Positions 1 through 64,000 of a stretch of DNA of 64,000 nt are shown piece by piece. Under the pieces are notes generated by a model that worked only from the letters and a program-made list of their open reading frames with translations, was not told the origin of the DNA and made no database searches. The translations under genes and the position numbers were made by a program. The stretch is taken from positions 2,666,001 through 2,730,000 of the forward strand of contig NZ_CP034562.1 in assembly GCF_003970675.1 (NCBI RefSeq), given 5' to 3'. This DNA comes from Flammeovirga pectinis (GTDB taxonomy: Bacteria > Bacteroidota > Bacteroidia > Cytophagales > Flammeovirgaceae). Position 1 is the first letter of the stretch, and each line of letters opens with the position of its first letter.

Positions 1-330
1 GCTTATCCTGCTCAGGTTTTCATGGGTGATACGGGTAGTTTAGCACTTGGTGGGGTTATAGGAACTTTAGCAATTGTATTAAGAAAAGAATTGATGATTC
101 CATTAATGTGTGGAGTCTTTTTAGTAGAAAATTTATCTGTTATAATACAGGTTTTCTATTTTAAATATACCAAGAAAAAATACGGTGAAGGAAAAAGAGT
201 ATTCCTTATGGCTCCTTTACACCACCATTACCAAAAGAAAGAAATTCCTGAACCAAAGATTGTAACTAGGTTCTGGATTATTAATATCCTTTTAGTTATT
301 GCTACAATCCTTACGCTTAAAATTCGCTAA
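1..330 (+). CDS. mraY: Phospho-N-acetylmuramoyl-pentapeptide transferase, C-terminal part (5' truncated)
   Basis: C-terminal 109 codons of MraY, the integral membrane enzyme that moves phospho-MurNAc-pentapeptide from UDP onto undecaprenyl phosphate to make lipid I. The frame is open from base 1 and starts within [18 protein letters not shown]; the Asp of MGDTGS is part of the conserved catalytic Mg site. The later APLHHHY motif is the MraY triple-histidine signature. The ATG at base 22 is internal, not a start. A final hydrophobic helix ends the protein. murD starts 2 bases after the stop, so the two are clearly one operon. The N-terminus lies outside the window. Confidence 0.95.
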
Positions 331-332
331 CC

Positions 333-1637
333 ATGACAGAAAAAGTATTGGTTTTAGGAGCTGGTGAAAGTGGTGTTGGTGCTGCTCTATTGGCTCAAGC
401 AAAAGGTTTTGAAGTTTTTGTTTCTGATTTTGGTAAAATTAGCGAGGAACATAAAAATGAACTTGTTGTAGCTGCTATTCCTTTTGAAGAAGGAACTCAT
501 GTAAATGCACCAAGAAAAGTATCAATAGTAGTCAAATCTCCGGGAATACCAGATTCTGCTCCAATAGTTCAAGAATTAAGAAGTAATGGTGCTAAAATTT
601 ATTCTGAAATTGAGTTTGCATTCGGTTATACTAATGCAAAAATTATTGCTATTACGGGTACAAACGGAAAAACTACAACAACTAAATTAATTCATCATCT
701 GCTTACTAAAGCAGGAATTAATGCAGGTTTAGCAGGCAATATTGGTATTAGTTTCGCTAAAGAAGTTTTAAATAAAAAGCACGATTGGTATGTTCTAGAA
801 ATCAGTAGTTTTCAACTTGATGATATTGAACATTTCAAGCCTAATATTGCATTGATATTAAATATCACTCCAGATCATTTAGATAGATATGGGTATGATA
901 TTCAAAAATATGCAGATTCAAAATTCCGTATTATTGAAAATATGGACAGTGAGGGCACATTTATTTATGGTAAAGATGATACTCTTACAAATCAGCAAGT
1001 AAATAAGAAGTCAATTATTCCACATTCAATTAGCTTCACTTTAGATTTTTTAAAGGGTGCAACTTTAGAAATCCCATTTGGAGACCAAGTTTATACATTT
1101 GATAACCTTCCATTAAAAGGTCCTCATAATGCTTGGAATATGGAAGCGGCAATTCTTACGGCTTTAACAGTTGGTTTATCGCCGAAGCAAATACAAGAAG
1201 AACTTCCTTCATTTATTGGCGAGCCACATCGTTTACAGGAAGTTGCTCTTAAAAATGATATTACTTTTATTAATGACTCGAAAGCGACAAATGTAGAAGC
1301 TGCATTATTTGCACTTCAGAGTTTTGATAAACCTATTATTTGGATTGCAGGTGGTACTGATAAAGGAAATGATTATTCTCCTTTAATCCAAACTGTTAAG
1401 AAGCATGTAAAAGGGCTTGTATGCCTTGGTGTTGACAATGAAAAACTGATCAATACTTTTAGTGAAATTATTCCTACTAAGGAAACTCAAGATACTGGAA
1501 AAGCTATTGAATTAGCTTTAGAACTTTCTGATAAAAATGATATAATACTTTTAGCACCTGCATGTGCTAGTTTTGATCTATTTAAAAATTATATGGATCG
1601 AGGTGATATTTTTATGCAAGAAGTCCATAAATTATAA
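333..1637 (+). CDS. murD: UDP-N-acetylmuramoyl-L-alanine--D-glutamate ligase
   Basis: Cytoplasmic ATP-dependent Mur ligase adding D-glutamate to UDP-MurNAc-L-Ala. At 434 aa it has the normal MurD length. The N-terminal Rossmann-like domain carries GAGESG (residues 10-14 region) for UDP binding. The central domain has the P-loop ITGTNGKTTTT with K113. The C-terminal domain keeps NDSKATN and the GGTDKG motif typical of MurD rather than MurC, E or F. It follows mraY by 2 bases and precedes ftsW by about 24, the standard dcw order mraY-murD-ftsW. Confidence 0.96.
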   Translation: MTEKVLVLGAGESGVGAALLAQAKGFEVFVSDFGKISEEHKNELVVAAIPFEEGTHVNAPRKVSIVVKSPGIPDSAPIVQELRSNGAKIYSEIEFAFGYTNAKIIAITGTNGKTTTTKLIHHLLTKAGINAGLAGNIGISFAKEVLNKKHDWYVLEISSFQLDDIEHFKPNIALILNITPDHLDRYGYDIQKYADSKFRIIENMDSEGTFIYGKDDTLTNQQVNKKSIIPHSISFTLDFLKGATLEIPFGDQVYTFDNLPLKGPHNAWNMEAAILTALTVGLSPKQIQEELPSFIGEPHRLQEVALKNDITFINDSKATNVEAALFALQSFDKPIIWIAGGTDKGNDYSPLIQTVKKHVKGLVCLGVDNEKLINTFSEIIPTKETQDTGKAIELALELSDKNDIILLAPACASFDLFKNYMDRGDIFMQEVHKL

Positions 1638-1661
1638 CGCGGAACCCATTTGAATTTTATT

Positions 1662-2855
1662 ATGGAAAAATTATTAAATAAACTTGAGGGAGACCGATTA
1701 ATATGGCTAGTGATGATTACACTATCTATGTTCTCCGTACTTGTTGTTTACAGTGCCACAGGATCTCTAGCTTATATGCAAGCAAACGGAGATAATGAAC
1801 ACTTTTTATTAAGACACTCTAGTTTGGTTTTTATAGGTCTAATTGGTGCTTTTGTATGTCACAGGATAGATTACATTTACTACTCTAGAATATCACGATA
1901 TGCCTTATTATTATCAATACCACTTTTACTTTTCACATGGGTTTTTGGTACTGAACTAAATAGTGCATCACGTTGGATTAGTATTCCATTCATAAATTTA
2001 TCATTTCAACCATCGGATTTAGCAAGACTTGCACTTATTGCCAATATGGCATCCATGTTATGGAAACGCCAAAGAGATATTGGTGAGTTTAATAAGGCAA
2101 TTGTTCCTTTACTTATATGGACAGGTATAATTTGTGGTTTAATTGGAGTATCTGATATTTCAACTGCATCTCTCCTTTTTCTAACCATAATGCTTCAACT
2201 TTTTATTGGTAGAGTTCCCATAAAGTATTTATTTATGCTTGTGGTTATTGGTGCTTTGGCTGGTTTATTCGTGTATCAATTTGGACAAAGAGGTGGTACA
2301 GCAGTCAGCCGTTTGTCTTCTTTTATGAGTGAAACCGAAGTCCCTTACCAAGCTGAACAATCTTATATTGCTATTGCAACTGGAGGGTTAACAGGAAAAG
2401 GAATTGGAGAAAGCACACAAAGAAACTTTCTACCTCACTCCTATTCTGATTTTGTTTTTGCGATTGTTGTAGAAGAATATGGTTTAATAGGTGCAATTTT
2501 CATCATTGGTTTGTACCTCACATTACTATATCGGGGAATGACCATTGTGGCCAGTAGCCAGAAGGCATTTGGAGGTTTACTTGCCGCAGGATTAACCTTT
2601 AGTCTAATTTTACAAGCCTTTGTACATATGGGGGTTGTTGTTGGTTTATTACCTTTAACGGGTCTGCCATTACCTCTTATAAGCATGGGTGGTACTTCTC
2701 TTTTATTTACGGGTATGACAGTAGGAATTATTCTTAGTGTAAGTAGATCTACAATGGAGGAGTCTGAAGAAGTGAGATTTAAAAGAGTAGAAAGAGCGGC
2801 TAAAAGAGCTGGACAAAGTGGTACTAACCGCCCTAAGAATGTACCTTTAAACTAA
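1662..2855 (+). CDS. ftsW: Peptidoglycan glycosyltransferase FtsW
   Basis: SEDS-family polytopic membrane protein that polymerises lipid II during septation together with a class B penicillin-binding protein. The sequence shows about ten hydrophobic segments, the SRWI...FQPSDLARL stretch near residues 100-120, IATGGLTGKGIGES, the HSYSDFVFAIVVEEYG loop and GLPLPLISMGGTS near the end, all SEDS hallmarks. I start at ATG 1662 (MEKLLNK); an in-frame TTG at 1650 adds only four residues. The tail is basic and cytoplasmic. A strong terminator follows within 60 bases, so murG and the rest of the cluster are not directly downstream. Confidence 0.94.
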   Translation: MEKLLNKLEGDRLIWLVMITLSMFSVLVVYSATGSLAYMQANGDNEHFLLRHSSLVFIGLIGAFVCHRIDYIYYSRISRYALLLSIPLLLFTWVFGTELNSASRWISIPFINLSFQPSDLARLALIANMASMLWKRQRDIGEFNKAIVPLLIWTGIICGLIGVSDISTASLLFLTIMLQLFIGRVPIKYLFMLVVIGALAGLFVYQFGQRGGTAVSRLSSFMSETEVPYQAEQSYIAIATGGLTGKGIGESTQRNFLPHSYSDFVFAIVVEEYGLIGAIFIIGLYLTLLYRGMTIVASSQKAFGGLLAAGLTFSLILQAFVHMGVVVGLLPLTGLPLPLISMGGTSLLFTGMTVGIILSVSRSTMEESEEVRFKRVERAAKRAGQSGTNRPKNVPLN

Positions 2856-2912
2856 AGAAAATAACTTCATACAAGATTTTAGCACATCTGTTTGAAATAG
2901 AAATAAAATTCA

Positions 2913-2957
2913 TTAATCCAAAAAAGCAGCCTCTATAGGGCTGCTTTTTTGGATTAA
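2913..2957 (+). terminator. Strong intrinsic terminator after ftsW
   Basis: Perfect 19-bp inverted repeat (2913-2931 and 2939-2957) around a 7-base loop. The GC core GCAGCC/GGCTGC is followed by a run of six T inside the right arm. The left arm has the matching A-run, so it could also act on the minus strand. It ends the mraY-murD-ftsW transcript. Confidence 0.9.
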
Positions 2958-3115
2958 AATTAGAGGTGAGCGTTGTACTTAACAATATCCAATTTTAAAA
3001 GAATAGTATATTTTAAAAATTGATAAGATTACTTACATATAGTTCAATCATCATTATAGTTAGTCTAACTAATTATTGCGTAATTAGAATACCAACACTT
3101 AAAAACGCATTATTG

Positions 3116-3700
3116 ATGACTTATGATTCTACCCCTTTTACCCCACTGAATCAATTTATACAATCACTTCCTGTAACTCTTGATTCAAATACAGATTCTA
3201 CGCATTTACTGAATCAGATACTTTATAAAGTAACTACTTTAACAAAGAGTAAATACGGGTTTATTGGTGTTGTTAATTGTCAACAAAGAATAGTTAATTA
3301 CACTACACTTTTAGAATATAATAGTATAAAGCAAGCTACGTCTCCATTTCCTAATAGGAATTTTAAAGTCTTTCCTTCAGCTGCAAATAGATATCTTCCT
3401 ATTGCTAAATCTTTAAGAGATATTCATTTATTATTTGATGAAAAAAGAGAGAAAAATGGACTACCATGGTTTTCTACTCTTCTTCTACCTTTACAGATTA
3501 CAGGTAATACAAAAGTTATTGTTGGGCTCTGTGATAGAAAAGGTGGTTATAACCTATTTTCAAAAGATCAGATGTCAAGCCTATCATTCAAATTGAGTGA
3601 AATAATTAGACAATATCCTCTTAAAAATAATATATCCGTTTCTAATCAAAATTCACCTACTAATATATTAGACTTTTGCTTTAGCACTCCTACACTATAA
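3116..3700 (+). CDS. GAF-like domain protein of unknown function
   Basis: About 194 aa. The middle resembles a GAF small-molecule-binding domain: a helix, then KYGFIGVV, a variable region, LPLQITGNTKVIVGLCDR and a closing helix after FSKDQMSSL. There is no output domain, so it may be a stand-alone sensor or a degenerate remnant of a GAF kinase; no ligand can be proposed. The start is uncertain. I use the only ATG (3116, MTYDSTPF). An in-frame TTG at 3020 would add a hydrophobic 32-residue leader that could be read-through of non-coding DNA. It lies alone between the ftsW terminator and a convergent small gene. Confidence 0.6.
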   Translation: MTYDSTPFTPLNQFIQSLPVTLDSNTDSTHLLNQILYKVTTLTKSKYGFIGVVNCQQRIVNYTTLLEYNSIKQATSPFPNRNFKVFPSAANRYLPIAKSLRDIHLLFDEKREKNGLPWFSTLLLPLQITGNTKVIVGLCDRKGGYNLFSKDQMSSLSFKLSEIIRQYPLKNNISVSNQNSPTNILDFCFSTPTL

Positions 3701-3705
3701 AAATA

Positions 3706-3927
3706 TTATTGTTCGACAGTCATAGATTCCTCAATTTTCTCTAATAGAGCATTACCATAAAATTTAGGAATTGAGTGATCTTTATTATTTCTTAAACCCA
3801 ATAGCTTTTCAGCTTGAACCATTGTTAAACTTCTAAACTTAACCTCTTCGTTATTTGTGGCAAACTTAAATTTCAAAATACGATAGCACTCTTCTAGAGA
3901 TAAATCAAATGGATTTTTATTGAGCAT
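3706..3927 (-). CDS. Small hypothetical protein
   Basis: 73 aa, starting at ATG 3927 (MLNKNPFDLSLEECYRIL). The longer frame back to 3969 begins in poorly coding sequence. The product is soluble and charged with two predicted helices (EECYRILKFKF and SLTMVQAEKLLGL). I recognise no family. The spacing of the two helices resembles a small DNA- or protein-binding helix pair, but that is only an impression. It is convergent with the GAF-like gene, with 5 bases between the stops. Confidence 0.5.
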   Translation of the reverse strand: MLNKNPFDLSLEECYRILKFKFATNNEEVKFRSLTMVQAEKLLGLRNNKDHSIPKFYGNALLEKIEESMTVEQ

Positions 3928-4241
3928 AATTGTTTTTTTAATGACAAATAATTGCAAGCTCAACATCAAAAATTATAAAAGGGGGATTCTGTTATTTTTG
4001 TCTAGAATCAGACCACATCTATTTTGCCACCGTGGCTTGCTTTGCTCGGTTGGCACCTTCATCATTTTGATAAGGTTCTTGATGTTTAGAAATAATTATT
4101 TCTTAGTACAAGATTACATAACTTCATTTTACAAACCAAACCATTCTTTACTCATTAACTATTATTTAGTTTTATGATACAGCTTAAAATCACCTTTAAA
4201 AATAATATTTTTTTGTACATTAGTAGCAAACCTATTCTACA
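3928..4241. other. Intergenic region with a locally GC-rich patch
   Basis: 314 bases without a convincing gene. Most is AT-rich, but about 4009-4062 is clearly richer in G and C than the flanks and contains the near-palindrome GCCACCGTGGC (4026-4036). Neither strand gives a recognisable protein or tRNA fold. It could be a decayed mobile-element end or a structured RNA. The last 60 bases should hold the promoter of the cytochrome c peroxidase gene, but I see no clear -7 box. Confidence 0.35.
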
Positions 4242-5348
4242 ATGCCTTCAAAAATCAAATCATTATTAATTGTATTTCTGTTCTTTCTAAGTTGTACTGA
4301 AGAACCTTCTTCGGAACAGAATAGTGCATACCCTTTAGATATTCCGTCTCACTTTGGAAAACAATATATTCTTCCTGAAACAAACCCTTTAACTGTAAAA
4401 GGAGTTGAATTAGGGCGTATGTTATTTTATGACAAACAGCTTTCTAGAGATCACACTATTTCTTGTGGTAGCTGTCATATTCAAGAAAAAGCATTTACAG
4501 ATGGATTAGCTAAAGCAGAAGGAATACATGGACTTATTGGTGATTTTAGTAGTATGTCTACCACAAATTTAATGTGGAATAGTCATTTTTTTTGGGATGG
4601 AAGAGCTGCTAGTATTGAAGAACAAGCCCTCGATCCGATTGAGAATCCACTAGAGATGGATTTGACACTAGAAGAAGCTGTTGATAGAATAAGTATTGAT
4701 GACAAATACACCAATTTATTTAAACTTGCTTTTGGCTCGTCTGAAGTAACAGCTGATAGAATTGGAAAAGCAATTGCACAATTTGAAAGAACATTAATTT
4801 CTTCTAATTCAAAATATGATCAATATATAAAAGGAAGTTATCAACTTACTGCAGAAGAAAAATTGGGTATGGATTTATTTCTAACACATCCAATTGCAGG
4901 AGAACTAAGAGGTGGTAACTGTGGTGATTGTCACTTGGGAGTTTTAACTTCAGGAGACCCTTTAAGTTTTAGAGGGTTTCATAATAACGGTCTTGATGAT
5001 GATACTACCATCAAAGAAGGTTTAATGGCTGTTACAAAGAATAGGTTTGATGAAGGAAAATTTAAGGCTCCAACACTTAGAAACATTGCTTTAACTGCAC
5101 CATATATGCATGATGGAAGATTTTCTACTCTAGAAGAAGTTTTAGAACATTATGATCAGCATATAAAAAACAGCTACACTTTAGATCCCTTAATTAGTGA
5201 AGCGAGTAATGAACCAATCTTTCCTGGTGATCCTATAAAATTACATTTAACAACGACAGAAAAAGAAGCAATCATTACTTTTCTACATATGTTAACTGAT
5301 AATGATTTTATTACAAATCCAGCATTCTCAGATCCTTTCAAAGATTAA
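4242..5348 (+). CDS. Di-heme cytochrome c peroxidase, lipoprotein
   Basis: 368-aa member of the bacterial di-heme cytochrome c peroxidase/MauG family, reducing H2O2 with electrons from a small cytochrome. It has a type II signal peptide with lipobox FLSC (C18), so it is a lipid-anchored envelope protein. Heme motif 1 is CGSCH (C75-H79) and motif 2 is CGDCH (C227-H231). The family motifs FFWDGRAASIEEQA and PTLRNIALTAPYMHDGRF are present. Typical CCPs of this family are about 330-370 aa, so it is full length. It is probably monocistronic; a weak hairpin (about 5352-5388) follows. MauG-like cofactor maturation is an alternative role, but no matching substrate gene lies nearby. Confidence 0.9.
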   Translation: MPSKIKSLLIVFLFFLSCTEEPSSEQNSAYPLDIPSHFGKQYILPETNPLTVKGVELGRMLFYDKQLSRDHTISCGSCHIQEKAFTDGLAKAEGIHGLIGDFSSMSTTNLMWNSHFFWDGRAASIEEQALDPIENPLEMDLTLEEAVDRISIDDKYTNLFKLAFGSSEVTADRIGKAIAQFERTLISSNSKYDQYIKGSYQLTAEEKLGMDLFLTHPIAGELRGGNCGDCHLGVLTSGDPLSFRGFHNNGLDDDTTIKEGLMAVTKNRFDEGKFKAPTLRNIALTAPYMHDGRFSTLEEVLEHYDQHIKNSYTLDPLISEASNEPIFPGDPIKLHLTTTEKEAIITFLHMLTDNDFITNPAFSDPFKD

Positions 5349-5433
5349 AATGCATAAAACTTAAGTTAGATTTTAAATAAAAGTTTATGCTCTATCATAG
5401 CTCATTTATTTTATGCAAATTTGCTTAAAATTG

Positions 5434-5448
5434 ATCACAATTTGTGAT
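5434..5448. promoter_or_regulatory. 15-bp palindrome upstream of the PhnA/YjdM gene
   Basis: Perfect dyad ATCACAA-T-TTGTGAT, 43 bases before the start codon of the next gene. Its half-sites resemble those bound by CRP/FNR-type regulators, though the half-site order and spacing differ from the E. coli CRP site. A second ATCAC half lies at about 5466. Operator function is inferred only. Confidence 0.4.
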
Positions 5449-5490
5449 TAAATGATATTACTTCTATCACATTTCTTAATATAATAACTG

Positions 5491-6072
5491 ATGAGTCTAG
5501 AAAAAGATCTCCAAAAAAGAAGTGGTTCTGTTTGTGAACTTTGTAGTTCTACAGAAAACTTATCTCCTTTTGCAGTTGCTCCAAAAAGCTCTAAAGATGC
5601 TGCTGATAATGCATACTTATGTTCAACTTGTCAAGAACAAATTGAAGATGCTAGCAAAATGGATTCAAACCATTGGAGATGCCTTAATGAGAGTATGTGG
5701 AATGAAAATACTGCTGTTCAAGTTTTAGCGTGGCGTATGCTATCTCGCTTAAAATCTGAAGGGTGGCCTCAAGATCTTATTGACATGATGTATTTTGATG
5801 AAGATACACAAGCATGGGCAGAAGCAACAGGAGAAGGTGTTGATGAAAGTGAAAAAGTAGTTCACAGAGATGCGAATGGTGCAATTCTTCAGAATGGAGA
5901 TTCGGTAGTTTTAATCAAAGACTTGAAAGTAAAGGGATCTAGTATGGTCGCAAAACAAGGTGCTGCAGTTAGAAATATCACTTTAGTACATGATAACGCT
6001 GAACATATTGAAGGGAGAGTTAATAGTCAACATATTGTTATTTTAACTAAGTACGTTAAAAAGACTTCTTAA
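5491..6072 (+). CDS. yjdM: PhnA/YjdM family zinc-ribbon protein
   Basis: 193 aa. The N-terminal PhnA zinc ribbon has CELC (C15, C18) and CSTC, the four metal-ligand cysteines. The C-terminal PhnA domain has the diagnostic DANGAILQNGDSVVLIKDLKVKG followed by VAKQGAAVRNI and a small SH3-like barrel. Members are cytoplasmic. The name comes from linkage to the E. coli phn region, but these proteins are not required for phosphonate breakdown and the biochemical role is unsettled. The roughly 120-residue N-terminal part is longer than the E. coli form (about 111 aa total), as in many Bacteroidota. It stands alone, with a palindrome upstream and a terminator downstream. Confidence 0.87.
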   Translation: MSLEKDLQKRSGSVCELCSSTENLSPFAVAPKSSKDAADNAYLCSTCQEQIEDASKMDSNHWRCLNESMWNENTAVQVLAWRMLSRLKSEGWPQDLIDMMYFDEDTQAWAEATGEGVDESEKVVHRDANGAILQNGDSVVLIKDLKVKGSSMVAKQGAAVRNITLVHDNAEHIEGRVNSQHIVILTKYVKKTS

Positions 6073-6098
6073 CTTACTATCCTATTAGAAATATACTT

Positions 6099-6137
6099 AA
6101 AAGTGATTTTTCATGAAAATTGAAGAATCACTTTTTT
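6099..6137 (+). terminator. Intrinsic terminator after the PhnA/YjdM gene
   Basis: Stem AAAAGTGATTTTTC / GAAGAATCACTTTT (6099-6112 and 6122-6135) with one G-U-type pair and a nine-base loop, ending in six T. Confidence 0.8.
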
Positions 6138-6324
6138 AGTGTAAAAATTAAACAACCGGTTGAAACCCTTTTAAACTAACAAGTAGGTATATATACACAA
6201 GTTTATATCCGTTTACTAAAGGTTTGTTATTAACAGATTGATATTATTGTTTTATTCAACTATCTCTTATTTATTTGTAGTGACCAAAAGATTTCATGCC
6301 AAAATCTTAATACTGACAAACTGT

Positions 6325-6669
6325 ATGACTGAAATAACTAAAAACAATTACATCAATAATATACCTTCTAATAGGTTTAATATTGACACCAATTACACTC
6401 TACATGAAATTGTAGAAGAGATTGCTCCCACATTGAGATTTCAATCAATGCAAGAGATAATTAGAAATGCCCTTTTAATTTTTAATGTAGATTATAGGGA
6501 ACATTTAAGCGTACTTGCAAAAGATAATTTTTATAAAAAAAAATCAATTGAAAGTATTCTAAATGACTTTAATTTAAGAAATGCTGATGTAAGAAGTAGT
6601 TGGATTGAATTTATCGAATGCTTAGAAATAGAAGCATCCGTTTATATCAAGAGTACTACTCCTCAGTAG
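6325..6669 (+). CDS. Hypothetical protein
   Basis: 114 aa from ATG 6325 (MTEITKNNY). The frame is open back to 6238, but that part (from a TTG) looks non-coding. The protein is soluble and mostly helical, with one Cys near the end. The stretch YTLHEIVEEIAPTLRFQSMQEIIRNALLIFNV suggests a small helical bundle. No family recognised. The 3' end overlaps the convergent hydroxylase gene by 14 bases, so the two mRNAs are complementary at their 3' ends. Confidence 0.55.
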   Translation: MTEITKNNYINNIPSNRFNIDTNYTLHEIVEEIAPTLRFQSMQEIIRNALLIFNVDYREHLSVLAKDNFYKKKSIESILNDFNLRNADVRSSWIEFIECLEIEASVYIKSTTPQ

Positions 6670-7513
6670 TCGATCGTTTCTCTTCACTCATTTTTTGAAT
6701 ATCTCTGTATTGTTGAAAAGGAATTTTTAATAGGCTACCAATATGTCCATTCTCTTCTGGAGCCATATGTGTATCTATGCCGTAGACTAATTTCTTATTA
6801 TCAAATTCTACATAGGTACCAAATAGCCTATCCCAAACAGAAAAAATATTACCATAATTTGTATCTGTTAATGGTTGTTGGAAATGATGATGTACATGAT
6901 GCATGTTTGGTGTAACAATTACTAAACTTAAAATACAGTCTAATTTATTTGGCAATACAATATTTGCATGATTAAACTGTGATAGTACCACCGATAAAGA
7001 TTGATATAAAAAGATCATCCAGATGGGAACTCCAATTAAAAAAACGCCAGCAATGGTTGCCATTAATCTTAAAATAGATTCTCCAGGATGATGTCTATTT
7101 GCAGTAGTTGTATCTACATTTCTATCTGTATGATGAATTATATGAAAAAGCCAAAACCACTTTACATTATGGTTTAGATAATGAATACTGTATGCACTAA
7201 TTAAATCGAAAAGCATTAAACCTACAATTAGTGTAATAGCGAGAGGAAATTGATCTGTCCATTGCATAAACCCAAAATGATGAGCAACACACCAATCAGA
7301 AATTTTAACCATTACAAAAGCTAAAGATAAATTTACTATTGCAGTAGTTAGTGTAAAGAAAATATTAGTTAGTGCATGTTTCCATTTAATATTCTTAAAC
7401 TGGAATAATGGAAATATTCCTTCAAGCATCCAAAAAAAGGTGATTCCACCAACCAATAAAATAGTTCTGTGTAAAGAAGGCATCGTAGAAAAATAATCAA
7501 TGAGTGCTTGCAT
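6656..7513 (-). CDS. Sterol desaturase / fatty acid hydroxylase family membrane protein
   Basis: 285-aa integral membrane di-iron oxygenase. It has four to five hydrophobic segments and the histidine clusters expected of the family: HYLNH, HIIHHTD, then NRHHPGE and NMHHVHHH. These eight or more His residues bind the two irons that activate O2 for hydroxylation or desaturation of a lipid chain. In Bacteroidota such proteins act on sterols, carotenoids, ornithine lipids or fatty acids; the substrate here cannot be told from sequence. It is monocistronic and divergent from the next gene cluster. Confidence 0.88.
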   Translation of the reverse strand: MQALIDYFSTMPSLHRTILLVGGITFFWMLEGIFPLFQFKNIKWKHALTNIFFTLTTAIVNLSLAFVMVKISDWCVAHHFGFMQWTDQFPLAITLIVGLMLFDLISAYSIHYLNHNVKWFWLFHIIHHTDRNVDTTTANRHHPGESILRLMATIAGVFLIGVPIWMIFLYQSLSVVLSQFNHANIVLPNKLDCILSLVIVTPNMHHVHHHFQQPLTDTNYGNIFSVWDRLFGTYVEFDNKKLVYGIDTHMAPEENGHIGSLLKIPFQQYRDIQKMSEEKRSTTEE

Positions 7514-8410
7514 GTGTCTTTTTAGTTGAATTGATTAACAATATACTTAAAATTCCATCTCTAGTCTCTATTGAAAAGTCATAAATGATTTAAGGAAAGC
7601 AAAAAAGTTCATTTTTTTTTAAACAAATCAAATTCACATGATTAATACAATAGAATCTAAATATCATACAACTGTATTGATATAATTAAATTACAACTTT
7701 AAATAAATCAATTTTTCTAGCTAATTCTAACCTGTTTATTAACAATAACATGTGGTTAATTCCTCTCTTTACTGACTATTAGCTATACAATAACATTCAT
7801 TTGCAACCTTTTATTATAAGTGCCGTTTCTTATAACATGACCACAGAAATTAACAGTTATTAAATTATAGATACTACCCAATTACTAACTATTACTCTCA
7901 TTGCTAGCTCATTTCGAATTACACAATATTTTAAATTAAAACCTCAAGATATCAGGTTGTTTTAATAAAAAACAATCCATGGTGATTTATGATTATGCCC
8001 AATTTTTATGTAACCTAATTTGCCCCAATTATCAATAGCATTTTAAATACAAGACATTATTAAGAACTATTTTGTTGCTTTATTTTTAACAAAAATGACA
8101 ATAGGAGCGCTTATTTATCTTAGATAATTACTCTTACAATACCAAAAATGGAGTTTTATACTCCCATTTTAACACACAGTAGATATTATTAAAACTTACT
8201 GGCATTTAGCTAGTAAGTTTTTTTTTGTTCAATAATTAGCCACTTCTTTTCTCCCATCTTTATAATAAATCTCATTTTTGTATTAACAATCAACTGAGTT
8301 TTATAAATTGTATAACAAATGATGTTTTAAAATAAAATATTAAGTAAAGTACTACACAAAACATCATTTCATCCTTATTGAATTAATCCAATAGACAAAA
8401 ACTGTTTGAT
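7514..8410. other. 0.9-kb AT-rich intergenic region
   Basis: 897 bases with no open frame of note. Near the right end are a near-palindrome AAAATGGAGT...ACTCCCATTTT (about 8145-8170) and, 20 bases on, an intrinsic terminator (8191-8226). Because no gene ends here, the terminator implies an unannotated short plus-strand transcript, perhaps a small RNA starting around 8050-8130. It matches no RNA family I can recognise. The last 180 bases should hold the promoter of the LysM gene. Confidence 0.45.
8191..8226 (+). terminator. Orphan intrinsic terminator
   Basis: Perfect 10-bp stem AAAACTTACT / AGTAAGTTTT with an 11-base loop, ending in nine T (8218-8226). It lies 680 bases past the nearest upstream gene, which is on the other strand, and 185 bases before the LysM gene, so it terminates neither. 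Confidence 0.75.
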
Positions 8411-10891
8411 ATGAATTATACTGTAAAGGCAGGAGATACTCTTTATAAAATTGCTAGAGAAAATAACGTTACAACAAATGAACTCTTAGCTTTTAATGAT
8501 TGGGCTAGTGTACCATCACTCCAAATAGGCCAAGTTATACAAGTTGGGCAAGATATATCTAATGAAAATGAGGGCACATCAAAAACTGTCTATAAAGTAA
8601 AACAAGGTGATTCACTTTATGCAATAGGTAGAAAATATAATGCAAGTCCGGCTGCCATATTAACTGCAAATAATCTCACCAAAAATCAAGGTTTATATAT
8701 TGGTCAGATCTTAAAAATACCATCAGAATCAGTTACTACTCCTGAAGTAAAAGTACAAAATAACAGTAATTCATCCTCTGCACAAACACATACTGTAGAT
8801 AAACGTGAATCTCTTTATGGAATATCAAGAAAATACAATACTTCTCCTCAAGCAATACTTGCCGAAAATGGTTTCCCAGATAACACTCCAATTTATATAG
8901 GACAAGTTTTAAAGATTCCTGTTAAAGGAGAAGAAAAAACATCAATAGAAATCCCTACTCCAACTACAAATAATGGAGTAACTACAGTAAAAAAATCATC
9001 TGAAGTATATACCGTTCAACAGGGAGATACACTTTATAAAATATCATCTCTTTTTGGTATAAGCCCACAAAGATTATTAGAGTTAAATGGTTTCAATAGC
9101 ACTACTCCAATTCAAATTGGTCAAGAACTTATTGTAAAAAATGGTAGTGTTTCCTCATCTTCTACACCAACTATTCAGACTCCTAAACCAGAAGTTAAGA
9201 AAGTTGATACGAGAAGAGTTCATACAGTTGGTAAAGGAGAGTCTTTGTATGCCATTTCAAAAAAATACAATTCAACTCCTGCACTTATTTTAAACGCTAA
9301 TGGTTTAGCTATTGATGCTACTATATTTGTAGGTCAAAAGTTAAGAATACCAGAAGGACAAAAAGAGGTAGAAGAAACGCAAGCTCCAATTGTAAAATCA
9401 CAAGGGTATCAAGTATACACTGTTCAAACAGGTGATTATATTTCTAAAATTGCCACTAAATTTGGAGTAAGTCCTCAGTTATTAGTAGATACAAACCATC
9501 TACCGAATGGCAGAATACATGTAGGTCAACAATTAATGATTCCTTCAGAAAGTCTACAGCCGAAATCTGTTGGAGACACCAAAAATCTACAAGGCCGTTC
9601 TATTTATCAACTTACAAAAGTTGACGGTAAAGCTGCTTTATCTAGTGGAATTAAAAGTACTGTCGGTGCATCCTATAAAATGAATCCGACAGATATTACT
9701 GCTATTCAAAATAGATTGAGTCAGTTGGGGATTCTGAACAGTAATCATAACGAAAATGCAAACGCTATCGCTCAATCAAATGGTGGAGTAGTACCTGGTA
9801 GCCGCATACCAAAAACATTAGGAGCAATAAAAGAATTACAAAATAAATACAGATTAAACTGGTGGGTAGAAAGTGCGACAAGAGCAGAAATGTTGGGCAC
9901 AAATAAATTCACTTATGGAGTAATCGAAAATAATGACATTACATTCAAATTCTTAAGAGAGTACACAAAATATACTTTAAAATTCCCACACCCAATTACT
10001 GGAGAAACCAAAGTGGCAGAATTTAAAAACTTTGTCCGTAGTGGATATAATCAATATTATGATGGCGTGGGCTATATTGGTAAATCCCTTCCTTCTGCAG
10101 TTCCATTAAAAGTATATACTGATGTTGGACTTTCTACAACGTTGGCATCTGCAATGCAAGTAGTCTCTAGTCATGAGGGGAATTTTGACGCTATAAATAG
10201 TTATGATAAAGCCTTTTTCTCTTATGGATTTATCCAATTTGCAGGGGGAGGTAGAGGATTAGCTCCCGTTATTGCAAGAATGAAAGTTAGCCAGCCTGCA
10301 TTATTTAAATCAATTTTTCAAAATGTAGGTATTGATGTCACTTATACTACTAGAAATAATGATATACACCAAGGTGAATTAATTATTGATTTCCCTGGAA
10401 AAGGCAAGTTAAAAGGAATTGAGGCTGAGAAAGCACTTAGAGGAGACCACCAATTATATGGACCATTTATTAGAGCAGCTTTCCACCCTGATCTTGTAAA
10501 AGCACAAATTGAACAAGCTGTAAAAGCCTATGCTAAACCTGCTTTAGGAATAAAATTAGCAATTAATACAGGGAGCTTTTCACAGTCATTACCTATTACA
10601 GACATAATTAACTCTGCAATGGGCTTAGGCTTTGCAATTGATATGACTGTTAATAAATGGATTGTAAAAACTGGGCAAATGTTCTCTGATGCAATAAATA
10701 CTATTGCTCGAAAAAGAGGATTACATAGTTATGATCAGCTCACTAGAATTGATGAAAAAGAAGTAATTCAAGAAATCGTAAACAAAGAAGGCGGAGCAGA
10801 TAAAAGAGTTGCAGATAGAGGATCGAGTATGTTACATAGCAATCTTAGTTCTGCAAAAAGTCCAAATAAAGGGCAAGGTTTGATTGCCTAA
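8411..10891 (+). CDS. Six-LysM protein with lysozyme-like C-terminal domain
   Basis: 826 aa. Six LysM peptidoglycan-binding repeats lie at about 2-46, 59-104, 126-170, 198-242, 269-314 and 335-378, each with the (H/Y)TV..GDTLY.I pattern and an IGQ.L.IP end. A peptidoglycan-binding-1-like helical stretch follows (about 425-485: AIQNRLSQLG...AIKELQNKY). The C-terminal part has VVSSHEGNFDAINS with E589 and then SYGFIQFAGGGRG (604-616), arranged like the catalytic Glu and following motif of lysozyme-fold muramidases. An upstream stop at 8384 fixes ATG 8411 as the start, so there is no signal peptide. That is odd for a wall hydrolase and suggests export by a non-Sec route or lysis. Catalysis is inferred. 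Confidence 0.75.
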   Translation: MNYTVKAGDTLYKIARENNVTTNELLAFNDWASVPSLQIGQVIQVGQDISNENEGTSKTVYKVKQGDSLYAIGRKYNASPAAILTANNLTKNQGLYIGQILKIPSESVTTPEVKVQNNSNSSSAQTHTVDKRESLYGISRKYNTSPQAILAENGFPDNTPIYIGQVLKIPVKGEEKTSIEIPTPTTNNGVTTVKKSSEVYTVQQGDTLYKISSLFGISPQRLLELNGFNSTTPIQIGQELIVKNGSVSSSSTPTIQTPKPEVKKVDTRRVHTVGKGESLYAISKKYNSTPALILNANGLAIDATIFVGQKLRIPEGQKEVEETQAPIVKSQGYQVYTVQTGDYISKIATKFGVSPQLLVDTNHLPNGRIHVGQQLMIPSESLQPKSVGDTKNLQGRSIYQLTKVDGKAALSSGIKSTVGASYKMNPTDITAIQNRLSQLGILNSNHNENANAIAQSNGGVVPGSRIPKTLGAIKELQNKYRLNWWVESATRAEMLGTNKFTYGVIENNDITFKFLREYTKYTLKFPHPITGETKVAEFKNFVRSGYNQYYDGVGYIGKSLPSAVPLKVYTDVGLSTTLASAMQVVSSHEGNFDAINSYDKAFFSYGFIQFAGGGRGLAPVIARMKVSQPALFKSIFQNVGIDVTYTTRNNDIHQGELIIDFPGKGKLKGIEAEKALRGDHQLYGPFIRAAFHPDLVKAQIEQAVKAYAKPALGIKLAINTGSFSQSLPITDIINSAMGLGFAIDMTVNKWIVKTGQMFSDAINTIARKRGLHSYDQLTRIDEKEVIQEIVNKEGGADKRVADRGSSMLHSNLSSAKSPNKGQGLIA

Positions 10892-10913
10892 ACTTAATTA
10901 TTGAACTTATTAA

Positions 10914-10958
10914 AGAAGTATGTTTTCGGAAGAAGCCGAATTCGTACTTCTTTTTTTT
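10914..10958 (+). terminator. Intrinsic terminator after the LysM gene
   Basis: Imperfect stem AGAAGTATG...TTCGG / CCGAA...CGTACTTCT followed by eight or more T (10951-10958), 23 bases after the LysM stop codon. Confidence 0.8.
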
Positions 10959-11058
10959 GTGAACTTTCAAGATTTTACGAGATTCGTACAATATTTTAAG
11001 TATTTAGCAAGTATTCCATTTGCATTTAAACAATCTTGTCCATAAATTATTTATAACT

Positions 11059-11367
11059 ATGAAGATCGATAATCCGATTAGCATTACAGATCAAGCGGCA
11101 GAAGAAGTCAAAAATATTTTAAGCCAAAAGAAAGTACCTGAAGGTTATTCATTACGTATTGGTATTAAAGGCGGAGGAGGTTGCGGAGGAGCAGCTTTTT
11201 CATTAGGCTTTGATACTAAAAAAGAAACAGATATTGAGTATATTACTAAAGATATACCTGTTTTAATAGATAAACGACAGATGCTATTTCTTATTGACTT
11301 AGAAGTAGATTTTGAGGACAGAAGAGACGAACGCGGATTTGTATTCAACAAAGTCACTGCTCAGTAA
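11059..11367 (+). CDS. HesB/IscA-like protein lacking the C-terminal CxC
   Basis: 102 aa from ATG 11059 (MKIDNPISITDQAAEEV). It shows the HesB/IscA fold pattern: an N-terminal helix, LRIGIKGGGGCGGAAFSLGF with one conserved cysteine, then IPVLIDKRQMLFLIDLEVDF. A-type carriers for Fe-S clusters normally end in CGCG near residue 100; here that place reads DRRDERGFVFN. Two of the three ligand cysteines are thus missing, so normal cluster transfer is doubtful. It may be a diverged regulator or a cluster-independent relative. It precedes the S41 protease by 23 bases and is probably co-transcribed with it. Confidence 0.8.
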   Translation: MKIDNPISITDQAAEEVKNILSQKKVPEGYSLRIGIKGGGGCGGAAFSLGFDTKKETDIEYITKDIPVLIDKRQMLFLIDLEVDFEDRRDERGFVFNKVTAQ

Positions 11368-11390
11368 TATTTTAGCACTCAACTCATAAC

Positions 11391-13061
11391 ATGACAGAAC
11401 CTAAATCAACAAAAAAAGATAACTTATTAGAATTAAAAGCATGGATTCCATTGGTAATTGGCGTGTCTATTGGCATTGGTGTAATTATCGGAACACACTT
11501 GCGTTCTCCAAGCGTATCATCTAAACGTTTGGCAGTAGATTCTAATGCAACAAAGTTTGAAAAGCTTCTTAATTATGTTGATAAATATTATGTTGATAGT
11601 GTAGATATTAATGATCTTACACAAAAAGCTATCGATCATGTTCTTGATGATTTAGATCCACATACTATATATGTCCCTCCAACAGAGGCAGATGCTATGG
11701 CTTCTAGATTAGAAGATGGTTTTGAAGGTGTTGGTATAGAATTTAGAGTAATTGATGATACGCTTAAGGTTGTTTCTGTTATGAAAGGTGGACCATCAAT
11801 TAAAACTGGAATTCGTGCTGGAGATAAAATAATTACTGTGAACGGTGATACAATTGCAGGAAAACTGATTACTAACTCAGAAATTGTCAAAAAATTAAGA
11901 GGTAAAAAAGGTACAACTGTCGATGTTGGTATCAGAAGAAAAAAAGAAAACGATTTATTAGCCTTTTCAATTACGAGAGGGAAAGTACCTACTCCATCTG
12001 TTGAGTCTGCTTATATGTTAGATGAAGAAACAGGTTACATTAAAATTTCTAAGTTTGGAACAAAAACTTACGAAGAATTTCATAATGCACTCCTTAATTT
12101 AAAATCTGATGGGATGTATAATCTTGTACTTGATTTAAGAGACAATGGAGGTGGTTTTTTAGGGCAGGCTGTAAAAATTGCAGATGACCTTCTTCCTAAA
12201 AATGATCTAATAGTTTACACAGAAGGAAAGGGAAAAGAATTTACCGAAAAAGAATTTAGTGTTAGAAGACCAGACTTTAATGGGCCTATCATTGTTTTGG
12301 TAAACGAAAGAAGCGCTTCTGCTTCAGAAATTGTAACAGGTGCATTACAAGACCATGATAGAGCGGTAATTGTTGGAAGAAGAACGTACGGTAAAGGCCT
12401 AGTACAACGCCAAATTAGACTTAAAGATAATTCTCTTTTACGCTTAACAATATCTAGATATTATACGCCTAGTGGTAGAAGTATTCAGAAACCATACGGA
12501 GAAGGAATTTCTTATGATGATGATATAAACCAACGTTATAAAAGTGGAGAACTTTTTAATAAAGACAGTATTAAATTAGACAAAATGCCCCAGTTTAAAA
12601 CTGATGCAGACAGAATAGTTTATGGAGGTGGAGGTATTATTCCTGATAATTTCGTCCCTCTTGATACAACTTCAATGGGTATCTATTATTATACTTTGGA
12701 GCATACAGACATGCTAAGAGATTTTGCATTAGACTATGCAAGTGATAGATATATAACCTTACAAGAAGAAGGGTTGGACAGCTTTATAAATAGTTTTGAT
12801 AAAGATGCCAATATAATTCCAGCACTAGAGAAATTTAGTGTTGAAAATGGAATCACAAAACGTAGAAAAAAGCATAACGATCAAATTATAAATAATTACC
12901 TTACTCATAGAGTCAAGGTTTTGATAGCTAGAGCAATGTGGGGAGATGAAGGGTATTATAAAGTTGTGAATACTAAAGACCCTATGATTAAAGAAGCTAA
13001 ATCTTTAATAGAAAAAGGCCTAGCTACACAAGATACAATTCAAAAGAAAACTGAAGGATAA
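11391..13061 (+). CDS. S41 family C-terminal processing peptidase
   Basis: 556-aa serine protease of the CtpA/Prc type, which trims C-termini of envelope proteins. An N-terminal membrane anchor (residues 17-35) places the protease in the periplasm. A PDZ domain spans about 100-190 (FEGVGIEF, GIRAGDKIITVNGD). The catalytic core has DLRDNGGG (248-254), ERSASASEI with nucleophile S310 and TYGKGLVQ with general base K335; the 25-residue Ser-Lys spacing is that of Prc. A roughly 110-residue C-terminal extension follows. The gene sits 32 bases before the FIST gene and may share its transcript. Confidence 0.93.
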   Translation: MTEPKSTKKDNLLELKAWIPLVIGVSIGIGVIIGTHLRSPSVSSKRLAVDSNATKFEKLLNYVDKYYVDSVDINDLTQKAIDHVLDDLDPHTIYVPPTEADAMASRLEDGFEGVGIEFRVIDDTLKVVSVMKGGPSIKTGIRAGDKIITVNGDTIAGKLITNSEIVKKLRGKKGTTVDVGIRRKKENDLLAFSITRGKVPTPSVESAYMLDEETGYIKISKFGTKTYEEFHNALLNLKSDGMYNLVLDLRDNGGGFLGQAVKIADDLLPKNDLIVYTEGKGKEFTEKEFSVRRPDFNGPIIVLVNERSASASEIVTGALQDHDRAVIVGRRTYGKGLVQRQIRLKDNSLLRLTISRYYTPSGRSIQKPYGEGISYDDDINQRYKSGELFNKDSIKLDKMPQFKTDADRIVYGGGGIIPDNFVPLDTTSMGIYYYTLEHTDMLRDFALDYASDRYITLQEEGLDSFINSFDKDANIIPALEKFSVENGITKRRKKHNDQIINNYLTHRVKVLIARAMWGDEGYYKVVNTKDPMIKEAKSLIEKGLATQDTIQKKTEG

Positions 13062-13093
13062 ATAACTTTCGATTATTCATAAAAAAATATTAA

Positions 13094-14200
13094 ATGTTAT
13101 TTTTAGAAACTAATGCTAGTTCTATACTATCTACACTAAAAGAAGATCATAACGATAAAGACCTGTACATTTTTTTAGTTTCTGAAGCATCAGCTGAATT
13201 AATACCACAGCTTATATCTCTTTTTAATCAAAACAATATGACTTGTTTTGGAGGTGTATTTCCCTCATTAATTTCAGGAACTGAGAGAATAAACCAAGGT
13301 TTAATCGTAAAAAAATATACTTTAGTAGATGGACCTTATATTGTTAAGAATGACAACAAATTAAAATATGAGTCAATTTCTAATACAGCAAAAAGTTGCT
13401 TTCTATTTATTGACGGATTATCAGAAAAAATTGTTAGTATTATAGAAAATATTTACAACCAACTCGGTAGTAAATATGATTATTTTGGTGGAGGTTGTGG
13501 AACTATTCCTTTAAAAAAAGCACCTTCAGTATTTACAAATCAAGGTTTTTTTAGCGATTGTGCTATTCTCTGTTTTGTAGAAGAAGATTTTAATTTAGGT
13601 ATAAAACATGGTTGGGAAAGAGCGTACGGTCCGATAATCGCGACTAAAACAGAAAATAAATATATAGAAGAGTTTAATTGGGAAACTGCCTCAGATTTCT
13701 ATAAAAACATACTTGAGGAACTTACAGGAGAAAAAGTAGACAGTGAAAATTTTTTCCCACTTGCACAAGCTCACCCAATAGGAATTTCGAAAGAAGGGCA
13801 AGAAGATATAATTCGAGATCCAATTGAGATTTCAAAAAATGGTGCCGTAAAGTTCCCTTGCCATGTTTTAGAAAATTCTGTATTGTATCTTATGAAGTCG
13901 AGTACAAAACAGATTATTAACTCTGCGAAAGAAGCTACTCAAATTGCTATTTCAAATGTTCATTTAGATCAAAAAATTGATCCCTTTATTATAGACTGTT
14001 TCTCTAGAGCATCGTTCTTAGGTAATAAATATAATGAGCCTTTAAAGCAAACTAAAGAGCTTTTAGTAGAAGATATTACAGATATAAAATTAGAAGGAGC
14101 TTTATCTTTAGGAGAAATTTCTTCTTATGAAAACGGCCAATACATAGAATTTTTCAATAAAACATTTGTCATCAATGCTATCTCAAAATTCAAAAAATGA
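13094..14200 (+). CDS. FIST domain sensory protein
   Basis: 368 aa with the FIST N domain (about 20-195, including FDYFGGGCG-like Gly-rich YDYFGGGCGTIPL at about 134) and the FIST C domain (about 215-350, LAQAHPIG and LFSRASFLG-type motifs such as DCFSRASFLGNKYNE). FIST domains are intracellular ligand sensors, proposed to bind amino acids or other small molecules, and are usually linked to signalling outputs. There is no signal peptide. The 3' end overlaps the downstream hybrid kinase start by 26 bases, so it is most likely the input partner of that kinase, translated by coupling. Confidence 0.85.
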   Translation: MLFLETNASSILSTLKEDHNDKDLYIFLVSEASAELIPQLISLFNQNNMTCFGGVFPSLISGTERINQGLIVKKYTLVDGPYIVKNDNKLKYESISNTAKSCFLFIDGLSEKIVSIIENIYNQLGSKYDYFGGGCGTIPLKKAPSVFTNQGFFSDCAILCFVEEDFNLGIKHGWERAYGPIIATKTENKYIEEFNWETASDFYKNILEELTGEKVDSENFFPLAQAHPIGISKEGQEDIIRDPIEISKNGAVKFPCHVLENSVLYLMKSSTKQIINSAKEATQIAISNVHLDQKIDPFIIDCFSRASFLGNKYNEPLKQTKELLVEDITDIKLEGALSLGEISSYENGQYIEFFNKTFVINAISKFKK

Positions 14201-16223
14201 TGTTCTACAAGATATGATTCTCTTGTATGAACTGGCTTTGCAAACAGGGAAGACTATTGATTTTAAACAAAATATTGAAAACTTCCTAAAGTTATTAATC
14301 AGTAGAAAGAGCCTTTCTTCTGCTAATATCTGGTTAAAAGGGTTAACTATAAAAGAAGCTTCTATTAGCTTACTACCCTCTTACATAGAAGCCGATGATT
14401 GGGTCCGCACTATACAATTCCCAATTAAGGATATTAATAAAAAGCAGACTGAATTTGTAGAACATTTTATTAATAGAGCACAAGGAGAAGAGGTTAAATC
14501 ATTTTCTGTTAAGCAAGAATATTTAATCAATAACACTAATACTGTTAAAGAAGGAACATACCTACTTTACCAACTCGATAATTTTGGTTGCATGATGTTA
14601 TACTCTTGCGTAATAGATGATACAAGAATTGGAGATAGAGCAACTAAGAAACTGAGAGTTGTATTCGATAGGTTTAAGGTTTCTGTAATTGCATCTTTAA
14701 ATCAGTTAAAATTAGAAAATGAGGTAAATAAAACGAAAGCCATGAGTGATGAAATCATGATGCTTTCTAAATTTCCACTTCAAAGCCCCTACCCTGTTCT
14801 TCGTTTTACAGATAATGTAGAACTTCTGTTTTTAAACTCTGCAGCAGAAAAAATTGCAGATCATTTTAAAGAATTACAATGGGTATATTCCAAAATGTTT
14901 AGTGAATCTCTAAGCACTAATTCTATTAAAGTTTATGAGCAAGTAATTGAGGGTAGATATTATACTTTAACCGTAAAACCAATACCGGAGTATGGATATG
15001 TAAACATCTACGGTATGGATATTACTATCAGAAAAAGTATTGAAAATAAATTAAAAGAAGAAAAAGAAAAGGCGGAGAAATTAGCAGAGGTTAAGATGGA
15101 ATTTCTATCTACCATGAGCCACGAAATTAGAACGCCAATGAACTCTATTATTGGTTCTATTAATTTATTAATTGATACTGCTTTAGATACCTATCAATCT
15201 AAGAAATTAGAAATGATGCGTTTTGCTGCCGATAACTTACTACGTCTAATTAATGAAATACTTGATTTTAATAAGTTAGAAGCACACAAGGTCAATTTAG
15301 AAAAAATTCGTTTTTCTCTTCCAGAGACTCTTGAAAATATATTCTCTATGCATTCTGACAATGCAGAGCAAAAAAATATTGCATTTGATTTAATATTTAA
15401 CAAAACCCCAATTAATTTTATTATTGGTGATCCTACTCGTTTATCACAGATACTTCTAAATCTATTATCTAATGCAATAAAATTTACAGAAAAAGGAGGG
15501 GTTGAACTTTCTGTTCAAAGCACATTTAATAACCAGAAAACAATTGTCTATCAATTTATTATTAAAGATAGCGGCATAGGTATTTCTGATGATAGGATAA
15601 GTGCAATATTTGAAGCTTTTACACAAGCAGACAATAGCACTACTAGAAAGTTTGGAGGAACTGGACTTGGGTTAAGTATTACAAAAAAACTCGTTGATTT
15701 ATTAGAAGGTAGCATGGAAGTAAATAGTAAGGTTGGTAAAGGAACTGAATTTATAGTAACAATACCTTTTGATATTGCTGCTGACCAAGAAAGTATTACA
15801 AAAAAGAAAGCTGAATTGAATGAGATTTCAGGTAATCTAAAAGATAAGAAAGTACTACTCGTAGATGATAATGAGTTCAATATATTGATTGCAAAAGAGT
15901 TTTTAGGAAGATGGGAAGCAGAAACCATTGTTGCTAAAAACGGACAAGAAGCCATTGAAGCTTTAACAACTGGAGCATTAGATTTTGATATAATTCTTAT
16001 GGATCTTCAGATGCCAATAATGGATGGCTTTGAAGCAACTCTATTGTTACGAAATATGCAAAGTGAATACTTTCAAAATATCCCGATTATAGCATTAACA
16101 GCAGATGTTGCAAGCGATGAAATTAGAAACCTTAAGAGAAAAGGTTTTAATGATTTTGCCTCTAAACCTTTTGATCCAGATATACTTTTACAAAAACTAC
16201 TACAGCTAATTTATAAAAAGTGA
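14175..16223 (+). CDS. Hybrid sensor histidine kinase/response regulator
   Basis: 682 aa from ATG 14175 (MLSQNSKND), inside the FIST gene end; an in-frame TTG at 14166 is less likely. Order: an N-terminal region without membrane helices, possibly GAF-like (about 10-180); a PAS-like segment (about 200-285, GYVNIYGMDIT); a short coiled coil; HisKA with FLSTMSHEIRTPMN and phosphoacceptor H316; HATPase_c with the N-box LLNLLSNAIKFTE, DSGIGI and GGTGLGL; a receiver domain with D610 in ILMDLQMPIMDG and the Lys of SKPFDP. It is cytoplasmic, so it probably takes its signal from the FIST protein. No dedicated output regulator lies beside it. Confidence 0.92.
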   Translation: MLSQNSKNDVLQDMILLYELALQTGKTIDFKQNIENFLKLLISRKSLSSANIWLKGLTIKEASISLLPSYIEADDWVRTIQFPIKDINKKQTEFVEHFINRAQGEEVKSFSVKQEYLINNTNTVKEGTYLLYQLDNFGCMMLYSCVIDDTRIGDRATKKLRVVFDRFKVSVIASLNQLKLENEVNKTKAMSDEIMMLSKFPLQSPYPVLRFTDNVELLFLNSAAEKIADHFKELQWVYSKMFSESLSTNSIKVYEQVIEGRYYTLTVKPIPEYGYVNIYGMDITIRKSIENKLKEEKEKAEKLAEVKMEFLSTMSHEIRTPMNSIIGSINLLIDTALDTYQSKKLEMMRFAADNLLRLINEILDFNKLEAHKVNLEKIRFSLPETLENIFSMHSDNAEQKNIAFDLIFNKTPINFIIGDPTRLSQILLNLLSNAIKFTEKGGVELSVQSTFNNQKTIVYQFIIKDSGIGISDDRISAIFEAFTQADNSTTRKFGGTGLGLSITKKLVDLLEGSMEVNSKVGKGTEFIVTIPFDIAADQESITKKKAELNEISGNLKDKKVLLVDDNEFNILIAKEFLGRWEAETIVAKNGQEAIEALTTGALDFDIILMDLQMPIMDGFEATLLLRNMQSEYFQNIPIIALTADVASDEIRNLKRKGFNDFASKPFDPDILLQKLLQLIYKK

Positions 16224-16367
16224 TAATTTTGACTTAAAATATCATTGCAAATTACTTTATAATAAATATTGCTTTTACTTTTACATCTTAATAATTAAAA
16301 GCAGTTATTCCCTTAATGTAGTTATCTATTTTCCTTTGCTACTTAAGATTAAACAATAGGTAAGTCA

Positions 16368-17456
16368 ATGAAGACACAACAGCAAAAAATGCTAAGTAAT
16401 TTTAGTCCAACTAAGATTATTTTGCCAATTTTAGTAGGACTTGGTGTGTTAGTTTACATGATATCGTCAGATGATAGTATAAACTATGATGTGATTGTAG
16501 ACAATTTAAAAAACTTAAGCCTTTGGTGGGTATTCGCCTCGTTCTTAGTGTTATTTGGTAGAGACTTTGGCTACATGTATCGGATAAGAGAACTAACTGA
16601 TAAAAAGTTAAATTGGAATTCTAGCTTTTACGTTATCATGCTTTGGGAGTTTGCATCTGCTGTTACTCCATCTGTTGTTGGAGGAACTACATTGGCAGTC
16701 TTTATTATGAATAAAGAAAAGATTCCTTTCGGGAAAGCCCTCAGTTTTGTAATGCTCACTGCTGTTTTAGATAATCTCTTTTTTGTTACTGCTTCTTTAT
16801 TAGTTATAGCTTTATTTCCTGGTTCTATATTTCCTGCAAATAATTACTCTGCAGAAATTCTAGGGCTTACCCTTGGTTTAAAACAACTCTTTGCAATTAG
16901 TGTTACACTAATCCTTCTCTATACACTATTAATGGCATGGGGACTTTTTATTGGTCCAAAATCATTTAAAAAATTCCTCTGGTTTTTAACTTCAACTCGC
17001 TTTACAAAAAGATGGAGAAAGAGTGCCGTTAAAAGTGGTAATGAAATGATTCTAGCTGCTAATGAATTGAAAGGACATCCAAAAAGTTATTGGATAAAAG
17101 TTATTTCATCAACAGTGTTTATTTGGACTGCACGCTATGCAATGCTCAATTGCTTAATCAATGCGTTTTTACATATAGACCTTTTTACATTAACGTCTAC
17201 AGATATTCATAATCAATTCTTAATATTTGGTAGACAAATAGTTATGTGGATTGTAATGTTAGTATCTCCTACTCCGGGTAGTGCTGGAACAGCAGAATAC
17301 TTCTTTGGCGAGTTCTTTAAAGAATTTTTCTCTAATGGAGGTATTGTATTAGTTGTTGCTCTATTTTGGCGATTGTTCACCTATTATGCCTACCTATTAA
17401 TAGGCGTATTTATTTTACCGAGGTGGTTACAAAAAACCGCAACAAAAAAGAACTAA
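16368..17456 (+). CDS. Lysylphosphatidylglycerol synthase TM-region / flippase-like membrane protein
   Basis: 362-aa multi-pass membrane protein of the UPF0104/AglD-like group, homologous to the flippase half of MprF. About eight hydrophobic segments are visible. Family motifs include WWVFASFLVLFGRD, LWEFASAVTPSVVGG and, near the end, VSPTPGSAGTAEYFF. There is no aminoacyl-PG synthase domain, so it should move or modify a lipid rather than make lysyl-PG. The gene stands alone with 144 bases before it. A hairpin overlaps its stop codon. Confidence 0.87.
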   Translation: MKTQQQKMLSNFSPTKIILPILVGLGVLVYMISSDDSINYDVIVDNLKNLSLWWVFASFLVLFGRDFGYMYRIRELTDKKLNWNSSFYVIMLWEFASAVTPSVVGGTTLAVFIMNKEKIPFGKALSFVMLTAVLDNLFFVTASLLVIALFPGSIFPANNYSAEILGLTLGLKQLFAISVTLILLYTLLMAWGLFIGPKSFKKFLWFLTSTRFTKRWRKSAVKSGNEMILAANELKGHPKSYWIKVISSTVFIWTARYAMLNCLINAFLHIDLFTLTSTDIHNQFLIFGRQIVMWIVMLVSPTPGSAGTAEYFFGEFFKEFFSNGGIVLVVALFWRLFTYYAYLLIGVFILPRWLQKTATKKN

Positions 17457-17479
17457 GCTCTTTTTAAAACTTAGTTCTT
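17448..17479. terminator. Hairpin at the end of the flippase-like gene
   Basis: Perfect 10-bp stem AAGAACTAAG / CTTAGTTCTT enclosing the stop codon region. The plus strand lacks a long T-run after the stem, so termination strength is doubtful; the T-run is better on the minus strand. Confidence 0.45.
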
Positions 17480-17744
17480 GCTAATTAATAAGTAATTATT
17501 GATAATAGGTTGATAGGTTTAACAGGAAAGAATCTTTCTATTACAAATATCGTGTGTTCAATGTTTTTAGACAATTGCAAGTCGATAGTATCAATACATA
17601 TGTAACTTTTTCAAAGAAAATAAACGAAACAACTGATTATCAATCTATTTTATAAAAAATTTACAGTTATTTCATAAATAGATGCAAGTAAACTGCGTTT
17701 CCTAACTACATTCTTCCGAAATTTGCTGACCGAACTTGATACTT

Positions 17745-19715
17745 ATGATAAAAAAAGAAAATAACATATCAGATTGGCTACCAATCACGAAGAAAGAAAT
17801 GGAATTGCGTGGTTGGGATAGCTTAGATGTAATAATAATATCTGGCGACGCCTACGTTGACCATCCTTCATTTGGAGCAGCAGTAATTGCTAGACTTGTT
17901 GAGTCTGAAGGATTACGCGTAGGTATTGTCCCTCAGCCAAACTGGAGAGATGACCTTAGAGATTTTAAAAAACTAGGTAAACCAAATCTGTTTTTTGGTG
18001 TTACTGGAGGTTGTATGGATTCTATGGTTAACCACTATACAGCAGCCAAAAGAAAAAGATCTAATGATGCGTATACTCCTGGAGGAGAAGCAGGTTATAG
18101 ACCTGACTATGCAACAGTAGTTTACACAAAAATATTAAAAGAATTATATCCTGAAGTACCTGTATTAATTGGAGGTATTGAAGCATCTTTACGTCGTGTT
18201 ACACATTACGATTATTGGTCTGACCAATTAAAGCCTTCAATATTACAAGAATCTGGAGCTGATATTTTAGTATATGGAATGGGAGAACAACCTTTAAAGC
18301 AAATCATTAAGTTGGTGGCTAAAGGAGTTCCTATGACGTCTTTAAAAACAATTCAGCAAACAGCTATTCTTCAACCTATTGAAGAAGATATTCCAAAAGG
18401 TGTACATTGGAATAATTTAGAATTAAAGTCGCATGAAGAATGTTTGGAAGACAAAATTAAATTTGCCTCTAACTTCAAGTTTATTGAGAGAGAATCAAAT
18501 AAGCAAAATGCAGATCGTTTAATTCAAAATATTGGTGATAAAAGATTGGTAATTAATCCTCCTTATAAAACAATGAAGGAGAAGGAGATTGATGCTTCTT
18601 TCGATCTACCCTATACAAGATTACCTCACCCAAAATATTCGAATAAAGGGCCAATACCTGCATTTGATATGATTAAGTTCTCTATCAATATGCATAGAGG
18701 ATGCTTTGGAGGATGTAGTTTCTGTACAATATCCGCACATCAAGGTAAAATGATTGCTAGCCGTTCTGAAGGATCTATTATTAAAGAAATCAACGAAGTT
18801 ACTAAAATGCCTGATTTTAAAGGGTATTTAAGTGATTTAGGTGGGCCTAGTGCTAATATGTACAAAATGAAAGGTAAGGTACAATCTATTTGTGACCGTT
18901 GTGTGAGCCCTTCTTGTATACATCCAGTGGTTTGTGATAATTTAGACTCATCGCATAAAGCAATGACTAAACTCTACAGAAAAGTAGATGAAATTCCTGA
19001 AATCAAAAAAGCATTTGTAAGTAGCGGTATTCGTTATGACCTTTTAGTAAGTGAGTATAACAAAGCTGACGAGACAAAAAGTTTAAATGAATATATGGAG
19101 CAAGTGGTAACAAGACATATTCCTGGTAGGCTAAAAGTTGCACCAGAACATACGTCAGACCCTGTACTTAGAATTATGAGGAAGCCCTCATTTAAGTATT
19201 TCCATATGTTTAAAGAAAAATTTGAACAGGTCAATAAAAAACACGGTTTAAAGCAACCATTAATTCCTTATTTTATTTCAAGTCACCCTGGCTGTGAAAT
19301 GCAAGATATGGCAAACCTTGCTTTAGAAACCAAAGAAATGGGCTTTCAATTAGAACAAGTACAAGATTTTACTCCTACCCCAATGACTGTCGCTACAGTT
19401 ATTTATTATTCTGGAGTACACCCTTATACTTTAAAGCCAGTTAACACGGTAAAAGATCCTAGACGTAAAAAAGATCAGAATAAATTTTTCTTCTGGTATA
19501 AAAAAGAAAATCAAGCTTGGATTAGAGATACTCTTCGTAAAACAGGAAACTCTAAAATGGCTGAAGACTTACTAACCTATCATGCTAAAATGAAAAAAGA
19601 TGAGCGTGATCAAAAGAAAAATCCTTCTGCCAAAAGTAAATTTTCGTCTACTAAAACTTCTACTACTCCAACTAATGGTAAAGTAAAAAGTCGAAGTAAG
19701 AAAAGAAGAAAATAA
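17745..19715 (+). CDS. YgiQ family radical SAM protein
   Basis: 656 aa from ATG 17745 (MIKKENNISDWL); the TTG at 17736 adds three residues. UPF0313/YgiQ family: an N-terminal B12-binding-like region (VIIISGDAYVDHPSFGAAVIARLVE), then a radical SAM core with MHRGCFGGCSFC, giving ligands C320, C324 and C327 for the [4Fe-4S] cluster that cleaves S-adenosylmethionine. A second Cys group CDRCVSPSCIHPVVCD (about residues 380-395) may bind another cluster. The tail after about 610 is Lys/Ser/Thr rich. The substrate of YgiQ is unknown. It is monocistronic. Confidence 0.92.
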   Translation: MIKKENNISDWLPITKKEMELRGWDSLDVIIISGDAYVDHPSFGAAVIARLVESEGLRVGIVPQPNWRDDLRDFKKLGKPNLFFGVTGGCMDSMVNHYTAAKRKRSNDAYTPGGEAGYRPDYATVVYTKILKELYPEVPVLIGGIEASLRRVTHYDYWSDQLKPSILQESGADILVYGMGEQPLKQIIKLVAKGVPMTSLKTIQQTAILQPIEEDIPKGVHWNNLELKSHEECLEDKIKFASNFKFIERESNKQNADRLIQNIGDKRLVINPPYKTMKEKEIDASFDLPYTRLPHPKYSNKGPIPAFDMIKFSINMHRGCFGGCSFCTISAHQGKMIASRSEGSIIKEINEVTKMPDFKGYLSDLGGPSANMYKMKGKVQSICDRCVSPSCIHPVVCDNLDSSHKAMTKLYRKVDEIPEIKKAFVSSGIRYDLLVSEYNKADETKSLNEYMEQVVTRHIPGRLKVAPEHTSDPVLRIMRKPSFKYFHMFKEKFEQVNKKHGLKQPLIPYFISSHPGCEMQDMANLALETKEMGFQLEQVQDFTPTPMTVATVIYYSGVHPYTLKPVNTVKDPRRKKDQNKFFFWYKKENQAWIRDTLRKTGNSKMAEDLLTYHAKMKKDERDQKKNPSAKSKFSSTKTSTTPTNGKVKSRSKKRRK

Positions 19716-19726
19716 TATTTATATTC

Positions 19727-19760
19727 AAAAAGGTTGTTCATTTAGAGCAACCTTTTTTTT
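19727..19760 (+). terminator. Intrinsic terminator after the YgiQ gene
   Basis: Stem AAAAAGGTTGTTC / GAGCAACCTTTTT with one mismatch-type pair and eight T at the end, 11 bases after the stop. Confidence 0.85.
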
Positions 19761-19814
19761 ACTCATTTTTTATTTTAGCCAAAGCCAATTATCAAAATAT
19801 GATTAATACATATC

Positions 19815-19844
19815 ATAAATTAGTTTAAAATCAAACTAATTTAT
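19815..19844. promoter_or_regulatory. 12-bp inverted repeat upstream of the DUF3302-HlyD operon
   Basis: Perfect arms ATAAATTAGTTT (19815-19826) and AAACTAATTTAT (19833-19844) around six bases, 86 bases before the DUF3302 start. There is no T-run, so an operator is more likely than a terminator. Its core is the inverse arrangement of the dyads before the BlaI gene. Confidence 0.45.
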
Positions 19845-19930
19845 TTGATTTAATTTTATTTAGAAAATTCATTTAACTTTTTTTTAGAGCCTCCGTTATT
19901 TTTATTGTTAGTAATTAAACAATTAATAAA

Positions 19931-20194
19931 ATGGATTCTGAGACACTATATATTTTCTTTAGCTGGTTCTTTATTTTATTTGGAATAATAGCCATCATTT
20001 GGGGTATTTTACTTATACATGAGATACCTGTTGATATTGCAAAAAAGAACCACCACTCACAAGTTAAAGCAATAAAAGCAATGACATTTTCTGGTCTGTT
20101 TTTATTTCCACTTTTTCTTGCAGCTATAATTTGGGCCTACTATGACCCTAAAAATCCTGATTTTAATACATCACCTAATACCGAGCTTTCTTAA
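19931..20194 (+). CDS. DUF3302 family small membrane protein (YiaW-like)
   Basis: 87 aa with two transmembrane helices (about 8-28 and 50-70) joined by IHEIPVDIAKKNHHSQ, which matches the loop of E. coli YiaW (HDIPYLIAKKRNHP) and defines DUF3302. The family's function is unknown, but it is nearly always encoded immediately upstream of a HlyD-type membrane-fusion protein, as here (25 bases). It is probably a subunit or assembly partner of that export or envelope complex. Confidence 0.85.
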   Translation: MDSETLYIFFSWFFILFGIIAIIWGILLIHEIPVDIAKKNHHSQVKAIKAMTFSGLFLFPLFLAAIIWAYYDPKNPDFNTSPNTELS

Positions 20195-20219
20195 TCAATC
20201 ACCTTAAAAATTTAATAAC

Positions 20220-21170
20220 ATGGATATTGCAATTTTAACAATCTATTTTGTTGGGACTTGGTTGATTTTCGACAAATTTAAACTACTTCCGAATACACTT
20301 CTTACCAAAGGAATTCGATATTTAATACCTGTTGCTGCTATATTTTTTGAAATCATTTTATTGGGGTTATATACTCCAGATTCTGAAGAAGTAATGGTGC
20401 AAAAATATGTACTTCAAATTGCTCCTGAATATGGAGGGCAAGTTGAAAAAGTATATGTAGAAGATCAGCAAGAAGTTAAACAAGGTGATTTACTTTTTGA
20501 ACTTGATGATACACGTTTTCAAGATAAACTAAGATCTATTAATGCAGACCTTCGTAAACAAAGAGAATACCTTAAAGAATATAAAACGTTGAGCGCTGTT
20601 GGTGCTGTTTCTAAACAACAATACAATGATGTTATACATACTATTGAAAAATTAAATGCTGAAAAAGCAATTCAATTAAAATTAATTAAAGACACTAAAA
20701 TTAAAGCTCCTTTTAATGGTGTTATTGCCAATTTACAATTAAGAGAAGGAGTTTATATTAAATTGAAACAGCCTGTAATGTCTTTAATTTCTAATGAAAA
20801 AAAATGGGTATATGGCTTTGTAGATCAAGCTGGTATGCAATATGTACATAAAGGCGATTCTGTATTTATGATTAACAGAATGTACCCAGGAGAAGTATTT
20901 CCTGGTGAAGTTGAAACTGTTTTATATGGTTCTTCTTCAGCACAATTTAGTCCTTCAGGATTGTTACCATCAAGTAATCAATTTCAAGAAGAAGATCATA
21001 TAATGGTTAAAGTTGCTTTAAAGAATGATGTTCTTGAAAAATTAAAATTTGGTACTTCTGGTAGGTTTGCTATCATTACAGATCATAGCATAGACGTTTT
21101 AGAAATTATTAGAAAAATTGAATTAAGAATGCATTCAGATTTATACTACTTCTGGATTATAGGTGCATAA
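20220..21170 (+). CDS. HlyD family membrane-fusion protein (YiaV/YibH-like)
   Basis: 316 aa. Two N-terminal hydrophobic helices (about 1-18 and 33-50) anchor it. A split biotinyl-lipoyl-like domain follows: QIAPEYGGQVEKVYVEDQQEVKQGD before, and KIKAPFNGVIANLQLREGVYIK after, a coiled coil at about 95-155. Then comes the barrel domain (WVYGFVDQAGMQYVHKGD). This is the DUF3302-associated adaptor type. No ATPase, RND or MFS pump gene is adjacent, so the partner transporter is elsewhere or the pair works alone in envelope maintenance. Confidence 0.9.
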   Translation: MDIAILTIYFVGTWLIFDKFKLLPNTLLTKGIRYLIPVAAIFFEIILLGLYTPDSEEVMVQKYVLQIAPEYGGQVEKVYVEDQQEVKQGDLLFELDDTRFQDKLRSINADLRKQREYLKEYKTLSAVGAVSKQQYNDVIHTIEKLNAEKAIQLKLIKDTKIKAPFNGVIANLQLREGVYIKLKQPVMSLISNEKKWVYGFVDQAGMQYVHKGDSVFMINRMYPGEVFPGEVETVLYGSSSAQFSPSGLLPSSNQFQEEDHIMVKVALKNDVLEKLKFGTSGRFAIITDHSIDVLEIIRKIELRMHSDLYYFWIIGA

Positions 21171-21195
21171 CTTTTGATTTTTTTAAGTCATGAAA

Positions 21196-21233
21196 AAACC
21201 CTTATTGGAGAATAGAATCTTCAATAAGGGTTT
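21196..21233 (-). terminator. Terminator between convergent HlyD and TonB genes
   Basis: Perfect 12-bp stem AAACCCTTATTG / CAATAAGGGTTT. On the minus strand it is followed by six T, so it mainly serves the TonB gene; it may also slow plus-strand read-through from the HlyD gene. Confidence 0.75.
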
Positions 21234-21254
21234 AATAATGTATAAACTAATGTA

Positions 21255-21635
21255 TTAATATTCTAAAGAAAAATTGAAAGGGACAATTACCCAACTTGGT
21301 ACAGCTTGTTGCTCTCCTGTTATTGTATTTGTAACTATTGTTGGTTCAAAAGTTAAATTCATAATTGCATCTTCAACTGCAGAAGCTAACCTAGTTTCAC
21401 TTCCTCTCATAATTTCATAATCAACTACATCACCTTCTACATTAATATATGCTCTAACTTTAACACTTCCTTCAATACCTAAATCTTTTCCTACTTTAGG
21501 GTAATTTATTGTCTGTGTTATTTCGTCATAATTAATAGCCTTTGCCTGAGTATATTTAAATAATGGCTTATCATCATCTGCAAATACATTGGCTGTAATT
21601 ATTATTGAAACGAGTAGTGTAAATAACTTTTTCAT
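21255..21635 (-). CDS. Stand-alone TonB C-terminal domain protein
   Basis: 126 aa. Signal peptide 1-19 (cleavage after VFA). The rest is a TonB C-terminal fold: YPKVGKDLGIEGSVKVRAYINVEGDVVDYEIMRGSETRLASAVEDAIM, then FEPTIV. It has no cytoplasmic or transmembrane anchor and no Pro-rich linker, so it is a periplasmic TonB-like domain rather than an energy transducer. It is divergent from the BlaI gene; the M56 protein there carries the same domain at its C-terminus, which suggests related roles. Confidence 0.85.
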   Translation of the reverse strand: MKKLFTLLVSIIITANVFADDDKPLFKYTQAKAINYDEITQTINYPKVGKDLGIEGSVKVRAYINVEGDVVDYEIMRGSETRLASAVEDAIMNLTFEPTIVTNTITGEQQAVPSWVIVPFNFSLEY

Positions 21636-21785
21636 TTTGTTTTATTTTAATTATAAATATACAGTTCATTATTCCTTAACATTAACGTAACACTAAGTAA
21701 CAACATTAAATAATAAAACGTAATGCTTACACTTACCAATTTTTAATGACTATGGTCACTCTATATAGATAGACAACGTTATTTA

Positions 21786-21848
21786 AACTACAAATATAGT
21801 TATATAACTAAGTTTATAGTTTAAAATTTTCAAACTAAAGATTTAGTT
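21786..21848. promoter_or_regulatory. Three AACTA-N6-TAGTT dyads, likely BlaI-family operators
   Basis: Perfect 16-bp dyads at 21786-21801, 21806-21821 and 21833-21848, all AACTA-N6-TAGTT with differing centres. Their centres are 20 and 27 bases apart, and the last ends 31 bases before the BlaI-family start. BlaI/MecI repressors bind such short dyads as dimers and control their own operon, so these are the natural candidates for autoregulation and possibly for the divergent TonB gene. Confidence 0.75.
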
Positions 21849-21878
21849 TATACATTGCAATAAATAAAAAGTAACTAT

Positions 21879-22244
21879 ATGAAAAAGTTAACCACAGCAG
21901 AAGAACAAGTAATGCAAGTTTTATGGGATCTTGATAAAGCCTTTGTTAAAGATATCATTGAACAACTCCCCGTACCTAAACCTGCTTATAACACAGTTTC
22001 TACTATTATTAGAATACTAGAACAAAAAGAATTTGTAGGACATCAGACGTTTGGAAAATCGCATCAATATTATCCATTAATGAGTAAAGAACAGTATTCT
22101 CATCAATATCTTAAGAGTTTTGTAGGTCGCTTTTTCAGTGGGTCTTTTGAGAATATGGTGTCTTTCTTTGCTAAAAAAGAAGATGTTGATATTAATGAAT
22201 TAGAGGATCTTCTTAAAGATATTGATAACGATAAAAAAGACTAA
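21879..22244 (+). CDS. BlaI/MecI/CopY family transcriptional repressor
   Basis: 121 aa. Winged helix: LTTAEEQVMQVLWDLDKAFVKDIIEQLP, then PAYNTVSTIIRILEQKEFVGHQTFGKSHQYYPLMSKEQY, the conserved recognition helix and wing. The C-terminal dimerisation region (about 75-121) includes the family's DINELEDLLKDI-type helix. BlaI proteins are inactivated by proteolysis triggered by a BlaR1-type M56 protein, which is the next gene (5 bases away). Three dyads upstream support autoregulation. Confidence 0.93.
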   Translation: MKKLTTAEEQVMQVLWDLDKAFVKDIIEQLPVPKPAYNTVSTIIRILEQKEFVGHQTFGKSHQYYPLMSKEQYSHQYLKSFVGRFFSGSFENMVSFFAKKEDVDINELEDLLKDIDNDKKD

Positions 22245-22249
22245 ATATC

Positions 22250-23794
22250 ATGCTCAATTATTTACTATTATCTTCTTCAGGACTATTGATACTAGTGTTA
22301 TTCTATTTAGGGTTTCATAAAAATGAGACCTTCTTTCAGCAAAATAGAATCACATTATTATTTGGCTTAGTAGCAAGCCTTACCTTCCCTCTTTTTGATA
22401 ACTTACTGTCTAATGAACACCAGATTTATATAACTGAAATTCTAACAACAGTATATTTACCTGAAATAACGATTGGAACAACAGAAAATACTAGTAGTCT
22501 ATTACAATCTTGGAGTTGGGAAATGTTGGTACTATTAGGTTATACTGCAATTACCTTACTTCTATCTCTACGGTTTTTTTATTCTAATCTAAAACTATTT
22601 GTTTTTATAAAAAACCATCCTTCAAAAAAGGTTAAAGGGAGTTTGATAATCACCACAGAAGGACAATACCCTACTTTCGCTTATTTAAAATATATATTTT
22701 GGGATAATACTAAGGTGTTATCTCCGAAAGAAGAAAAGCTAATTTTTATTCATGAACAAACACATATTAAAGAACTACATTCTCTAGATATCTTCTTGTT
22801 GGAAATCCTCAAGATTATCTTTTGGTTCAATCCTGCAATATACATCATTGACGCTGCATTGCGCACGCAGCATGAATACCTTGCTGATAAAAAAGCAAAT
22901 CAAATGACTAACGATGCATCATACAGTCAATTAATGATCCGTTCACTTTTCGAAGATAACTCGATTAGTATTGGACATGGCTTTCAATTTTCAACTATTA
23001 AAAATAGAATTAAAATGCTAAAAAAAGAACGTACTAATCAATGGAAAAGAGTTTCAAGTTTATTTACTTTTTCTATTTTAATCATTAGTATCATATTTCT
23101 TCAAGCTTGTATTAAAGATGAGTTAGAAGCTGTTGACCCAAGATTACAAGAAGCTACTACTGAAAATATTTATGGCTTTGGAGTTGGTGATAAAACCTAT
23201 TGGGATATAAATAACTCAATAAGTATAGAAAATGATATTGACACTGATAATATTGCTCAAGTAAAAGTTTTTAAAGATCAACAATTACCGCAAATTTTTA
23301 ATGATAAAGTTATATCAACGATTGTTATATATTTCAGGTCAGATTTGAGTGATAATTTAAATGATAAAATTAAAAAGTTACCCTCTTCAAATCATCAATT
23401 TGTTGACAATCCATTACATATTAATAGACCGAAGCTTCATAGTTTACCACCTGCCGATCAGATAAAAGGAGATGATGAAGAGGTTTACGAAGTTGTTCAA
23501 AACCCTGCTGGATATCCTGGTGGAATGAGCACTTTTTATTCTTTAGTAGGTCAACATTTAAAATATCCTCAAAAGGCAAAGGAAAAAGGTCTTGAAGGTA
23601 AAATTTACTTACAATTTGTAGTCAATAAAGATGGAAATGGTGAAGACTTCAAAATTGTTAGAGGAATTGATCCAATATTAGACAACGAAGTTTTACGTAT
23701 AGCTCCAACAGTTATTCATGGTTGGATACCTGCCAATAATAAAGGTGAAATTGTAAAGCAAAGATTAGTTTTACCGATTACATTTAAACTATAA
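22250..23794 (+). CDS. M56 (BlaR1-type) membrane metallopeptidase with C-terminal TonB domain
   Basis: 514 aa. Three hydrophobic helices lead to the cytosolic zinc protease motif HEQTH (H168-E169, H172) and NPAIYIIDAALRTQHEYLADKKA, which supplies the third ligand. A further helix lies at about 268-288. The periplasmic part is not a penicillin-binding sensor; it ends in a TonB C-terminal domain (about 420-514, YPGGMSTFYSLVGQHLKYP...GLEGKIYLQF). It should cleave the BlaI-family repressor encoded just upstream when the periplasmic part senses a signal. No beta-lactamase gene is nearby, so the signal and target genes are unknown. Confidence 0.92.
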   Translation: MLNYLLLSSSGLLILVLFYLGFHKNETFFQQNRITLLFGLVASLTFPLFDNLLSNEHQIYITEILTTVYLPEITIGTTENTSSLLQSWSWEMLVLLGYTAITLLLSLRFFYSNLKLFVFIKNHPSKKVKGSLIITTEGQYPTFAYLKYIFWDNTKVLSPKEEKLIFIHEQTHIKELHSLDIFLLEILKIIFWFNPAIYIIDAALRTQHEYLADKKANQMTNDASYSQLMIRSLFEDNSISIGHGFQFSTIKNRIKMLKKERTNQWKRVSSLFTFSILIISIIFLQACIKDELEAVDPRLQEATTENIYGFGVGDKTYWDINNSISIENDIDTDNIAQVKVFKDQQLPQIFNDKVISTIVIYFRSDLSDNLNDKIKKLPSSNHQFVDNPLHINRPKLHSLPPADQIKGDDEEVYEVVQNPAGYPGGMSTFYSLVGQHLKYPQKAKEKGLEGKIYLQFVVNKDGNGEDFKIVRGIDPILDNEVLRIAPTVIHGWIPANNKGEIVKQRLVLPITFKL

Positions 23795-23801
23795 TAATAG
23801 A

Positions 23802-23832
23802 AGAAGGGAGAAAAAACTCTACTCCCTTCTTT
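23802..23832 (+). terminator. Intrinsic terminator after the BlaI-M56 operon
   Basis: Perfect 9-bp stem AGAAGGGAG / CTCCCTTCT with an 11-base loop; only three T follow. It lies 7 bases after the M56 stop. Confidence 0.7.
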
Positions 23833-23981
23833 ATCAATATATTGCTAAAAAATCTTATAGTTAGTTAAAGTACCTTTCTTGAACTTAAACAAACTAGCTA
23901 ATTCATAAGGTTTAAAATATAATTAACAATTACTCTCGATATTTTAATAATTATCCTAACTAATACCGAAAACCTAAAAAG

Positions 23982-25328
23982 ATGAAATTAATCTTCACAA
24001 TTCTATTAATTGCACCCCTTTTTTCATTAGCTCAAACAAGAAAAGAGGCTAAAGTAATTCATCAAAAGCAAATCGATTTTTATAACCAAAAAAAAGCTAG
24101 TCAAAATGAAAAAGTGACAACACTCTGGGATAAATTTAAACACGATCATCCAGAATTATATGAACAAAGAGTACTCCATTTGAAAAATGATTCTATAAGG
24201 TTGTCTAAAGAGAGAGATGATAACACACAAATTGTATTAAAAAAAATAGAAAGTTTAGATATTAATAGTCATTATATTGATTTGGAAAATTCATCATTAG
24301 AAGAAATACCTAATCAAGTTTTTAATATGATTAATATTGATACTTTAAAACTAACAAACCACCACTTTAAAACTATTCCTAAAAAATTAAATCAGCTTAA
24401 GAAGCTAAAATATCTTGATCTGTCTAATAATGATTTATCATCTTCAAAAATTCGATTCTCGAAATTGAAAAAACTCGAATACCTTAATTTAAGTCAGTGT
24501 AGTTTAACAAAACTACCAAAAGGATTACGAAAACTTAAAAACCTTAAGATATTAGTTTTAACTGAAAACCCATTAGAGGACACTAAGAAAATTCAACATC
24601 TAAAAAATTTAGAAAGTTTAAAACTAAACAAAACTATTGTATCTCTAGAGCCTTATAGTATTGGTAAATTGAAGAAGCTTAAAAAATTGAATATGAATGA
24701 ATGCCAACTCCTTGAAATTCCACCTAGAATAAAAAGAATGAAGGACTTAGAAAGTATTGTAATGGCAAGAAATAATATTAAAACCATACCAGATGAATTA
24801 AGTCAATTACAAAAACTTGATAATCTTATACTTTATGAAAACGAAATAGATAATTTACCATTATCCTTCTTTCAATTAACTGAACTAAAAGAATTAGACC
24901 TATATCATAATAAGATTACACATTTACCTAAAGAAATAGGGCAACTTACAAAGTTGAATACACTTTATATTTCATTTAATCAGATAAGTGAGCTACCTAT
25001 TGAAATGCAATCACTTACTCAATTAAGAAAGTTATATGCACATCATAATAAATTAGAATACGTTTTTGATTTGAGTTCTTTTAAAGAATTAGAAGTGTTA
25101 CACCTTCAAGAAAACAAATTAAATAACTTCCCAATATCAATACTAACACTATCCAATTTAGTCGAATTAAATCTCTCAGAAAATAAAATTACGACCTTCC
25201 CTGCTGATATTAAGAATTTCAAACATATTGAAATCCTCAATTTATCAGATAATATGGTTGAGTCTATAGAAGATTTTAAAATAGAATTAGAAGGAATGAG
25301 CAAAAATGGGGTTATTGTTAATCTATAA
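23982..25328 (+). CDS. Exported leucine-rich repeat protein
   Basis: 448 aa. Signal peptide about 1-17 (LLIAPLFSLAQ). A Lys-rich helical region (18-90) precedes roughly 15 leucine-rich repeats of 22-24 residues (about 95-440) with the LxxLxxLxLxxNxLxxLP pattern, e.g. LKKLKYLDLSNNDL and LTELKELDLYHNKI. Such proteins bind other proteins; the partner is unknown. There is no LPXTG or type IX sorting domain visible at the C-terminus, so it is probably periplasmic or loosely surface-associated. It lies 187 bases after the M56 gene, separated by a terminator. Confidence 0.85.
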   Translation: MKLIFTILLIAPLFSLAQTRKEAKVIHQKQIDFYNQKKASQNEKVTTLWDKFKHDHPELYEQRVLHLKNDSIRLSKERDDNTQIVLKKIESLDINSHYIDLENSSLEEIPNQVFNMINIDTLKLTNHHFKTIPKKLNQLKKLKYLDLSNNDLSSSKIRFSKLKKLEYLNLSQCSLTKLPKGLRKLKNLKILVLTENPLEDTKKIQHLKNLESLKLNKTIVSLEPYSIGKLKKLKKLNMNECQLLEIPPRIKRMKDLESIVMARNNIKTIPDELSQLQKLDNLILYENEIDNLPLSFFQLTELKELDLYHNKITHLPKEIGQLTKLNTLYISFNQISELPIEMQSLTQLRKLYAHHNKLEYVFDLSSFKELEVLHLQENKLNNFPISILTLSNLVELNLSENKITTFPADIKNFKHIEILNLSDNMVESIEDFKIELEGMSKNGVIVNL

Positions 25329-25333
25329 AAAGA

Positions 25334-25370
25334 ATAGGGCTACAGTGTAAAAACTGTAGCCCTATATTTT
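25334..25370. terminator. Bidirectional terminator between the LRR gene and yiaA
   Basis: Perfect 12-bp stem ATAGGGCTACAG / CTGTAGCCCTAT with an 8-base loop, T-rich on both outer sides, between two convergent genes. Confidence 0.85.
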
Positions 25371-25765
25371 TATGAACTCTCGTATTTTTGAATATCTCTT
25401 GTATTTTTCTGGATCGTTACTGCTCCAAATAGAGATAATAAGAAACCAAATATATAAAACCCTTTTTCAGAAGGTAGCAAGTCTGCATTCCAAAGTCCTA
25501 CTCCTAATAGAACAATAGATATTATTAATGAAAACCAACTTAAGCTATAATATAAATTTGTGACTTGTATAAACTCCTCTTTATCTCTAACACATTTTTG
25601 AACTGATATTGAAGAGAATAATGCGAATAATAATATTACTAGATAATAGCCTTTTTCGTTAAGTAACATTTCTGCCCTAAATAGACCTACTAGGTATCCT
25701 AATACTCCTGCTGCCATAGCTATCCAAGAAGCTAATACATAAGCATTTGATGGTTTAGCATTCAT
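25370..25765 (-). CDS. yiaA: YiaA family inner membrane protein
   Basis: 131 aa consisting of two YiaAB two-helix modules. Each module has an NEKGYY or SEKGFY motif followed by a helix and a (V)QKxxRD end: LLNEKGYYLVILLFALFSS...QKCVRDKEE and LLPSEKGFYIFGFLLSLFGAVTIQKNTRD. This closely parallels E. coli YiaA. The four helices make a small inner membrane protein of unknown function. It is monocistronic. Confidence 0.9.
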   Translation of the reverse strand: MNAKPSNAYVLASWIAMAAGVLGYLVGLFRAEMLLNEKGYYLVILLFALFSSISVQKCVRDKEEFIQVTNLYYSLSWFSLIISIVLLGVGLWNADLLPSEKGFYIFGFLLSLFGAVTIQKNTRDIQKYESS

Positions 25766-25921
25766 AGTTAATTTTTGTTTTTGTTTTTATTCTTTTGTCA
25801 ACCGTATTTCGGCCAACTTGTAGTTAAGATTTGAAAACATTAACGCTGATTTTCTATGATAGGTTGTTGAATTATTCTTAAAAAATCATAAATGAATAAT
25901 AAATCATTCACTTTTAGTGTT

Positions 25922-25953
25922 CAAAAAAAAGGATACCTAAAATAAGATATCCT
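25922..25953 (-). terminator. Intrinsic terminator of the oxidoreductase gene
   Basis: Minus-strand stem AGGATATCT / AGGTATCCT (25945-25953 and 25930-25938) followed by eight T on the minus strand, 33 bases after the stop of the gene at 25986. Confidence 0.75.
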
Positions 25954-25985
25954 CTCTCTATTATTTTTATATGAACTCTCTTTTG

Positions 25986-26663
25986 CTATACAGCAGAAAG
26001 AACATTGATATCATCATTTTCTATGATATTGGTCTTATACCCTCTGTTTACAACATTAATCATTGCCTTTCCTAAACGTGATGAAGTTGTAACATATTTA
26101 GGAAAAAGGCGGTCTAATATTGGAAAAACAGGTCTTAAAATTTTATAGATCGTCTTATAAATAGATACCTTAGATTCTACACCTTTCTCTGGCTGAATTA
26201 CAGCAGGTCTAAACATATATGCAGACTTAAAAGGAAATCTCATTAACTGATTTTCCGTTTTACCTTTCACATTTGCCCAATCTGTTGCTGAATTTTCTTT
26301 AGAAGATGTTCCTGCTCCAGATACATAACAAAAAGAAATGTCTGGATTGAGTGGTAAAATTATATTTGCAAAGTGTAATGTTAAATTATAAGTAATATGA
26401 GTATATTCCTTTATAGAAACACCTGCAGAAGATATACCTAAGCAAAAATAACAAGCATTATAACCTACCAATTTTGGTATAATGTCTGTAAGATCAAAAA
26501 AATCTTTATGAATAACCTCTTCTAGCTTTGGATGTGTCATTCCTATTGATTCACGAACAATGATCAATACTTTATCCACTTTATCACTATCAAGACATTC
26601 TAGAAGAACACTTTTACCTACCATACCAGTAGCTCCTGTGATAATTGCTTTAATTTTTTCCAT
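25986..26663 (-). CDS. Rossmann-fold NAD(P)-binding oxidoreductase
   Basis: 225 aa of the atypical short-chain dehydrogenase / HTATIP2-like type. The N-terminal GATGMVG (G10-G16) is the NAD(P)-binding turn. CYFCLGISSAG and CYVSGAGTSSKEN follow, then WANVKGKTENQLMRFPF, where K is in the position of the SDR catalytic Lys though the usual YxxxK Tyr is absent. Proteins of this group often lack proven enzymatic activity. Substrate unknown. Single gene with its own terminator. Confidence 0.83.
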   Translation of the reverse strand: MEKIKAIITGATGMVGKSVLLECLDSDKVDKVLIIVRESIGMTHPKLEEVIHKDFFDLTDIIPKLVGYNACYFCLGISSAGVSIKEYTHITYNLTLHFANIILPLNPDISFCYVSGAGTSSKENSATDWANVKGKTENQLMRFPFKSAYMFRPAVIQPEKGVESKVSIYKTIYKILRPVFPILDRLFPKYVTTSSRLGKAMINVVNRGYKTNIIENDDINVLSAV

Positions 26664-26757
26664 GTTAGTTTAAAAAAATCTTAGTGTTTCAGTTATAACG
26701 CCAATATTATCAAAATATTAGTTCTTGAGTAGAAAGATTCCAATTTCGTTAAAAAAT

Positions 26758-29700
26758 TTAATTAATGAGCACAAAACCTCCCCAAAAATAGGGGTCATTA
26801 TATAAAGAATCTTCCATTCTTTCTACTTGTGCCTCTCTAAAAGCCTGATCTCTATCCTTACAGATAAGCCATTTTTTATAAAAGGTTGTCATTAATTGTT
26901 GTGTTGCATAGTCATCTACATTCCATAAACTCATAATAACAGACTTAGCTCCTGCTACATTAAATGCAAAAAGTAGTGCAGAGATTCCATCGTCATCAAT
27001 AGAGGTTATATTCTCTGTCTGACACGCTGATAAAACTACTAATTCAGTACTGTCTAAATTTAACGATCGTACCTCATAAGCGGTTAATATTCCATCAGTG
27101 CCATTATTATACCTATATTGAATATTACTATCATTATTTGCTTTAATTTCCGAAAAATAAAGGCCAGATTTTAATAACCTCTTATTTATAAAATTATACT
27201 CTGCATTAATCGTATTATCAAAGAAACCATGCGTAGCAATGTGTATAACACTTGGCGAATAGTTTAAATTAATCAACTCTTCTTCTCTAGCTTCTTCTCC
27301 TAATAGTACTGTTACATCCCAATTATTTTTTAAAAGCTGTTTTTCTACATTTTCAATTTCCAATGCAGTTCCAGGTAAGTCATAAAGCTCAAACATCTCT
27401 TTCTCACCTTCTTTATAACCTAAATTGGTTCTTTCTTGTAAGGTAATTTTTTTTGATTTTTTACTTACTGAAAAAGAAGGATTACCGATCATTAATGCGC
27501 GCTTATTTTCTATATTCTCTAATTTGTATTCTGAAGTAATATTTAAGGTATTTGATACTAAAAATATATAATCTTCCATCAATACATATTTATTTGTCTT
27601 AGGGTTTTTAAGGGTATTAATATTGATAAGGCTATAAATGCCATGAGGACTCACAAATATTCTATGAGGAGTAACATTACTTTCTTCTATTGCTTGTTTA
27701 ATGGGTTTCCAATAGGTATCGTATACATTAGAACTGGATGAGTTAAGCGTATAAATACCTTCCTTTATATGTAACGAATTTTGATATTCTGCATACATCA
27801 CTTTATCTAAATACTTAGCATAACCTAGCGCTATAAGTTGCGGAGCAGTAGAGTTTTTATTGAGAATTAATGCAAAATATTTACTGTTATTTTCTTTATA
27901 ATCTTTTATTCTAACTATATCTACTACCACATCATGCTCACCCAAATTAGCTTGAATATATTTCCATGTAATGTCTAAATTATCCTGATCTGCAGCTACA
28001 AAAGTATTTGCTGCACTTAACAACGACTTCTCTAAATTCCTTACTCTATCAATCTCTTCTACAGGGTTAATATGTAGGCTGTCTCTTTGTGCTTCTGTCA
28101 TATAACTAATTGCTGCTATTCTGGAGCGTAATGCATTTAGTTTCTCTAAATAATTTGAAAACCCACTTTCTAAACTGTAATCTTCTAATAAATTGAGTTT
28201 TTGTTTTGACAGAATTGCTTCATTTTTCAGTAAATTTCTGTAGCGAATCTCAATATTATAACATTGCTCTATCATTTTAGAAGAAGATTTCTCTCCTCTA
28301 AGGAATATCATTGCATCAAAAATGGCAAATACAGACCTTGTACTTCTCAGGTACATTACCTTCTCTTCTTGAGATAATTTTTTAAAAACATCATCATAAA
28401 ATAACATTCTTTGGTTTGTTGCCTTTACAATTAGTGTTTCAGCCTTAGACCAATTATCTTCTAAAGCATACAGATATGCTAACTGACTTAGTATTCGTGT
28501 TTCAATTATAGGAATTCCAACCGTAATTTTTGATAATTCTTCTAACTGACTTTTAGCACTATCTAATTGATTTAGTTCTATTAATTCTTGTGCCTTAAAA
28601 AGCTTTGCTTTAAGTCTAAAAGTCTCAGTTGCTGCAAATTCATTCCGAATTGCAATTTCTTCTATTTCATCACAAAGTTCAATTACTTTAAAAGGTTTAT
28701 TTTGAATTTTATAAATCTCAGCTTTAAAGTATTTCACCTGAATTAAGCTAACATTATATTCAGAATAATCTTCTGAAATTTTATCAGAGACCAAGTTTAA
28801 GAACTCAAGTGCTTCGTTATTTTGCCCTTTTGCTTTTAAAATTAAAGCTTGAAAGAGATTGACCAAATTAGATTTAACAGTAAACTTTTCTATAATATTT
28901 TTATACTCTTCAAGATACTGTTCTGCTCTATGTATTCTATCGTAAGTTAAATTAAATTCTATAGTTAATTTACTACATACTAGATAGGAATATATATACT
29001 CATAATAATTATTTCTAAGCCTAGTCGATAATTCTAAAAGGTCAAATTCTGAATAAATAAACTTATCCTGAAATTTCAACTGCCTTACTTTAACAGATAA
29101 ATAATAGATGTAGTTTGTTCCGTAATGGTCGATACTATGTTCCACCTCCTCTAGTATTTTTTTAGATTGAGCATAATGACCAGTATACAAATACATACTT
29201 GCTAGTTGAAGTTTCGCTTTCTGATAGATTTGATCTCTTACTCCATTTTTTTCATATATAGTAATCCCCTTAATAAGAAGGTCTTTCACTTTTGGGAGGT
29301 TTGAAATTTGAAAATTAACTTCACTAGCCCTAATCCATACATTGGCTAGTGCAATACTTTTCTTACCATAGACCTCAATTGCCGTCTTTTCTGCTTTCTG
29401 ATATGTCTCTATAGCTTTAGCAAATTTTTGAGATAACACATAAGTGTCTGATAAAACAATTAATAAACGAGCAGCTACAACTGATTTAGATAAATCATAC
29501 TGTTTCAATTCTCTCTCTAAGTCAATCAGTATTGCTATAGATTTATCAAATTGTCCTTGATTATTATATAATTTTGCTCTATGAACTTCTATTATCGAAT
29601 AATCTCTTAAATAGTTAAATGGAGAAACTATTGATCTAGCTACAGAAATGGCTTCTAAGAAATAGTCATCTGCAATACTATAGTTCTTTCTTTCTACCTC

Positions 29701-30204
29701 AATAAGTCCTTTATTAAAAAGTGTATGTACGTTATATGTTGTGTTTACCCCAATAGTGTTTTTTTCTAGTGTTTCTATTAAAGAAATGTAGACATCAACA
29801 TTTACATCATCTCCCAAACGCAAATAAATTAGTAATAAATAGTTAGTGGCAATAATATAATCTGGGTACATCCAACCTGCTGATTTATCGATAATATCAA
29901 TCGCTTTTTCAAAATATTGAATTGCACGCGTATACTCTTGTTTCTCCTTTATTATTCTCCCTTTCCAAATTAAAGGAGCAACTAGTTTTATAGAATTAGG
30001 CTTACCTTCATTTTCAATGCTCTTAATCCATTTATCAATATAGACTTCCGCTTTGTCCATTTCGCCATACTGACGGTAATTATTAACTACAGAAACGTTA
30101 TAATTTTCTATTGTTTGCGCTAAACCAATAATACTATTATCGAATAAAAGCACTTGTAGAAGTACTAAGATTTTAAATATAAATTTACAAGAAGGGGTAC
30201 TCAT
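26758..30204 (-). CDS. Exported TPR-CHAT protein (paralogue 1)
   Basis: 1148 aa. Signal peptide about 1-30 (ending GLAQ). The next 600 or so residues form TPR-type helical repeats (e.g. ARAIQYFEKAIDI-like YTRAIQYFEKAIDII, FAKAIETYQKAEKTA). A helical linker (about 630-740) follows, then a C-terminal CHAT caspase-like domain (about 760-1148) with HIATHGFF (H992) and LSACQT (C1061), the His-Cys dyad, and AGAKSVIMSLWNVDD. Both catalytic residues are present, so it is probably an active cysteine protease in the periplasm. The CQT is followed by EN rather than the usual G. It is the last of three tandem paralogues and follows a hairpin. Confidence 0.9.
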   Translation of the reverse strand: MSTPSCKFIFKILVLLQVLLFDNSIIGLAQTIENYNVSVVNNYRQYGEMDKAEVYIDKWIKSIENEGKPNSIKLVAPLIWKGRIIKEKQEYTRAIQYFEKAIDIIDKSAGWMYPDYIIATNYLLLIYLRLGDDVNVDVYISLIETLEKNTIGVNTTYNVHTLFNKGLIEVERKNYSIADDYFLEAISVARSIVSPFNYLRDYSIIEVHRAKLYNNQGQFDKSIAILIDLERELKQYDLSKSVVAARLLIVLSDTYVLSQKFAKAIETYQKAEKTAIEVYGKKSIALANVWIRASEVNFQISNLPKVKDLLIKGITIYEKNGVRDQIYQKAKLQLASMYLYTGHYAQSKKILEEVEHSIDHYGTNYIYYLSVKVRQLKFQDKFIYSEFDLLELSTRLRNNYYEYIYSYLVCSKLTIEFNLTYDRIHRAEQYLEEYKNIIEKFTVKSNLVNLFQALILKAKGQNNEALEFLNLVSDKISEDYSEYNVSLIQVKYFKAEIYKIQNKPFKVIELCDEIEEIAIRNEFAATETFRLKAKLFKAQELIELNQLDSAKSQLEELSKITVGIPIIETRILSQLAYLYALEDNWSKAETLIVKATNQRMLFYDDVFKKLSQEEKVMYLRSTRSVFAIFDAMIFLRGEKSSSKMIEQCYNIEIRYRNLLKNEAILSKQKLNLLEDYSLESGFSNYLEKLNALRSRIAAISYMTEAQRDSLHINPVEEIDRVRNLEKSLLSAANTFVAADQDNLDITWKYIQANLGEHDVVVDIVRIKDYKENNSKYFALILNKNSTAPQLIALGYAKYLDKVMYAEYQNSLHIKEGIYTLNSSSSNVYDTYWKPIKQAIEESNVTPHRIFVSPHGIYSLININTLKNPKTNKYVLMEDYIFLVSNTLNITSEYKLENIENKRALMIGNPSFSVSKKSKKITLQERTNLGYKEGEKEMFELYDLPGTALEIENVEKQLLKNNWDVTVLLGEEAREEELINLNYSPSVIHIATHGFFDNTINAEYNFINKRLLKSGLYFSEIKANNDSNIQYRYNNGTDGILTAYEVRSLNLDSTELVVLSACQTENITSIDDDGISALLFAFNVAGAKSVIMSLWNVDDYATQQLMTTFYKKWLICKDRDQAFREAQVERMEDSLYNDPYFWGGFVLIN

Positions 30205-30214
30205 AAGAATTAAA

Positions 30215-30259
30215 TAAAAAAAGGCAATAGTTATATACTTATAAGATACAACTATTGCC
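30215..30259 (-). terminator. Hairpin with T-run between CHAT paralogues 2 and 1
   Basis: Perfect 10-bp stem GGCAATAGTT / AACTATTGCC (arms 30223-30232 and 30250-30259) followed on the minus strand by six or more T. It lies 31 bases after the stop of paralogue 2 and only 19 bases before the start of paralogue 1. A TAGTTTTG -7-like box (minus strand, 30260-30267) abuts it, so a separate start for paralogue 1 is possible. Confidence 0.65.
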
Positions 30260-30289
30260 CAAAACTACTTTAAATAAAAATACTTTTTT

Positions 30290-33200
30290 TTAATTTACCA
30301 TAACAAAAGCTCCCCAATAATAAGGTTTCTTATATTCATTCATAAGTACTAATTGTGCTTCTTTAAAAGCTTGATATTTGTCTCCCGTTTCAAACCACTT
30401 TTTATAAAAAGTAGTCATTAACTTTTGTGTTGCAAAATCATCAACACTCCATAGACTCATAATTATTGTTTCTGCTCCTGCTATTCTAAAAGCATACTGT
30501 AAACCAGAAATTCCCTCGCCATCTGTTACCTCGGCTAAACCACTTTGGCAAGCTGATAAAATCAAAAGCTCTGTATTGTCTAGGTTCACTTCTTTTGCTT
30601 CATAAGCAGTTAATATACCATCAACCTCAGAAGAATAAATCTCTTTTGCATCACGCTGGTTCCTTTTAGATATTTCTGAAAAGAACAAACCCGAACGTAA
30701 CAGTTCATTATTTGAAATTGAGTTAGGCAATTCATTAATAAAAAAGCCATGCGTAGCAATATGAAGTACTTTAGGCGATTTTTTCATTCTCTTAAGGAAA
30801 AGTTCTGTTGCTTTTTCTTGCATTAAAGCCTCTACTTCCCACCCATTTTCTTTAAGTAATTTGCTCGATTCTATTACCTCTACTTCTGTCCCTGGTAAAG
30901 GATCTAACATAAATTCTAGTGCTGCATCGTCTTCAGAAGCATCTACCACTGTTCTCGTATTTTCTGATTTGGATACATATTTATTCTCATTAAATATCGG
31001 GTTCCCTACCAATAAAGCATTTTTCTCATCAGAAGTTTCTTTTTTATCCAATAACAACTCGCCTGTACTCGTCATCATTTTAATATCCATTTCTTCAATT
31101 AGAAACTTACCCGTTTCTCTATTTTTTAGAATATTTAGGTTGATAAGATTATACACGCCATCTGCACAAATAAACACTTCTTTTTGGTTCTCTGTAATTA
31201 CCTTTTGAATAGGACCCCAAAATGTTTGATAAGGATCTGCAATTCCTTTGGTCGATTTCATTACTAGTGATCTCGAATAAGGTGTAGTTTGTTTACTGTA
31301 TTGAAAATAAGCTTCTGTTTCTAAAAAATTTGTTTCTCCAATATCAACTATTGTAGGAATTGCACATTCATTATCTATAATTAAAGCAATGTATTTTGAT
31401 TCTTTCGCTTCTATACTTTTCAATTTAATGATTTCAATAGCTACTTGATCTTCTTCTAATTTCCTTTGAATCTTCTCCCAATTTATTGCTTCTTCTGTAG
31501 CTACTTCGTATTCATCGGCAGCATAAACAAGTACCTTTTCTAGGTTGTTGATTCTGTCCATTACATTATAGTAATTGACACCAATCTCTTTCCGTTCTTT
31601 AGTACTCATATAATTTAGGGTAGCGATATTAGATTTTAGAGAATACATTTTATTTAAATAAGATGGATACCCTTGGTCTAATCGTTCCTTTTTAAAAGCG
31701 AGTAATTGCTGCTTACGTTTCTGTCCTTCTGTTAAGAAAAAATCTCTATATTCTAATTGTAAATTATAGCAATGCGACAACATTTCTCCAGAAGACTCTT
31801 CTCCTTTCATGTATATCATTGCATAAAAATGATCAAAAAGTGTTTTTGTTTTTTGTAAGTACAAACGCTTTTCGTCTTCGCTAGAATAGTTTAATGTTTC
31901 TCTATAAAACACCAAGCGTTCTTGCGTTGCACTAATAATCATTTCTTCTGCCTCTTTCCAATTTCCTTGTAAAGCATATAAATAGGCTATATCTCCTTCA
32001 AAATCAGTTTTAATCAGTTTATTTTCTAAAGACTTGTAATTAATCTGCTCATACAATGCACTCGCTTTATCTAATTCATTATCTGACATATAAATTTCTG
32101 CCATTGCTTTCTGAATACTGAGATAAAGAATTTTATCATTATTGATATTTAATAAATCGCAGACATTTATTGCTTTATTTAAATAATCCAAAGCCTCCTT
32201 TTTATTCTCTAAACCTACCAAGTTTTTACCTTGTAATTGATAAATTTCGATAAGTACGTGATGTTTTTTAGAGAATTTATGGACAACCATATCTTCTACA
32301 TTAGTGAGTAATTCAGATGCTAAAGCATAGTTCTTTTTTGCCTCTAAAATCTTAGCTCTACTTAATAATTCGTTGATATAAATTAAAGTTGTATCAGATT
32401 TAAAAACACTCCCTGCAATCTCCGTTTTTGTTTTTACGGGTAATATGCGGCCTTTAGTAACCAAACCTTTTAGATAGGATTCTGATTTAATTTCTTTTTG
32501 CTTTATCAAAGATGAGTTGACAACACTTCTGTCATCGTATTTTTTAGGTATAATTCTACCTTTAGTTATTAGACCTTTAAAATAAGAAACAGATTCTTCT
32601 AACTGAATGGTATTCAATAAAGTCATTTCTCTGTTTAACACCTCTTCTGCTTTATCTACCCTGCCCAGCATTATATTAAGATGAACAGACATTTCTGTAG
32701 CTTTTGCAAAGTATTCAGAACGTTCCATATGCGATCGTTCCATAATATTTAGCAGTTCCGATAGTTGTAATTCTGCTTCAATAAAACGTCCATAAAGAAT
32801 GTTTAACCTTGCAGAAGTAAGCAGTATATTATGTAAAGGTAGAGAAGATGAACTTCCTAACTCTTTGGCTAATTCTAAATGCTGATTTGCTAATGCATAA
32901 TTACCTAAATGAATGTAGACATCTGCTAAATCAAGCAATACCAAAAGTCTTCTAATTTTTTCTGTCTCATCTTTTTTATAGATTGATTCAGCCTTAATAA
33001 AAAGTGCTTTAGCTAAATTTAATTTAGATTGTTGCACATATACTTTTGCTATTCTTGTAATTCCTACTGCATGTGCATTATGCTCTTCACCTAATAATCT
33101 AGTTACCTGAGCCTCGTACTGATTATAATAAAAAAGTGCTTCTGGAAAATGTTCTATTTTTCTATTCGCATCGCCTAACAACAATAATATTCTAGTGGCA

Positions 33201-33928
33201 TCAGAAGAGTTATTTAACTGCTGATTTTTATAATTTTCGTATAGAAATTTAAGAATATGAATTGCTTCTGTATTTCGGTATTGCTGAATGTATAAATCTG
33301 CAAGGTAGACCTCATAAATAGAATATTCTCTAAAATAAGTTTGAAGGTCTGTTTTATTCTTTGCTATCTCTATTGCTTCAAAATAATGGATTTCTGCATC
33401 TAGATAATTTCCTGCCAACGTCTCAAAAAGTGCTTTATTAAACAGTGTATGAGAATAATTTATATTATCGGTTCCAATTGTTTTTTCAAAGATTAATTCT
33501 ACCTCTTCTATTAAAGGTTTTACAGATTGAAAATGTCCTAATCTTAAAGAACAGCTAATTAAATAATTTAGAGCAACAGCATAATCAGGATATAACCAAC
33601 CTGTTGAGTTCTTCATTATTCTCAGAGCTTGTTTAAAGTCTTCGGCACCCATACCAAATTCCTGACGTTCAAGTCTAATTTTCCCTCTATCAATTAAAGG
33701 AATAACCATTCTTATAGATGATAGACCAAATTCTTTTATTACCTCGTCTACATTGTTTTGTGTGAGCTGAAGAGCATCTTCTAGTTTACCTTTTTCGCGT
33801 AATGTTATAAGAGAGTCTTTATAAAACTTATGTTCTTTATTATTTTCTGCAAAACTATTTATGTTCGCACATAATAGTAAAATAGAGGCTATAAGCAAGC
33901 TCCATTTTTGGGGATTACAGTTATTCAT
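30290..33928 (-). CDS. Exported TPR-CHAT protein (paralogue 2)
   Basis: 1212 aa. Signal peptide about 1-27 (LLLCANINSFAE). A TPR array follows to about residue 690, then a linker and a C-terminal CHAT domain with HIATHGFF (H1060) and LSACQSG (C1127), AGAETIIMSLWSVDD and the terminal PYYWGAFVMVN. It carries an internal expansion absent from its neighbours: SYFKGLITKGRIIPKK at 448, SYLKGLVTKGRILPVK at 484 and a degenerate IYINELLSRAKILEAK at 516. Predicted periplasmic cysteine protease whose TPRs bind partners or substrates. It starts 53 bases after paralogue 3 stops, so the two are probably co-transcribed. Confidence 0.92.
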   Translation of the reverse strand: MNNCNPQKWSLLIASILLLCANINSFAENNKEHKFYKDSLITLREKGKLEDALQLTQNNVDEVIKEFGLSSIRMVIPLIDRGKIRLERQEFGMGAEDFKQALRIMKNSTGWLYPDYAVALNYLISCSLRLGHFQSVKPLIEEVELIFEKTIGTDNINYSHTLFNKALFETLAGNYLDAEIHYFEAIEIAKNKTDLQTYFREYSIYEVYLADLYIQQYRNTEAIHILKFLYENYKNQQLNNSSDATRILLLLGDANRKIEHFPEALFYYNQYEAQVTRLLGEEHNAHAVGITRIAKVYVQQSKLNLAKALFIKAESIYKKDETEKIRRLLVLLDLADVYIHLGNYALANQHLELAKELGSSSSLPLHNILLTSARLNILYGRFIEAELQLSELLNIMERSHMERSEYFAKATEMSVHLNIMLGRVDKAEEVLNREMTLLNTIQLEESVSYFKGLITKGRIIPKKYDDRSVVNSSLIKQKEIKSESYLKGLVTKGRILPVKTKTEIAGSVFKSDTTLIYINELLSRAKILEAKKNYALASELLTNVEDMVVHKFSKKHHVLIEIYQLQGKNLVGLENKKEALDYLNKAINVCDLLNINNDKILYLSIQKAMAEIYMSDNELDKASALYEQINYKSLENKLIKTDFEGDIAYLYALQGNWKEAEEMIISATQERLVFYRETLNYSSEDEKRLYLQKTKTLFDHFYAMIYMKGEESSGEMLSHCYNLQLEYRDFFLTEGQKRKQQLLAFKKERLDQGYPSYLNKMYSLKSNIATLNYMSTKERKEIGVNYYNVMDRINNLEKVLVYAADEYEVATEEAINWEKIQRKLEEDQVAIEIIKLKSIEAKESKYIALIIDNECAIPTIVDIGETNFLETEAYFQYSKQTTPYSRSLVMKSTKGIADPYQTFWGPIQKVITENQKEVFICADGVYNLINLNILKNRETGKFLIEEMDIKMMTSTGELLLDKKETSDEKNALLVGNPIFNENKYVSKSENTRTVVDASEDDAALEFMLDPLPGTEVEVIESSKLLKENGWEVEALMQEKATELFLKRMKKSPKVLHIATHGFFINELPNSISNNELLRSGLFFSEISKRNQRDAKEIYSSEVDGILTAYEAKEVNLDNTELLILSACQSGLAEVTDGEGISGLQYAFRIAGAETIIMSLWSVDDFATQKLMTTFYKKWFETGDKYQAFKEAQLVLMNEYKKPYYWGAFVMVN

Positions 33929-33981
33929 TATTAAGTTAAAAGGTTATTTTGAAAGTTGTTTAGTTATTATTTGTAATGTTA

Positions 33982-36900
33982 TTAGTTCACTATTACAAAT
34001 GCACCCCAATAATAAGGCTTTTTAAATTCATTCATTATATCTAACTGTGCTTTTCTGAACGCTTCATGTCTATCCTTTCCTTCTTTCCAGTAAGTATAGA
34101 ATTTTGTCATTAGTTTCTGAGTGGCTTCATCGTCTACATTCCATAAGCTCATTACTATAGATTTTGCACCTGCAATACTAAACGCATATTGTAAACCAGA
34201 AATCCCTTCACCTTCAGTCACCTCAGAAACTCCCGTTTGGCAAGCAGAAAGAATAATCAATTCTGTCTTTTTAAGGTCTAGGGTTGCTACTTCATAAGCT
34301 GTTAAAATTCCGTCTATACCTGATAGGTAAATATCATCTAGAGTACGATCTTGTATTTCAGAAAACTCAGTAAAAAACAAGCCAGACCGTAACATTGGGT
34401 TAGAAGATACTGGATTCTTAAGGGAGTTTAAGAAGAAACCATGTGTAGCAATATGTATTACCGATGGCGATTTTTTTATCCCTTTTAGTAATGCCTCTTT
34501 TGCATTTTCTTGAGTATATACTTCAACATCCCAATCACTTTCTTTTAATAGTGCTTCCAAAGACTTTATTTCTGTCTCTGTTCCAGGTAACTCGTCTAAT
34601 CTTATATTCAATCCTTTTGCAATAGAACCTCTAGATTGTCTAGTCGTATCTTGTTGCAGGCTCTTTTCTACTTTATTAAAGATAGGATTACCAATAAGCA
34701 TTGCGGTTTTATCCACATCATGCCTTGTTACTCTCTCTTTAATAATTTCTGTAGTACTTGTTATTTGATAGATAAACTCTTCTTGAATAAGGTATTTTTC
34801 AGTTTCTGGGTTCTGAAGTGTATTTATATTCAATAAACTATAGATTCCATCTGCACAGAAAAATATTTTAGAGTAAGCCTTACCTCCTTCTTTTATCTTA
34901 TCGCTTATTGGTTTCCAATATACAGTATAGGGGTCTTTTTTACTTTTGTCAGCATCTACAAAAATCAATGACCTTCCTAATGGGCTTATTTGTTTTTGGT
35001 ACTGGTAAAATGCTACATCTTCTAGAATGCTACTATGCCCTAAAGTAACCATCATTGGTGTTTCTAAATCCTTGGTAAGGCATAAAGCAAAGTACTCAGA
35101 ATTTCTTTTGTCTAAGGTTCTCAACTTTACAATTTCTATTGCAATTTCACCTTCTTGCAGTTTACTTTTAATCTCCCTCCAAGTTGTAAGTTTTGTTGTA
35201 GTAACAGTATTAGTATAAGCATCTGCTGCATAAACCAACGACTTTTCTAGGGTATTAATTCTATCAATTATTTTAAAAGGATCTACACCTAATTCTTCTC
35301 TTTGTTCTTTTGAGAAGTAATTTAAAGAAGCTACTCTACCTCTAAAATTAATCATGTAATTAGTATAACTAGGAAAACCTTGCTTAAGCCTATCTTCCCT
35401 GTATTTAATTAAATGATTTGAACGCTGCTTTGTTTGTTCTAAAAAGAAATCACGATAACGAATCTGTAGATTATAGCAATTTTCAATCATACTTTTTGAT
35501 GCATTGTTTCCTTCTAAGTTTAGAATAGCATAAAAAGTATCGAACACATCACTAGTTTTATGTAAGTATTGTTCCTTTTCTTGAGTACTTGAGTAAGCGA
35601 GTGTATTGTCATAAAAATCAAAACGATTTTTCACACCTTTAATAATTAGTTCTTCTGCTAATTTCCACTCTCCTTTTAAGGCATAAACATAGGCTATTGC
35701 AGCTTCTAATGTTGATGTTATTAATGTTCCTGGAAGTGTATTTTTATAGGTTGATTTATAAAGAGCTATCGCTTCATCATATTTTTTATTCTTTACTAAA
35801 AAGTCAGCATAAAACTTCTGAACCCTAATATAGTGAACTGCCTGTGGGGTAACTTTAGCTTTAAAGACTCTCAATGCCTCTTGATAATATTCTTCAGCCT
35901 TTTCATTATCACCAAGATTACCATAATAGTAAGCTAAAAATCCATTTAAGTCGCCATTGCTTAAATGGTCTTTACCAAACTTGTCTAATAAATAATTTTG
36001 TGCACTTAGTAAATCTTTTAAAGAAAGTTTACCCTTTCCTTGTACAGAATATAGATATGCTCTTGTGGTAATTACATCGATATAATTTAATGAACCCTCT
36101 TGATGTATCATTTCTAAAAAACTGAGACCTCGTTTTATTGTATTTTCAGCCTTTTCTGTTCTTCCAAGGTATATATTCAGTTCAACAAGGTCTAAGGCAG
36201 ATGTAGTAAAATCTCTTAAATACCTTTGATTGTTCTGCCTCATTAAATCAATATTCTCTGTAAGGGCAATCTCTGCCTCCACAAATTGGCCATGAATTAT
36301 AGCAAGCCTAGCTATCGTATTTTGTAAATAATAATTGTGTTCTTTCTTTTCGCCTAGAACTTCATTTCCTTTTGCTAATAAATCTTCTGCTTCTTTGTAC
36401 CTCCCTGTTTCTAGATAAACATTAGCAAGATCTACTAAAGTATTCACATATCTTGCTTCCTCATTTTTATTTAATTTATAAATAGAGATAGAAGTTAATA
36501 ATAACTTTTCTGCATCCTTATAATCTGTTTGCAACATTAGTAAGTTAGCCATCTCTCTCATTATCCATGCATAAGCAAGATGTTGTTCGTTGGTTTGAAA
36601 CTTAACGAGTTTCTCTGCTTTTTTAAATGATGCAATAGCTAAATCATATTTACCATCTACTTTATAAGCAATACCAAGTGCTAATAATGCACGAGAATAA
36701 TTACCAGATTTCTCGCAATTATCTTTTTCCATATCTACCAGAAGTGCTTTCAATAAGTCTATGGCTTCTTTTTGTCTGTAAGTTCTGGTATATAAATGAG
36801 ACAAGAAGATGTCAATTTCTCTAAAATTACGGTCTATTACACGTCTGAATGATACAATTAGTGAAATTTCTTTTGCCGATAAAAAATACTCTTCAGCCTT

Positions 36901-37437
36901 ATCAAATTCACCTTCATTCATGGCTCCAAGACCAAGGTTAAATAAATAATAACTCTGATCTATATTGTTCGCGTCTATTGTTTTTTCATGAATACTTGCT
37001 ACTTCATTAAGAATTTTTTTAGGCTTTTCTATCTCTCCTAAACGTAAATACACAGTAGCTAAATGGTTTAAGGCAACGGCATAGTCTGGGTAAAGCCACC
37101 CCGTTGTTTTGTCTAAAATATCTACAGCTCGTTGAAAGTAGACTAAAGATTCTTCAAACTCTTGTCTAATTAAGCAAATTCTTCCCAATACAATTAAAGG
37201 AATATTGGAATGAATTGTTCCTGATCCGTGTACTTTTTCTTCCTGATGTAGCCAATTTAAAGACATTGATTTGGCTGCATTTAAATCTCCCTGTTCTGTA
37301 AGTCTTTTAATTTCTTCTACAGTAAACCCATCACCTCTATTTTTAAAAGATTCTATATAATTATCGAAAGCATTTACAGATAAATTGCAGACACAGACTA
37401 GTAATACAATTAAACAACACTTAAATAGAGATGTCAT
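33982..37437 (-). CDS. Exported TPR-CHAT protein (paralogue 3, first in the operon)
   Basis: 1151 aa from ATG 37437 (MTSLFKCCLIVLLVCV), which begins a good signal peptide (to about NAFD). A 20-residue upstream extension to 37497 overlaps the likely -7 box and is rejected. TPR repeats fill about 45-650, including NEKAEEYYQEALRVFKAK. The CHAT domain has HIATHGFF (H999), LSACQTG (C1066), EGEGISGLQYAF and SLWNVDDEAT. All caspase-like features are intact. In other bacteria CHAT proteases are activated by a partner and cleave a specific target; here the partner is unknown. It is the first gene of the cluster. Confidence 0.92.
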   Translation of the reverse strand: MTSLFKCCLIVLLVCVCNLSVNAFDNYIESFKNRGDGFTVEEIKRLTEQGDLNAAKSMSLNWLHQEEKVHGSGTIHSNIPLIVLGRICLIRQEFEESLVYFQRAVDILDKTTGWLYPDYAVALNHLATVYLRLGEIEKPKKILNEVASIHEKTIDANNIDQSYYLFNLGLGAMNEGEFDKAEEYFLSAKEISLIVSFRRVIDRNFREIDIFLSHLYTRTYRQKEAIDLLKALLVDMEKDNCEKSGNYSRALLALGIAYKVDGKYDLAIASFKKAEKLVKFQTNEQHLAYAWIMREMANLLMLQTDYKDAEKLLLTSISIYKLNKNEEARYVNTLVDLANVYLETGRYKEAEDLLAKGNEVLGEKKEHNYYLQNTIARLAIIHGQFVEAEIALTENIDLMRQNNQRYLRDFTTSALDLVELNIYLGRTEKAENTIKRGLSFLEMIHQEGSLNYIDVITTRAYLYSVQGKGKLSLKDLLSAQNYLLDKFGKDHLSNGDLNGFLAYYYGNLGDNEKAEEYYQEALRVFKAKVTPQAVHYIRVQKFYADFLVKNKKYDEAIALYKSTYKNTLPGTLITSTLEAAIAYVYALKGEWKLAEELIIKGVKNRFDFYDNTLAYSSTQEKEQYLHKTSDVFDTFYAILNLEGNNASKSMIENCYNLQIRYRDFFLEQTKQRSNHLIKYREDRLKQGFPSYTNYMINFRGRVASLNYFSKEQREELGVDPFKIIDRINTLEKSLVYAADAYTNTVTTTKLTTWREIKSKLQEGEIAIEIVKLRTLDKRNSEYFALCLTKDLETPMMVTLGHSSILEDVAFYQYQKQISPLGRSLIFVDADKSKKDPYTVYWKPISDKIKEGGKAYSKIFFCADGIYSLLNINTLQNPETEKYLIQEEFIYQITSTTEIIKERVTRHDVDKTAMLIGNPIFNKVEKSLQQDTTRQSRGSIAKGLNIRLDELPGTETEIKSLEALLKESDWDVEVYTQENAKEALLKGIKKSPSVIHIATHGFFLNSLKNPVSSNPMLRSGLFFTEFSEIQDRTLDDIYLSGIDGILTAYEVATLDLKKTELIILSACQTGVSEVTEGEGISGLQYAFSIAGAKSIVMSLWNVDDEATQKLMTKFYTYWKEGKDRHEAFRKAQLDIMNEFKKPYYWGAFVIVN

Positions 37438-37494
37438 AAATACAGGTAGATTATTTGTTAGGTTATTATAATTTTTATTAAAGTTATAACAGTG

Positions 37495-37502
37495 CAAAGA
37501 TA
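37495..37502 (-). promoter_or_regulatory. Likely -7 promoter box of the CHAT cluster
   Basis: On the minus strand the bases read TATCTTTG, a perfect match to the Bacteroidota -7 consensus TAnnTTTG, 57 bases before ATG 37437. A convincing -33 TTG at the right spacing is not obvious. Confidence 0.5.
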
Positions 37503-37691
37503 CTATTCTAAATATTTTAATAACATTAAACAGCTAGAAATTTTAACTGACATATCCCTAAAAGTGAGGGTATTTAATAGAAAATTAAGTGTTTTTTGTT
37601 AAAAACACACAATGAAAATCAATAAATAATACACTTATGAAACATAGTTACTAAATTGTAACATCAAATAATAATTAAATAAATTAAGGTT

Positions 37692-37880
37692 ATGCAACAC
37701 TATTTAATAGGATCAATAATCATTAGTATTTTTATTGTTGGAACGGTTCAACTTCGTCACTTATACAATTACCTTGGGTTAAATAAAACAGAGGCATTAT
37801 CAATAGCAGTTTTAACTTCTTGCTTTATTATAATGTCGGTTGGAAAACTAATCGTAATGATTACCGATATCCAGTTATAA
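37692..37880 (+). CDS. Small two-helix membrane protein
   Basis: 62 aa with two hydrophobic helices (about 4-20 and 37-56) joined by a short polar loop (RHLYNYLGLNKTEA). ATG at 37692. It is divergent from the CHAT cluster and ends 3 bases before the convergent phosphopantetheinyl transferase. No family recognised. The clean two-helix topology argues for a real gene, but its small size leaves doubt. Confidence 0.45.
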   Translation: MQHYLIGSIIISIFIVGTVQLRHLYNYLGLNKTEALSIAVLTSCFIIMSVGKLIVMITDIQL

Positions 37881-37883
37881 TAC

Positions 37884-38501
37884 TTATTGATAGCAAACAG
37901 CAATAGCGATTTCATTGCCTATCGTTTTTAGGTCGAACTTCCAATTGTGCAGTTCTCCAACTTCTAAAACCCACTGCTTATTTATGTACCAAAAGTTAAA
38001 GCTTCCTAGTTGGTATGTTTTATCAGTGGCTTTTATAAATGCTTCTTTCATTGTAAAAAGATGAAACAATGCTAGTTTTCTTGTAGCATCATTTGCTATA
38101 GATTGTACTTCTTTTAGCTCTTGTGATGATAAAAACCATTTTAATTTACTTTCATCTAACTGAGAAATTGGTTCTACATCAACCCCAATTTCTTTATCAG
38201 AAAGTACAATAACAATGTACCCGTTACTATGAGAAATATTAAAAAATATTGCTTTTTCACCATAAATAGGTGATAAATAAGGCTTACCATTATCTGTATA
38301 AGACAACGATAATTGTTTAGGTAGAATACCTAATTCTTTTGCTAAGGTATATTTTAAGAATGTTCTAGCAATTAGAAATTCTTCTTTCTTCTGTTCCTTA
38401 ATAAATCGTTTATAACGTTTTAACTCGTTACCATCTAAAAGAGATATATCTCCTTTTACGGCATCGGTAGACGTTGTTACTAGCTTATATCCTTTTTCCA
38501 T
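37884..38501 (-). CDS. 4'-phosphopantetheinyl transferase
   Basis: 205 aa, Sfp superfamily, length typical of Sfp-type enzymes. It transfers the phosphopantetheine arm of CoA to a carrier-protein serine. Motifs: FNISHSNGYIVIVLSD, IGVDVEPI (D108 and E110 bind Mg) and FTMKEAFIKATD, the WxxKEA motif with F in place of W. Its place downstream of PepSY and TonB-receptor genes suggests a link to siderophore metabolism, but no NRPS is in the window, so it may instead serve the general acyl carrier protein. Confidence 0.9.
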   Translation of the reverse strand: MEKGYKLVTTSTDAVKGDISLLDGNELKRYKRFIKEQKKEEFLIARTFLKYTLAKELGILPKQLSLSYTDNGKPYLSPIYGEKAIFFNISHSNGYIVIVLSDKEIGVDVEPISQLDESKLKWFLSSQELKEVQSIANDATRKLALFHLFTMKEAFIKATDKTYQLGSFNFWYINKQWVLEVGELHNWKFDLKTIGNEIAIAVCYQ

Positions 38502-38570
38502 GTGGAGTCTATTTATACAAGCTTACAAATTAAGAGAAGATCTGTAAATTCTCTAATTTTACCTTAAAAG

Positions 38571-39626
38571 TTATCTTTTATAATAAAGCAACCAACCTAA
38601 TATAGAAAGAAGTGCTAAGCCTAAACCTGCTAAAGAATTAATTATTCTGTGAATTAAACCTCCCAGTTCTCCAAAATGAATTGGTGCTATCCATTTATTG
38701 GTAATAGCATCTACGGCAGAAGCCTTGTCTGGATTAAATACAAATATAGGCTCACCAGAATAGATATCTACATTCATGTAAGCGCGTTCTCTTTTACCTG
38801 CATGTAATGATTTATCTTTCATCCAAGATAAGTAAATAGTTTTTTCTTTATCTTGAGTAAGGTGTATGGATCTTGGGTAATAAGAAGTGAAGTATTTATT
38901 CATTTCTTCTATAGTCTGTTGAATGTTAAGTACATTACCAGCCCCTTTAGATTTTACTTCTAATGGCTTATCACTCTCCGTCATTGTTACTACAGAAAGT
39001 ACCGCTACATATTGTTTTTTAAAGGTAAAGTACGGTCCTGATAATCCTAAAATTATCACGAAAACACTTACATAAATCCCAATCATCATATGCCAAGAAA
39101 TAGCAAAACTCTTTTTCTTAATGGATACCCAATTCCAAAAATCTCTTTTCTTAAACTTTCTACACTTAGGGTACCATAAATAGATTCCTGAAGTAAAAAG
39201 TAGTATTGATGTAATTAAGGCAATCCAAGCCACAAAGTATTTGCCTCCATCTACAAAGAAAGACATGTGTAGTTTTAATAAACTATCAAAAATACCGCGT
39301 CTAGAATCCATCTGTCCTAAATCTTTACCATCTTTTGGATTAATAAAATGATAAAGTTCTTCGTTATAAAATCTAATAATAAATGTTTCCCTTTCCCTTT
39401 CCGGAAAATAAAAAGTATCTATTCTCTTATTATTACGCTTTTCTAATAAAGAGGAGATTTCTAACGGAGTAAGGTTTTCTGTTGTTTCTTGAGCTGAATA
39501 TAAATCATTATACATCAATTTTGTTAGTTCTGGCTGCCATGTGTATATGCTTCCAGAAAGTCCAATTATTATTAATGGAACTCCTAATACTAAACCTAAC
39601 CATTGATGTATTTTCCTTATAATCAT
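38571..39626 (-). CDS. PepSY-associated TM helix protein, iron-uptake linked
   Basis: 351 aa. A membrane helix near the N-terminus (KIHQWLGLVLGVPLIIIGLSGSIYTW), two central helices (about 130-155 and 175-200, including ISWHMMIGIYVS) and a C-terminal helix before YYKR give the four-helix PepSY_TM layout. The conserved His residues in the helices may bind heme or metal. Family members often act as inner membrane reductases releasing iron from siderophores. It lies 86 bases downstream of the TonB siderophore receptor and is probably co-transcribed. Confidence 0.9.
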   Translation of the reverse strand: MIIRKIHQWLGLVLGVPLIIIGLSGSIYTWQPELTKLMYNDLYSAQETTENLTPLEISSLLEKRNNKRIDTFYFPERERETFIIRFYNEELYHFINPKDGKDLGQMDSRRGIFDSLLKLHMSFFVDGGKYFVAWIALITSILLFTSGIYLWYPKCRKFKKRDFWNWVSIKKKSFAISWHMMIGIYVSVFVIILGLSGPYFTFKKQYVAVLSVVTMTESDKPLEVKSKGAGNVLNIQQTIEEMNKYFTSYYPRSIHLTQDKEKTIYLSWMKDKSLHAGKRERAYMNVDIYSGEPIFVFNPDKASAVDAITNKWIAPIHFGELGGLIHRIINSLAGLGLALLSILGWLLYYKR

Positions 39627-39712
39627 CTCTATGAAAATTATTTTTAATCACAAATAGAGACAAAATAATTTCGTCTCTATTGGATTCAGTTTCTGAAAAA
39701 TAAAACCTCTTT

Positions 39713-42046
39713 TTAGAATAAATACTTAAAGCTTAAAACAAAATGTCTAGGTGCTCCAGGCATAACTCTATTGTAGTTTTGCGAACCTACATAATATTCT
39801 GTATTTGTTAAGTTCTTAACTGTTAATGTTGTTGACCAACGATCGGCTCTGTAAAATAAATTACCTTCGATCAAATTATACTCCGGTAACATCTCTGAAT
39901 TAGGCACATTTGCTGCAGCTCTTTCAGAAACATAATTATAACCAACTCCTGCTCCAAAACCTTTAAGACCACCTCTTTGTATCTCGTAGTTCATCCATAA
40001 TTTATACATATGTGGAGCAACATTTAATAACGCCTGCCCTACCATATCTGGGTTTGTATCTTCTGTAATTCTAGCATTTGTATAAGAATAAGAAGTCATA
40101 AACGTCCACCCAGGAAGAGGCTCTCCTTGTAAATCAAATTCAATTCCATTACTCTTGGCAACACCTGTTTGTACTTGGAAATCTTGATCCGTAGGGTCTT
40201 GTACAAGCATACCGTTTCTTGTTAAATCAAAGTAGGTAGCTGTAATATTAAACTTATCGTTTAAGAAGTAAAGTTTTGCTCCAAAATCAAAAGATGTATT
40301 CACAATAGGATCAAAAAGGTTTCCGTTTTTATCTGCCGGGTTACCCCACTGCGGATTAAATCCAGTCGACAAGTTTGTAAATAATGAGATGCTCTTAGTT
40401 AATTTACCCATTACTCCTACTCTTGGAGAAACACCCATATATGTACTATTGGTAATCTCTCCGTTTTTTCTATTGTTATATTCTTGTTGATAAATATCAT
40501 AGCGTACTCCACCAATAACATTTAACCAATTTGTAAGCTCAATAAAATCTTGCACATAAAAACCATAGTTATTGATAGTGTATAGATAATCGTTTGTTGT
40601 TACCATATCCAACTCGTTTGGAGGTAACTGATTGTACTCTGTATTATACACAGATACCGTATCGTAGCTTTTATCTTGCTGAATAAACATATCTGTAGTT
40701 GTTTGAGCTACTTCTACTCCTAAAACAGCTTTATGTTTAGTAGAACCCCAATTAAATGAACCTAAAAATTCATTCTGCATTGCTAGATACTGTTCTGAAT
40801 GTCTTTGATCTTGATAATATCTTTTTACTGAATCTGGTGCTACAAAGCCACTCACTTCTACTGCATTTCTAGCTCCATTTGTAAATAACATATTACCCGC
40901 ATTTCTAAAAGTCCACTTATCATTAATCTGATGAGCAACTTCATATTGCGTTAAGTTATTGGTGTTTTTTGTTTCGTTGTAAGGATCTCCAAAACTTTTA
41001 TTTGGCTCAAAACTATATTTTGTATCAGTGTTCGGATCGTACAAAGGAACACCTCTATCTGTTGGCTGAGAATGATTTAAATACTCTCCTTGTACAGTTA
41101 TTTTTGTTCTTGGCGAAATATCATACGTTAATACAGGTGCTAAAAAATAACGTTCTGTATTTACAAAATCTCTATAAGTTCCTCCAGATTCAATTGCTCC
41201 ATTCAATCGGAATTTCATCTTACCTTCATCATCTAATGGGCCTCCAATATCAAAAGATGGACGCACCATACCAAAGCTGTTTGTTGTAAAACTTACTTCA
41301 CCATGCTTATACGATTTTGGTGCTTTTGTAACGATATTAATCGTTCCTCCCGGATCAGAAACACCATATAAAGCAGAAGCAGGACCTTTTACAATTTCTA
41401 TTTGCTGAATATTAGAACTCTCACGGTAAATACGCATTGGGTTCCTAAATCCATTTTTAAAAATTGATTCTCTTTCCGATCTAAATCCTCTTATAATATA
41501 AATATCAGTTCTACCACCAAAACCAGTTTCTTGGTTTACACCGCTTACATATTGTACTGCATCTGTTATTCTTACAGGCTCAATTTGATCGAGCATATAT
41601 TTTGATAAAACATCTAATGCAAACGGTAATTCTTTAGGATGAATTGGTACTTTTGTTCCAATAGTAGTTGCGTTCGTTAAGTATTCGTCGCTATATAGAT
41701 CTCCAGATACTACAACTTCATTTAATTCTGAATAAGCACTTTTAAGCTTAAAATTCTTTGTTGTTTTCTCACCTGCTACAACTTCTACTTCTACTGTTTG
41801 AGTAGCAAAGCCCACTGAAGTAATTACTATTTTTTTCTTCCCCGGAGCAACGTTATGGATAATATAATTTCCATTTACATCTGTAGCATCTCCATAATTA
41901 CCACCCTGAATAATAACATTTGCTCCAATAATGGTATTTCCATCATCTCCGACAACGTTACCTATAATATCTCCAACATTTTGTGCCGTAGCATTTGTTA
42001 GCACTAGTAAAAAAGTAAGTAAAAGTAAAAAGCTGTAACTCTTCAT
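39713..42046 (-). CDS. TonB-dependent siderophore receptor
   Basis: 777 aa from ATG 42046 (MKSYSFLLLLTF). Signal peptide about 1-22. Carboxypeptidase-like regulatory domain (about 23-105), then a plug domain (about 120-235) with DAVQYVSGVNQETGFGGR, IRGFRSERESIFKNGFR, and a 22-strand barrel ending GAPRHFVLSFKYLF with the usual terminal aromatic. The plug resembles ferric hydroxamate/ferrioxamine receptors (FhuA/FoxA group). It imports a ferric chelate in a TonB-driven manner. Two palindromes lie just upstream. It is the first gene of a likely receptor-PepSY-PPTase operon. Confidence 0.92.
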   Translation of the reverse strand: MKSYSFLLLLTFLLVLTNATAQNVGDIIGNVVGDDGNTIIGANVIIQGGNYGDATDVNGNYIIHNVAPGKKKIVITSVGFATQTVEVEVVAGEKTTKNFKLKSAYSELNEVVVSGDLYSDEYLTNATTIGTKVPIHPKELPFALDVLSKYMLDQIEPVRITDAVQYVSGVNQETGFGGRTDIYIIRGFRSERESIFKNGFRNPMRIYRESSNIQQIEIVKGPASALYGVSDPGGTINIVTKAPKSYKHGEVSFTTNSFGMVRPSFDIGGPLDDEGKMKFRLNGAIESGGTYRDFVNTERYFLAPVLTYDISPRTKITVQGEYLNHSQPTDRGVPLYDPNTDTKYSFEPNKSFGDPYNETKNTNNLTQYEVAHQINDKWTFRNAGNMLFTNGARNAVEVSGFVAPDSVKRYYQDQRHSEQYLAMQNEFLGSFNWGSTKHKAVLGVEVAQTTTDMFIQQDKSYDTVSVYNTEYNQLPPNELDMVTTNDYLYTINNYGFYVQDFIELTNWLNVIGGVRYDIYQQEYNNRKNGEITNSTYMGVSPRVGVMGKLTKSISLFTNLSTGFNPQWGNPADKNGNLFDPIVNTSFDFGAKLYFLNDKFNITATYFDLTRNGMLVQDPTDQDFQVQTGVAKSNGIEFDLQGEPLPGWTFMTSYSYTNARITEDTNPDMVGQALLNVAPHMYKLWMNYEIQRGGLKGFGAGVGYNYVSERAAANVPNSEMLPEYNLIEGNLFYRADRWSTTLTVKNLTNTEYYVGSQNYNRVMPGAPRHFVLSFKYLF

Positions 42047-42148
42047 TAAAGTATTAATATCAGTATAAAATAAACACAACAGCAAATGTAATTTTATTTA
42101 GACTGATTACAGATAAGAGTATTTGCAATAAGTGTTAACAAATGAAAC

Positions 42149-42175
42149 TATACGTATAACAATGATTACGATCAT
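42149..42175. promoter_or_regulatory. Two palindromes upstream of the siderophore receptor
   Basis: TATACGTATA (42149-42158) and ATGAT-TACG-ATCAT (42162-42175), both perfect, about 100-130 bases before the receptor start. The second resembles half of a Fur box. They are candidate iron-response operators by position only. Confidence 0.4.
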
Positions 42176-42198
42176 CAAGAGGCACTTCAAAACAACAA

Positions 42199-42247
42199 AA
42201 AAAGTCTATCTCATTATCAAATAGTTTGATAATGAGATAGACTTTTT
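42199..42247 (-). terminator. Perfect 23-bp hairpin terminator
   Basis: Arms 42199-42221 and 42225-42247 pair perfectly around a 3-base loop. On the minus strand the stem ends in a T-run. It terminates the lipoprotein gene at 42273 and insulates the siderophore receptor gene. Confidence 0.9.
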
Positions 42248-42272
42248 ACATATCTCCAAAAATATAAAATAA

Positions 42273-43838
42273 TTAGTTTCTTGCCATAATAGCATGTGCT
42301 ACTAACACGCCATCAGATTTTCTAATTAATCTATAATGTCTTGGTACACTTATAATTTCATTATACGTAATTAGTTCACCATCTGCATCTTTATATATAT
42401 CTCTAGCAAAACCCTCATCACCGACATTTAATGAACTAAAATTTATTATTTTTTTAGCTGATGTACTCAAATGGTCTTCACCATCATAAAGGAATAAGTC
42501 ATAATCTTGATCAAGACCTTCTGTTAACTTTATTAATGCTTTTGAGTCTCCATTAATTCTTTCAAATAAATCTACTTTTACAAAAACATCAAAGTTTTCA
42601 CTCTCAACTTGTTCTAAAACAGTAACTGATACGCGACCAGAATTTGCCGCAGTACCAATATCAGCAGTAGCAAAATAATAAGGCCCATTATAAGTGGGGT
42701 CACTACTTTCGTTAATTCTCATATGGTAATCATTTTCTGTTAACTCAGCATAAGATAATTCTCTGCCAGATAAAGAAGTTCTTACATCTGCATATTGCAT
42801 TTCTGAACTTTCGGCAGGCATAATTCCTAAATTTGCAATTACTGAATCTTGTTGGATATAGTTATTACTATTTAAATTTACAGCATAAGAAAGCGGTGTC
42901 GTAGATTGACTAGAAAGGTTAAAAGTAATTAATGTCTTTCCATTCAACCTTTCTTTTAATTGTATATTCCCTGTAATTTTATTAGTTCTTACATTCTCAA
43001 ATTTATAATCATTATAAGAACCTGTTAATTCATTACCACCAACATCTCCTTTACCAATTGTTTCTCCTGTTTTTAAAAGTACTACTCCAAAGCCATTTTC
43101 TATAGCCTCTGTTGTCAAGTAATCAGAACAATTGGTGTAACTACTTTTACTTGCAAATTTTAAAATTGGCGCTAACTCTACTAATTTTTTAGTGTAGTTA
43201 CCTGTTGCTTTTGTTCCTTCATAAATTGCAGGTAGATAATCATAGGTTTCATCTATATCGTTTAAATTAACGCCAATCAACATTGGCTTACCTTCAAACT
43301 CTCTTGGTAACATTACCATTTCACCAATTACATCTTCGTTATTATACAAGGGGTAATTTTTCTCTTCGCCTTGGTTAAAAGCATTTTCACCTAAATCTGT
43401 AAAAGTATTTATATCAAAATGGTTGTTATTTATATTATTCAGAATTTTTAAATGTCCATCTATTTTAAGTAAATCCTCATAAGAGACTCTAGTACCATTA
43501 TCTGTTTGTGTAATAACAGTTATACTTTCAGTAGATCCTTCTGGTATTGGGTTTAGTGTAATCATGATTTCATTAACACCATTGAAAGACCCGTTATAAA
43601 TATTTACTGCAGAAGTTGTTATCACTGGTTGATCTACATTTACTCTAAAACTTACAACTCCGTCAAGGTCTTCTTCTAAAGAAATAGAACCTGCCTCATT
43701 AAACAATTCAAAGGAATATAATTTATATGATTTTGAATTTGATGGTAAATTAGAAGGTGTATCATCTAACTCATCATTAGAACATGAAAATAAACTGATT
43801 ATAGATAAACAAAATAATAGTCTATTGATAAATTTCAT
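42273..43838 (-). CDS. Hypothetical lipoprotein
   Basis: 521 aa from ATG 43838 (MKFINRLLF). Type II signal peptide with lipobox LFSC (C19) followed by SNDE, so probably surface or outer-membrane attached. The remainder is beta-rich with repeated short strand patterns (e.g. KITGNIQLKERLNGKTLITFNLSS, GRVSVTVLEQVESENF), perhaps CHRD-like or Ig-like modules, but no family is certain. No catalytic motif seen. It follows the outer-membrane barrel gene by 103 bases in the same direction, an arrangement common for receptor-lipoprotein pairs. Confidence 0.75.
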   Translation of the reverse strand: MKFINRLLFCLSIISLFSCSNDELDDTPSNLPSNSKSYKLYSFELFNEAGSISLEEDLDGVVSFRVNVDQPVITTSAVNIYNGSFNGVNEIMITLNPIPEGSTESITVITQTDNGTRVSYEDLLKIDGHLKILNNINNNHFDINTFTDLGENAFNQGEEKNYPLYNNEDVIGEMVMLPREFEGKPMLIGVNLNDIDETYDYLPAIYEGTKATGNYTKKLVELAPILKFASKSSYTNCSDYLTTEAIENGFGVVLLKTGETIGKGDVGGNELTGSYNDYKFENVRTNKITGNIQLKERLNGKTLITFNLSSQSTTPLSYAVNLNSNNYIQQDSVIANLGIMPAESSEMQYADVRTSLSGRELSYAELTENDYHMRINESSDPTYNGPYYFATADIGTAANSGRVSVTVLEQVESENFDVFVKVDLFERINGDSKALIKLTEGLDQDYDLFLYDGEDHLSTSAKKIINFSSLNVGDEGFARDIYKDADGELITYNEIISVPRHYRLIRKSDGVLVAHAIMARN

Positions 43839-43941
43839 AGTAGTAGCATTTTTACTTAAAAATAGTGTCTTATTATATTTCACTTAACGTGTTTAATTAG
43901 TTTAATGTTTAACAAATTAAAAAGATTAACATTATCCCTTA

Positions 43942-46038
43942 TTAAAATACATCTACTACACCACTTCCACCTTGTTGATTTCCATTTTTATTTTTACTCT
44001 TTTTAGGGTTTGATCCTAGTCTATAACGGAAAGTGACTCTTAGAATACGAGAATCCCAATCGTATGTTTTATGCTCTGAAAAAGTTGGTTGACTTCTACT
44101 CATAACATAACGTTGTGTATCAAGAGCATCATCAAAAGAAAGTACTAGACTACCTTTCCCTTCCCAAATTGACTGAGAAATTGATGTATTGATAAAATAT
44201 CTTTTATATACATCACCTTGAGGATTCTTTTGTGGAGAAAGGTAAGTGCCCGACATCATAAATTGAGCACCTTTCCATAATTTCATATTAGACGTTACAG
44301 TCGTGCTCCAGTTGTAACTTGTTTGATATACATTTGGATCAATATTTCGTCCATCAATCATTGCATAAAAAATGTTTACATTGGTGTTAACATTCCACCA
44401 TTTGTTTACTTCTACATCTGCAATTAATTCTATACCGGCACTAGATGATTTGTCCATATTTTCTACACTGTTCACCATTACGCCATCTTCACCTTCATGT
44501 GTATACCACATTGCAGGGTCTTGATTTAATTTATAATATACCGATCCTTTAAAATTGAATTTCTCTTTATCTAAACTATAGCCCAATTCAAAAGCATCCA
44601 TAAAAGAAGCATCTAAATCTGGGTTACCTTGTCTTATATAACTTGGATTAGAATAATCTACAAAAGGGTTAATCATTCTCATACCTGGGCGTTGTACCTT
44701 TTTACTGTACGAGAAAAATATGTTATCAATGTCCGATAAGTCTTGCTTTAAATTAATACTTGGGTAAACTTTAAAATAATTGTTTTCGTAAACGTCGCCA
44801 GGAGTTTCATCCAAATACGACCTAATCATAGTTTGTTCTGCTCTAACTCCAAACTGATAAGTAAATTTATTTTTTGTGCCCGAAACCATCACATAGCCAG
44901 CGGCAACATATTCGTTATAATTAAATACATTATTTCTACTATCTGTAGGCTGAAAACTTTCTGAATTATCATCCCAATTTTCAACATACAAGCCGTCACT
45001 TTTACTTCGTATGGTTGTTTTAACACCCGTTTCTAAGCGTAGACCTCGATTTAAATTTCTTGCATAATCTGTCTGAAAAGAAAAATTATTAAATGTAGCA
45101 GCTTTATTGTTTAACTCATAAAACCCTAATGTTTTATCAATATCTACATTACCTGCTGCATAAGCTGTACTTATTGCTAACTCCTCTCCTTCTCTATCTG
45201 TTGTATGTATATAATCTACTCTTGCTTCACCTTTAAATTTAGATCCATCCATATTGTTATGCTGAAAATCGGTATCCGGCATTCCATCATTTATAGTAGT
45301 CACAGTAGATAAATCTCCTCCTCTAGTCCAATCTACTTTCACAAAATTGGTAGAAACACTCAAGTTATTTTTTTCATTAAAAGCATATTCTCCCCCTAAT
45401 TGGAAATTATGTTTCTGAAATCCGTTATACCCCTCAAATGTTTGGTCTGTATTTTTCAATGGTTCATTATCTCCAAAATTCTTAAGGTTAGCATCCATAG
45501 TTGCACCTCTAGATTCTTGTTTAAAATTATAAGAAGTATTGAATGAGAATTTCCCATCTTGCTGCTGAAAGCCAATTCCGGCATCATACCTATCTTGACC
45601 AGCAGAACCAATCATAACGTTGGCAGAAGAGTTCTTTATATTATTTGATTTTACTGCAATGTTTATAATTCCAGAAGCTCCGTCCGCATCGTATCTAGCA
45701 GATGGGTTCGAAATTATATCAATATATTCAATATCTCCTACTAAAATTTGTTCTAAAATCGGCCCATATTCACCAGACTGACTGGCAGGCCTATTGTTCA
45801 AAAATACCTGAACAGATTGGTCATTTCTATAGCTTACAACTCCCTCTGCACTTACATCTACAGCTGGAATAAGCTTTAAAGCATCTAATGCATTACCATC
45901 TACTATTTTTATATTATCTCCAATTATGTAACGGTCATTACTAGTTGTAGACTTTTTTTGGCCTTTATTTTCATCTTGTGCAAAGGCTGAAGTAGTGATT
46001 AAAAATAAAATTGAAAAATTAAGTAAGTGTCGTAGCAT
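43942..46038 (-). CDS. Outer membrane beta-barrel receptor-like protein (TonB-dependent type)
   Basis: 698 aa. Signal peptide 1-20 (TSAFAQ). A plug-like domain follows (about 35-125: IVDGNALDALKLIPAVDVSAEGVV, VQVFLNNRPAS, YIDIISNPSARYDADGASGIINI), then a barrel of Bacteroidota outer-membrane family type (OMP_b-brl-like). It lacks the usual carboxypeptidase-like N-domain found in most of its relatives. Such proteins are thought to import ligands or aid lipoprotein surface display; the substrate is unknown. The tail is Lys/Asn/Gly rich. The lipoprotein gene downstream may be a partner. Confidence 0.87.
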   Translation of the reverse strand: MLRHLLNFSILFLITTSAFAQDENKGQKKSTTSNDRYIIGDNIKIVDGNALDALKLIPAVDVSAEGVVSYRNDQSVQVFLNNRPASQSGEYGPILEQILVGDIEYIDIISNPSARYDADGASGIINIAVKSNNIKNSSANVMIGSAGQDRYDAGIGFQQQDGKFSFNTSYNFKQESRGATMDANLKNFGDNEPLKNTDQTFEGYNGFQKHNFQLGGEYAFNEKNNLSVSTNFVKVDWTRGGDLSTVTTINDGMPDTDFQHNNMDGSKFKGEARVDYIHTTDREGEELAISTAYAAGNVDIDKTLGFYELNNKAATFNNFSFQTDYARNLNRGLRLETGVKTTIRSKSDGLYVENWDDNSESFQPTDSRNNVFNYNEYVAAGYVMVSGTKNKFTYQFGVRAEQTMIRSYLDETPGDVYENNYFKVYPSINLKQDLSDIDNIFFSYSKKVQRPGMRMINPFVDYSNPSYIRQGNPDLDASFMDAFELGYSLDKEKFNFKGSVYYKLNQDPAMWYTHEGEDGVMVNSVENMDKSSSAGIELIADVEVNKWWNVNTNVNIFYAMIDGRNIDPNVYQTSYNWSTTVTSNMKLWKGAQFMMSGTYLSPQKNPQGDVYKRYFINTSISQSIWEGKGSLVLSFDDALDTQRYVMSRSQPTFSEHKTYDWDSRILRVTFRYRLGSNPKKSKNKNGNQQGGSGVVDVF

Positions 46039-46111
46039 TATTTTAATTGTTTGATATAAAACTACGTAGTCGATTAATAAATAGATTACATTATTTAATC
46101 CTGTTAAGAAT

Positions 46112-46146
46112 AAACCCCTAAAATATTAATATACTTTAGGGGTTTT
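46112..46146 (-). terminator. Terminator after the DUF350 operon
   Basis: Perfect 11-bp stem AAACCCCTAAA / TTTAGGGGTTT with a 12-base AT loop, 35 bases past the DUF350 stop. The minus-strand T-run is short. Confidence 0.65.
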
Positions 46147-46180
46147 AGAGTGTTTTAACAAGTTAGCAATCAAACATACA

Positions 46181-47035
46181 CTAAAGAAGAAAAACCATTA
46201 AACATGCAAACATAACATTAGCACAGCAATCTAAAACACCAATTCCTACATTTTTATCTTCTACTAATTCGTGTCGTAAAGCCGATTTTGGTATAATTAC
46301 TTTATCAAATAAATAACTTGCTAAAAACAATAAAACAATCATTATTCCGCCATCAATAAACATGGCTAAAAACGTTTGTTTCCAGCCCATAAATTCTTGA
46401 CCAATTGCTGTCATTACAATAAGACCAATTGCTAGCATTTTCCCTGTAACACTAAAAGCTATTGCAAGGTTTCCTGCCTTTAATTCTTCTTGTATGTTAT
46501 ATGTTGATGCATTTATATATCCTTTTGTATAGAGCACTAAAAATGCTTGGCCTACCAGGTAAAAAACTAAGGCGTTTACAGGCCCTCCTCCTTCTCCAGA
46601 AATTGCACTTGCTATCATTAAACCAGAAGCTACATAAGATGCTGTTTGTATTAGACCAATCGAAACGTTTCTGTTATCAACTATCTCTTTTACATTTACT
46701 ATATGACTAAAGATTAATTTATCGTTGATAATTCTTGAGATCAACATTGCAATTATGCCTCCTATAGAATAGCTTAAAACAGCAATAACATCATTCATCA
46801 AACCATTTGATGGACCAATCATTGCCCCAATATATACTATCGATACTCCTAAAAAATACCCTGCCATAGATACTCCATAAGCTACATTGTCTTTTTCCGT
46901 AAGTTCTTTATTCACATCATCTTTTACAACTAAGCCTTTAAAGACTCTTGCAAATGCAAGTACCACGCTAAATAGGACAACATATATTAGGTTTACACCC
47001 CATTGTTCCAAGTCAAAATGTATTAATTCTCTCAT
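46181..47035 (-). CDS. Double DUF350 membrane protein
   Basis: 284 aa with about eight hydrophobic helices in two DUF350 modules (YjfL type). Module one has DNVAYGVSMAGYFLGVSIVYIGA and module two GNLAIAFSVTGKMLAIGLIVMTA; the sequence ends DKNVGIGVLDCCANVMFACLMVFLL. Fused double-DUF350 forms are common. The function is unknown, but DUF350 genes recur beside polyamine-synthase-like and flavin oxidase genes. It is the last gene of a three-gene operon, 4 bases after the FAD oxidoreductase. Confidence 0.9.
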   Translation of the reverse strand: MRELIHFDLEQWGVNLIYVVLFSVVLAFARVFKGLVVKDDVNKELTEKDNVAYGVSMAGYFLGVSIVYIGAMIGPSNGLMNDVIAVLSYSIGGIIAMLISRIINDKLIFSHIVNVKEIVDNRNVSIGLIQTASYVASGLMIASAISGEGGGPVNALVFYLVGQAFLVLYTKGYINASTYNIQEELKAGNLAIAFSVTGKMLAIGLIVMTAIGQEFMGWKQTFLAMFIDGGIMIVLLFLASYLFDKVIIPKSALRHELVEDKNVGIGVLDCCANVMFACLMVFLL

Positions 47036-47039
47036 AGTT

Positions 47040-48557
47040 TTAAGATTTAAGTGTGTTTATTGCTGATATTCCAGAATCAATTGCTTCAATTAAAAAAGGT
47101 AATCTACCATTGTCAACTCCTGCAAAAACCAAATTTTTATATGGTCTATTCTTATTTTTATCTTGCTTTAAATAATTTACTGTAGGTATTGGCATTCCAT
47201 GTCCTAATGCATGCATAAAAACTTTTTCAATACCTTCTTTAAAAATCAGATTGTCTACCTTAAGAAAAGTAGCAATGTTTTCAATGGTATAATTTACAAA
47301 ATCATTTTGTTGATTTTCAATGGTTATTAGTTTTTCTCTGTCAGAATCGGGAAAACAATAATATGCAGTAAGTACTCTGTACTCTTCCGTTTTTTGTGTA
47401 GAAGAATCAACAAAGCCTAAAAACTTCCAATCGCTACTTAAAACTTCGTTTTGCCATGCTCCAAGAGGTATAGTAGTATTCTTTTTCAACAGAATATTTA
47501 CAACTAACCAAGGAGCTGTTTTTTGATCTTTAAAAGGTTGATACAATGGCTTACATATATACTTTAAAGCATGTTTCTGCCCTGCATAAATAATATTTTT
47601 AGTATTAATTAGATTGATTTTTTGATTCTGTACATCAATAACTTCAACCTTAAATGTCCCATCTTCTAAATGTTCAATTCCACGTACTATATGATTTAAT
47701 TTACATTTCTGTGTAGGTAAACTATCCAATAATTTATCGATAAAATATGCATTCCCTTGAGGTGGTGAAAAAGTACTTGCCCATTTATAATCATTTGGTC
47801 TGACTGCGTAATAAGAAATTCCAGCTAATGCAGAAATCACATTTGCATCAGCCCCAAAATCATCTTTTAAATGATAATCAACACCTAAAAGAAACTCCTC
47901 TGATAATGCTACATCCTGAATGGATAACCAATGAGCAAATGTCATAGTATCCAAATACATTAATTCATCTGATATTAAAGAAGTAGGTAAAGTAATTTTA
48001 TCAAAGAACTCTTCTATTAATGCGTAAAACTTTTCTTCGGATTCTAAATCAAAAAATACATCGTCATAGTACTCTCCTTTATAAGAGCACCACGATAAAT
48101 CATCTTTATTGATAAGGTATTCTTTATCAACAAATTCATATATCTCTCCTTCTTTCTGAATTACGCCAAGTTCTAGTAATACGTTTAATGCATCTGTTCC
48201 AAATTTATTTGGATAACTCATATCATAATGTGCACCTTGAGCAAACCTCGTATTTTTATAATTTTCTGCAGATGAACTCCCTCCAAACCTATCGGATAAT
48301 TCAAATAATAAATAATCCTGCCCTTTCAGTTTGTAAGCTGATGTTAAGCCTGAAACACCTCCACCTACAATTATATAATCTACATTTTGTTGTTTTACTT
48401 TTGGATATAAAAGACTTTCCATGACAGTATGACCAACCTTTTGATCTGAACGAAAAGTAACCTCAAAAGGTAATGTAGACGAGTTTTCACCTTTACAACC
48501 ATACAAATAAGAAAACATTGCAGTTGAAGATAATTTGATAAAGTTTCTGCGTTTCAT
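47040..48557 (-). CDS. Exported FAD-dependent amine oxidoreductase-like protein
   Basis: 505 aa. The N-terminus MKRRNFIKLSSTAMFSYLYGC combines a twin-arginine-like motif with a lipobox (C21), so it is likely exported folded and lipid-anchored. Residues 60-90 form the FAD-binding Rossmann motif (DYIIVGGGVSGLTSAYKL, E86), followed by DRFGGSS, typical of flavin amine oxidases and phytoene-desaturase-like enzymes. The C-terminal FAGVDNGRLPFLIEAIDSG is the second FAD-contact motif. Substrate unknown; amines or polyamines are plausible given the DUF350 neighbour. Spacing of 4 bases on both sides shows a tight operon. Confidence 0.87.
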   Translation of the reverse strand: MKRRNFIKLSSTAMFSYLYGCKGENSSTLPFEVTFRSDQKVGHTVMESLLYPKVKQQNVDYIIVGGGVSGLTSAYKLKGQDYLLFELSDRFGGSSSAENYKNTRFAQGAHYDMSYPNKFGTDALNVLLELGVIQKEGEIYEFVDKEYLINKDDLSWCSYKGEYYDDVFFDLESEEKFYALIEEFFDKITLPTSLISDELMYLDTMTFAHWLSIQDVALSEEFLLGVDYHLKDDFGADANVISALAGISYYAVRPNDYKWASTFSPPQGNAYFIDKLLDSLPTQKCKLNHIVRGIEHLEDGTFKVEVIDVQNQKINLINTKNIIYAGQKHALKYICKPLYQPFKDQKTAPWLVVNILLKKNTTIPLGAWQNEVLSSDWKFLGFVDSSTQKTEEYRVLTAYYCFPDSDREKLITIENQQNDFVNYTIENIATFLKVDNLIFKEGIEKVFMHALGHGMPIPTVNYLKQDKNKNRPYKNLVFAGVDNGRLPFLIEAIDSGISAINTLKS

Positions 48558-48561
48558 TGGT

Positions 48562-49506
48562 TTATCTTGGTGTAAATATTTTTTTAATCATAGGGTTAGT
48601 ATTCCCTTTCCAAATTACTCCGTCTAATAGGTAATGTGTTACTTGTGGTAATGATAAAAATGCAATTAAGAATCCTCTTAAGTAAGCTGAATCAATAAAA
48701 ATTTGCCAATCCCCAAAAACATCCTGTTTCTCATAATTTATAAAAACATCCCATAGAAACTCCTCTCCTAAACCTAAAAATAAGCAGATTAAAAACATCC
48801 AAAGAATGCTAATCACTATAATTTTTGTAGGCTGTTTATGTTGCTGAATATTCTTTTTTTCTTCTACATAGTAAAAGACTAAAGCCATATAAGGTATACC
48901 ATGAGCAACAACATTGGTTAGGGTAAATGAGAAATCCGAATTAAAATAAACTATCCCTAACCACCATGTTCCAACAGTAGATAAGCCCCATAATATTTTA
49001 CCAAAAGGTAATACTAATGCATTTTTTCTTGCCATTAAAACATGATCAGCAACCCATACTATTACTAGAAAAAAATAAATAAAATTGCCAATGGTAACCG
49101 ATACCTCCGGAACAAGAGGGTAAATCAAAAAGTCTCCTTTAACAAACCAACTAAATGCTCTATCACCTAAAATATGCCATACTAAAACGGGGTAAAGTGT
49201 AGCAATATAAATAAAGGCTTTATCAGAAATCCATCTTAATTCAGGAAATTTCATTTTAGATTTATAAAGCATTAAAAACCCAAACTGCTGACGAATAAAG
49301 TGGAATAATGCAAAATAGGCTATTACTCTCCAAAATAAATGTTCAGAATAAGTACTTAAAATACCTACAACAATAAAAGCAACCATGGGAAGAAGCCATA
49401 GTTGCTTTTTATATCTTTTCCTTTCCTCTACATCGAGGTAAGTTCTAAAAATTGTACTCCAAACGTGAGTTACATCTATACCCAAAACAAAAATCCCCAT
49501 ATCCAT
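48562..49506 (-). CDS. Multi-pass membrane protein with conserved His residues (N-terminus apparently frameshifted)
   Basis: 314 aa as the open frame stands, with seven to eight hydrophobic helices. Conserved-looking motifs carry His within or near helices: GIDVTHVWSTIFRTYLD, YFALFHFIRQQFGF, VVAHGIPYMALVFYY and LPQVTHYLLDGVIWK. These suggest metal or heme binding, but I cannot name the family. The frame starts abruptly inside a helix. An overlapping 46-codon frame (49476-49616) encodes a matching hydrophobic N-terminus ending PLWIWGFLF, so the natural protein is probably about 350 aa and interrupted by a one-base shift near 49480-49500. First gene of the operon with the FAD enzyme. Confidence 0.8.
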   Translation of the reverse strand: MDMGIFVLGIDVTHVWSTIFRTYLDVEERKRYKKQLWLLPMVAFIVVGILSTYSEHLFWRVIAYFALFHFIRQQFGFLMLYKSKMKFPELRWISDKAFIYIATLYPVLVWHILGDRAFSWFVKGDFLIYPLVPEVSVTIGNFIYFFLVIVWVADHVLMARKNALVLPFGKILWGLSTVGTWWLGIVYFNSDFSFTLTNVVAHGIPYMALVFYYVEEKKNIQQHKQPTKIIVISILWMFLICLFLGLGEEFLWDVFINYEKQDVFGDWQIFIDSAYLRGFLIAFLSLPQVTHYLLDGVIWKGNTNPMIKKIFTPR

Positions 49507-49616
49507 AAAGGAATAGTCCCTTCGAATTGAGCATCAAATAAGAAACAGATTAACCATGTTAACCCAATTGGTAAAAATAAAAAAGTTAGATCTAGTTTCT
49601 TATTAAAAAGCCACAT
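49476..49616 (-). other. Displaced N-terminal coding fragment of the membrane protein
   Basis: A 46-codon frame from ATG 49616 (MWLFNKKLDLTFLFLPIGL...) to TAG at 49476-49478. It encodes one membrane helix and an FDAQFEGTIPLWIWGFLF segment, and overlaps the start of the next frame by 31 bases. Joining the two frames by a single inserted base in the T/G-rich stretch gives WGFLVLGIDVTHVWS, a smooth join. The frames are therefore parts of one gene, split by a mutation, a sequencing error or, less likely, programmed frameshifting. Confidence 0.65.
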
Positions 49617-49674
49617 TAGATATGTGTTTAAAAATGATATTTTGTATTGAATATATTAAAATTACATCATTTTA

Positions 49675-50433
49675 TTATCTTGTAAAAACCCATTCATCTC
49701 CTTTAGATAATTCTTCATTAAAAGAATATCCTTCTGTATTAAAACCTTTAATATCTTCTGGATTAGATAGTTTCTGATCTATAATATACCTTACCATCAT
49801 TCCTCTTGCTTTTTTAGCAAAGAAGCTGATCACTTTATATTTATCATTCTTAAAATCTTTAAACACAGGTGTAATAATTCTAGCTTTTAAAGCTTTCTTA
49901 TCCACTGCTTTAAAATACTCATTAGAAGCTAAGTTTATTAAAACCTCATTTTCTTCTAATTCGGCGTTTAAAGACGTTGTTACTGTATCTTTCCAAAAAG
50001 AATACAAATTAGTATTCCCTTCTATTCCCCATTTTGTACCCATCTCTAAACGATAAGGTTGCATTAAATCCATTGGTTTTAAAACACCATACAATCCAGA
50101 TAAAATACGTAAATGATCTTGCGTAAATTCTTGTTGATCTGGAGTTAATGTATAAGCATCTAAACCAATGTAGACATCTCCTTTAAAAGCATAAAGTGCT
50201 TGTCTTGCCACTTCTTTATTAAAGTCCTTTTCCCAAACATCAAACCTTTCTTTATTTAAATCAGCCAATTTTGGAGAAATAGACATTAGATCACCAATCT
50301 GTGCAGCAGATAATTTTTTAAGAGATTTAACTAACTTTTCGGACTGCTTTAAAAAGCGAGGAGTACTTGAAAGGGTTGTAGAAAATGATGTTTCATAATC
50401 TAAACTCTTTGCTGGTGAAATAACAAATTTCAT
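49675..50433 (-). CDS. yaaA: Peroxide stress protein YaaA
   Basis: 252 aa, UPF0246/DUF328 family at full length. In E. coli YaaA lowers free iron and limits Fenton damage under H2O2 stress. Signature stretches: MKFVISPAKSLDYE at the start, GLYGVLKPMDLMQPYRLEMGTKW in the middle, SFFAKKARGMMVRYII and FNTEGYSFNEELSKGDEWVF at the end. It is cytoplasmic and seems to be a single gene. Confidence 0.96.
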   Translation of the reverse strand: MKFVISPAKSLDYETSFSTTLSSTPRFLKQSEKLVKSLKKLSAAQIGDLMSISPKLADLNKERFDVWEKDFNKEVARQALYAFKGDVYIGLDAYTLTPDQQEFTQDHLRILSGLYGVLKPMDLMQPYRLEMGTKWGIEGNTNLYSFWKDTVTTSLNAELEENEVLINLASNEYFKAVDKKALKARIITPVFKDFKNDKYKVISFFAKKARGMMVRYIIDQKLSNPEDIKGFNTEGYSFNEELSKGDEWVFTR

Positions 50434-50533
50434 ATATGTATTTTTTCTTTGTATCTAATTTTATGATGCAATTTAAAAGATACCTTTATTGAATACCAAT
50501 TGATACTATTTATAGTTGTATAAATAATACTAA

Positions 50534-50938
50534 TTAAGGCTGTACTACTTTTTTATCTGCTGCTTTCCAACCTTTAATTCCACCTTCAAGATCTACTACA
50601 TCTGTAAATCCTAACTCTTGCAGTTGTGCTTTTGCCCTTGCACTTCTACCACCAGATTTACAAAACACCATAACTGTTTTGCTTTTATCTAATGTACTTA
50701 CTTTTGGTACAAAGCTATCGTCTAGTACATTAATATTATTAGCTCCTTCTATTGTACCAGAATTATACTCTGCTGGTGTTCTTACATCTATAATAATTGC
50801 CTCGGGGTGTGCAGTTCTTATTTCTACAAATTCTGTTACCGTAACCTGAGGATCACTAGAAGAAGTTGGAGAACAACTCTGAAAAATGACGAACAAAAGG
50901 GCTGTAAACAAGCCTGAAAACTGTGTATTTAAATTCAT
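50534..50938 (-). CDS. Rhodanese-like domain lipoprotein
   Basis: 134 aa. Lipobox FQSC (C22) gives a lipid-anchored periplasmic protein. A single rhodanese domain follows (about 33-130): IIIDVRTPAEYNSGTIEGANNIN and the active-site loop CKSGGRSA with C93, which would carry a persulfide. The C-terminal helix ends in KGWKAADKKVV. It could transfer sulfur to thiols or cyanide; the physiological acceptor is unknown. Confidence 0.9.
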   Translation of the reverse strand: MNLNTQFSGLFTALLFVIFQSCSPTSSSDPQVTVTEFVEIRTAHPEAIIIDVRTPAEYNSGTIEGANNINVLDDSFVPKVSTLDKSKTVMVFCKSGGRSARAKAQLQELGFTDVVDLEGGIKGWKAADKKVVQP

Positions 50939-51114
50939 TTAAATTATAATTAACTGAAATTGAACAATATAATTACAATGGCACGATTTTAATTTTATTT
51001 TCACAACTAAATAAGCTATTTTTCGTGTACAATAGTTAACCAACCGATTGTAATTTATTTAACTAATGGAAGAACAAGTTATAGAAATGTTCTGAAATTA
51101 TTCAAAAACTTTGG

Positions 51115-51146
51115 TTGAAATAATACATAAAGATTTTTACCTTTTG
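51115..51146 (+). promoter_or_regulatory. Candidate promoter of rpoN
   Basis: TTG (51115-51117), a 20-base spacer, and TACCTTTTG (51138-51146), close to the Bacteroidota TTG/TAnnTTTG pattern with one extra T. It lies about 80 bases before the rpoN start codon. Confidence 0.4.
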
Positions 51147-51225
51147 TATTGCCTTTAATTATCTTTTATTGATTTATACAGTTATAATTCAGTAAGTCAT
51201 TTTTTAATTACGAACTTCAAGGACC

Positions 51226-52704
51226 ATGTTAAAACAGGCACAGAAGCTCAAGCAGACACAAACATTATCCCCGCAACAAATTCAATTTATTAAATTGTTG
51301 CAGGTGCCTACGATAGAGCTGGACAAACGTATTCAAGAAGAACTACAAGAAAACCCTATCTTAGAAGAAGGAAAAGAGTCTGATGAGAAAGAGAATGAAT
51401 TTGGTAATGAAGATTCAAGTTCCGAAGAAGCAGATTCTTCGGAAGATTTTGATGACATCCCCGACATTGACCCCATTGACGAGGTAAACCTCTCTGACTA
51501 TGTAGACAGAGATGATGTTGCCGGTTATAAAATGTACGGTGACGGTGATGTTGCTGACGACAAAGACCTACCTATACCTATGCATGAAACTTTAGGAGAT
51601 GTATTGCTAATGCAATTAAGCTTCTTAAAGTTAAATGAAGTAGAACAACATATTGGAGAGCAACTGATTGGTAGTATTGAAAGTGATGGCTATATACGCC
51701 GTCCCTTAGAAGCTATTGTAAATGACCTTGCTTTCTTACAAAATATTGAAACAGACCTAGCTCATGTTGAAAAGGTACTTGGCCGTATTCAACAATTTGA
51801 CCCTCCGGGAATTGGTGCTCGCTCATTACAAGAGTGTTTAGAGATTCAATTAAAGAAAAAAGACACAAACGAACCTATTGTAAAAATAGCGATCAAAATG
51901 ATTGTGTTGTGTTTTGAAGAATTTAAGAAAAAGCATTACACAAAAATACAAAAACGTTTAGGCATTGACGATGAGCAGATGAAAGATGCAATCGATATGA
52001 TTACTCATCTAAATCCTAAACCTGGCGGAGCAAATACTATGGTAGCTTCTGCCCAATTCCTTACTCCAGACTTTATTGTTAGAGAAGTGAATGGAAGATT
52101 AAACATATCTTTAAATGGTAAGAATGCTCCAGATTTAAGAGTAAGCCGTCAGTATGGTGATATGCTTGATGCTTATGACAAAACACCAAAAAAGACAAAG
52201 AAAATGCGTGAAGAGGTCCGTTTTGTTAAGCAAAAGCTTGATGCAGCAAAATGGTTCATCGATGCGATAAAACAGCGTCAAGACACTCTCTTACGTACCA
52301 TGCAAGCTATTATTGATTATCAAATGCCTTTTTTCTTAAGTGGAGATGAAGGGCAATTAAAACCTATGATCTTAAAAGATATTGCAGAAATTATTCAGAT
52401 GGATATTTCTACTGTATCTAGAGTAGCGAGTAGCAAAGTTGTTGAAACTGATTTTGGTATATATCCTCTAAAATATTTCTTCTCAGAAAGTATATCTACT
52501 GAAAGTGGAGAAGATGTAAGTAGTAAGCAGGTAAAATCTGTTTTACGAAACATGATAGAAAAAGAGGATAAACGCAAACCATTATCTGATGATAAATTAG
52601 AAAAACTTCTTCGTGTTAAAGGATATAATATTGCACGTAGAACTGTTGCTAAATATAGAGAACAAATGAACATTCCTGTAGCAAGAATGAGAAAAGAACT
52701 CTAA
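51226..52704 (+). CDS. rpoN: RNA polymerase sigma-54 factor
   Basis: 492 aa, full length. Region I is Gln/Leu rich (QTQTLSPQQIQFIKLLQVP, residues about 10-45) and contacts enhancer-binding ATPases. Region II is acidic (about 50-110, many Glu/Asp). The core-binding domain (about 120-340) follows, then the HTH (ISTVSRVASSKVV) and the RpoN box ARRTVAKYRE at 470-479, which reads the -24 element. No enhancer-binding activator lies in the window. A PAP2-like membrane gene follows after 7 bases in the same transcript. Confidence 0.97.
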   Translation: MLKQAQKLKQTQTLSPQQIQFIKLLQVPTIELDKRIQEELQENPILEEGKESDEKENEFGNEDSSSEEADSSEDFDDIPDIDPIDEVNLSDYVDRDDVAGYKMYGDGDVADDKDLPIPMHETLGDVLLMQLSFLKLNEVEQHIGEQLIGSIESDGYIRRPLEAIVNDLAFLQNIETDLAHVEKVLGRIQQFDPPGIGARSLQECLEIQLKKKDTNEPIVKIAIKMIVLCFEEFKKKHYTKIQKRLGIDDEQMKDAIDMITHLNPKPGGANTMVASAQFLTPDFIVREVNGRLNISLNGKNAPDLRVSRQYGDMLDAYDKTPKKTKKMREEVRFVKQKLDAAKWFIDAIKQRQDTLLRTMQAIIDYQMPFFLSGDEGQLKPMILKDIAEIIQMDISTVSRVASSKVVETDFGIYPLKYFFSESISTESGEDVSSKQVKSVLRNMIEKEDKRKPLSDDKLEKLLRVKGYNIARRTVAKYREQMNIPVARMRKEL

Positions 52705-52711
52705 TAATATT

Positions 52712-53362
52712 ATGGAAACTAAGAAAGTATTTAACACGATATCTGTTTTTTTACACCCCATTTTTATACCCTGCTTAATTGCGGGGTTGTTTCTTTTTGG
52801 AGTAAATGAAGCTCCTTGGCTTGATAATCAAGCAAGGTGGTCTTTGTTTAGCTTAATTGGAACAATTTCCACATTAATGCCAATTAGTTTCCTTCTTCTT
52901 ATGCAACGTTTTGGCATAATAGAATCTCCACATTTACATAGTAGAGATGAGCGTTCCTTTGCTTTGTCTGTAATGGTAGTATCATTTGGCCTAATCTGTT
53001 ACATACTCTATGTAAAGATCAATGTAAGTACTGCAATGAACATTGCATTTACAGCTGTTACTATTACATTGATAATTGCCAATATTGCAAACTTTATAGA
53101 TAAGATTAGTTTACATGCAATCGGCATGGCTGGTTTAGCAGGTATTTTACTCTATTTCATAACAGAGGAAACGAATGCAAATATTATTCTTTTTGATGCT
53201 TTTGGATTTAGTTTAATTCTTCTTGGATTATCAATGACAGCCCGATTGTATTTAAAAGCGCACACGCAATATCAAGTGTATGCTGGAGCTATATTAGGCT
53301 TTTTCAGTGGGTATTTTGGAGCTATTTTAGGTGGTATGATGTTTAGTGAAAATCTAATCTAA
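52712..53362 (+). CDS. PAP2-like conserved membrane protein
   Basis: 216 aa with six hydrophobic helices. KISLHAIGMAGLAGI and ARLYLKAHTQYQVYAGAILGF resemble the His-containing motifs of PAP2-type lipid phosphatases, though the full KxxxxxxRP motif is not evident, so catalysis is uncertain. It follows rpoN by 7 bases and is likely co-transcribed. Its end overlaps the convergent response regulator gene by 9 bases. Confidence 0.75.
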   Translation: METKKVFNTISVFLHPIFIPCLIAGLFLFGVNEAPWLDNQARWSLFSLIGTISTLMPISFLLLMQRFGIIESPHLHSRDERSFALSVMVVSFGLICYILYVKINVSTAMNIAFTAVTITLIIANIANFIDKISLHAIGMAGLAGILLYFITEETNANIILFDAFGFSLILLGLSMTARLYLKAHTQYQVYAGAILGFFSGYFGAILGGMMFSENLI

Positions 53363-53752
53363 ATTATCAATCATATCATTTAAACCCTCTTGTTTTAGGG
53401 GTTTATTCAAGAATCCTTTTACAAAAGAATACTTCAGTGCCTCATTAAAATCTTCTTCTAAAATTGATGTTGTAAGCATTATTACCTTAACAGGAAGACT
53501 ATGCTTTTCTATCTCTTCAAGTAGCTCCATCCCATTCATTATAGGCATATTAATATCTAGAAAAATGATATCTGGAGTAAACACAGAGGGATCATTTAAA
53601 TATCCTTCTATTCTTAAAAGATATTCAAGAGCTTTTTCACCATTTCTACACAAAGCCAATTTTTTAATTAACCCTGTTTGTTTTATTATTATCTCAGAAT
53701 ATATATTAGACGCCTCATCATCATCTACTAATAAAATATTATATTTCATCAT
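53354..53752 (-). CDS. Single-domain response regulator
   Basis: 132 aa, a CheY-like receiver only: acidic pocket LLVDDDE (D10-D12), phosphoacceptor D66 in IIFLDINMPIMNG, T94 and K117 in FLNKPLK. With no output domain it probably relays phosphate or acts by protein contact. Its ATG overlaps the kinase stop by one base (TAATG), showing translational coupling and a cognate pair. Confidence 0.93.
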   Translation of the reverse strand: MMKYNILLVDDDEASNIYSEIIIKQTGLIKKLALCRNGEKALEYLLRIEGYLNDPSVFTPDIIFLDINMPIMNGMELLEEIEKHSLPVKVIMLTTSILEEDFNEALKYSFVKGFLNKPLKQEGLNDMIDNLD

Positions 53753-55206
53753 TATTTAGGCAGTTTAATACTAAATGTAGTCCCCTTTCTCAACTCACTT
53801 TCCACTTCAATTATTGCATTTAATTGCTCGGCTGCTTGTTGTGATAAATACAACCCTAGGCCACTACCCTCTGTGCTATCGTTTGCTCTTTTAAACATAT
53901 CAAAAATACGTTCTTTATGTTTTGTAAGATCAATACCAATACCATTATCCTCTACACTGATTGTACAATGATCTTTAGCTGTGTTTTGAATTTTAATAGT
54001 AATCAATAACATCCTATTTCTATCCTTATAGCGAATTGCATTTGTGATAAGGTTATCTAAAATAGTCTGAAGTTGTTTTCTAGAAGTAGACAACATTACA
54101 TCGCCAAATAATTCTAATTCAACCTCTCCTTCAATTTCGTAAATAGCATCTCTATATTTATCAACAATAGTAGAAATGAATAGATTTAAATTAATAAGTT
54201 CATTTTCTATAGCCTGTTCTCTTTGCTGAATTACTTGAACAAGATCAGTTATTTTTTCATTTGCTTGTTCTATAGACTTCTGAATCCAATGTATTGCTTG
54301 TAAAGAACGTTGATCTTTAATTTTATCATCCATTTTTAGCAGACTCAAAAAGCTTTCTATATTAGTAATAGGACTCTTTACATCGTGCGTTGTTATGTAA
54401 GCAAATTGCTTTAACTCTTCATTGTATTTTTGTAGTGTTTTCTCTCTTTCCACCTGAGAGGTAATATCATTTAACATTAACATAACTCCACCTACATCTC
54501 CAGAACTCATAACCCAAGGGTTAATAATTACCTTAAAATGAGAAATTTTATTATTGTAATCTATAGATACAGAATCCATTGTTACCTTACTAGATGTAGA
54601 AATACACTCTTCTATCTTTTCTTTGAATGGTAATTTATTATTGTACCTTTCAAAAAAATCTGACCAAATTATTTCATTTTTAGACTGTTCAAAATAATCT
54701 ATCCAAGCATCACTACATGCAATAATTCGTTTAGATAAATCCAACATAATTACTGGACTTGGAATACTTTGAACAAACGTTTTAAGGTCTTGTATATCAG
54801 TTTTTTGTTCCGTTCTTTTTTTCTTAGATTTTTCAAGTAATTCTTCGTCCTCTATTAATCTAGATACGCCAACAGTCCTAATTACCTCGCCCTCTGAATC
54901 CTTAATTGGGTTTTTAATAGTATGGTAATAATTAAAATTCCCATTATCATCAGAAATAGCTTCAGAGGGAATATCCAAAGTTGCTCCTTTTGAAAACACA
55001 TAATGGTCATCTTTTACATATTGAACTGTATCATCAGGATCACTAGATTCTGAATCTATTATATCTTTTAGCTCTTCGTTACTCATATTATAAAGGTCTC
55101 GAAAAGCTTTATTTGCCCATAGCAGTTTAGATTTATCTCCTTTTACTAAAATTAAGTCGTTGATAGAATTCAATACTGATATGTACCATTCTTTCGTGTA
55201 ATTCAT
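53752..55206 (-). CDS. PAS-domain sensor histidine kinase
   Basis: 484 aa and soluble. Two PAS domains (about 5-120 with a PAC-like TVGVSRLIEDEE end, and 140-255 ending VGGVMLMLNDIT), a short coiled coil, then HisKA with AYITTHDVKSPITN (H274) and HATPase_c (N-box DNLITNAIRYKD, VEDNGIGIDL, GSGLGLYLSQQ). The kinase resembles bacteriophytochrome-type and cytoplasmic PAS kinases; no chromophore-binding Cys is evident. It phosphorylates, by position, the overlapping response regulator. Confidence 0.93.
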   Translation of the reverse strand: MNYTKEWYISVLNSINDLILVKGDKSKLLWANKAFRDLYNMSNEELKDIIDSESSDPDDTVQYVKDDHYVFSKGATLDIPSEAISDDNGNFNYYHTIKNPIKDSEGEVIRTVGVSRLIEDEELLEKSKKKRTEQKTDIQDLKTFVQSIPSPVIMLDLSKRIIACSDAWIDYFEQSKNEIIWSDFFERYNNKLPFKEKIEECISTSSKVTMDSVSIDYNNKISHFKVIINPWVMSSGDVGGVMLMLNDITSQVEREKTLQKYNEELKQFAYITTHDVKSPITNIESFLSLLKMDDKIKDQRSLQAIHWIQKSIEQANEKITDLVQVIQQREQAIENELINLNLFISTIVDKYRDAIYEIEGEVELELFGDVMLSTSRKQLQTILDNLITNAIRYKDRNRMLLITIKIQNTAKDHCTISVEDNGIGIDLTKHKERIFDMFKRANDSTEGSGLGLYLSQQAAEQLNAIIEVESELRKGTTFSIKLPK

Positions 55207-55337
55207 AGGTAATTAAATAGTCATAGTCTAATGTGATAAAGATCAATAATAAGATAACAATTATAATCCAATGAAATTCAATTATTACTCATTTTTTTAT
55301 TGAATTAATTCTGATTTAATCAATTAAACAAACACCT

Positions 55338-55379
55338 ACAAAAAAAGGTACCGAAAAAGTTAAACTTCATCGATACCTT
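55338..55379 (-). terminator. Intrinsic terminator after sufB
   Basis: Minus-strand stem AAGGTATCGA / TCGGTACCTT (arms 55370-55379 and 55345-55354) with one G-U pair, followed by seven or more T on the minus strand. It lies 25 bases past the sufB stop. Confidence 0.85.
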
Positions 55380-55403
55380 ATTTTTATATATAGTAAGTAA
55401 CTA

Positions 55404-56870
55404 CTAACCTACAGAACCTTCTAATGATAATGCTAAGAGCTTTTGAGCTTCTACAGCAAATTCCATTGGTAACTTGTTTAGTACTTCTTTACAGTAACCG
55501 TTAACAATTAATGCTACAGCTTGCTCTGTATCGATACCACGTTGGTTACAATAGAAAATTTGATCTTCACCAATTTTAGATGTTGTAGCCTCATGCTCTA
55601 CTTTTGCAGTGTTGTTATCAACTTCTATGTAAGGGAATGTGTGTGCTCCACACTTATCACCCATTAATAAAGAATCACATTGAGAGAAATTACGAGAGTT
55701 ATCTGCTCTCTTATTTACTTTCACTAATCCTCTATACGAGTTGTGAGATTTACCAGCAGAAACACCCTTAGAAACTATTCTAGATTTAGTGTTTTTACCA
55801 ATATGGATCATTTTTGTACCTGTATCAGCTTGTTGCATTTGATTTGTAACAGCTACAGAATAAAATTCACCAACAGAGTTATCTCCTTTAAGAATACAAG
55901 ATGGGTATTTCCAAGTTACAGCAGAACCTGTTTCAACTTGTGTCCATGATAATTTAGAATTATCACCATCACAAATACCTCTTTTAGTTACAAAGTTGAA
56001 TACTCCACCTTTACCATTTTCATCACCAGGGTACCAGTTTTGAACAGTTGAATATTTAACTTCTGCTTCTTTATGAACAAAGATCTCAACTACAGCTGCG
56101 TGCAATTGATTTTCGTCACGTTGAGGAGCAGTACAACCTTCTAAGTAAGAAACATAAGAAGATTCATCAGCAACAATTAAAGTTCTTTCGAATTGACCTG
56201 TTCCTTCTGCATTAATACGGAAGTATGTAGATAATTCCATTGGGCAACGAACACCTTTAGGAATATAACAGAAAGATCCGTCTGAGAATACTGCAGAGTT
56301 TAATGCAGAGAAAAAGTTATCTTTTACAGGAACAACCGATCCTAAATATTGTCTAACTAATTCTGGGTGGTCTTTTACTGCTTCTGAGAAAGAACAGAAA
56401 ATAATACCTTTTTCAGCAAGAGTATCTTTGAAAGTAGTTGCAACAGAAACTGAATCAAAAACTGCATCTACAGCAATGTTAGAACCTTTTACACCTGTTA
56501 AACGTTTTTGCTCGTCTAAAGAAATACCTAATTTCTCAAAAGTTGCCAATAACTCAGGGTCTACTTCTTCTAAAGAATCTAATGAAATCTTTTGTTTAGG
56601 AGCAGAATAATATATGATATCTTGATAATCTACTTGTTCAAAGACAACATTTGCCCACTCAGGACATTCCATTTTTTGCCATTCTTTGAAAGCCTCAAGA
56701 CGCCAATCCAATAACCATTGTGGCTCTTCTTTTTTAGCTGAGATAAATCTCACGATTTCCTCGTTTAGACCTTTTGGAGCTTGATCTGCTTCAATATCAA
56801 CAGTCCAACCGTGCTCATACTCTTTGGACGTAAAGTCCTCTAATATTTTATTATCCTGATCTGCACTCAT
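55404..56870 (-). CDS. sufB: Fe-S cluster assembly scaffold SufB
   Basis: 488 aa, full-length SufB, the scaffold of the SUF system that with SufC and SufD builds Fe-S clusters. Family motifs: [46 protein letters not shown], then [26 protein letters not shown] with the conserved Cys, and [22 protein letters not shown] near the end. No sufC, sufD or sufS adjoins it in the window; a terminator follows directly and 600 bases of non-coding DNA precede it. Confidence 0.97.
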
Positions 56871-56988
56871 TATATCAAAACGTTTACTACGTTATTTTAA
56901 AGTCTTCTTAAATAGTTTAAACTCCCTTTCTGTCTTTTAGTAAACAAAGTAAAATTAATAAAGGTTTTACTTCTTCCTTTTAAAAGCA

Positions 56989-56996
56989 CAAAGATA
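56989..56996 (-). promoter_or_regulatory. Likely -7 box of sufB
   Basis: Minus strand TATCTTTG, a perfect TAnnTTTG match, 118 bases before the sufB ATG, identical to the box upstream of the CHAT cluster. No clear -33 element. Confidence 0.45.
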
Positions 56997-57313
56997 CTTT
57001 AAACTGACTATACTACTCTATTTGAGCAAGTTACTACTCTTTATTTTATTTAGTATAGTTCTAAATAGCAAAATTAAACGATTATTTTTAGAAAGTATGA
57101 TTTTGGACATAAAAAGTTCTAATTTTCTTTGAAAAAGATAATTATAGTTTGATAATTAAAAAAAATAGTTAATAACTGTATGTTTCACACTAGAATAATT
57201 ATATTTACAAATGTTAAAGTTGCTTTTGTATGCAATCGCCTCTTGTATACATTACTACGGTATAAAAATTCATGACTGTATACCTTGATTTAACAATTTT
57301 TTCAATTTAAATG

Positions 57314-57340
57314 AGGGTTGTCTCACGGGGGGATAACCCT
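57314..57340. other. GC-rich hairpin in the sufB upstream region
   Basis: Arms AGGGTTGTC (57314-57322) and GATAACCCT (57332-57340) with one G-T pair and a loop containing five G. It stands out from its AT-rich surroundings. It may be a relic of an insertion-sequence end or a structured RNA element. No T-run follows. Confidence 0.4.
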
Positions 57341-57442
57341 ATTAATTAAACAAAATTCAATTTCCGTTCACTTTATTACATCTATTAACTTGTTATTCTA
57401 TTTATGTGGAAGTAATAGAATAATTAAGATTATTAGAAAGAA

Positions 57443-57480
57443 AAAAAGCCCAATCTCATTAAGAGAATTAGGCTTTTTCT
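57443..57480 (-). terminator. Intrinsic terminator of the dipeptidase gene
   Basis: Minus-strand hairpin AAAAAGCCTAATTCTC / GAGATTGGGCTTTTT with small bulges, ending in seven T, 21 bases after the dipeptidase stop. Confidence 0.8.
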
Positions 57481-57500
57481 TTGTATAAATAGTAGTGAAC

Positions 57501-58862
57501 TTATTTTTTAAGTACCGCGTAGTGCTTATAAAATAATTCTATTGTTTCTATTCCTTTTAAGAAGTTTGCAATACCAAATTTCTCATTAGGCGAATGGATT
57601 GCATCAGAATCTAAGCCAAAGCCCATCATTACTGAATCTAAACCAAGCTCCTCTTTAAATAAAGCAACAATTGGAATTGAACCACCACTTCTTACAGGAA
57701 TTGGTTCTTTACCAAATGCTTCTGCATAAGCTGCATTTGCTGCTTCAAATTCTACCGAATTAGTAGGTATTACTACTGGCATACCACCATGATGAGTAGT
57801 TACTTTAACACGAATACCATCTGGAACAATAGATTCGATATGTTTTGTAAACAACTCAGAAATTTCCTCCCACGTTTGATGAGGTACTAATCTCATAGAA
57901 ATTTTAGCATAGGCTTTAGAAGGAATTACTGTTTTCGCTCCTTCGCCTGTGTATCCACCCCACAAGCCATTTACGTCTAAAGTAGGACGAATACTTGTAC
58001 GTTCATTTGTTGAATATCCTTTTTCACCAAATTCCTTTTCTAAATCAAGAGCTGCTTTATAGGCTTCTAAGCTAAATGGTGCTTTTGCCATTTTAGCTCT
58101 ATCAGCATCAGAAATTACTTCTACTTTTTCATAAAAACCAGGAATTGTAATATGTCCATCTTTATCTTTTAAAGATGCAATCACTTCAGTTAAAGCATTC
58201 AATGGATTTTGAACAGCACCACCATACATTCCAGAATGAAGGTCTCTGTTTGGTCCAGTCAATTCAACTTCCATGTAAGACAACCCTCTTAAACCAATTG
58301 TAATAGATGGTGTATCTAAAGAGATCATTCCTGTATCAGAAATTAAAATTACATCAGCAGATAAATCGTCTTTTCTTTCTTTTATAAACTCACCAAGGTT
58401 TACTGAACCAATTTCCTCTTCTCCTTCAATCATGAATTTCACATTACAAGATAATGTGTTGTTCTTCATCATTGATTCGAATGCTTTTATGTGCATATAC
58501 ATCTGACCTTTATCATCTGATGCTCCTCTTGCATAAATGTTTCCATTCTTAATTGTAGGCTCAAAAGGAGGGCTATCCCATAATTCTACTGGGTCTGCAG
58601 GTTGCACATCGTAGTGGCCATAAACCATTACTGTTGGCAATTTAGGGTCAATTATTTTTTCACCATACACAACAGGGTTACCCGCTGTTTGACAAATTTC
58701 TACTTTATCAGCCCCAATCTCATTTAATTGATGAGCAATAAAAGCTGCTGCTTTTTTAATATCTGGCTGATATTCTACATCTGTACTAACAGATGGAATT
58801 TTTAATAAGTCAAATAATTCAGCAAGGAATCTATCCTTGTTTTGATCAATATATGGTGTCAT
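57501..58862 (-). CDS. M20 family dipeptidase
   Basis: 453 aa zinc peptidase of the carnosinase-like M20 branch. Metal and catalytic residues: H83 and D85 in YGHYDVQPADP, D117 in GASDDKGQ, and the EGEEEIGS stretch with E148/E149 giving the general base and a ligand. A lid/dimerisation domain occupies about 190-350 (DLHSGMYGGAVQNPLNAL, GLWGGYTGEGAKTVIPS). The C-terminal DAIHSPNEKF supplies the last His ligand. Cytoplasmic, cleaving dipeptides from nutrient uptake or peptidoglycan turnover. Single gene. Confidence 0.94.
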   Translation of the reverse strand: MTPYIDQNKDRFLAELFDLLKIPSVSTDVEYQPDIKKAAAFIAHQLNEIGADKVEICQTAGNPVVYGEKIIDPKLPTVMVYGHYDVQPADPVELWDSPPFEPTIKNGNIYARGASDDKGQMYMHIKAFESMMKNNTLSCNVKFMIEGEEEIGSVNLGEFIKERKDDLSADVILISDTGMISLDTPSITIGLRGLSYMEVELTGPNRDLHSGMYGGAVQNPLNALTEVIASLKDKDGHITIPGFYEKVEVISDADRAKMAKAPFSLEAYKAALDLEKEFGEKGYSTNERTSIRPTLDVNGLWGGYTGEGAKTVIPSKAYAKISMRLVPHQTWEEISELFTKHIESIVPDGIRVKVTTHHGGMPVVIPTNSVEFEAANAAYAEAFGKEPIPVRSGGSIPIVALFKEELGLDSVMMGFGLDSDAIHSPNEKFGIANFLKGIETIELFYKHYAVLKK

Positions 58863-59013
58863 ATGTATGTTATTATTAATATAATCTGCGTAAAGCTAGT
58901 ATATTTTAATTGCTTTTTACCAAAGAAAATTACTTCATAAATTATAGAGGTTAAACTTCTCTATACTTTTAACCAAAATTTGAATTTATTTGTTTAAGTA
59001 AACTTTAAAAAGT

Positions 59014-60579
59014 TTAATCTTCAACTACAATATTTAATTTAAACGCAAGTGGGTCAAGTTCTTTTACAAATGTATCTAATAGTAAATTTCCTTTAGATTT
59101 AGACCAAAATGTCAGTAGGTTTTCCACTCTTTCTTGAGGAACATTAGAAGGTAACAAGCATTCTCTAATGCATACAACTCTTTCTATGTCTTCTTTCATT
59201 TTTCTTTTACCCTCTTTTCTTAGCTTGGCTGCTGTATGTTTTAATCTTTTCTCTCCTCTTAATTTTTCTGCAAGAACATGCTTTTCTAAGTTGGGAGTAA
59301 TCGCTTTACCTTTATCTAAAATAGATGCATAAAGTGAATCAAATTGTAAGATCTCTGCTTCTAGACTCGTAACAAGTTCTTCTTTCTCGTCTAACAATTT
59401 GTTTTCAATAACAGTGATCGGCTGAAGTAACTCTTCTAATGGCCACCCCATCTTTCTCCACTTTGCACTAAATTTAGTATCTAAAAATAAAGAAAAACCT
59501 CTTGGTAAAACCATTGGATAAAATACATTGTAAGCATCAAAAACGCCTTTTAATTGTAACCAATAAATTACTTCTGCTGGACCACCCAAATAAGCTAAAT
59601 TAGGTAATAAAAATTCTTGAAGAACAGGCCTTAAAACTACATTTGGACTCAGTCTCTCAGGATTATTTTCTACAATATCCATCATTTCCTGATTAGTCCA
59701 TTTAAGATCTCCATCAACTGCTCTGAAACCTGTTGGTGTTTTTTCTAATCGAAGTCTTACCTTATCTTCCATGTAAAACAAATTAATTGCTCTAGCATGT
59801 ATTTGTGTTTTATAACCTGCAGATTCAATAATTGCATTTGCCTTTTCTACTTCTACAACTGCTGTATTATCAAATAATTCTTTTATTAGAATTTCTTTAA
59901 ATGATGATTTTAATTCCGCTTGATCTGCATCAAAGCAAACTAAACCATATTTAGAAAATAAATGATGAACATAACTTCTTGTCGCCTCTGTTAATGTCAT
60001 ATTATCAGTATAAGCATCAACAAAAAACTGTGGCATATCTTTTATTTGATCTAAAATTTTATCTATTCCTTCCAGAGATAACCGTCCCACTGGACCAGTA
60101 GCTTCTGGATGTTCCCAAGTATATTTTTTTCCACTTAATTTAAAAGAAGCAATTTCTTCAAAATCATGATCTTCTGTAGCCATCCAATACACAGGAATAA
60201 AGTTACAATCAGGATATTTTTCTTTTAATTGCTGTGTTAAATGTATAGTAGCGGCTATTTTATAAATAAAAAATAATGGCCCAGTAAAAATATTTAACTG
60301 ATGCCCAGTTACTATTGTAAATGTATTTTCATCTTCTAATGCTTCAATTTGAGCAATTGGAGCATTTTCTATAGCACTATATTGGTTCTTTAAACTCTCT
60401 ACTATTAGAGTCCTTTTCTCTTTAGGAAAAGATTTACGTAAGTCAATTATTTTATCGAAAGAGGCTAAATTAGGTTCAAATTGATATAACGATTTTAGAG
60501 CTTCGGTTCCGTTAAGATAATCTAGGAACATTTTGCCGTATAAACCCGCTGTCTCAAATGGTATTTTATATGTATTCAT
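59014..60579 (-). CDS. bshC: Bacillithiol biosynthesis cysteine-adding enzyme BshC
   Basis: 521 aa, slightly under the B. subtilis length. BshC adds cysteine to GlcN-malate to complete bacillithiol, the major low-molecular-weight thiol. Motifs seen: TGHQLNIFTGPLFFIYKI and PVYWMATEDHDFEEI in the Rossmann-like core, then SPNVVLRPVLQEFLLPNLAYLGGPAEVIYW, a strong family signature. A coiled-coil segment lies at about 390-470. bshA and bshB are not in the window. The thiamine-pyrophosphokinase-like gene lies just upstream on the same strand. Confidence 0.95.
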   Translation of the reverse strand: MNTYKIPFETAGLYGKMFLDYLNGTEALKSLYQFEPNLASFDKIIDLRKSFPKEKRTLIVESLKNQYSAIENAPIAQIEALEDENTFTIVTGHQLNIFTGPLFFIYKIAATIHLTQQLKEKYPDCNFIPVYWMATEDHDFEEIASFKLSGKKYTWEHPEATGPVGRLSLEGIDKILDQIKDMPQFFVDAYTDNMTLTEATRSYVHHLFSKYGLVCFDADQAELKSSFKEILIKELFDNTAVVEVEKANAIIESAGYKTQIHARAINLFYMEDKVRLRLEKTPTGFRAVDGDLKWTNQEMMDIVENNPERLSPNVVLRPVLQEFLLPNLAYLGGPAEVIYWLQLKGVFDAYNVFYPMVLPRGFSLFLDTKFSAKWRKMGWPLEELLQPITVIENKLLDEKEELVTSLEAEILQFDSLYASILDKGKAITPNLEKHVLAEKLRGEKRLKHTAAKLRKEGKRKMKEDIERVVCIRECLLPSNVPQERVENLLTFWSKSKGNLLLDTFVKELDPLAFKLNIVVED

Positions 60580-60723
60580 TCTGATATATTCGATGTATTG
60601 ATTTACGAATTTAATCGATGTTTTTTAAATAAAAAGAGAGATATGATAAAAATATTTGTTTCAACAACATTCATATAATCATTTGATGAAAAATTAACAT
60701 CTCATTCACTATGCTTATCGTAT

Positions 60724-61311
60724 TTAGGTTAAGTATTCAAAAACAAAATAAGGTGGCTGCGCATCAATAATTATCATTCCATCTTCCTTAACTTCCCAAA
60801 TATCACCTTGAGTATGATTTAAATTTTCTGTCCTTTCAGCTTTAAACAATAAGCTAACACCTTTCTTTAACCATTTCTCATATTTATCTTGTTTGGCTAT
60901 TATCCCTCTTTTGTTTTCAAAAAAAGTTACTACAGTTTTTAAATAGTCCTGCTTTAAAAAGAAAGACTCTTGTTCTTTAGAAAACTCTTTCAAAATTACA
61001 TTTACAGCTTTATGTCCTTCAGTTTTCAACCAATTGAATGCGTCATTTAACTCTTCATGTAGTAAAATTTCAAGTTTATACGGTACTTGATTTTGCATTA
61101 ATATTCTAGCTTTTTCTAGGTAAGATTCTCTAACTAATACCCAATCAACTTTAATATCCATTGAAAGTAACTTTTCTAGAGTTTCTTCTACTGCAATTAC
61201 AATAGGGCTCCATTCTAATAAAGACTGAATATATTCTAGATTGGCTTCATCAATATGTAAAACTAAAACCGCGGGCTCCTGATCGTCCCTAACAATATGA
61301 TGTGAAGACAT
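60724..61311 (-). CDS. Thiamine pyrophosphokinase-like protein, probably degenerate
   Basis: 195 aa. The N-terminus MSSHHIVRDDQEPAVLVLHID and the following IVIAVEETLEKLLSMDIKVDWVLVRE align by eye with the nucleotide-binding domain of Bacteroidota thiamine-pyrophosphokinase-like proteins. The expected GDFDS-type acidic metal motif after VDWVL is replaced by VRESY, so catalysis is unlikely. The end (GDIWEVKEDGMIIIDAQPPYFVFEYL) matches the C-terminal beta region. It lies upstream of bshC with about 144 bases between. The role is unknown, and the family call is by pattern only. Confidence 0.6.
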   Translation of the reverse strand: MSSHHIVRDDQEPAVLVLHIDEANLEYIQSLLEWSPIVIAVEETLEKLLSMDIKVDWVLVRESYLEKARILMQNQVPYKLEILLHEELNDAFNWLKTEGHKAVNVILKEFSKEQESFFLKQDYLKTVVTFFENKRGIIAKQDKYEKWLKKGVSLLFKAERTENLNHTQGDIWEVKEDGMIIIDAQPPYFVFEYLT

Positions 61312-61365
61312 AATTAATCAAAAAGTTATACAAATTTACAATCCAATATACTTCTATTTTTACAT

Positions 61366-61399
61366 GAAAAAAAAGAGACTACAATGCATTGTAATCTCT
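61366..61399 (-). terminator. Intrinsic terminator of the thioredoxin-like gene
   Basis: Near-perfect 13-bp stem AGAGACTACAATG / CATTGTAATCTCT (61374-61386 and 61387-61399), with eight T following on the minus strand; the effective loop is the central four bases. Confidence 0.85.
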
Positions 61400-61423
61400 T
61401 CATTTATAGTTTATAATAACGTA

Positions 61424-62038
61424 TTATTCTGTAATATCTTCAAGAATTTTCTGAAGATCTTTCATAATAGCTTTTCCTTTGTCTTTGTTGTACCAACGTT
61501 GGATTTTCATAGAAAACTGTTGTTTATCGTCTCCAACTTCTTTTTTAATTTCAGAAATTAAATCGGTAAGTTCTTTTGGTCTAGGCCCCCATGTTGCTAA
61601 AACCTCATTTGTTTTCTGATCGATTACGAGTAATTTAGGAATCGATCTAGATCCATTTGTTAGAAACTGTTCCATTAAATCTACATTATTATCTCTTAAA
61701 ATAAAACGTAAATCAATCTTTGGCGATACTTGTGCAGCAGCAGCAATAATAGGTGTACTCTGTGCAGCATCTCCACACCAACCTTCTGTTATCACTAACC
61801 AATACACACTTTTATTCAATGCTCTTCCAGCAGTCCTCAAGTCATCTAGCAAACGGTTTGTTTTATCAATACGCTGCATTCTTGTTACATTCAACCTTGT
61901 ATAATCTACTAATTGAGAATCTGTATAATTTACAATAGTAGGGTCTTCAGCTAACAATCCATCTAAGGCTTCTCTATATGTTTCGTAGATAAAAGCATTA
62001 TCGATATATTCTTGAGCTACTTTTTGGTTTTCTGCCAT
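61424..62038 (-). CDS. Thioredoxin-family protein with single-cysteine active site
   Basis: 204 aa. A helical N-terminal part (about 1-75) precedes a thioredoxin fold: VITEGWCGDAAQSTPII with C88, IDLRFILRDNN, SIPKLLVID with the cis-Pro, and TWGPRPKEL. The second active-site Cys of CxxC is absent (CGDA), so it cannot act as a normal dithiol reductase. Bacteroidota have many such WCGDA proteins, with unknown partners; a role with bacillithiol is possible given bshC nearby. Confidence 0.88.
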   Translation of the reverse strand: MAENQKVAQEYIDNAFIYETYREALDGLLAEDPTIVNYTDSQLVDYTRLNVTRMQRIDKTNRLLDDLRTAGRALNKSVYWLVITEGWCGDAAQSTPIIAAAAQVSPKIDLRFILRDNNVDLMEQFLTNGSRSIPKLLVIDQKTNEVLATWGPRPKELTDLISEIKKEVGDDKQQFSMKIQRWYNKDKGKAIMKDLQKILEDITE

Positions 62039-62261
62039 GAGTTATAAATAAATAATGAATAGGTTCTTTAAATTATGAAAGGACTTAATATGTACTTTCT
62101 TAAAAGATTTCATAATGCCTTTTACTGAAATTCATGTCAGACATTATTTACCATTTAATCTACTACAAAGAATTTTAATATCAACATCATTAAACTCTTT
62201 TTTTTAACTAAATGATTGAATACTTGATATAGTACAATTTATAATTTACATGAATTGTTTA

Positions 62262-63425
62262 CTATATCGTTTTTTCTTCTGGTGTTGGTAACATAAACTG
62301 TGTAAATATCAATGAAATCACACATAGTATAGCCCCTCCATAAAACGGTAAGGTCCAATCCTTAAGCCAAATCCATCCACCTAAAATAGGTAAAAATACT
62401 GCTACAACATGGTTTATTGTAAACCCAACAGCCATAGAAGGTGCTATATCTTTAGGATCTGCATGCTTCTGAAAATATGTTTTTATACCTATTGAAAAAC
62501 TAAAGAATATATGATCTACTACATACAACATCGCAACAACCCATCTATTTTCTATTGTAGCGTATGCTATAAAAACAATTGCTAAACTTATGTATTCAAA
62601 ACTAAGCATTTTGCGTTCACCAAATCGGTTTAACATACGAGCTATAATTGGATTAAAATACATAGATATGATATTATTCACTACAAATAATATTGTAATT
62701 TCTTGAATTGTAAAATTATATTTCTCTACTAATAATAATACCGCAAAAACTACGAATACTTGTCTTCTTGCTCCACTCAATAAATTCAGCACATAAAACA
62801 ACCAATACTTACTTTTTAAGATCATTTTCTTGTTCTGACCCACTGCATCCTTTGGTATAGGATTCTGAAATACTGCCCAAAAACCTGCAATAACCACTAT
62901 TACACCTATCAAAAGGTAAATTGAAGTATAATCAGTGATAAAAGTAAGTCCGTAAATCGTTCCTCCAATAGCTATATTTGTAAAAGCCATTGTACTTTTT
63001 AATCTTGCTAATACATGCGGACTATCTACTTTGGAAAAACTCTGTAATGTTAAAGATTGATTAGCAGTTTCGAAGTAATGAAAACCTATTGACATAATCA
63101 ATGTTGTGAACATTAACCCCCAAAAAGTAGGAAAAAAACCTGTTAAGGCTATTCCAATACCCATTATAATTATAGATATCGAAGCAAATTTATCTTCTTT
63201 AATAAACATCAAGAAGAATAAAGCCGTTACCACTAAAAAGCCAGGGACCTCTCTAAAAGATTGGATTGCTCCAATATCAAGTCCATTTAAACCTATTTCG
63301 TCTACTGCAAAATTATTAAATAATGTTCTCCATCCTTGAAAACCAAGTGCTGTAGCTACAGATAAAACTAATAGAAATATGTACATCGGGTTTTTCTTTA
63401 ACCCTTTTATTGCTTGTTTATCCAA
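62262..63425 (-). CDS. MFS transporter
   Basis: 387 aa with about eleven to twelve hydrophobic segments in two halves, the MFS layout, including the LGFQGWRTLFNNFAVDEIGLNGLDIGAIQSFREVPGFL beginning and PKDAVGQNKK as the central loop. There is an amino-terminal half motif-A-like loop before ALFFLMFIKEDK. Substrate unknown. The start is uncertain: 63425 is a TTG (MDKQAIKGL); ATG 63386 (MYIFLL) would cut into the first helix region, and the frame continues upstream without an ATG. Confidence 0.85.
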   Translation of the reverse strand: MDKQAIKGLKKNPMYIFLLVLSVATALGFQGWRTLFNNFAVDEIGLNGLDIGAIQSFREVPGFLVVTALFFLMFIKEDKFASISIIIMGIGIALTGFFPTFWGLMFTTLIMSIGFHYFETANQSLTLQSFSKVDSPHVLARLKSTMAFTNIAIGGTIYGLTFITDYTSIYLLIGVIVVIAGFWAVFQNPIPKDAVGQNKKMILKSKYWLFYVLNLLSGARRQVFVVFAVLLLVEKYNFTIQEITILFVVNNIISMYFNPIIARMLNRFGERKMLSFEYISLAIVFIAYATIENRWVVAMLYVVDHIFFSFSIGIKTYFQKHADPKDIAPSMAVGFTINHVVAVFLPILGGWIWLKDWTLPFYGGAILCVISLIFTQFMLPTPEEKTI

Positions 63426-63472
63426 TTGATCAATTTTTAGTTTATAATCATTAAAGGTAGCTAAGAATATAA

Positions 63473-63503
63473 AAAAAGATTACCCAAACTGAGTAATCTT
63501 TTT
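63473..63503 (-). terminator. Terminator of the LuxR-type regulator gene
   Basis: Perfect 11-bp stem AAAAAGATTAC / GTAATCTTTTT with a 9-base loop and T-runs on both strands; it lies between the regulator stop (63533) and the MFS gene start (63425), and can also limit read-through into the transporter. Confidence 0.75.
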
Positions 63504-63532
63504 ATAATTCAATCATTTCATAATTTAAAATC

Positions 63533-64000
63533 TTAAAATCTAGTGATCATTTTGGTTAATGATTTTCGATTTTCTAATCCTACTTTCTTTCTTATTCTGT
63601 AGCGAGACGTTTCTAATGTTCTCAAACTAACATTCATTAAAGTAGCTATTTCTTGGTTTCCTAAATCCATTTTTAAATAGGCACATAATCTAAGTTCTCT
63701 TTTACTTAAATCTGGATAGGTATCTTTTAATTTCTCTAAAAAATTATTATGAGATTTATTAAACTGGTGTTCAAACTTATCCCAATAATCATGATCATCA
63801 TTTTCTTTATTTAGGTCTTTTATAATACCTCTAATTTTTCTCTGTTCATTACTTCCTACACCCTGAGACACCTCTTCTAGTTTCTGTGTTACCTGTTGTA
63901 AACTTTGATTTTTATGGAGATGATTCATTGTAATTGAAGCTAGTTCATCTTTAGTAAGATCTAATTCTTTAACTAAATTCTCATTTCGAACCTTCATTTT
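63533..64000 (-). CDS. LuxR-type HTH regulator, C-terminal part (5' truncated by the window edge)
   Basis: About 155 codons. A coiled coil (about 1-85) precedes the LuxR-type HTH: LSKRELRLCAYLKMDLGNQEIATLMNVSLRTLETSRYRIRKKVGL, with the conserved NVSLRTLETSRYRIRKK recognition helix. The frame is open to base 64000, and in Bacteroidota this C-terminus ends long regulators with TPR or Y_Y_Y sensor parts, so the ATG at 63997 is probably internal. Targets unknown. Confidence 0.85.
   Translation of the reverse strand, partial: KMKVRNENLVKELDLTKDELASITMNHLHKNQSLQQVTQKLEEVSQGVGSNEQRKIRGIIKDLNKENDDHDYWDKFEHQFNKSHNNFLEKLKDTYPDLSKRELRLCAYLKMDLGNQEIATLMNVSLRTLETSRYRIRKKVGLENRKSLTKMITRF

Follow-up and report, generated by a model that had tools for sequence, protein, structure and literature searches.

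Tandem TPR-CHAT genes and their catalytic residues

In the window, meaning the whole 64-kb stretch of DNA analysed here, three paralogous genes lie head-to-tail on the minus strand, each encoding a signal-peptide-like start, an array of TPRs and a C-terminal CHAT domain. The cluster and its flanks comprise the following features.

25986..26663, minus strand: 225-aa protein, weakly NAD-binding-like (PF07993 just below the cut-off)
26758..30204, minus strand: CHAT1, 1148 aa; signal-peptide-like start with A↓Q context, TPRs, CHAT domain; H992/C1061
30205..30289, minus strand: gap between CHAT2 and CHAT1, 85 nt; terminator-like hairpin followed by T7; −23.8 kcal/mol, z −6.6
30290..33928, minus strand: CHAT2, 1212 aa; signal-peptide-like start, TPRs, CHAT domain; H1060/C1127
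33982..37437, minus strand: CHAT3, 1151 aa from the ATG; signal-peptide-like start, TPRs, helical linker, CHAT domain; H999/C1066
37495..37502, minus strand: weak −7-like box TATCTTTG, 57 nt before the CHAT3 ATG
37884..38501, minus strand: 4'-phosphopantetheinyl transferase (PPTase), the upstream flank in 9/9 genomes of the genus

Pfam PF12770 matches CHAT1, CHAT2 and CHAT3 with E-values of 3.4e-54, 9.2e-55 and 1.6e-59 (184.7, 186.6 and 202.2 bits, gathering cut-off 24), and TPR models are found in each. The open reading frames and the Pfam matches agree with the preliminary description of three intact paralogues in tandem; that observation is confirmed as real and well described. An upstream TTG at 37497 offers CHAT3 an alternative start, giving 1171 aa and raising its residue numbers by 20 relative to the ATG used here.

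The catalytic dyads, as originally numbered, were placed in an alignment of 178 related CHAT ORFs of at least 700 aa that includes the three of the cluster, and all three pairs fall in the His and Cys columns of the family. The Cys is present in 175 of the 178 and the His in 176, the remainder being alignment gaps, although the conservation of the His is overstated because the relatives were partly collected by the motif H[IV]ATHGFF. CHAT1 and its orthologue in genome G003 are unique in carrying Glu at Cys+3, a position occupied in the other 176 ORFs by Gly (166), Ala (7) or a gap (3). The same two proteins are without the Gly found at C+10 in 156/178 and at C+15 in 160/178. CHAT1 may be a specialised or weakened copy; protease activity is most likely for CHAT3 and CHAT2.

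The caspase-like character first assigned to the proteins is supported by the AlphaFold model of CHAT3 (pLDDT 84.8, pTM 0.79), in which a TPR superhelix spans approximately residues 40–645 and a caspase-type fold follows; structure comparison shows a resemblance to separase and Csx29. A phmmer search of the CHAT3 CHAT domain against the PDB returned no match at E 10, and a profile search was therefore used.

The 53-nt gap between CHAT3 and CHAT2 contains no predicted structure. The hairpin in the CHAT2–CHAT1 gap is kept in G003 (L041:11077-11160; z −3.3, then T6), and a −7-like box, TAGTTTTG, lies 55 nt upstream of CHAT1. The box before CHAT3 recurs in G003 at 59 nt, whereas G001, G004 and G008 have no such box close to the start codon; both boxes resemble the −7 consensus. 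The full Bacteroidota promoter pattern matches twice in the 64 kb, against about six by chance, with neither match at the CHAT locus. A sigma-70 scan gave 52 sites against 69 in shuffles, and the hairpin at 30205-30289 is not among the results of a simple terminator scan. Since a hairpin with a T run and a −7-like box precede CHAT1, the three genes may not form one transcription unit. The suggestion that the proteins act as a protease relay finds no backing here: nothing found ties the three together, CHAT2 and CHAT1 are split by the hairpin, and the catalytic loop of CHAT1 is altered.

Predicted export and comparison with known systems

A home-made signal-peptide heuristic (not SignalP) is positive for CHAT1, CHAT2 and CHAT3, with predicted cleavage at SVNA↓FDN in CHAT3 and GLA↓QTI in CHAT1. 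In CHAT2 the script places the site at LLLCA↓NIN, and an AxA-like site, NSFA↓ENN, is seen by eye a few residues later. The heuristic is passed by 49 of 53 CHAT proteins of the window's own family, compared with 221/2650 shuffled N-termini (8.3%), 23/2650 internal segments and 13/35 other ORFs of the window. All nine CHAT proteins of the window genome possess an N-terminal hydrophobic stretch, and 8/9 pass (L012 fails). Past residue 50, the three cluster proteins contain no hydrophobic segment, the largest 19-residue hydropathy being 1.57. They end in CHAT, and no type IX sorting domain is matched in them by Pfam or NCBIfam at E 1e-3. Gln directly after the cleavage site is what the Q-rule leads one to expect of signal peptidase I substrates (PMC5837995). 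Sec export, as proposed from the N-termini at the outset, is well supported as a prediction, with the heuristic far above its shuffled and internal controls.

Among solved structures, Csx29 is the best match of the CHAT domain, both by sequence profile (E 8.8e-4) and by Foldseek; it shares with the cluster proteins the TPR array, the C-terminal CHAT protease and the fold. The Csx29 structure 7y9x aligns only from residue 367 of the CHAT3 model onwards, the TPR region of the cluster proteins being longer. Csx29 works in the cytoplasm in complex with Cas7-11, whereas the cluster proteins have a signal-peptide-like start. In agreement with the earlier statement that no Cas gene lies nearby, none is present among the annotated neighbours, most of which Pfam assigns to other families, and no CRISPR-type PADLOC match occurs in the 18 proteins scanned, a subset of the window ORFs made up of 15 neighbours and the three CHAT proteins. 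PADLOC gave only generic TPR models in this set, for CHAT3 at E ~5e-5; a gasdermin-type match is likewise absent, the coverage of gasdermin by PADLOC being uncertain. Separase, a eukaryotic intracellular protease that cuts cohesin, has helical repeats and a caspase-fold protease in common with the CHAT3 model, and it is not among the sequence matches listed by the PDB profile search with the CHAT domain. Gingipains, which are secreted by the type IX system, differ from the cluster proteins, in which no sorting domain of that system was found.

The export signal is not specific to the cluster, and the initially drawn contrast with cytoplasmic CHAT proteases is incomplete because a CHAT-like fold is also part of DdvA, a transmembrane anti-sigma factor. 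DdvA is already solved (PDB 8rot, 8rw5) and is membrane-anchored and sigma-binding by title; in the cluster proteins, TPRs follow the signal peptide directly, and there is neither an internal transmembrane segment nor an anti-sigma Pfam domain. According to the available text of PMC4374960, DdvS is active once DdvA is inactivated, and the signal is given there as unknown. Prokaryotic metacaspases (PF00656) belong to a different Pfam family from the CHAT domain of the cluster. In the available text of PMC3501461 they are described with N-terminal helices that are possible signal peptides and with WD40 and TPR partners; up to three occur per operon, the groups with multi-gene operons include Bacteroidetes, and CHAT goes unmentioned in that portion of the source.

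Copy number at the site and the wider family

Across nine congeneric genomes, the syntenic site holds 3, 3, 2, 1, 1, 0, 0, 0 and 0 copies. Three are present in the window genome (G000) and G003, two in G001, and one beside the PPTase gene in G004 and G008; the site is free of CHAT in G002, G005, G006 and G007, where the flanks lie 492 to 597 bp apart. No CHAT remnants were detected by tblastn at the four empty sites (best E 0.54). With 0–3 copies at one syntenic site, the cluster is therefore a gained-and-lost module. Conservation of the clustering, put forward as a mark of a genuine system, stands for G003 (three copies) and G001 (two) and fails for G004 and G008, with one copy each, and for the four genomes with none. 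A search of the same nine genomes for conserved neighbours gave no functional partner. The only constant genes are PPTase (9/9), for which no functional link with the CHAT cluster is known, and the 225-aa gene (7/9), which flanks the site downstream in G000, G001, G003 and the four genomes whose site is empty and was not seen there in G004 and G008.

An unrooted species tree of three flanking proteins, for which some G008 genes are absent, places the five carriers on one side with support 0.999. In the CHAT tree, CHAT3 groups with the PPTase-adjacent copy of G001 and with the only copy that G004 and G008 each have at the site, CHAT1 groups with the other copy of G001 (L045_11, itself a long branch), and CHAT2 groups with its G003 orthologue only. 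The groupings of CHAT3 and CHAT1 suggest that at least two copies would have been at the site before the G001 split, with gain or loss afterwards.

Identity between paralogues is 24–32% in the TPR part and 46–55% in CHAT; between G000 and G003 orthologues it is 79–92% and 86–94%, respectively. The TPR/CHAT distance ratios derived from these identities are 1.64–1.91 for paralogues and 1.35–1.6 for orthologues. Sensor-specific divergence of the TPRs was rejected, the ratios being alike, and the idea that the TPRs sense different envelope signals gains little from them. Purifying selection acts on each of the three genes, with G000–G003 dN/dS of 0.10 for CHAT3, 0.043 for CHAT2 (the lowest) and 0.11 for CHAT1, values that are rough because dS is near 1. 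In the same comparison, dS is near 1 in the CHAT genes, 0.27–0.42 in three flanking genes and 0.95 in the M56 gene of the window.

Rather than a unique system, the cluster is a variable representative of an envelope protease family that is widespread but has received little study. The window genome has nine CHAT matches, of which three form the cluster and six are single in differing contexts. CHAT occurs in 9/9 genomes of the genus (6 to 12 matches each, some weak), 18/18 genomes of the family search, 36/44 order genomes sampled (among the matches listed) and 18/60 genomes of the class sample, the last two counts including the window genome. A named sample of 78 loci was drawn, among the matches listed, with either the motif H[IV]ATHGFF or one from the TPR region, and loci were retained if similar to CHAT3. 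They are mostly from Cytophagales and other Bacteroidota, with a few from Ignavibacteria/Kapaibacteria and one Leptospiraceae bin. The signal test is passed by 74 of their 91 CHAT ORFs, several of the 91 being contig-end fragments; 79/91 have a looser dyad motif, and tandem copies occur in 7/78 loci. A second sample of 40 regions was hand-picked among the matches listed, excluding the window's own family and G077, and left 37 loci once three duplicates were dropped; 36 of its 40 ORFs of at least 700 aa pass, 31 with Gln at +1, and 3/37 loci have tandem CHAT. Because both samples mostly pass the signal test, exported-looking TPR-CHAT proteins, occasionally in tandem, are ordinary here.

Several relatives show expanded or elaborated forms. 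Locus L099 (Cyclobacterium plantarum) holds five CHAT genes within ~20 kb, four head-to-tail and the first cut by the stretch. Two of its copies have a similar start, with ankyrin repeats in the one scanned, and an exported-looking WD40-caspase (PF00656) gene is also present. Genome G077, of the same order, has at least 42 CHAT matches in 4.1 Mb with several head-to-tail runs, and G090 has five in a row among the matches listed. At L149 6046-12066 and L166 6220-12201, exported-looking CHAT proteins of ~2000 aa carry MORN_2 repeats ahead of the TPRs. Work on TPR-CHAT proteases has centred on CRISPR-linked defence, and a full-text search, with most subscription journals outside its scope, listed no study devoted to exported Bacteroidota TPR-CHAT proteins. 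In the available texts, CHAT proteins are reported close to T6SS genes of Bacteroides fragilis, one of them apparently a transmembrane protein (PMC11854122), and in ECF54 contexts (PMC8999054).

In 13/78 named loci, CHAT has an OmpA-domain ORF no more than 2 kb away. Such ORFs number 14/284 near against 0/336 far (>4 kb), with a nominal p of 1.5e-5 that is too small because the 2-kb and 4-kb limits are post hoc, the profile was seeded from a near match and related loci are uncollapsed. The second sample replicates this weakly (5/158 near against 2/249 far, p 0.083), and only one of its five cases, L177 (G107), is the CHAT-OmpA-p730 unit, p730 being an exported-looking protein of 730 residues to which no Pfam family is assigned. 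Neither caspase C14 (3/284 against 1/336, p 0.25; second sample 0/158 against 0/249) nor SprF (1/284 against 1/336; second sample 1/158 against 0/249) is enriched near CHAT, and local profiles for OmpA, SprF and caspase C14 matched no gene in the window. In five OmpA-type neighbours (L048, L117, L131, L143, L047), Pfam finds OmpA in 5/5 and PD40 in 4/5; the L048 neighbour combines TPR_21, PD40, CarboxypepD_reg and OmpA. PorE consists of TPR, a WD40 propeller, CRD and OmpA_C (PMC9127263). At L048, L052 and L062, in the window's own genus, a TPR-CHAT gene adjoins genes for a PorP/SprF protein, a PorE-architecture protein and a giant protein, assigned by Pfam for L048, with a CHU_C signal in its giant protein, and by clustering for the other two.

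The order CHAT-OmpA-p730 is found at L108, L110, L113 and L118, with L110 placed by a similar start, and OmpA-p730-CHAT at L117 and L121. Relatives of p730 (E 1e-15) occur at 14 places in 13/118 order genomes; OmpA adjoins in eight of these places, and CHAT in two, which belong to G107 and G136 of a single genus. All six places in the window genus (L213, L214, L222-L225) are OmpA-p730 without CHAT, and L213 5614-10100, on a second contig of the window genome, holds an exported-looking pair of OmpA-domain and p730-type proteins, the same unit that in G107 and G136 comes after a CHAT gene. The PorE-like neighbours hint at peptidoglycan- or outer-membrane-anchored partners; the OmpA/p730 partnership is a lead about relatives, not about the window cluster.

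Candidate function and rival explanations

The three genes probably encode Sec-exported, periplasmic, TPR-gated CHAT cysteine proteases of the separase/Csx29 fold that act on envelope proteins, a reading held with moderate confidence. The signal peptide would be cut and the protein would work in the periplasm, where the TPR superhelix may bind a protein ligand or inhibitor and keep the C-terminal protease off. A signal altering this TPR contact would release the protease, which would then cleave a single envelope protein or a small set of them. The copies, with their deeply diverged TPR arrays, probably respond to different ligands. A comparable gating of the protease is known from Csx29 and separase. 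If active, the proteins would represent an extensive class of regulated periplasmic proteases that has gone unstudied, and the 0-to-3-copy site among close relatives provides a natural comparison set.

That the proteins are instead cytoplasmic, the N-terminal hydrophobic stretch being no working signal peptide, is very improbable: export and cleavage are predicted from sequence, but the signal test is far over its shuffled and internal controls and positive in most of the divergent relatives, many with Gln after the site. It is also unlikely that they are mainly non-catalytic sensors, with the CHAT fold serving for binding or dimerisation, perhaps as in DdvA, and proteolysis secondary; His and Cys are kept wherever the column is present in the 178 ORFs, the cluster's three included, which counts against such a role since their loss would be expected in a family without enzymatic activity. 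A conflict or anti-phage system, in which gained-and-lost tandem paralogues sense invaders at the envelope, would fit the variable copy number at one site, the large tandem expansions of G077 and G090, and the presence of CHAT in proposed bacterial conflict systems in the available text of PMC10907252. However, PADLOC gave no family beyond its generic TPR models in the 18 proteins scanned and the flanks are of housekeeping type, making such a system quite unlikely.

Doubtful, too, is a housekeeping role in envelope processing through PorE-like partners, serving type IX secretion, gliding or outer-membrane assembly. The three own-genus loci with PorP/SprF, PorE-architecture and giant proteins speak for it, as do the OmpA genes near CHAT in the named sample and the CHAT-OmpA-p730 units at L108, L110, L113, L118 and in G107 and G136. 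Against it stand the weak second sample, the unenriched C14 and SprF neighbours, the OmpA-p730 pairs without CHAT in the window genus, and the absence of any such neighbour beside the cluster. A broader extension of the preferred periplasmic-protease reading is tentative: separase-like proteases with TPRs reading the envelope state might be order-wide and, in several lineages, belong to an operon with PorE-like OmpA/PD40 and p730 proteins, the cluster being a stand-alone, copy-number-variable branch.

Elsewhere in the window, a BlaI-type repressor gene (Penicillinase_R) adjoins that of a BlaR1-like M56 protein bearing a TonB domain at its C-terminus (21879-23794), the M56 gene being doubled in G005 and G007. 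A 448-aa leucine-rich-repeat protein is encoded near the cluster at 23982-25328 and has counterparts at the same place in G003, G005, G006 and G007. Next to the PPTase gene, genes for a PepSY protein and a siderophore-type TonB receptor (38571-42085) are present only in G000 and G003 among the nine congeneric loci.
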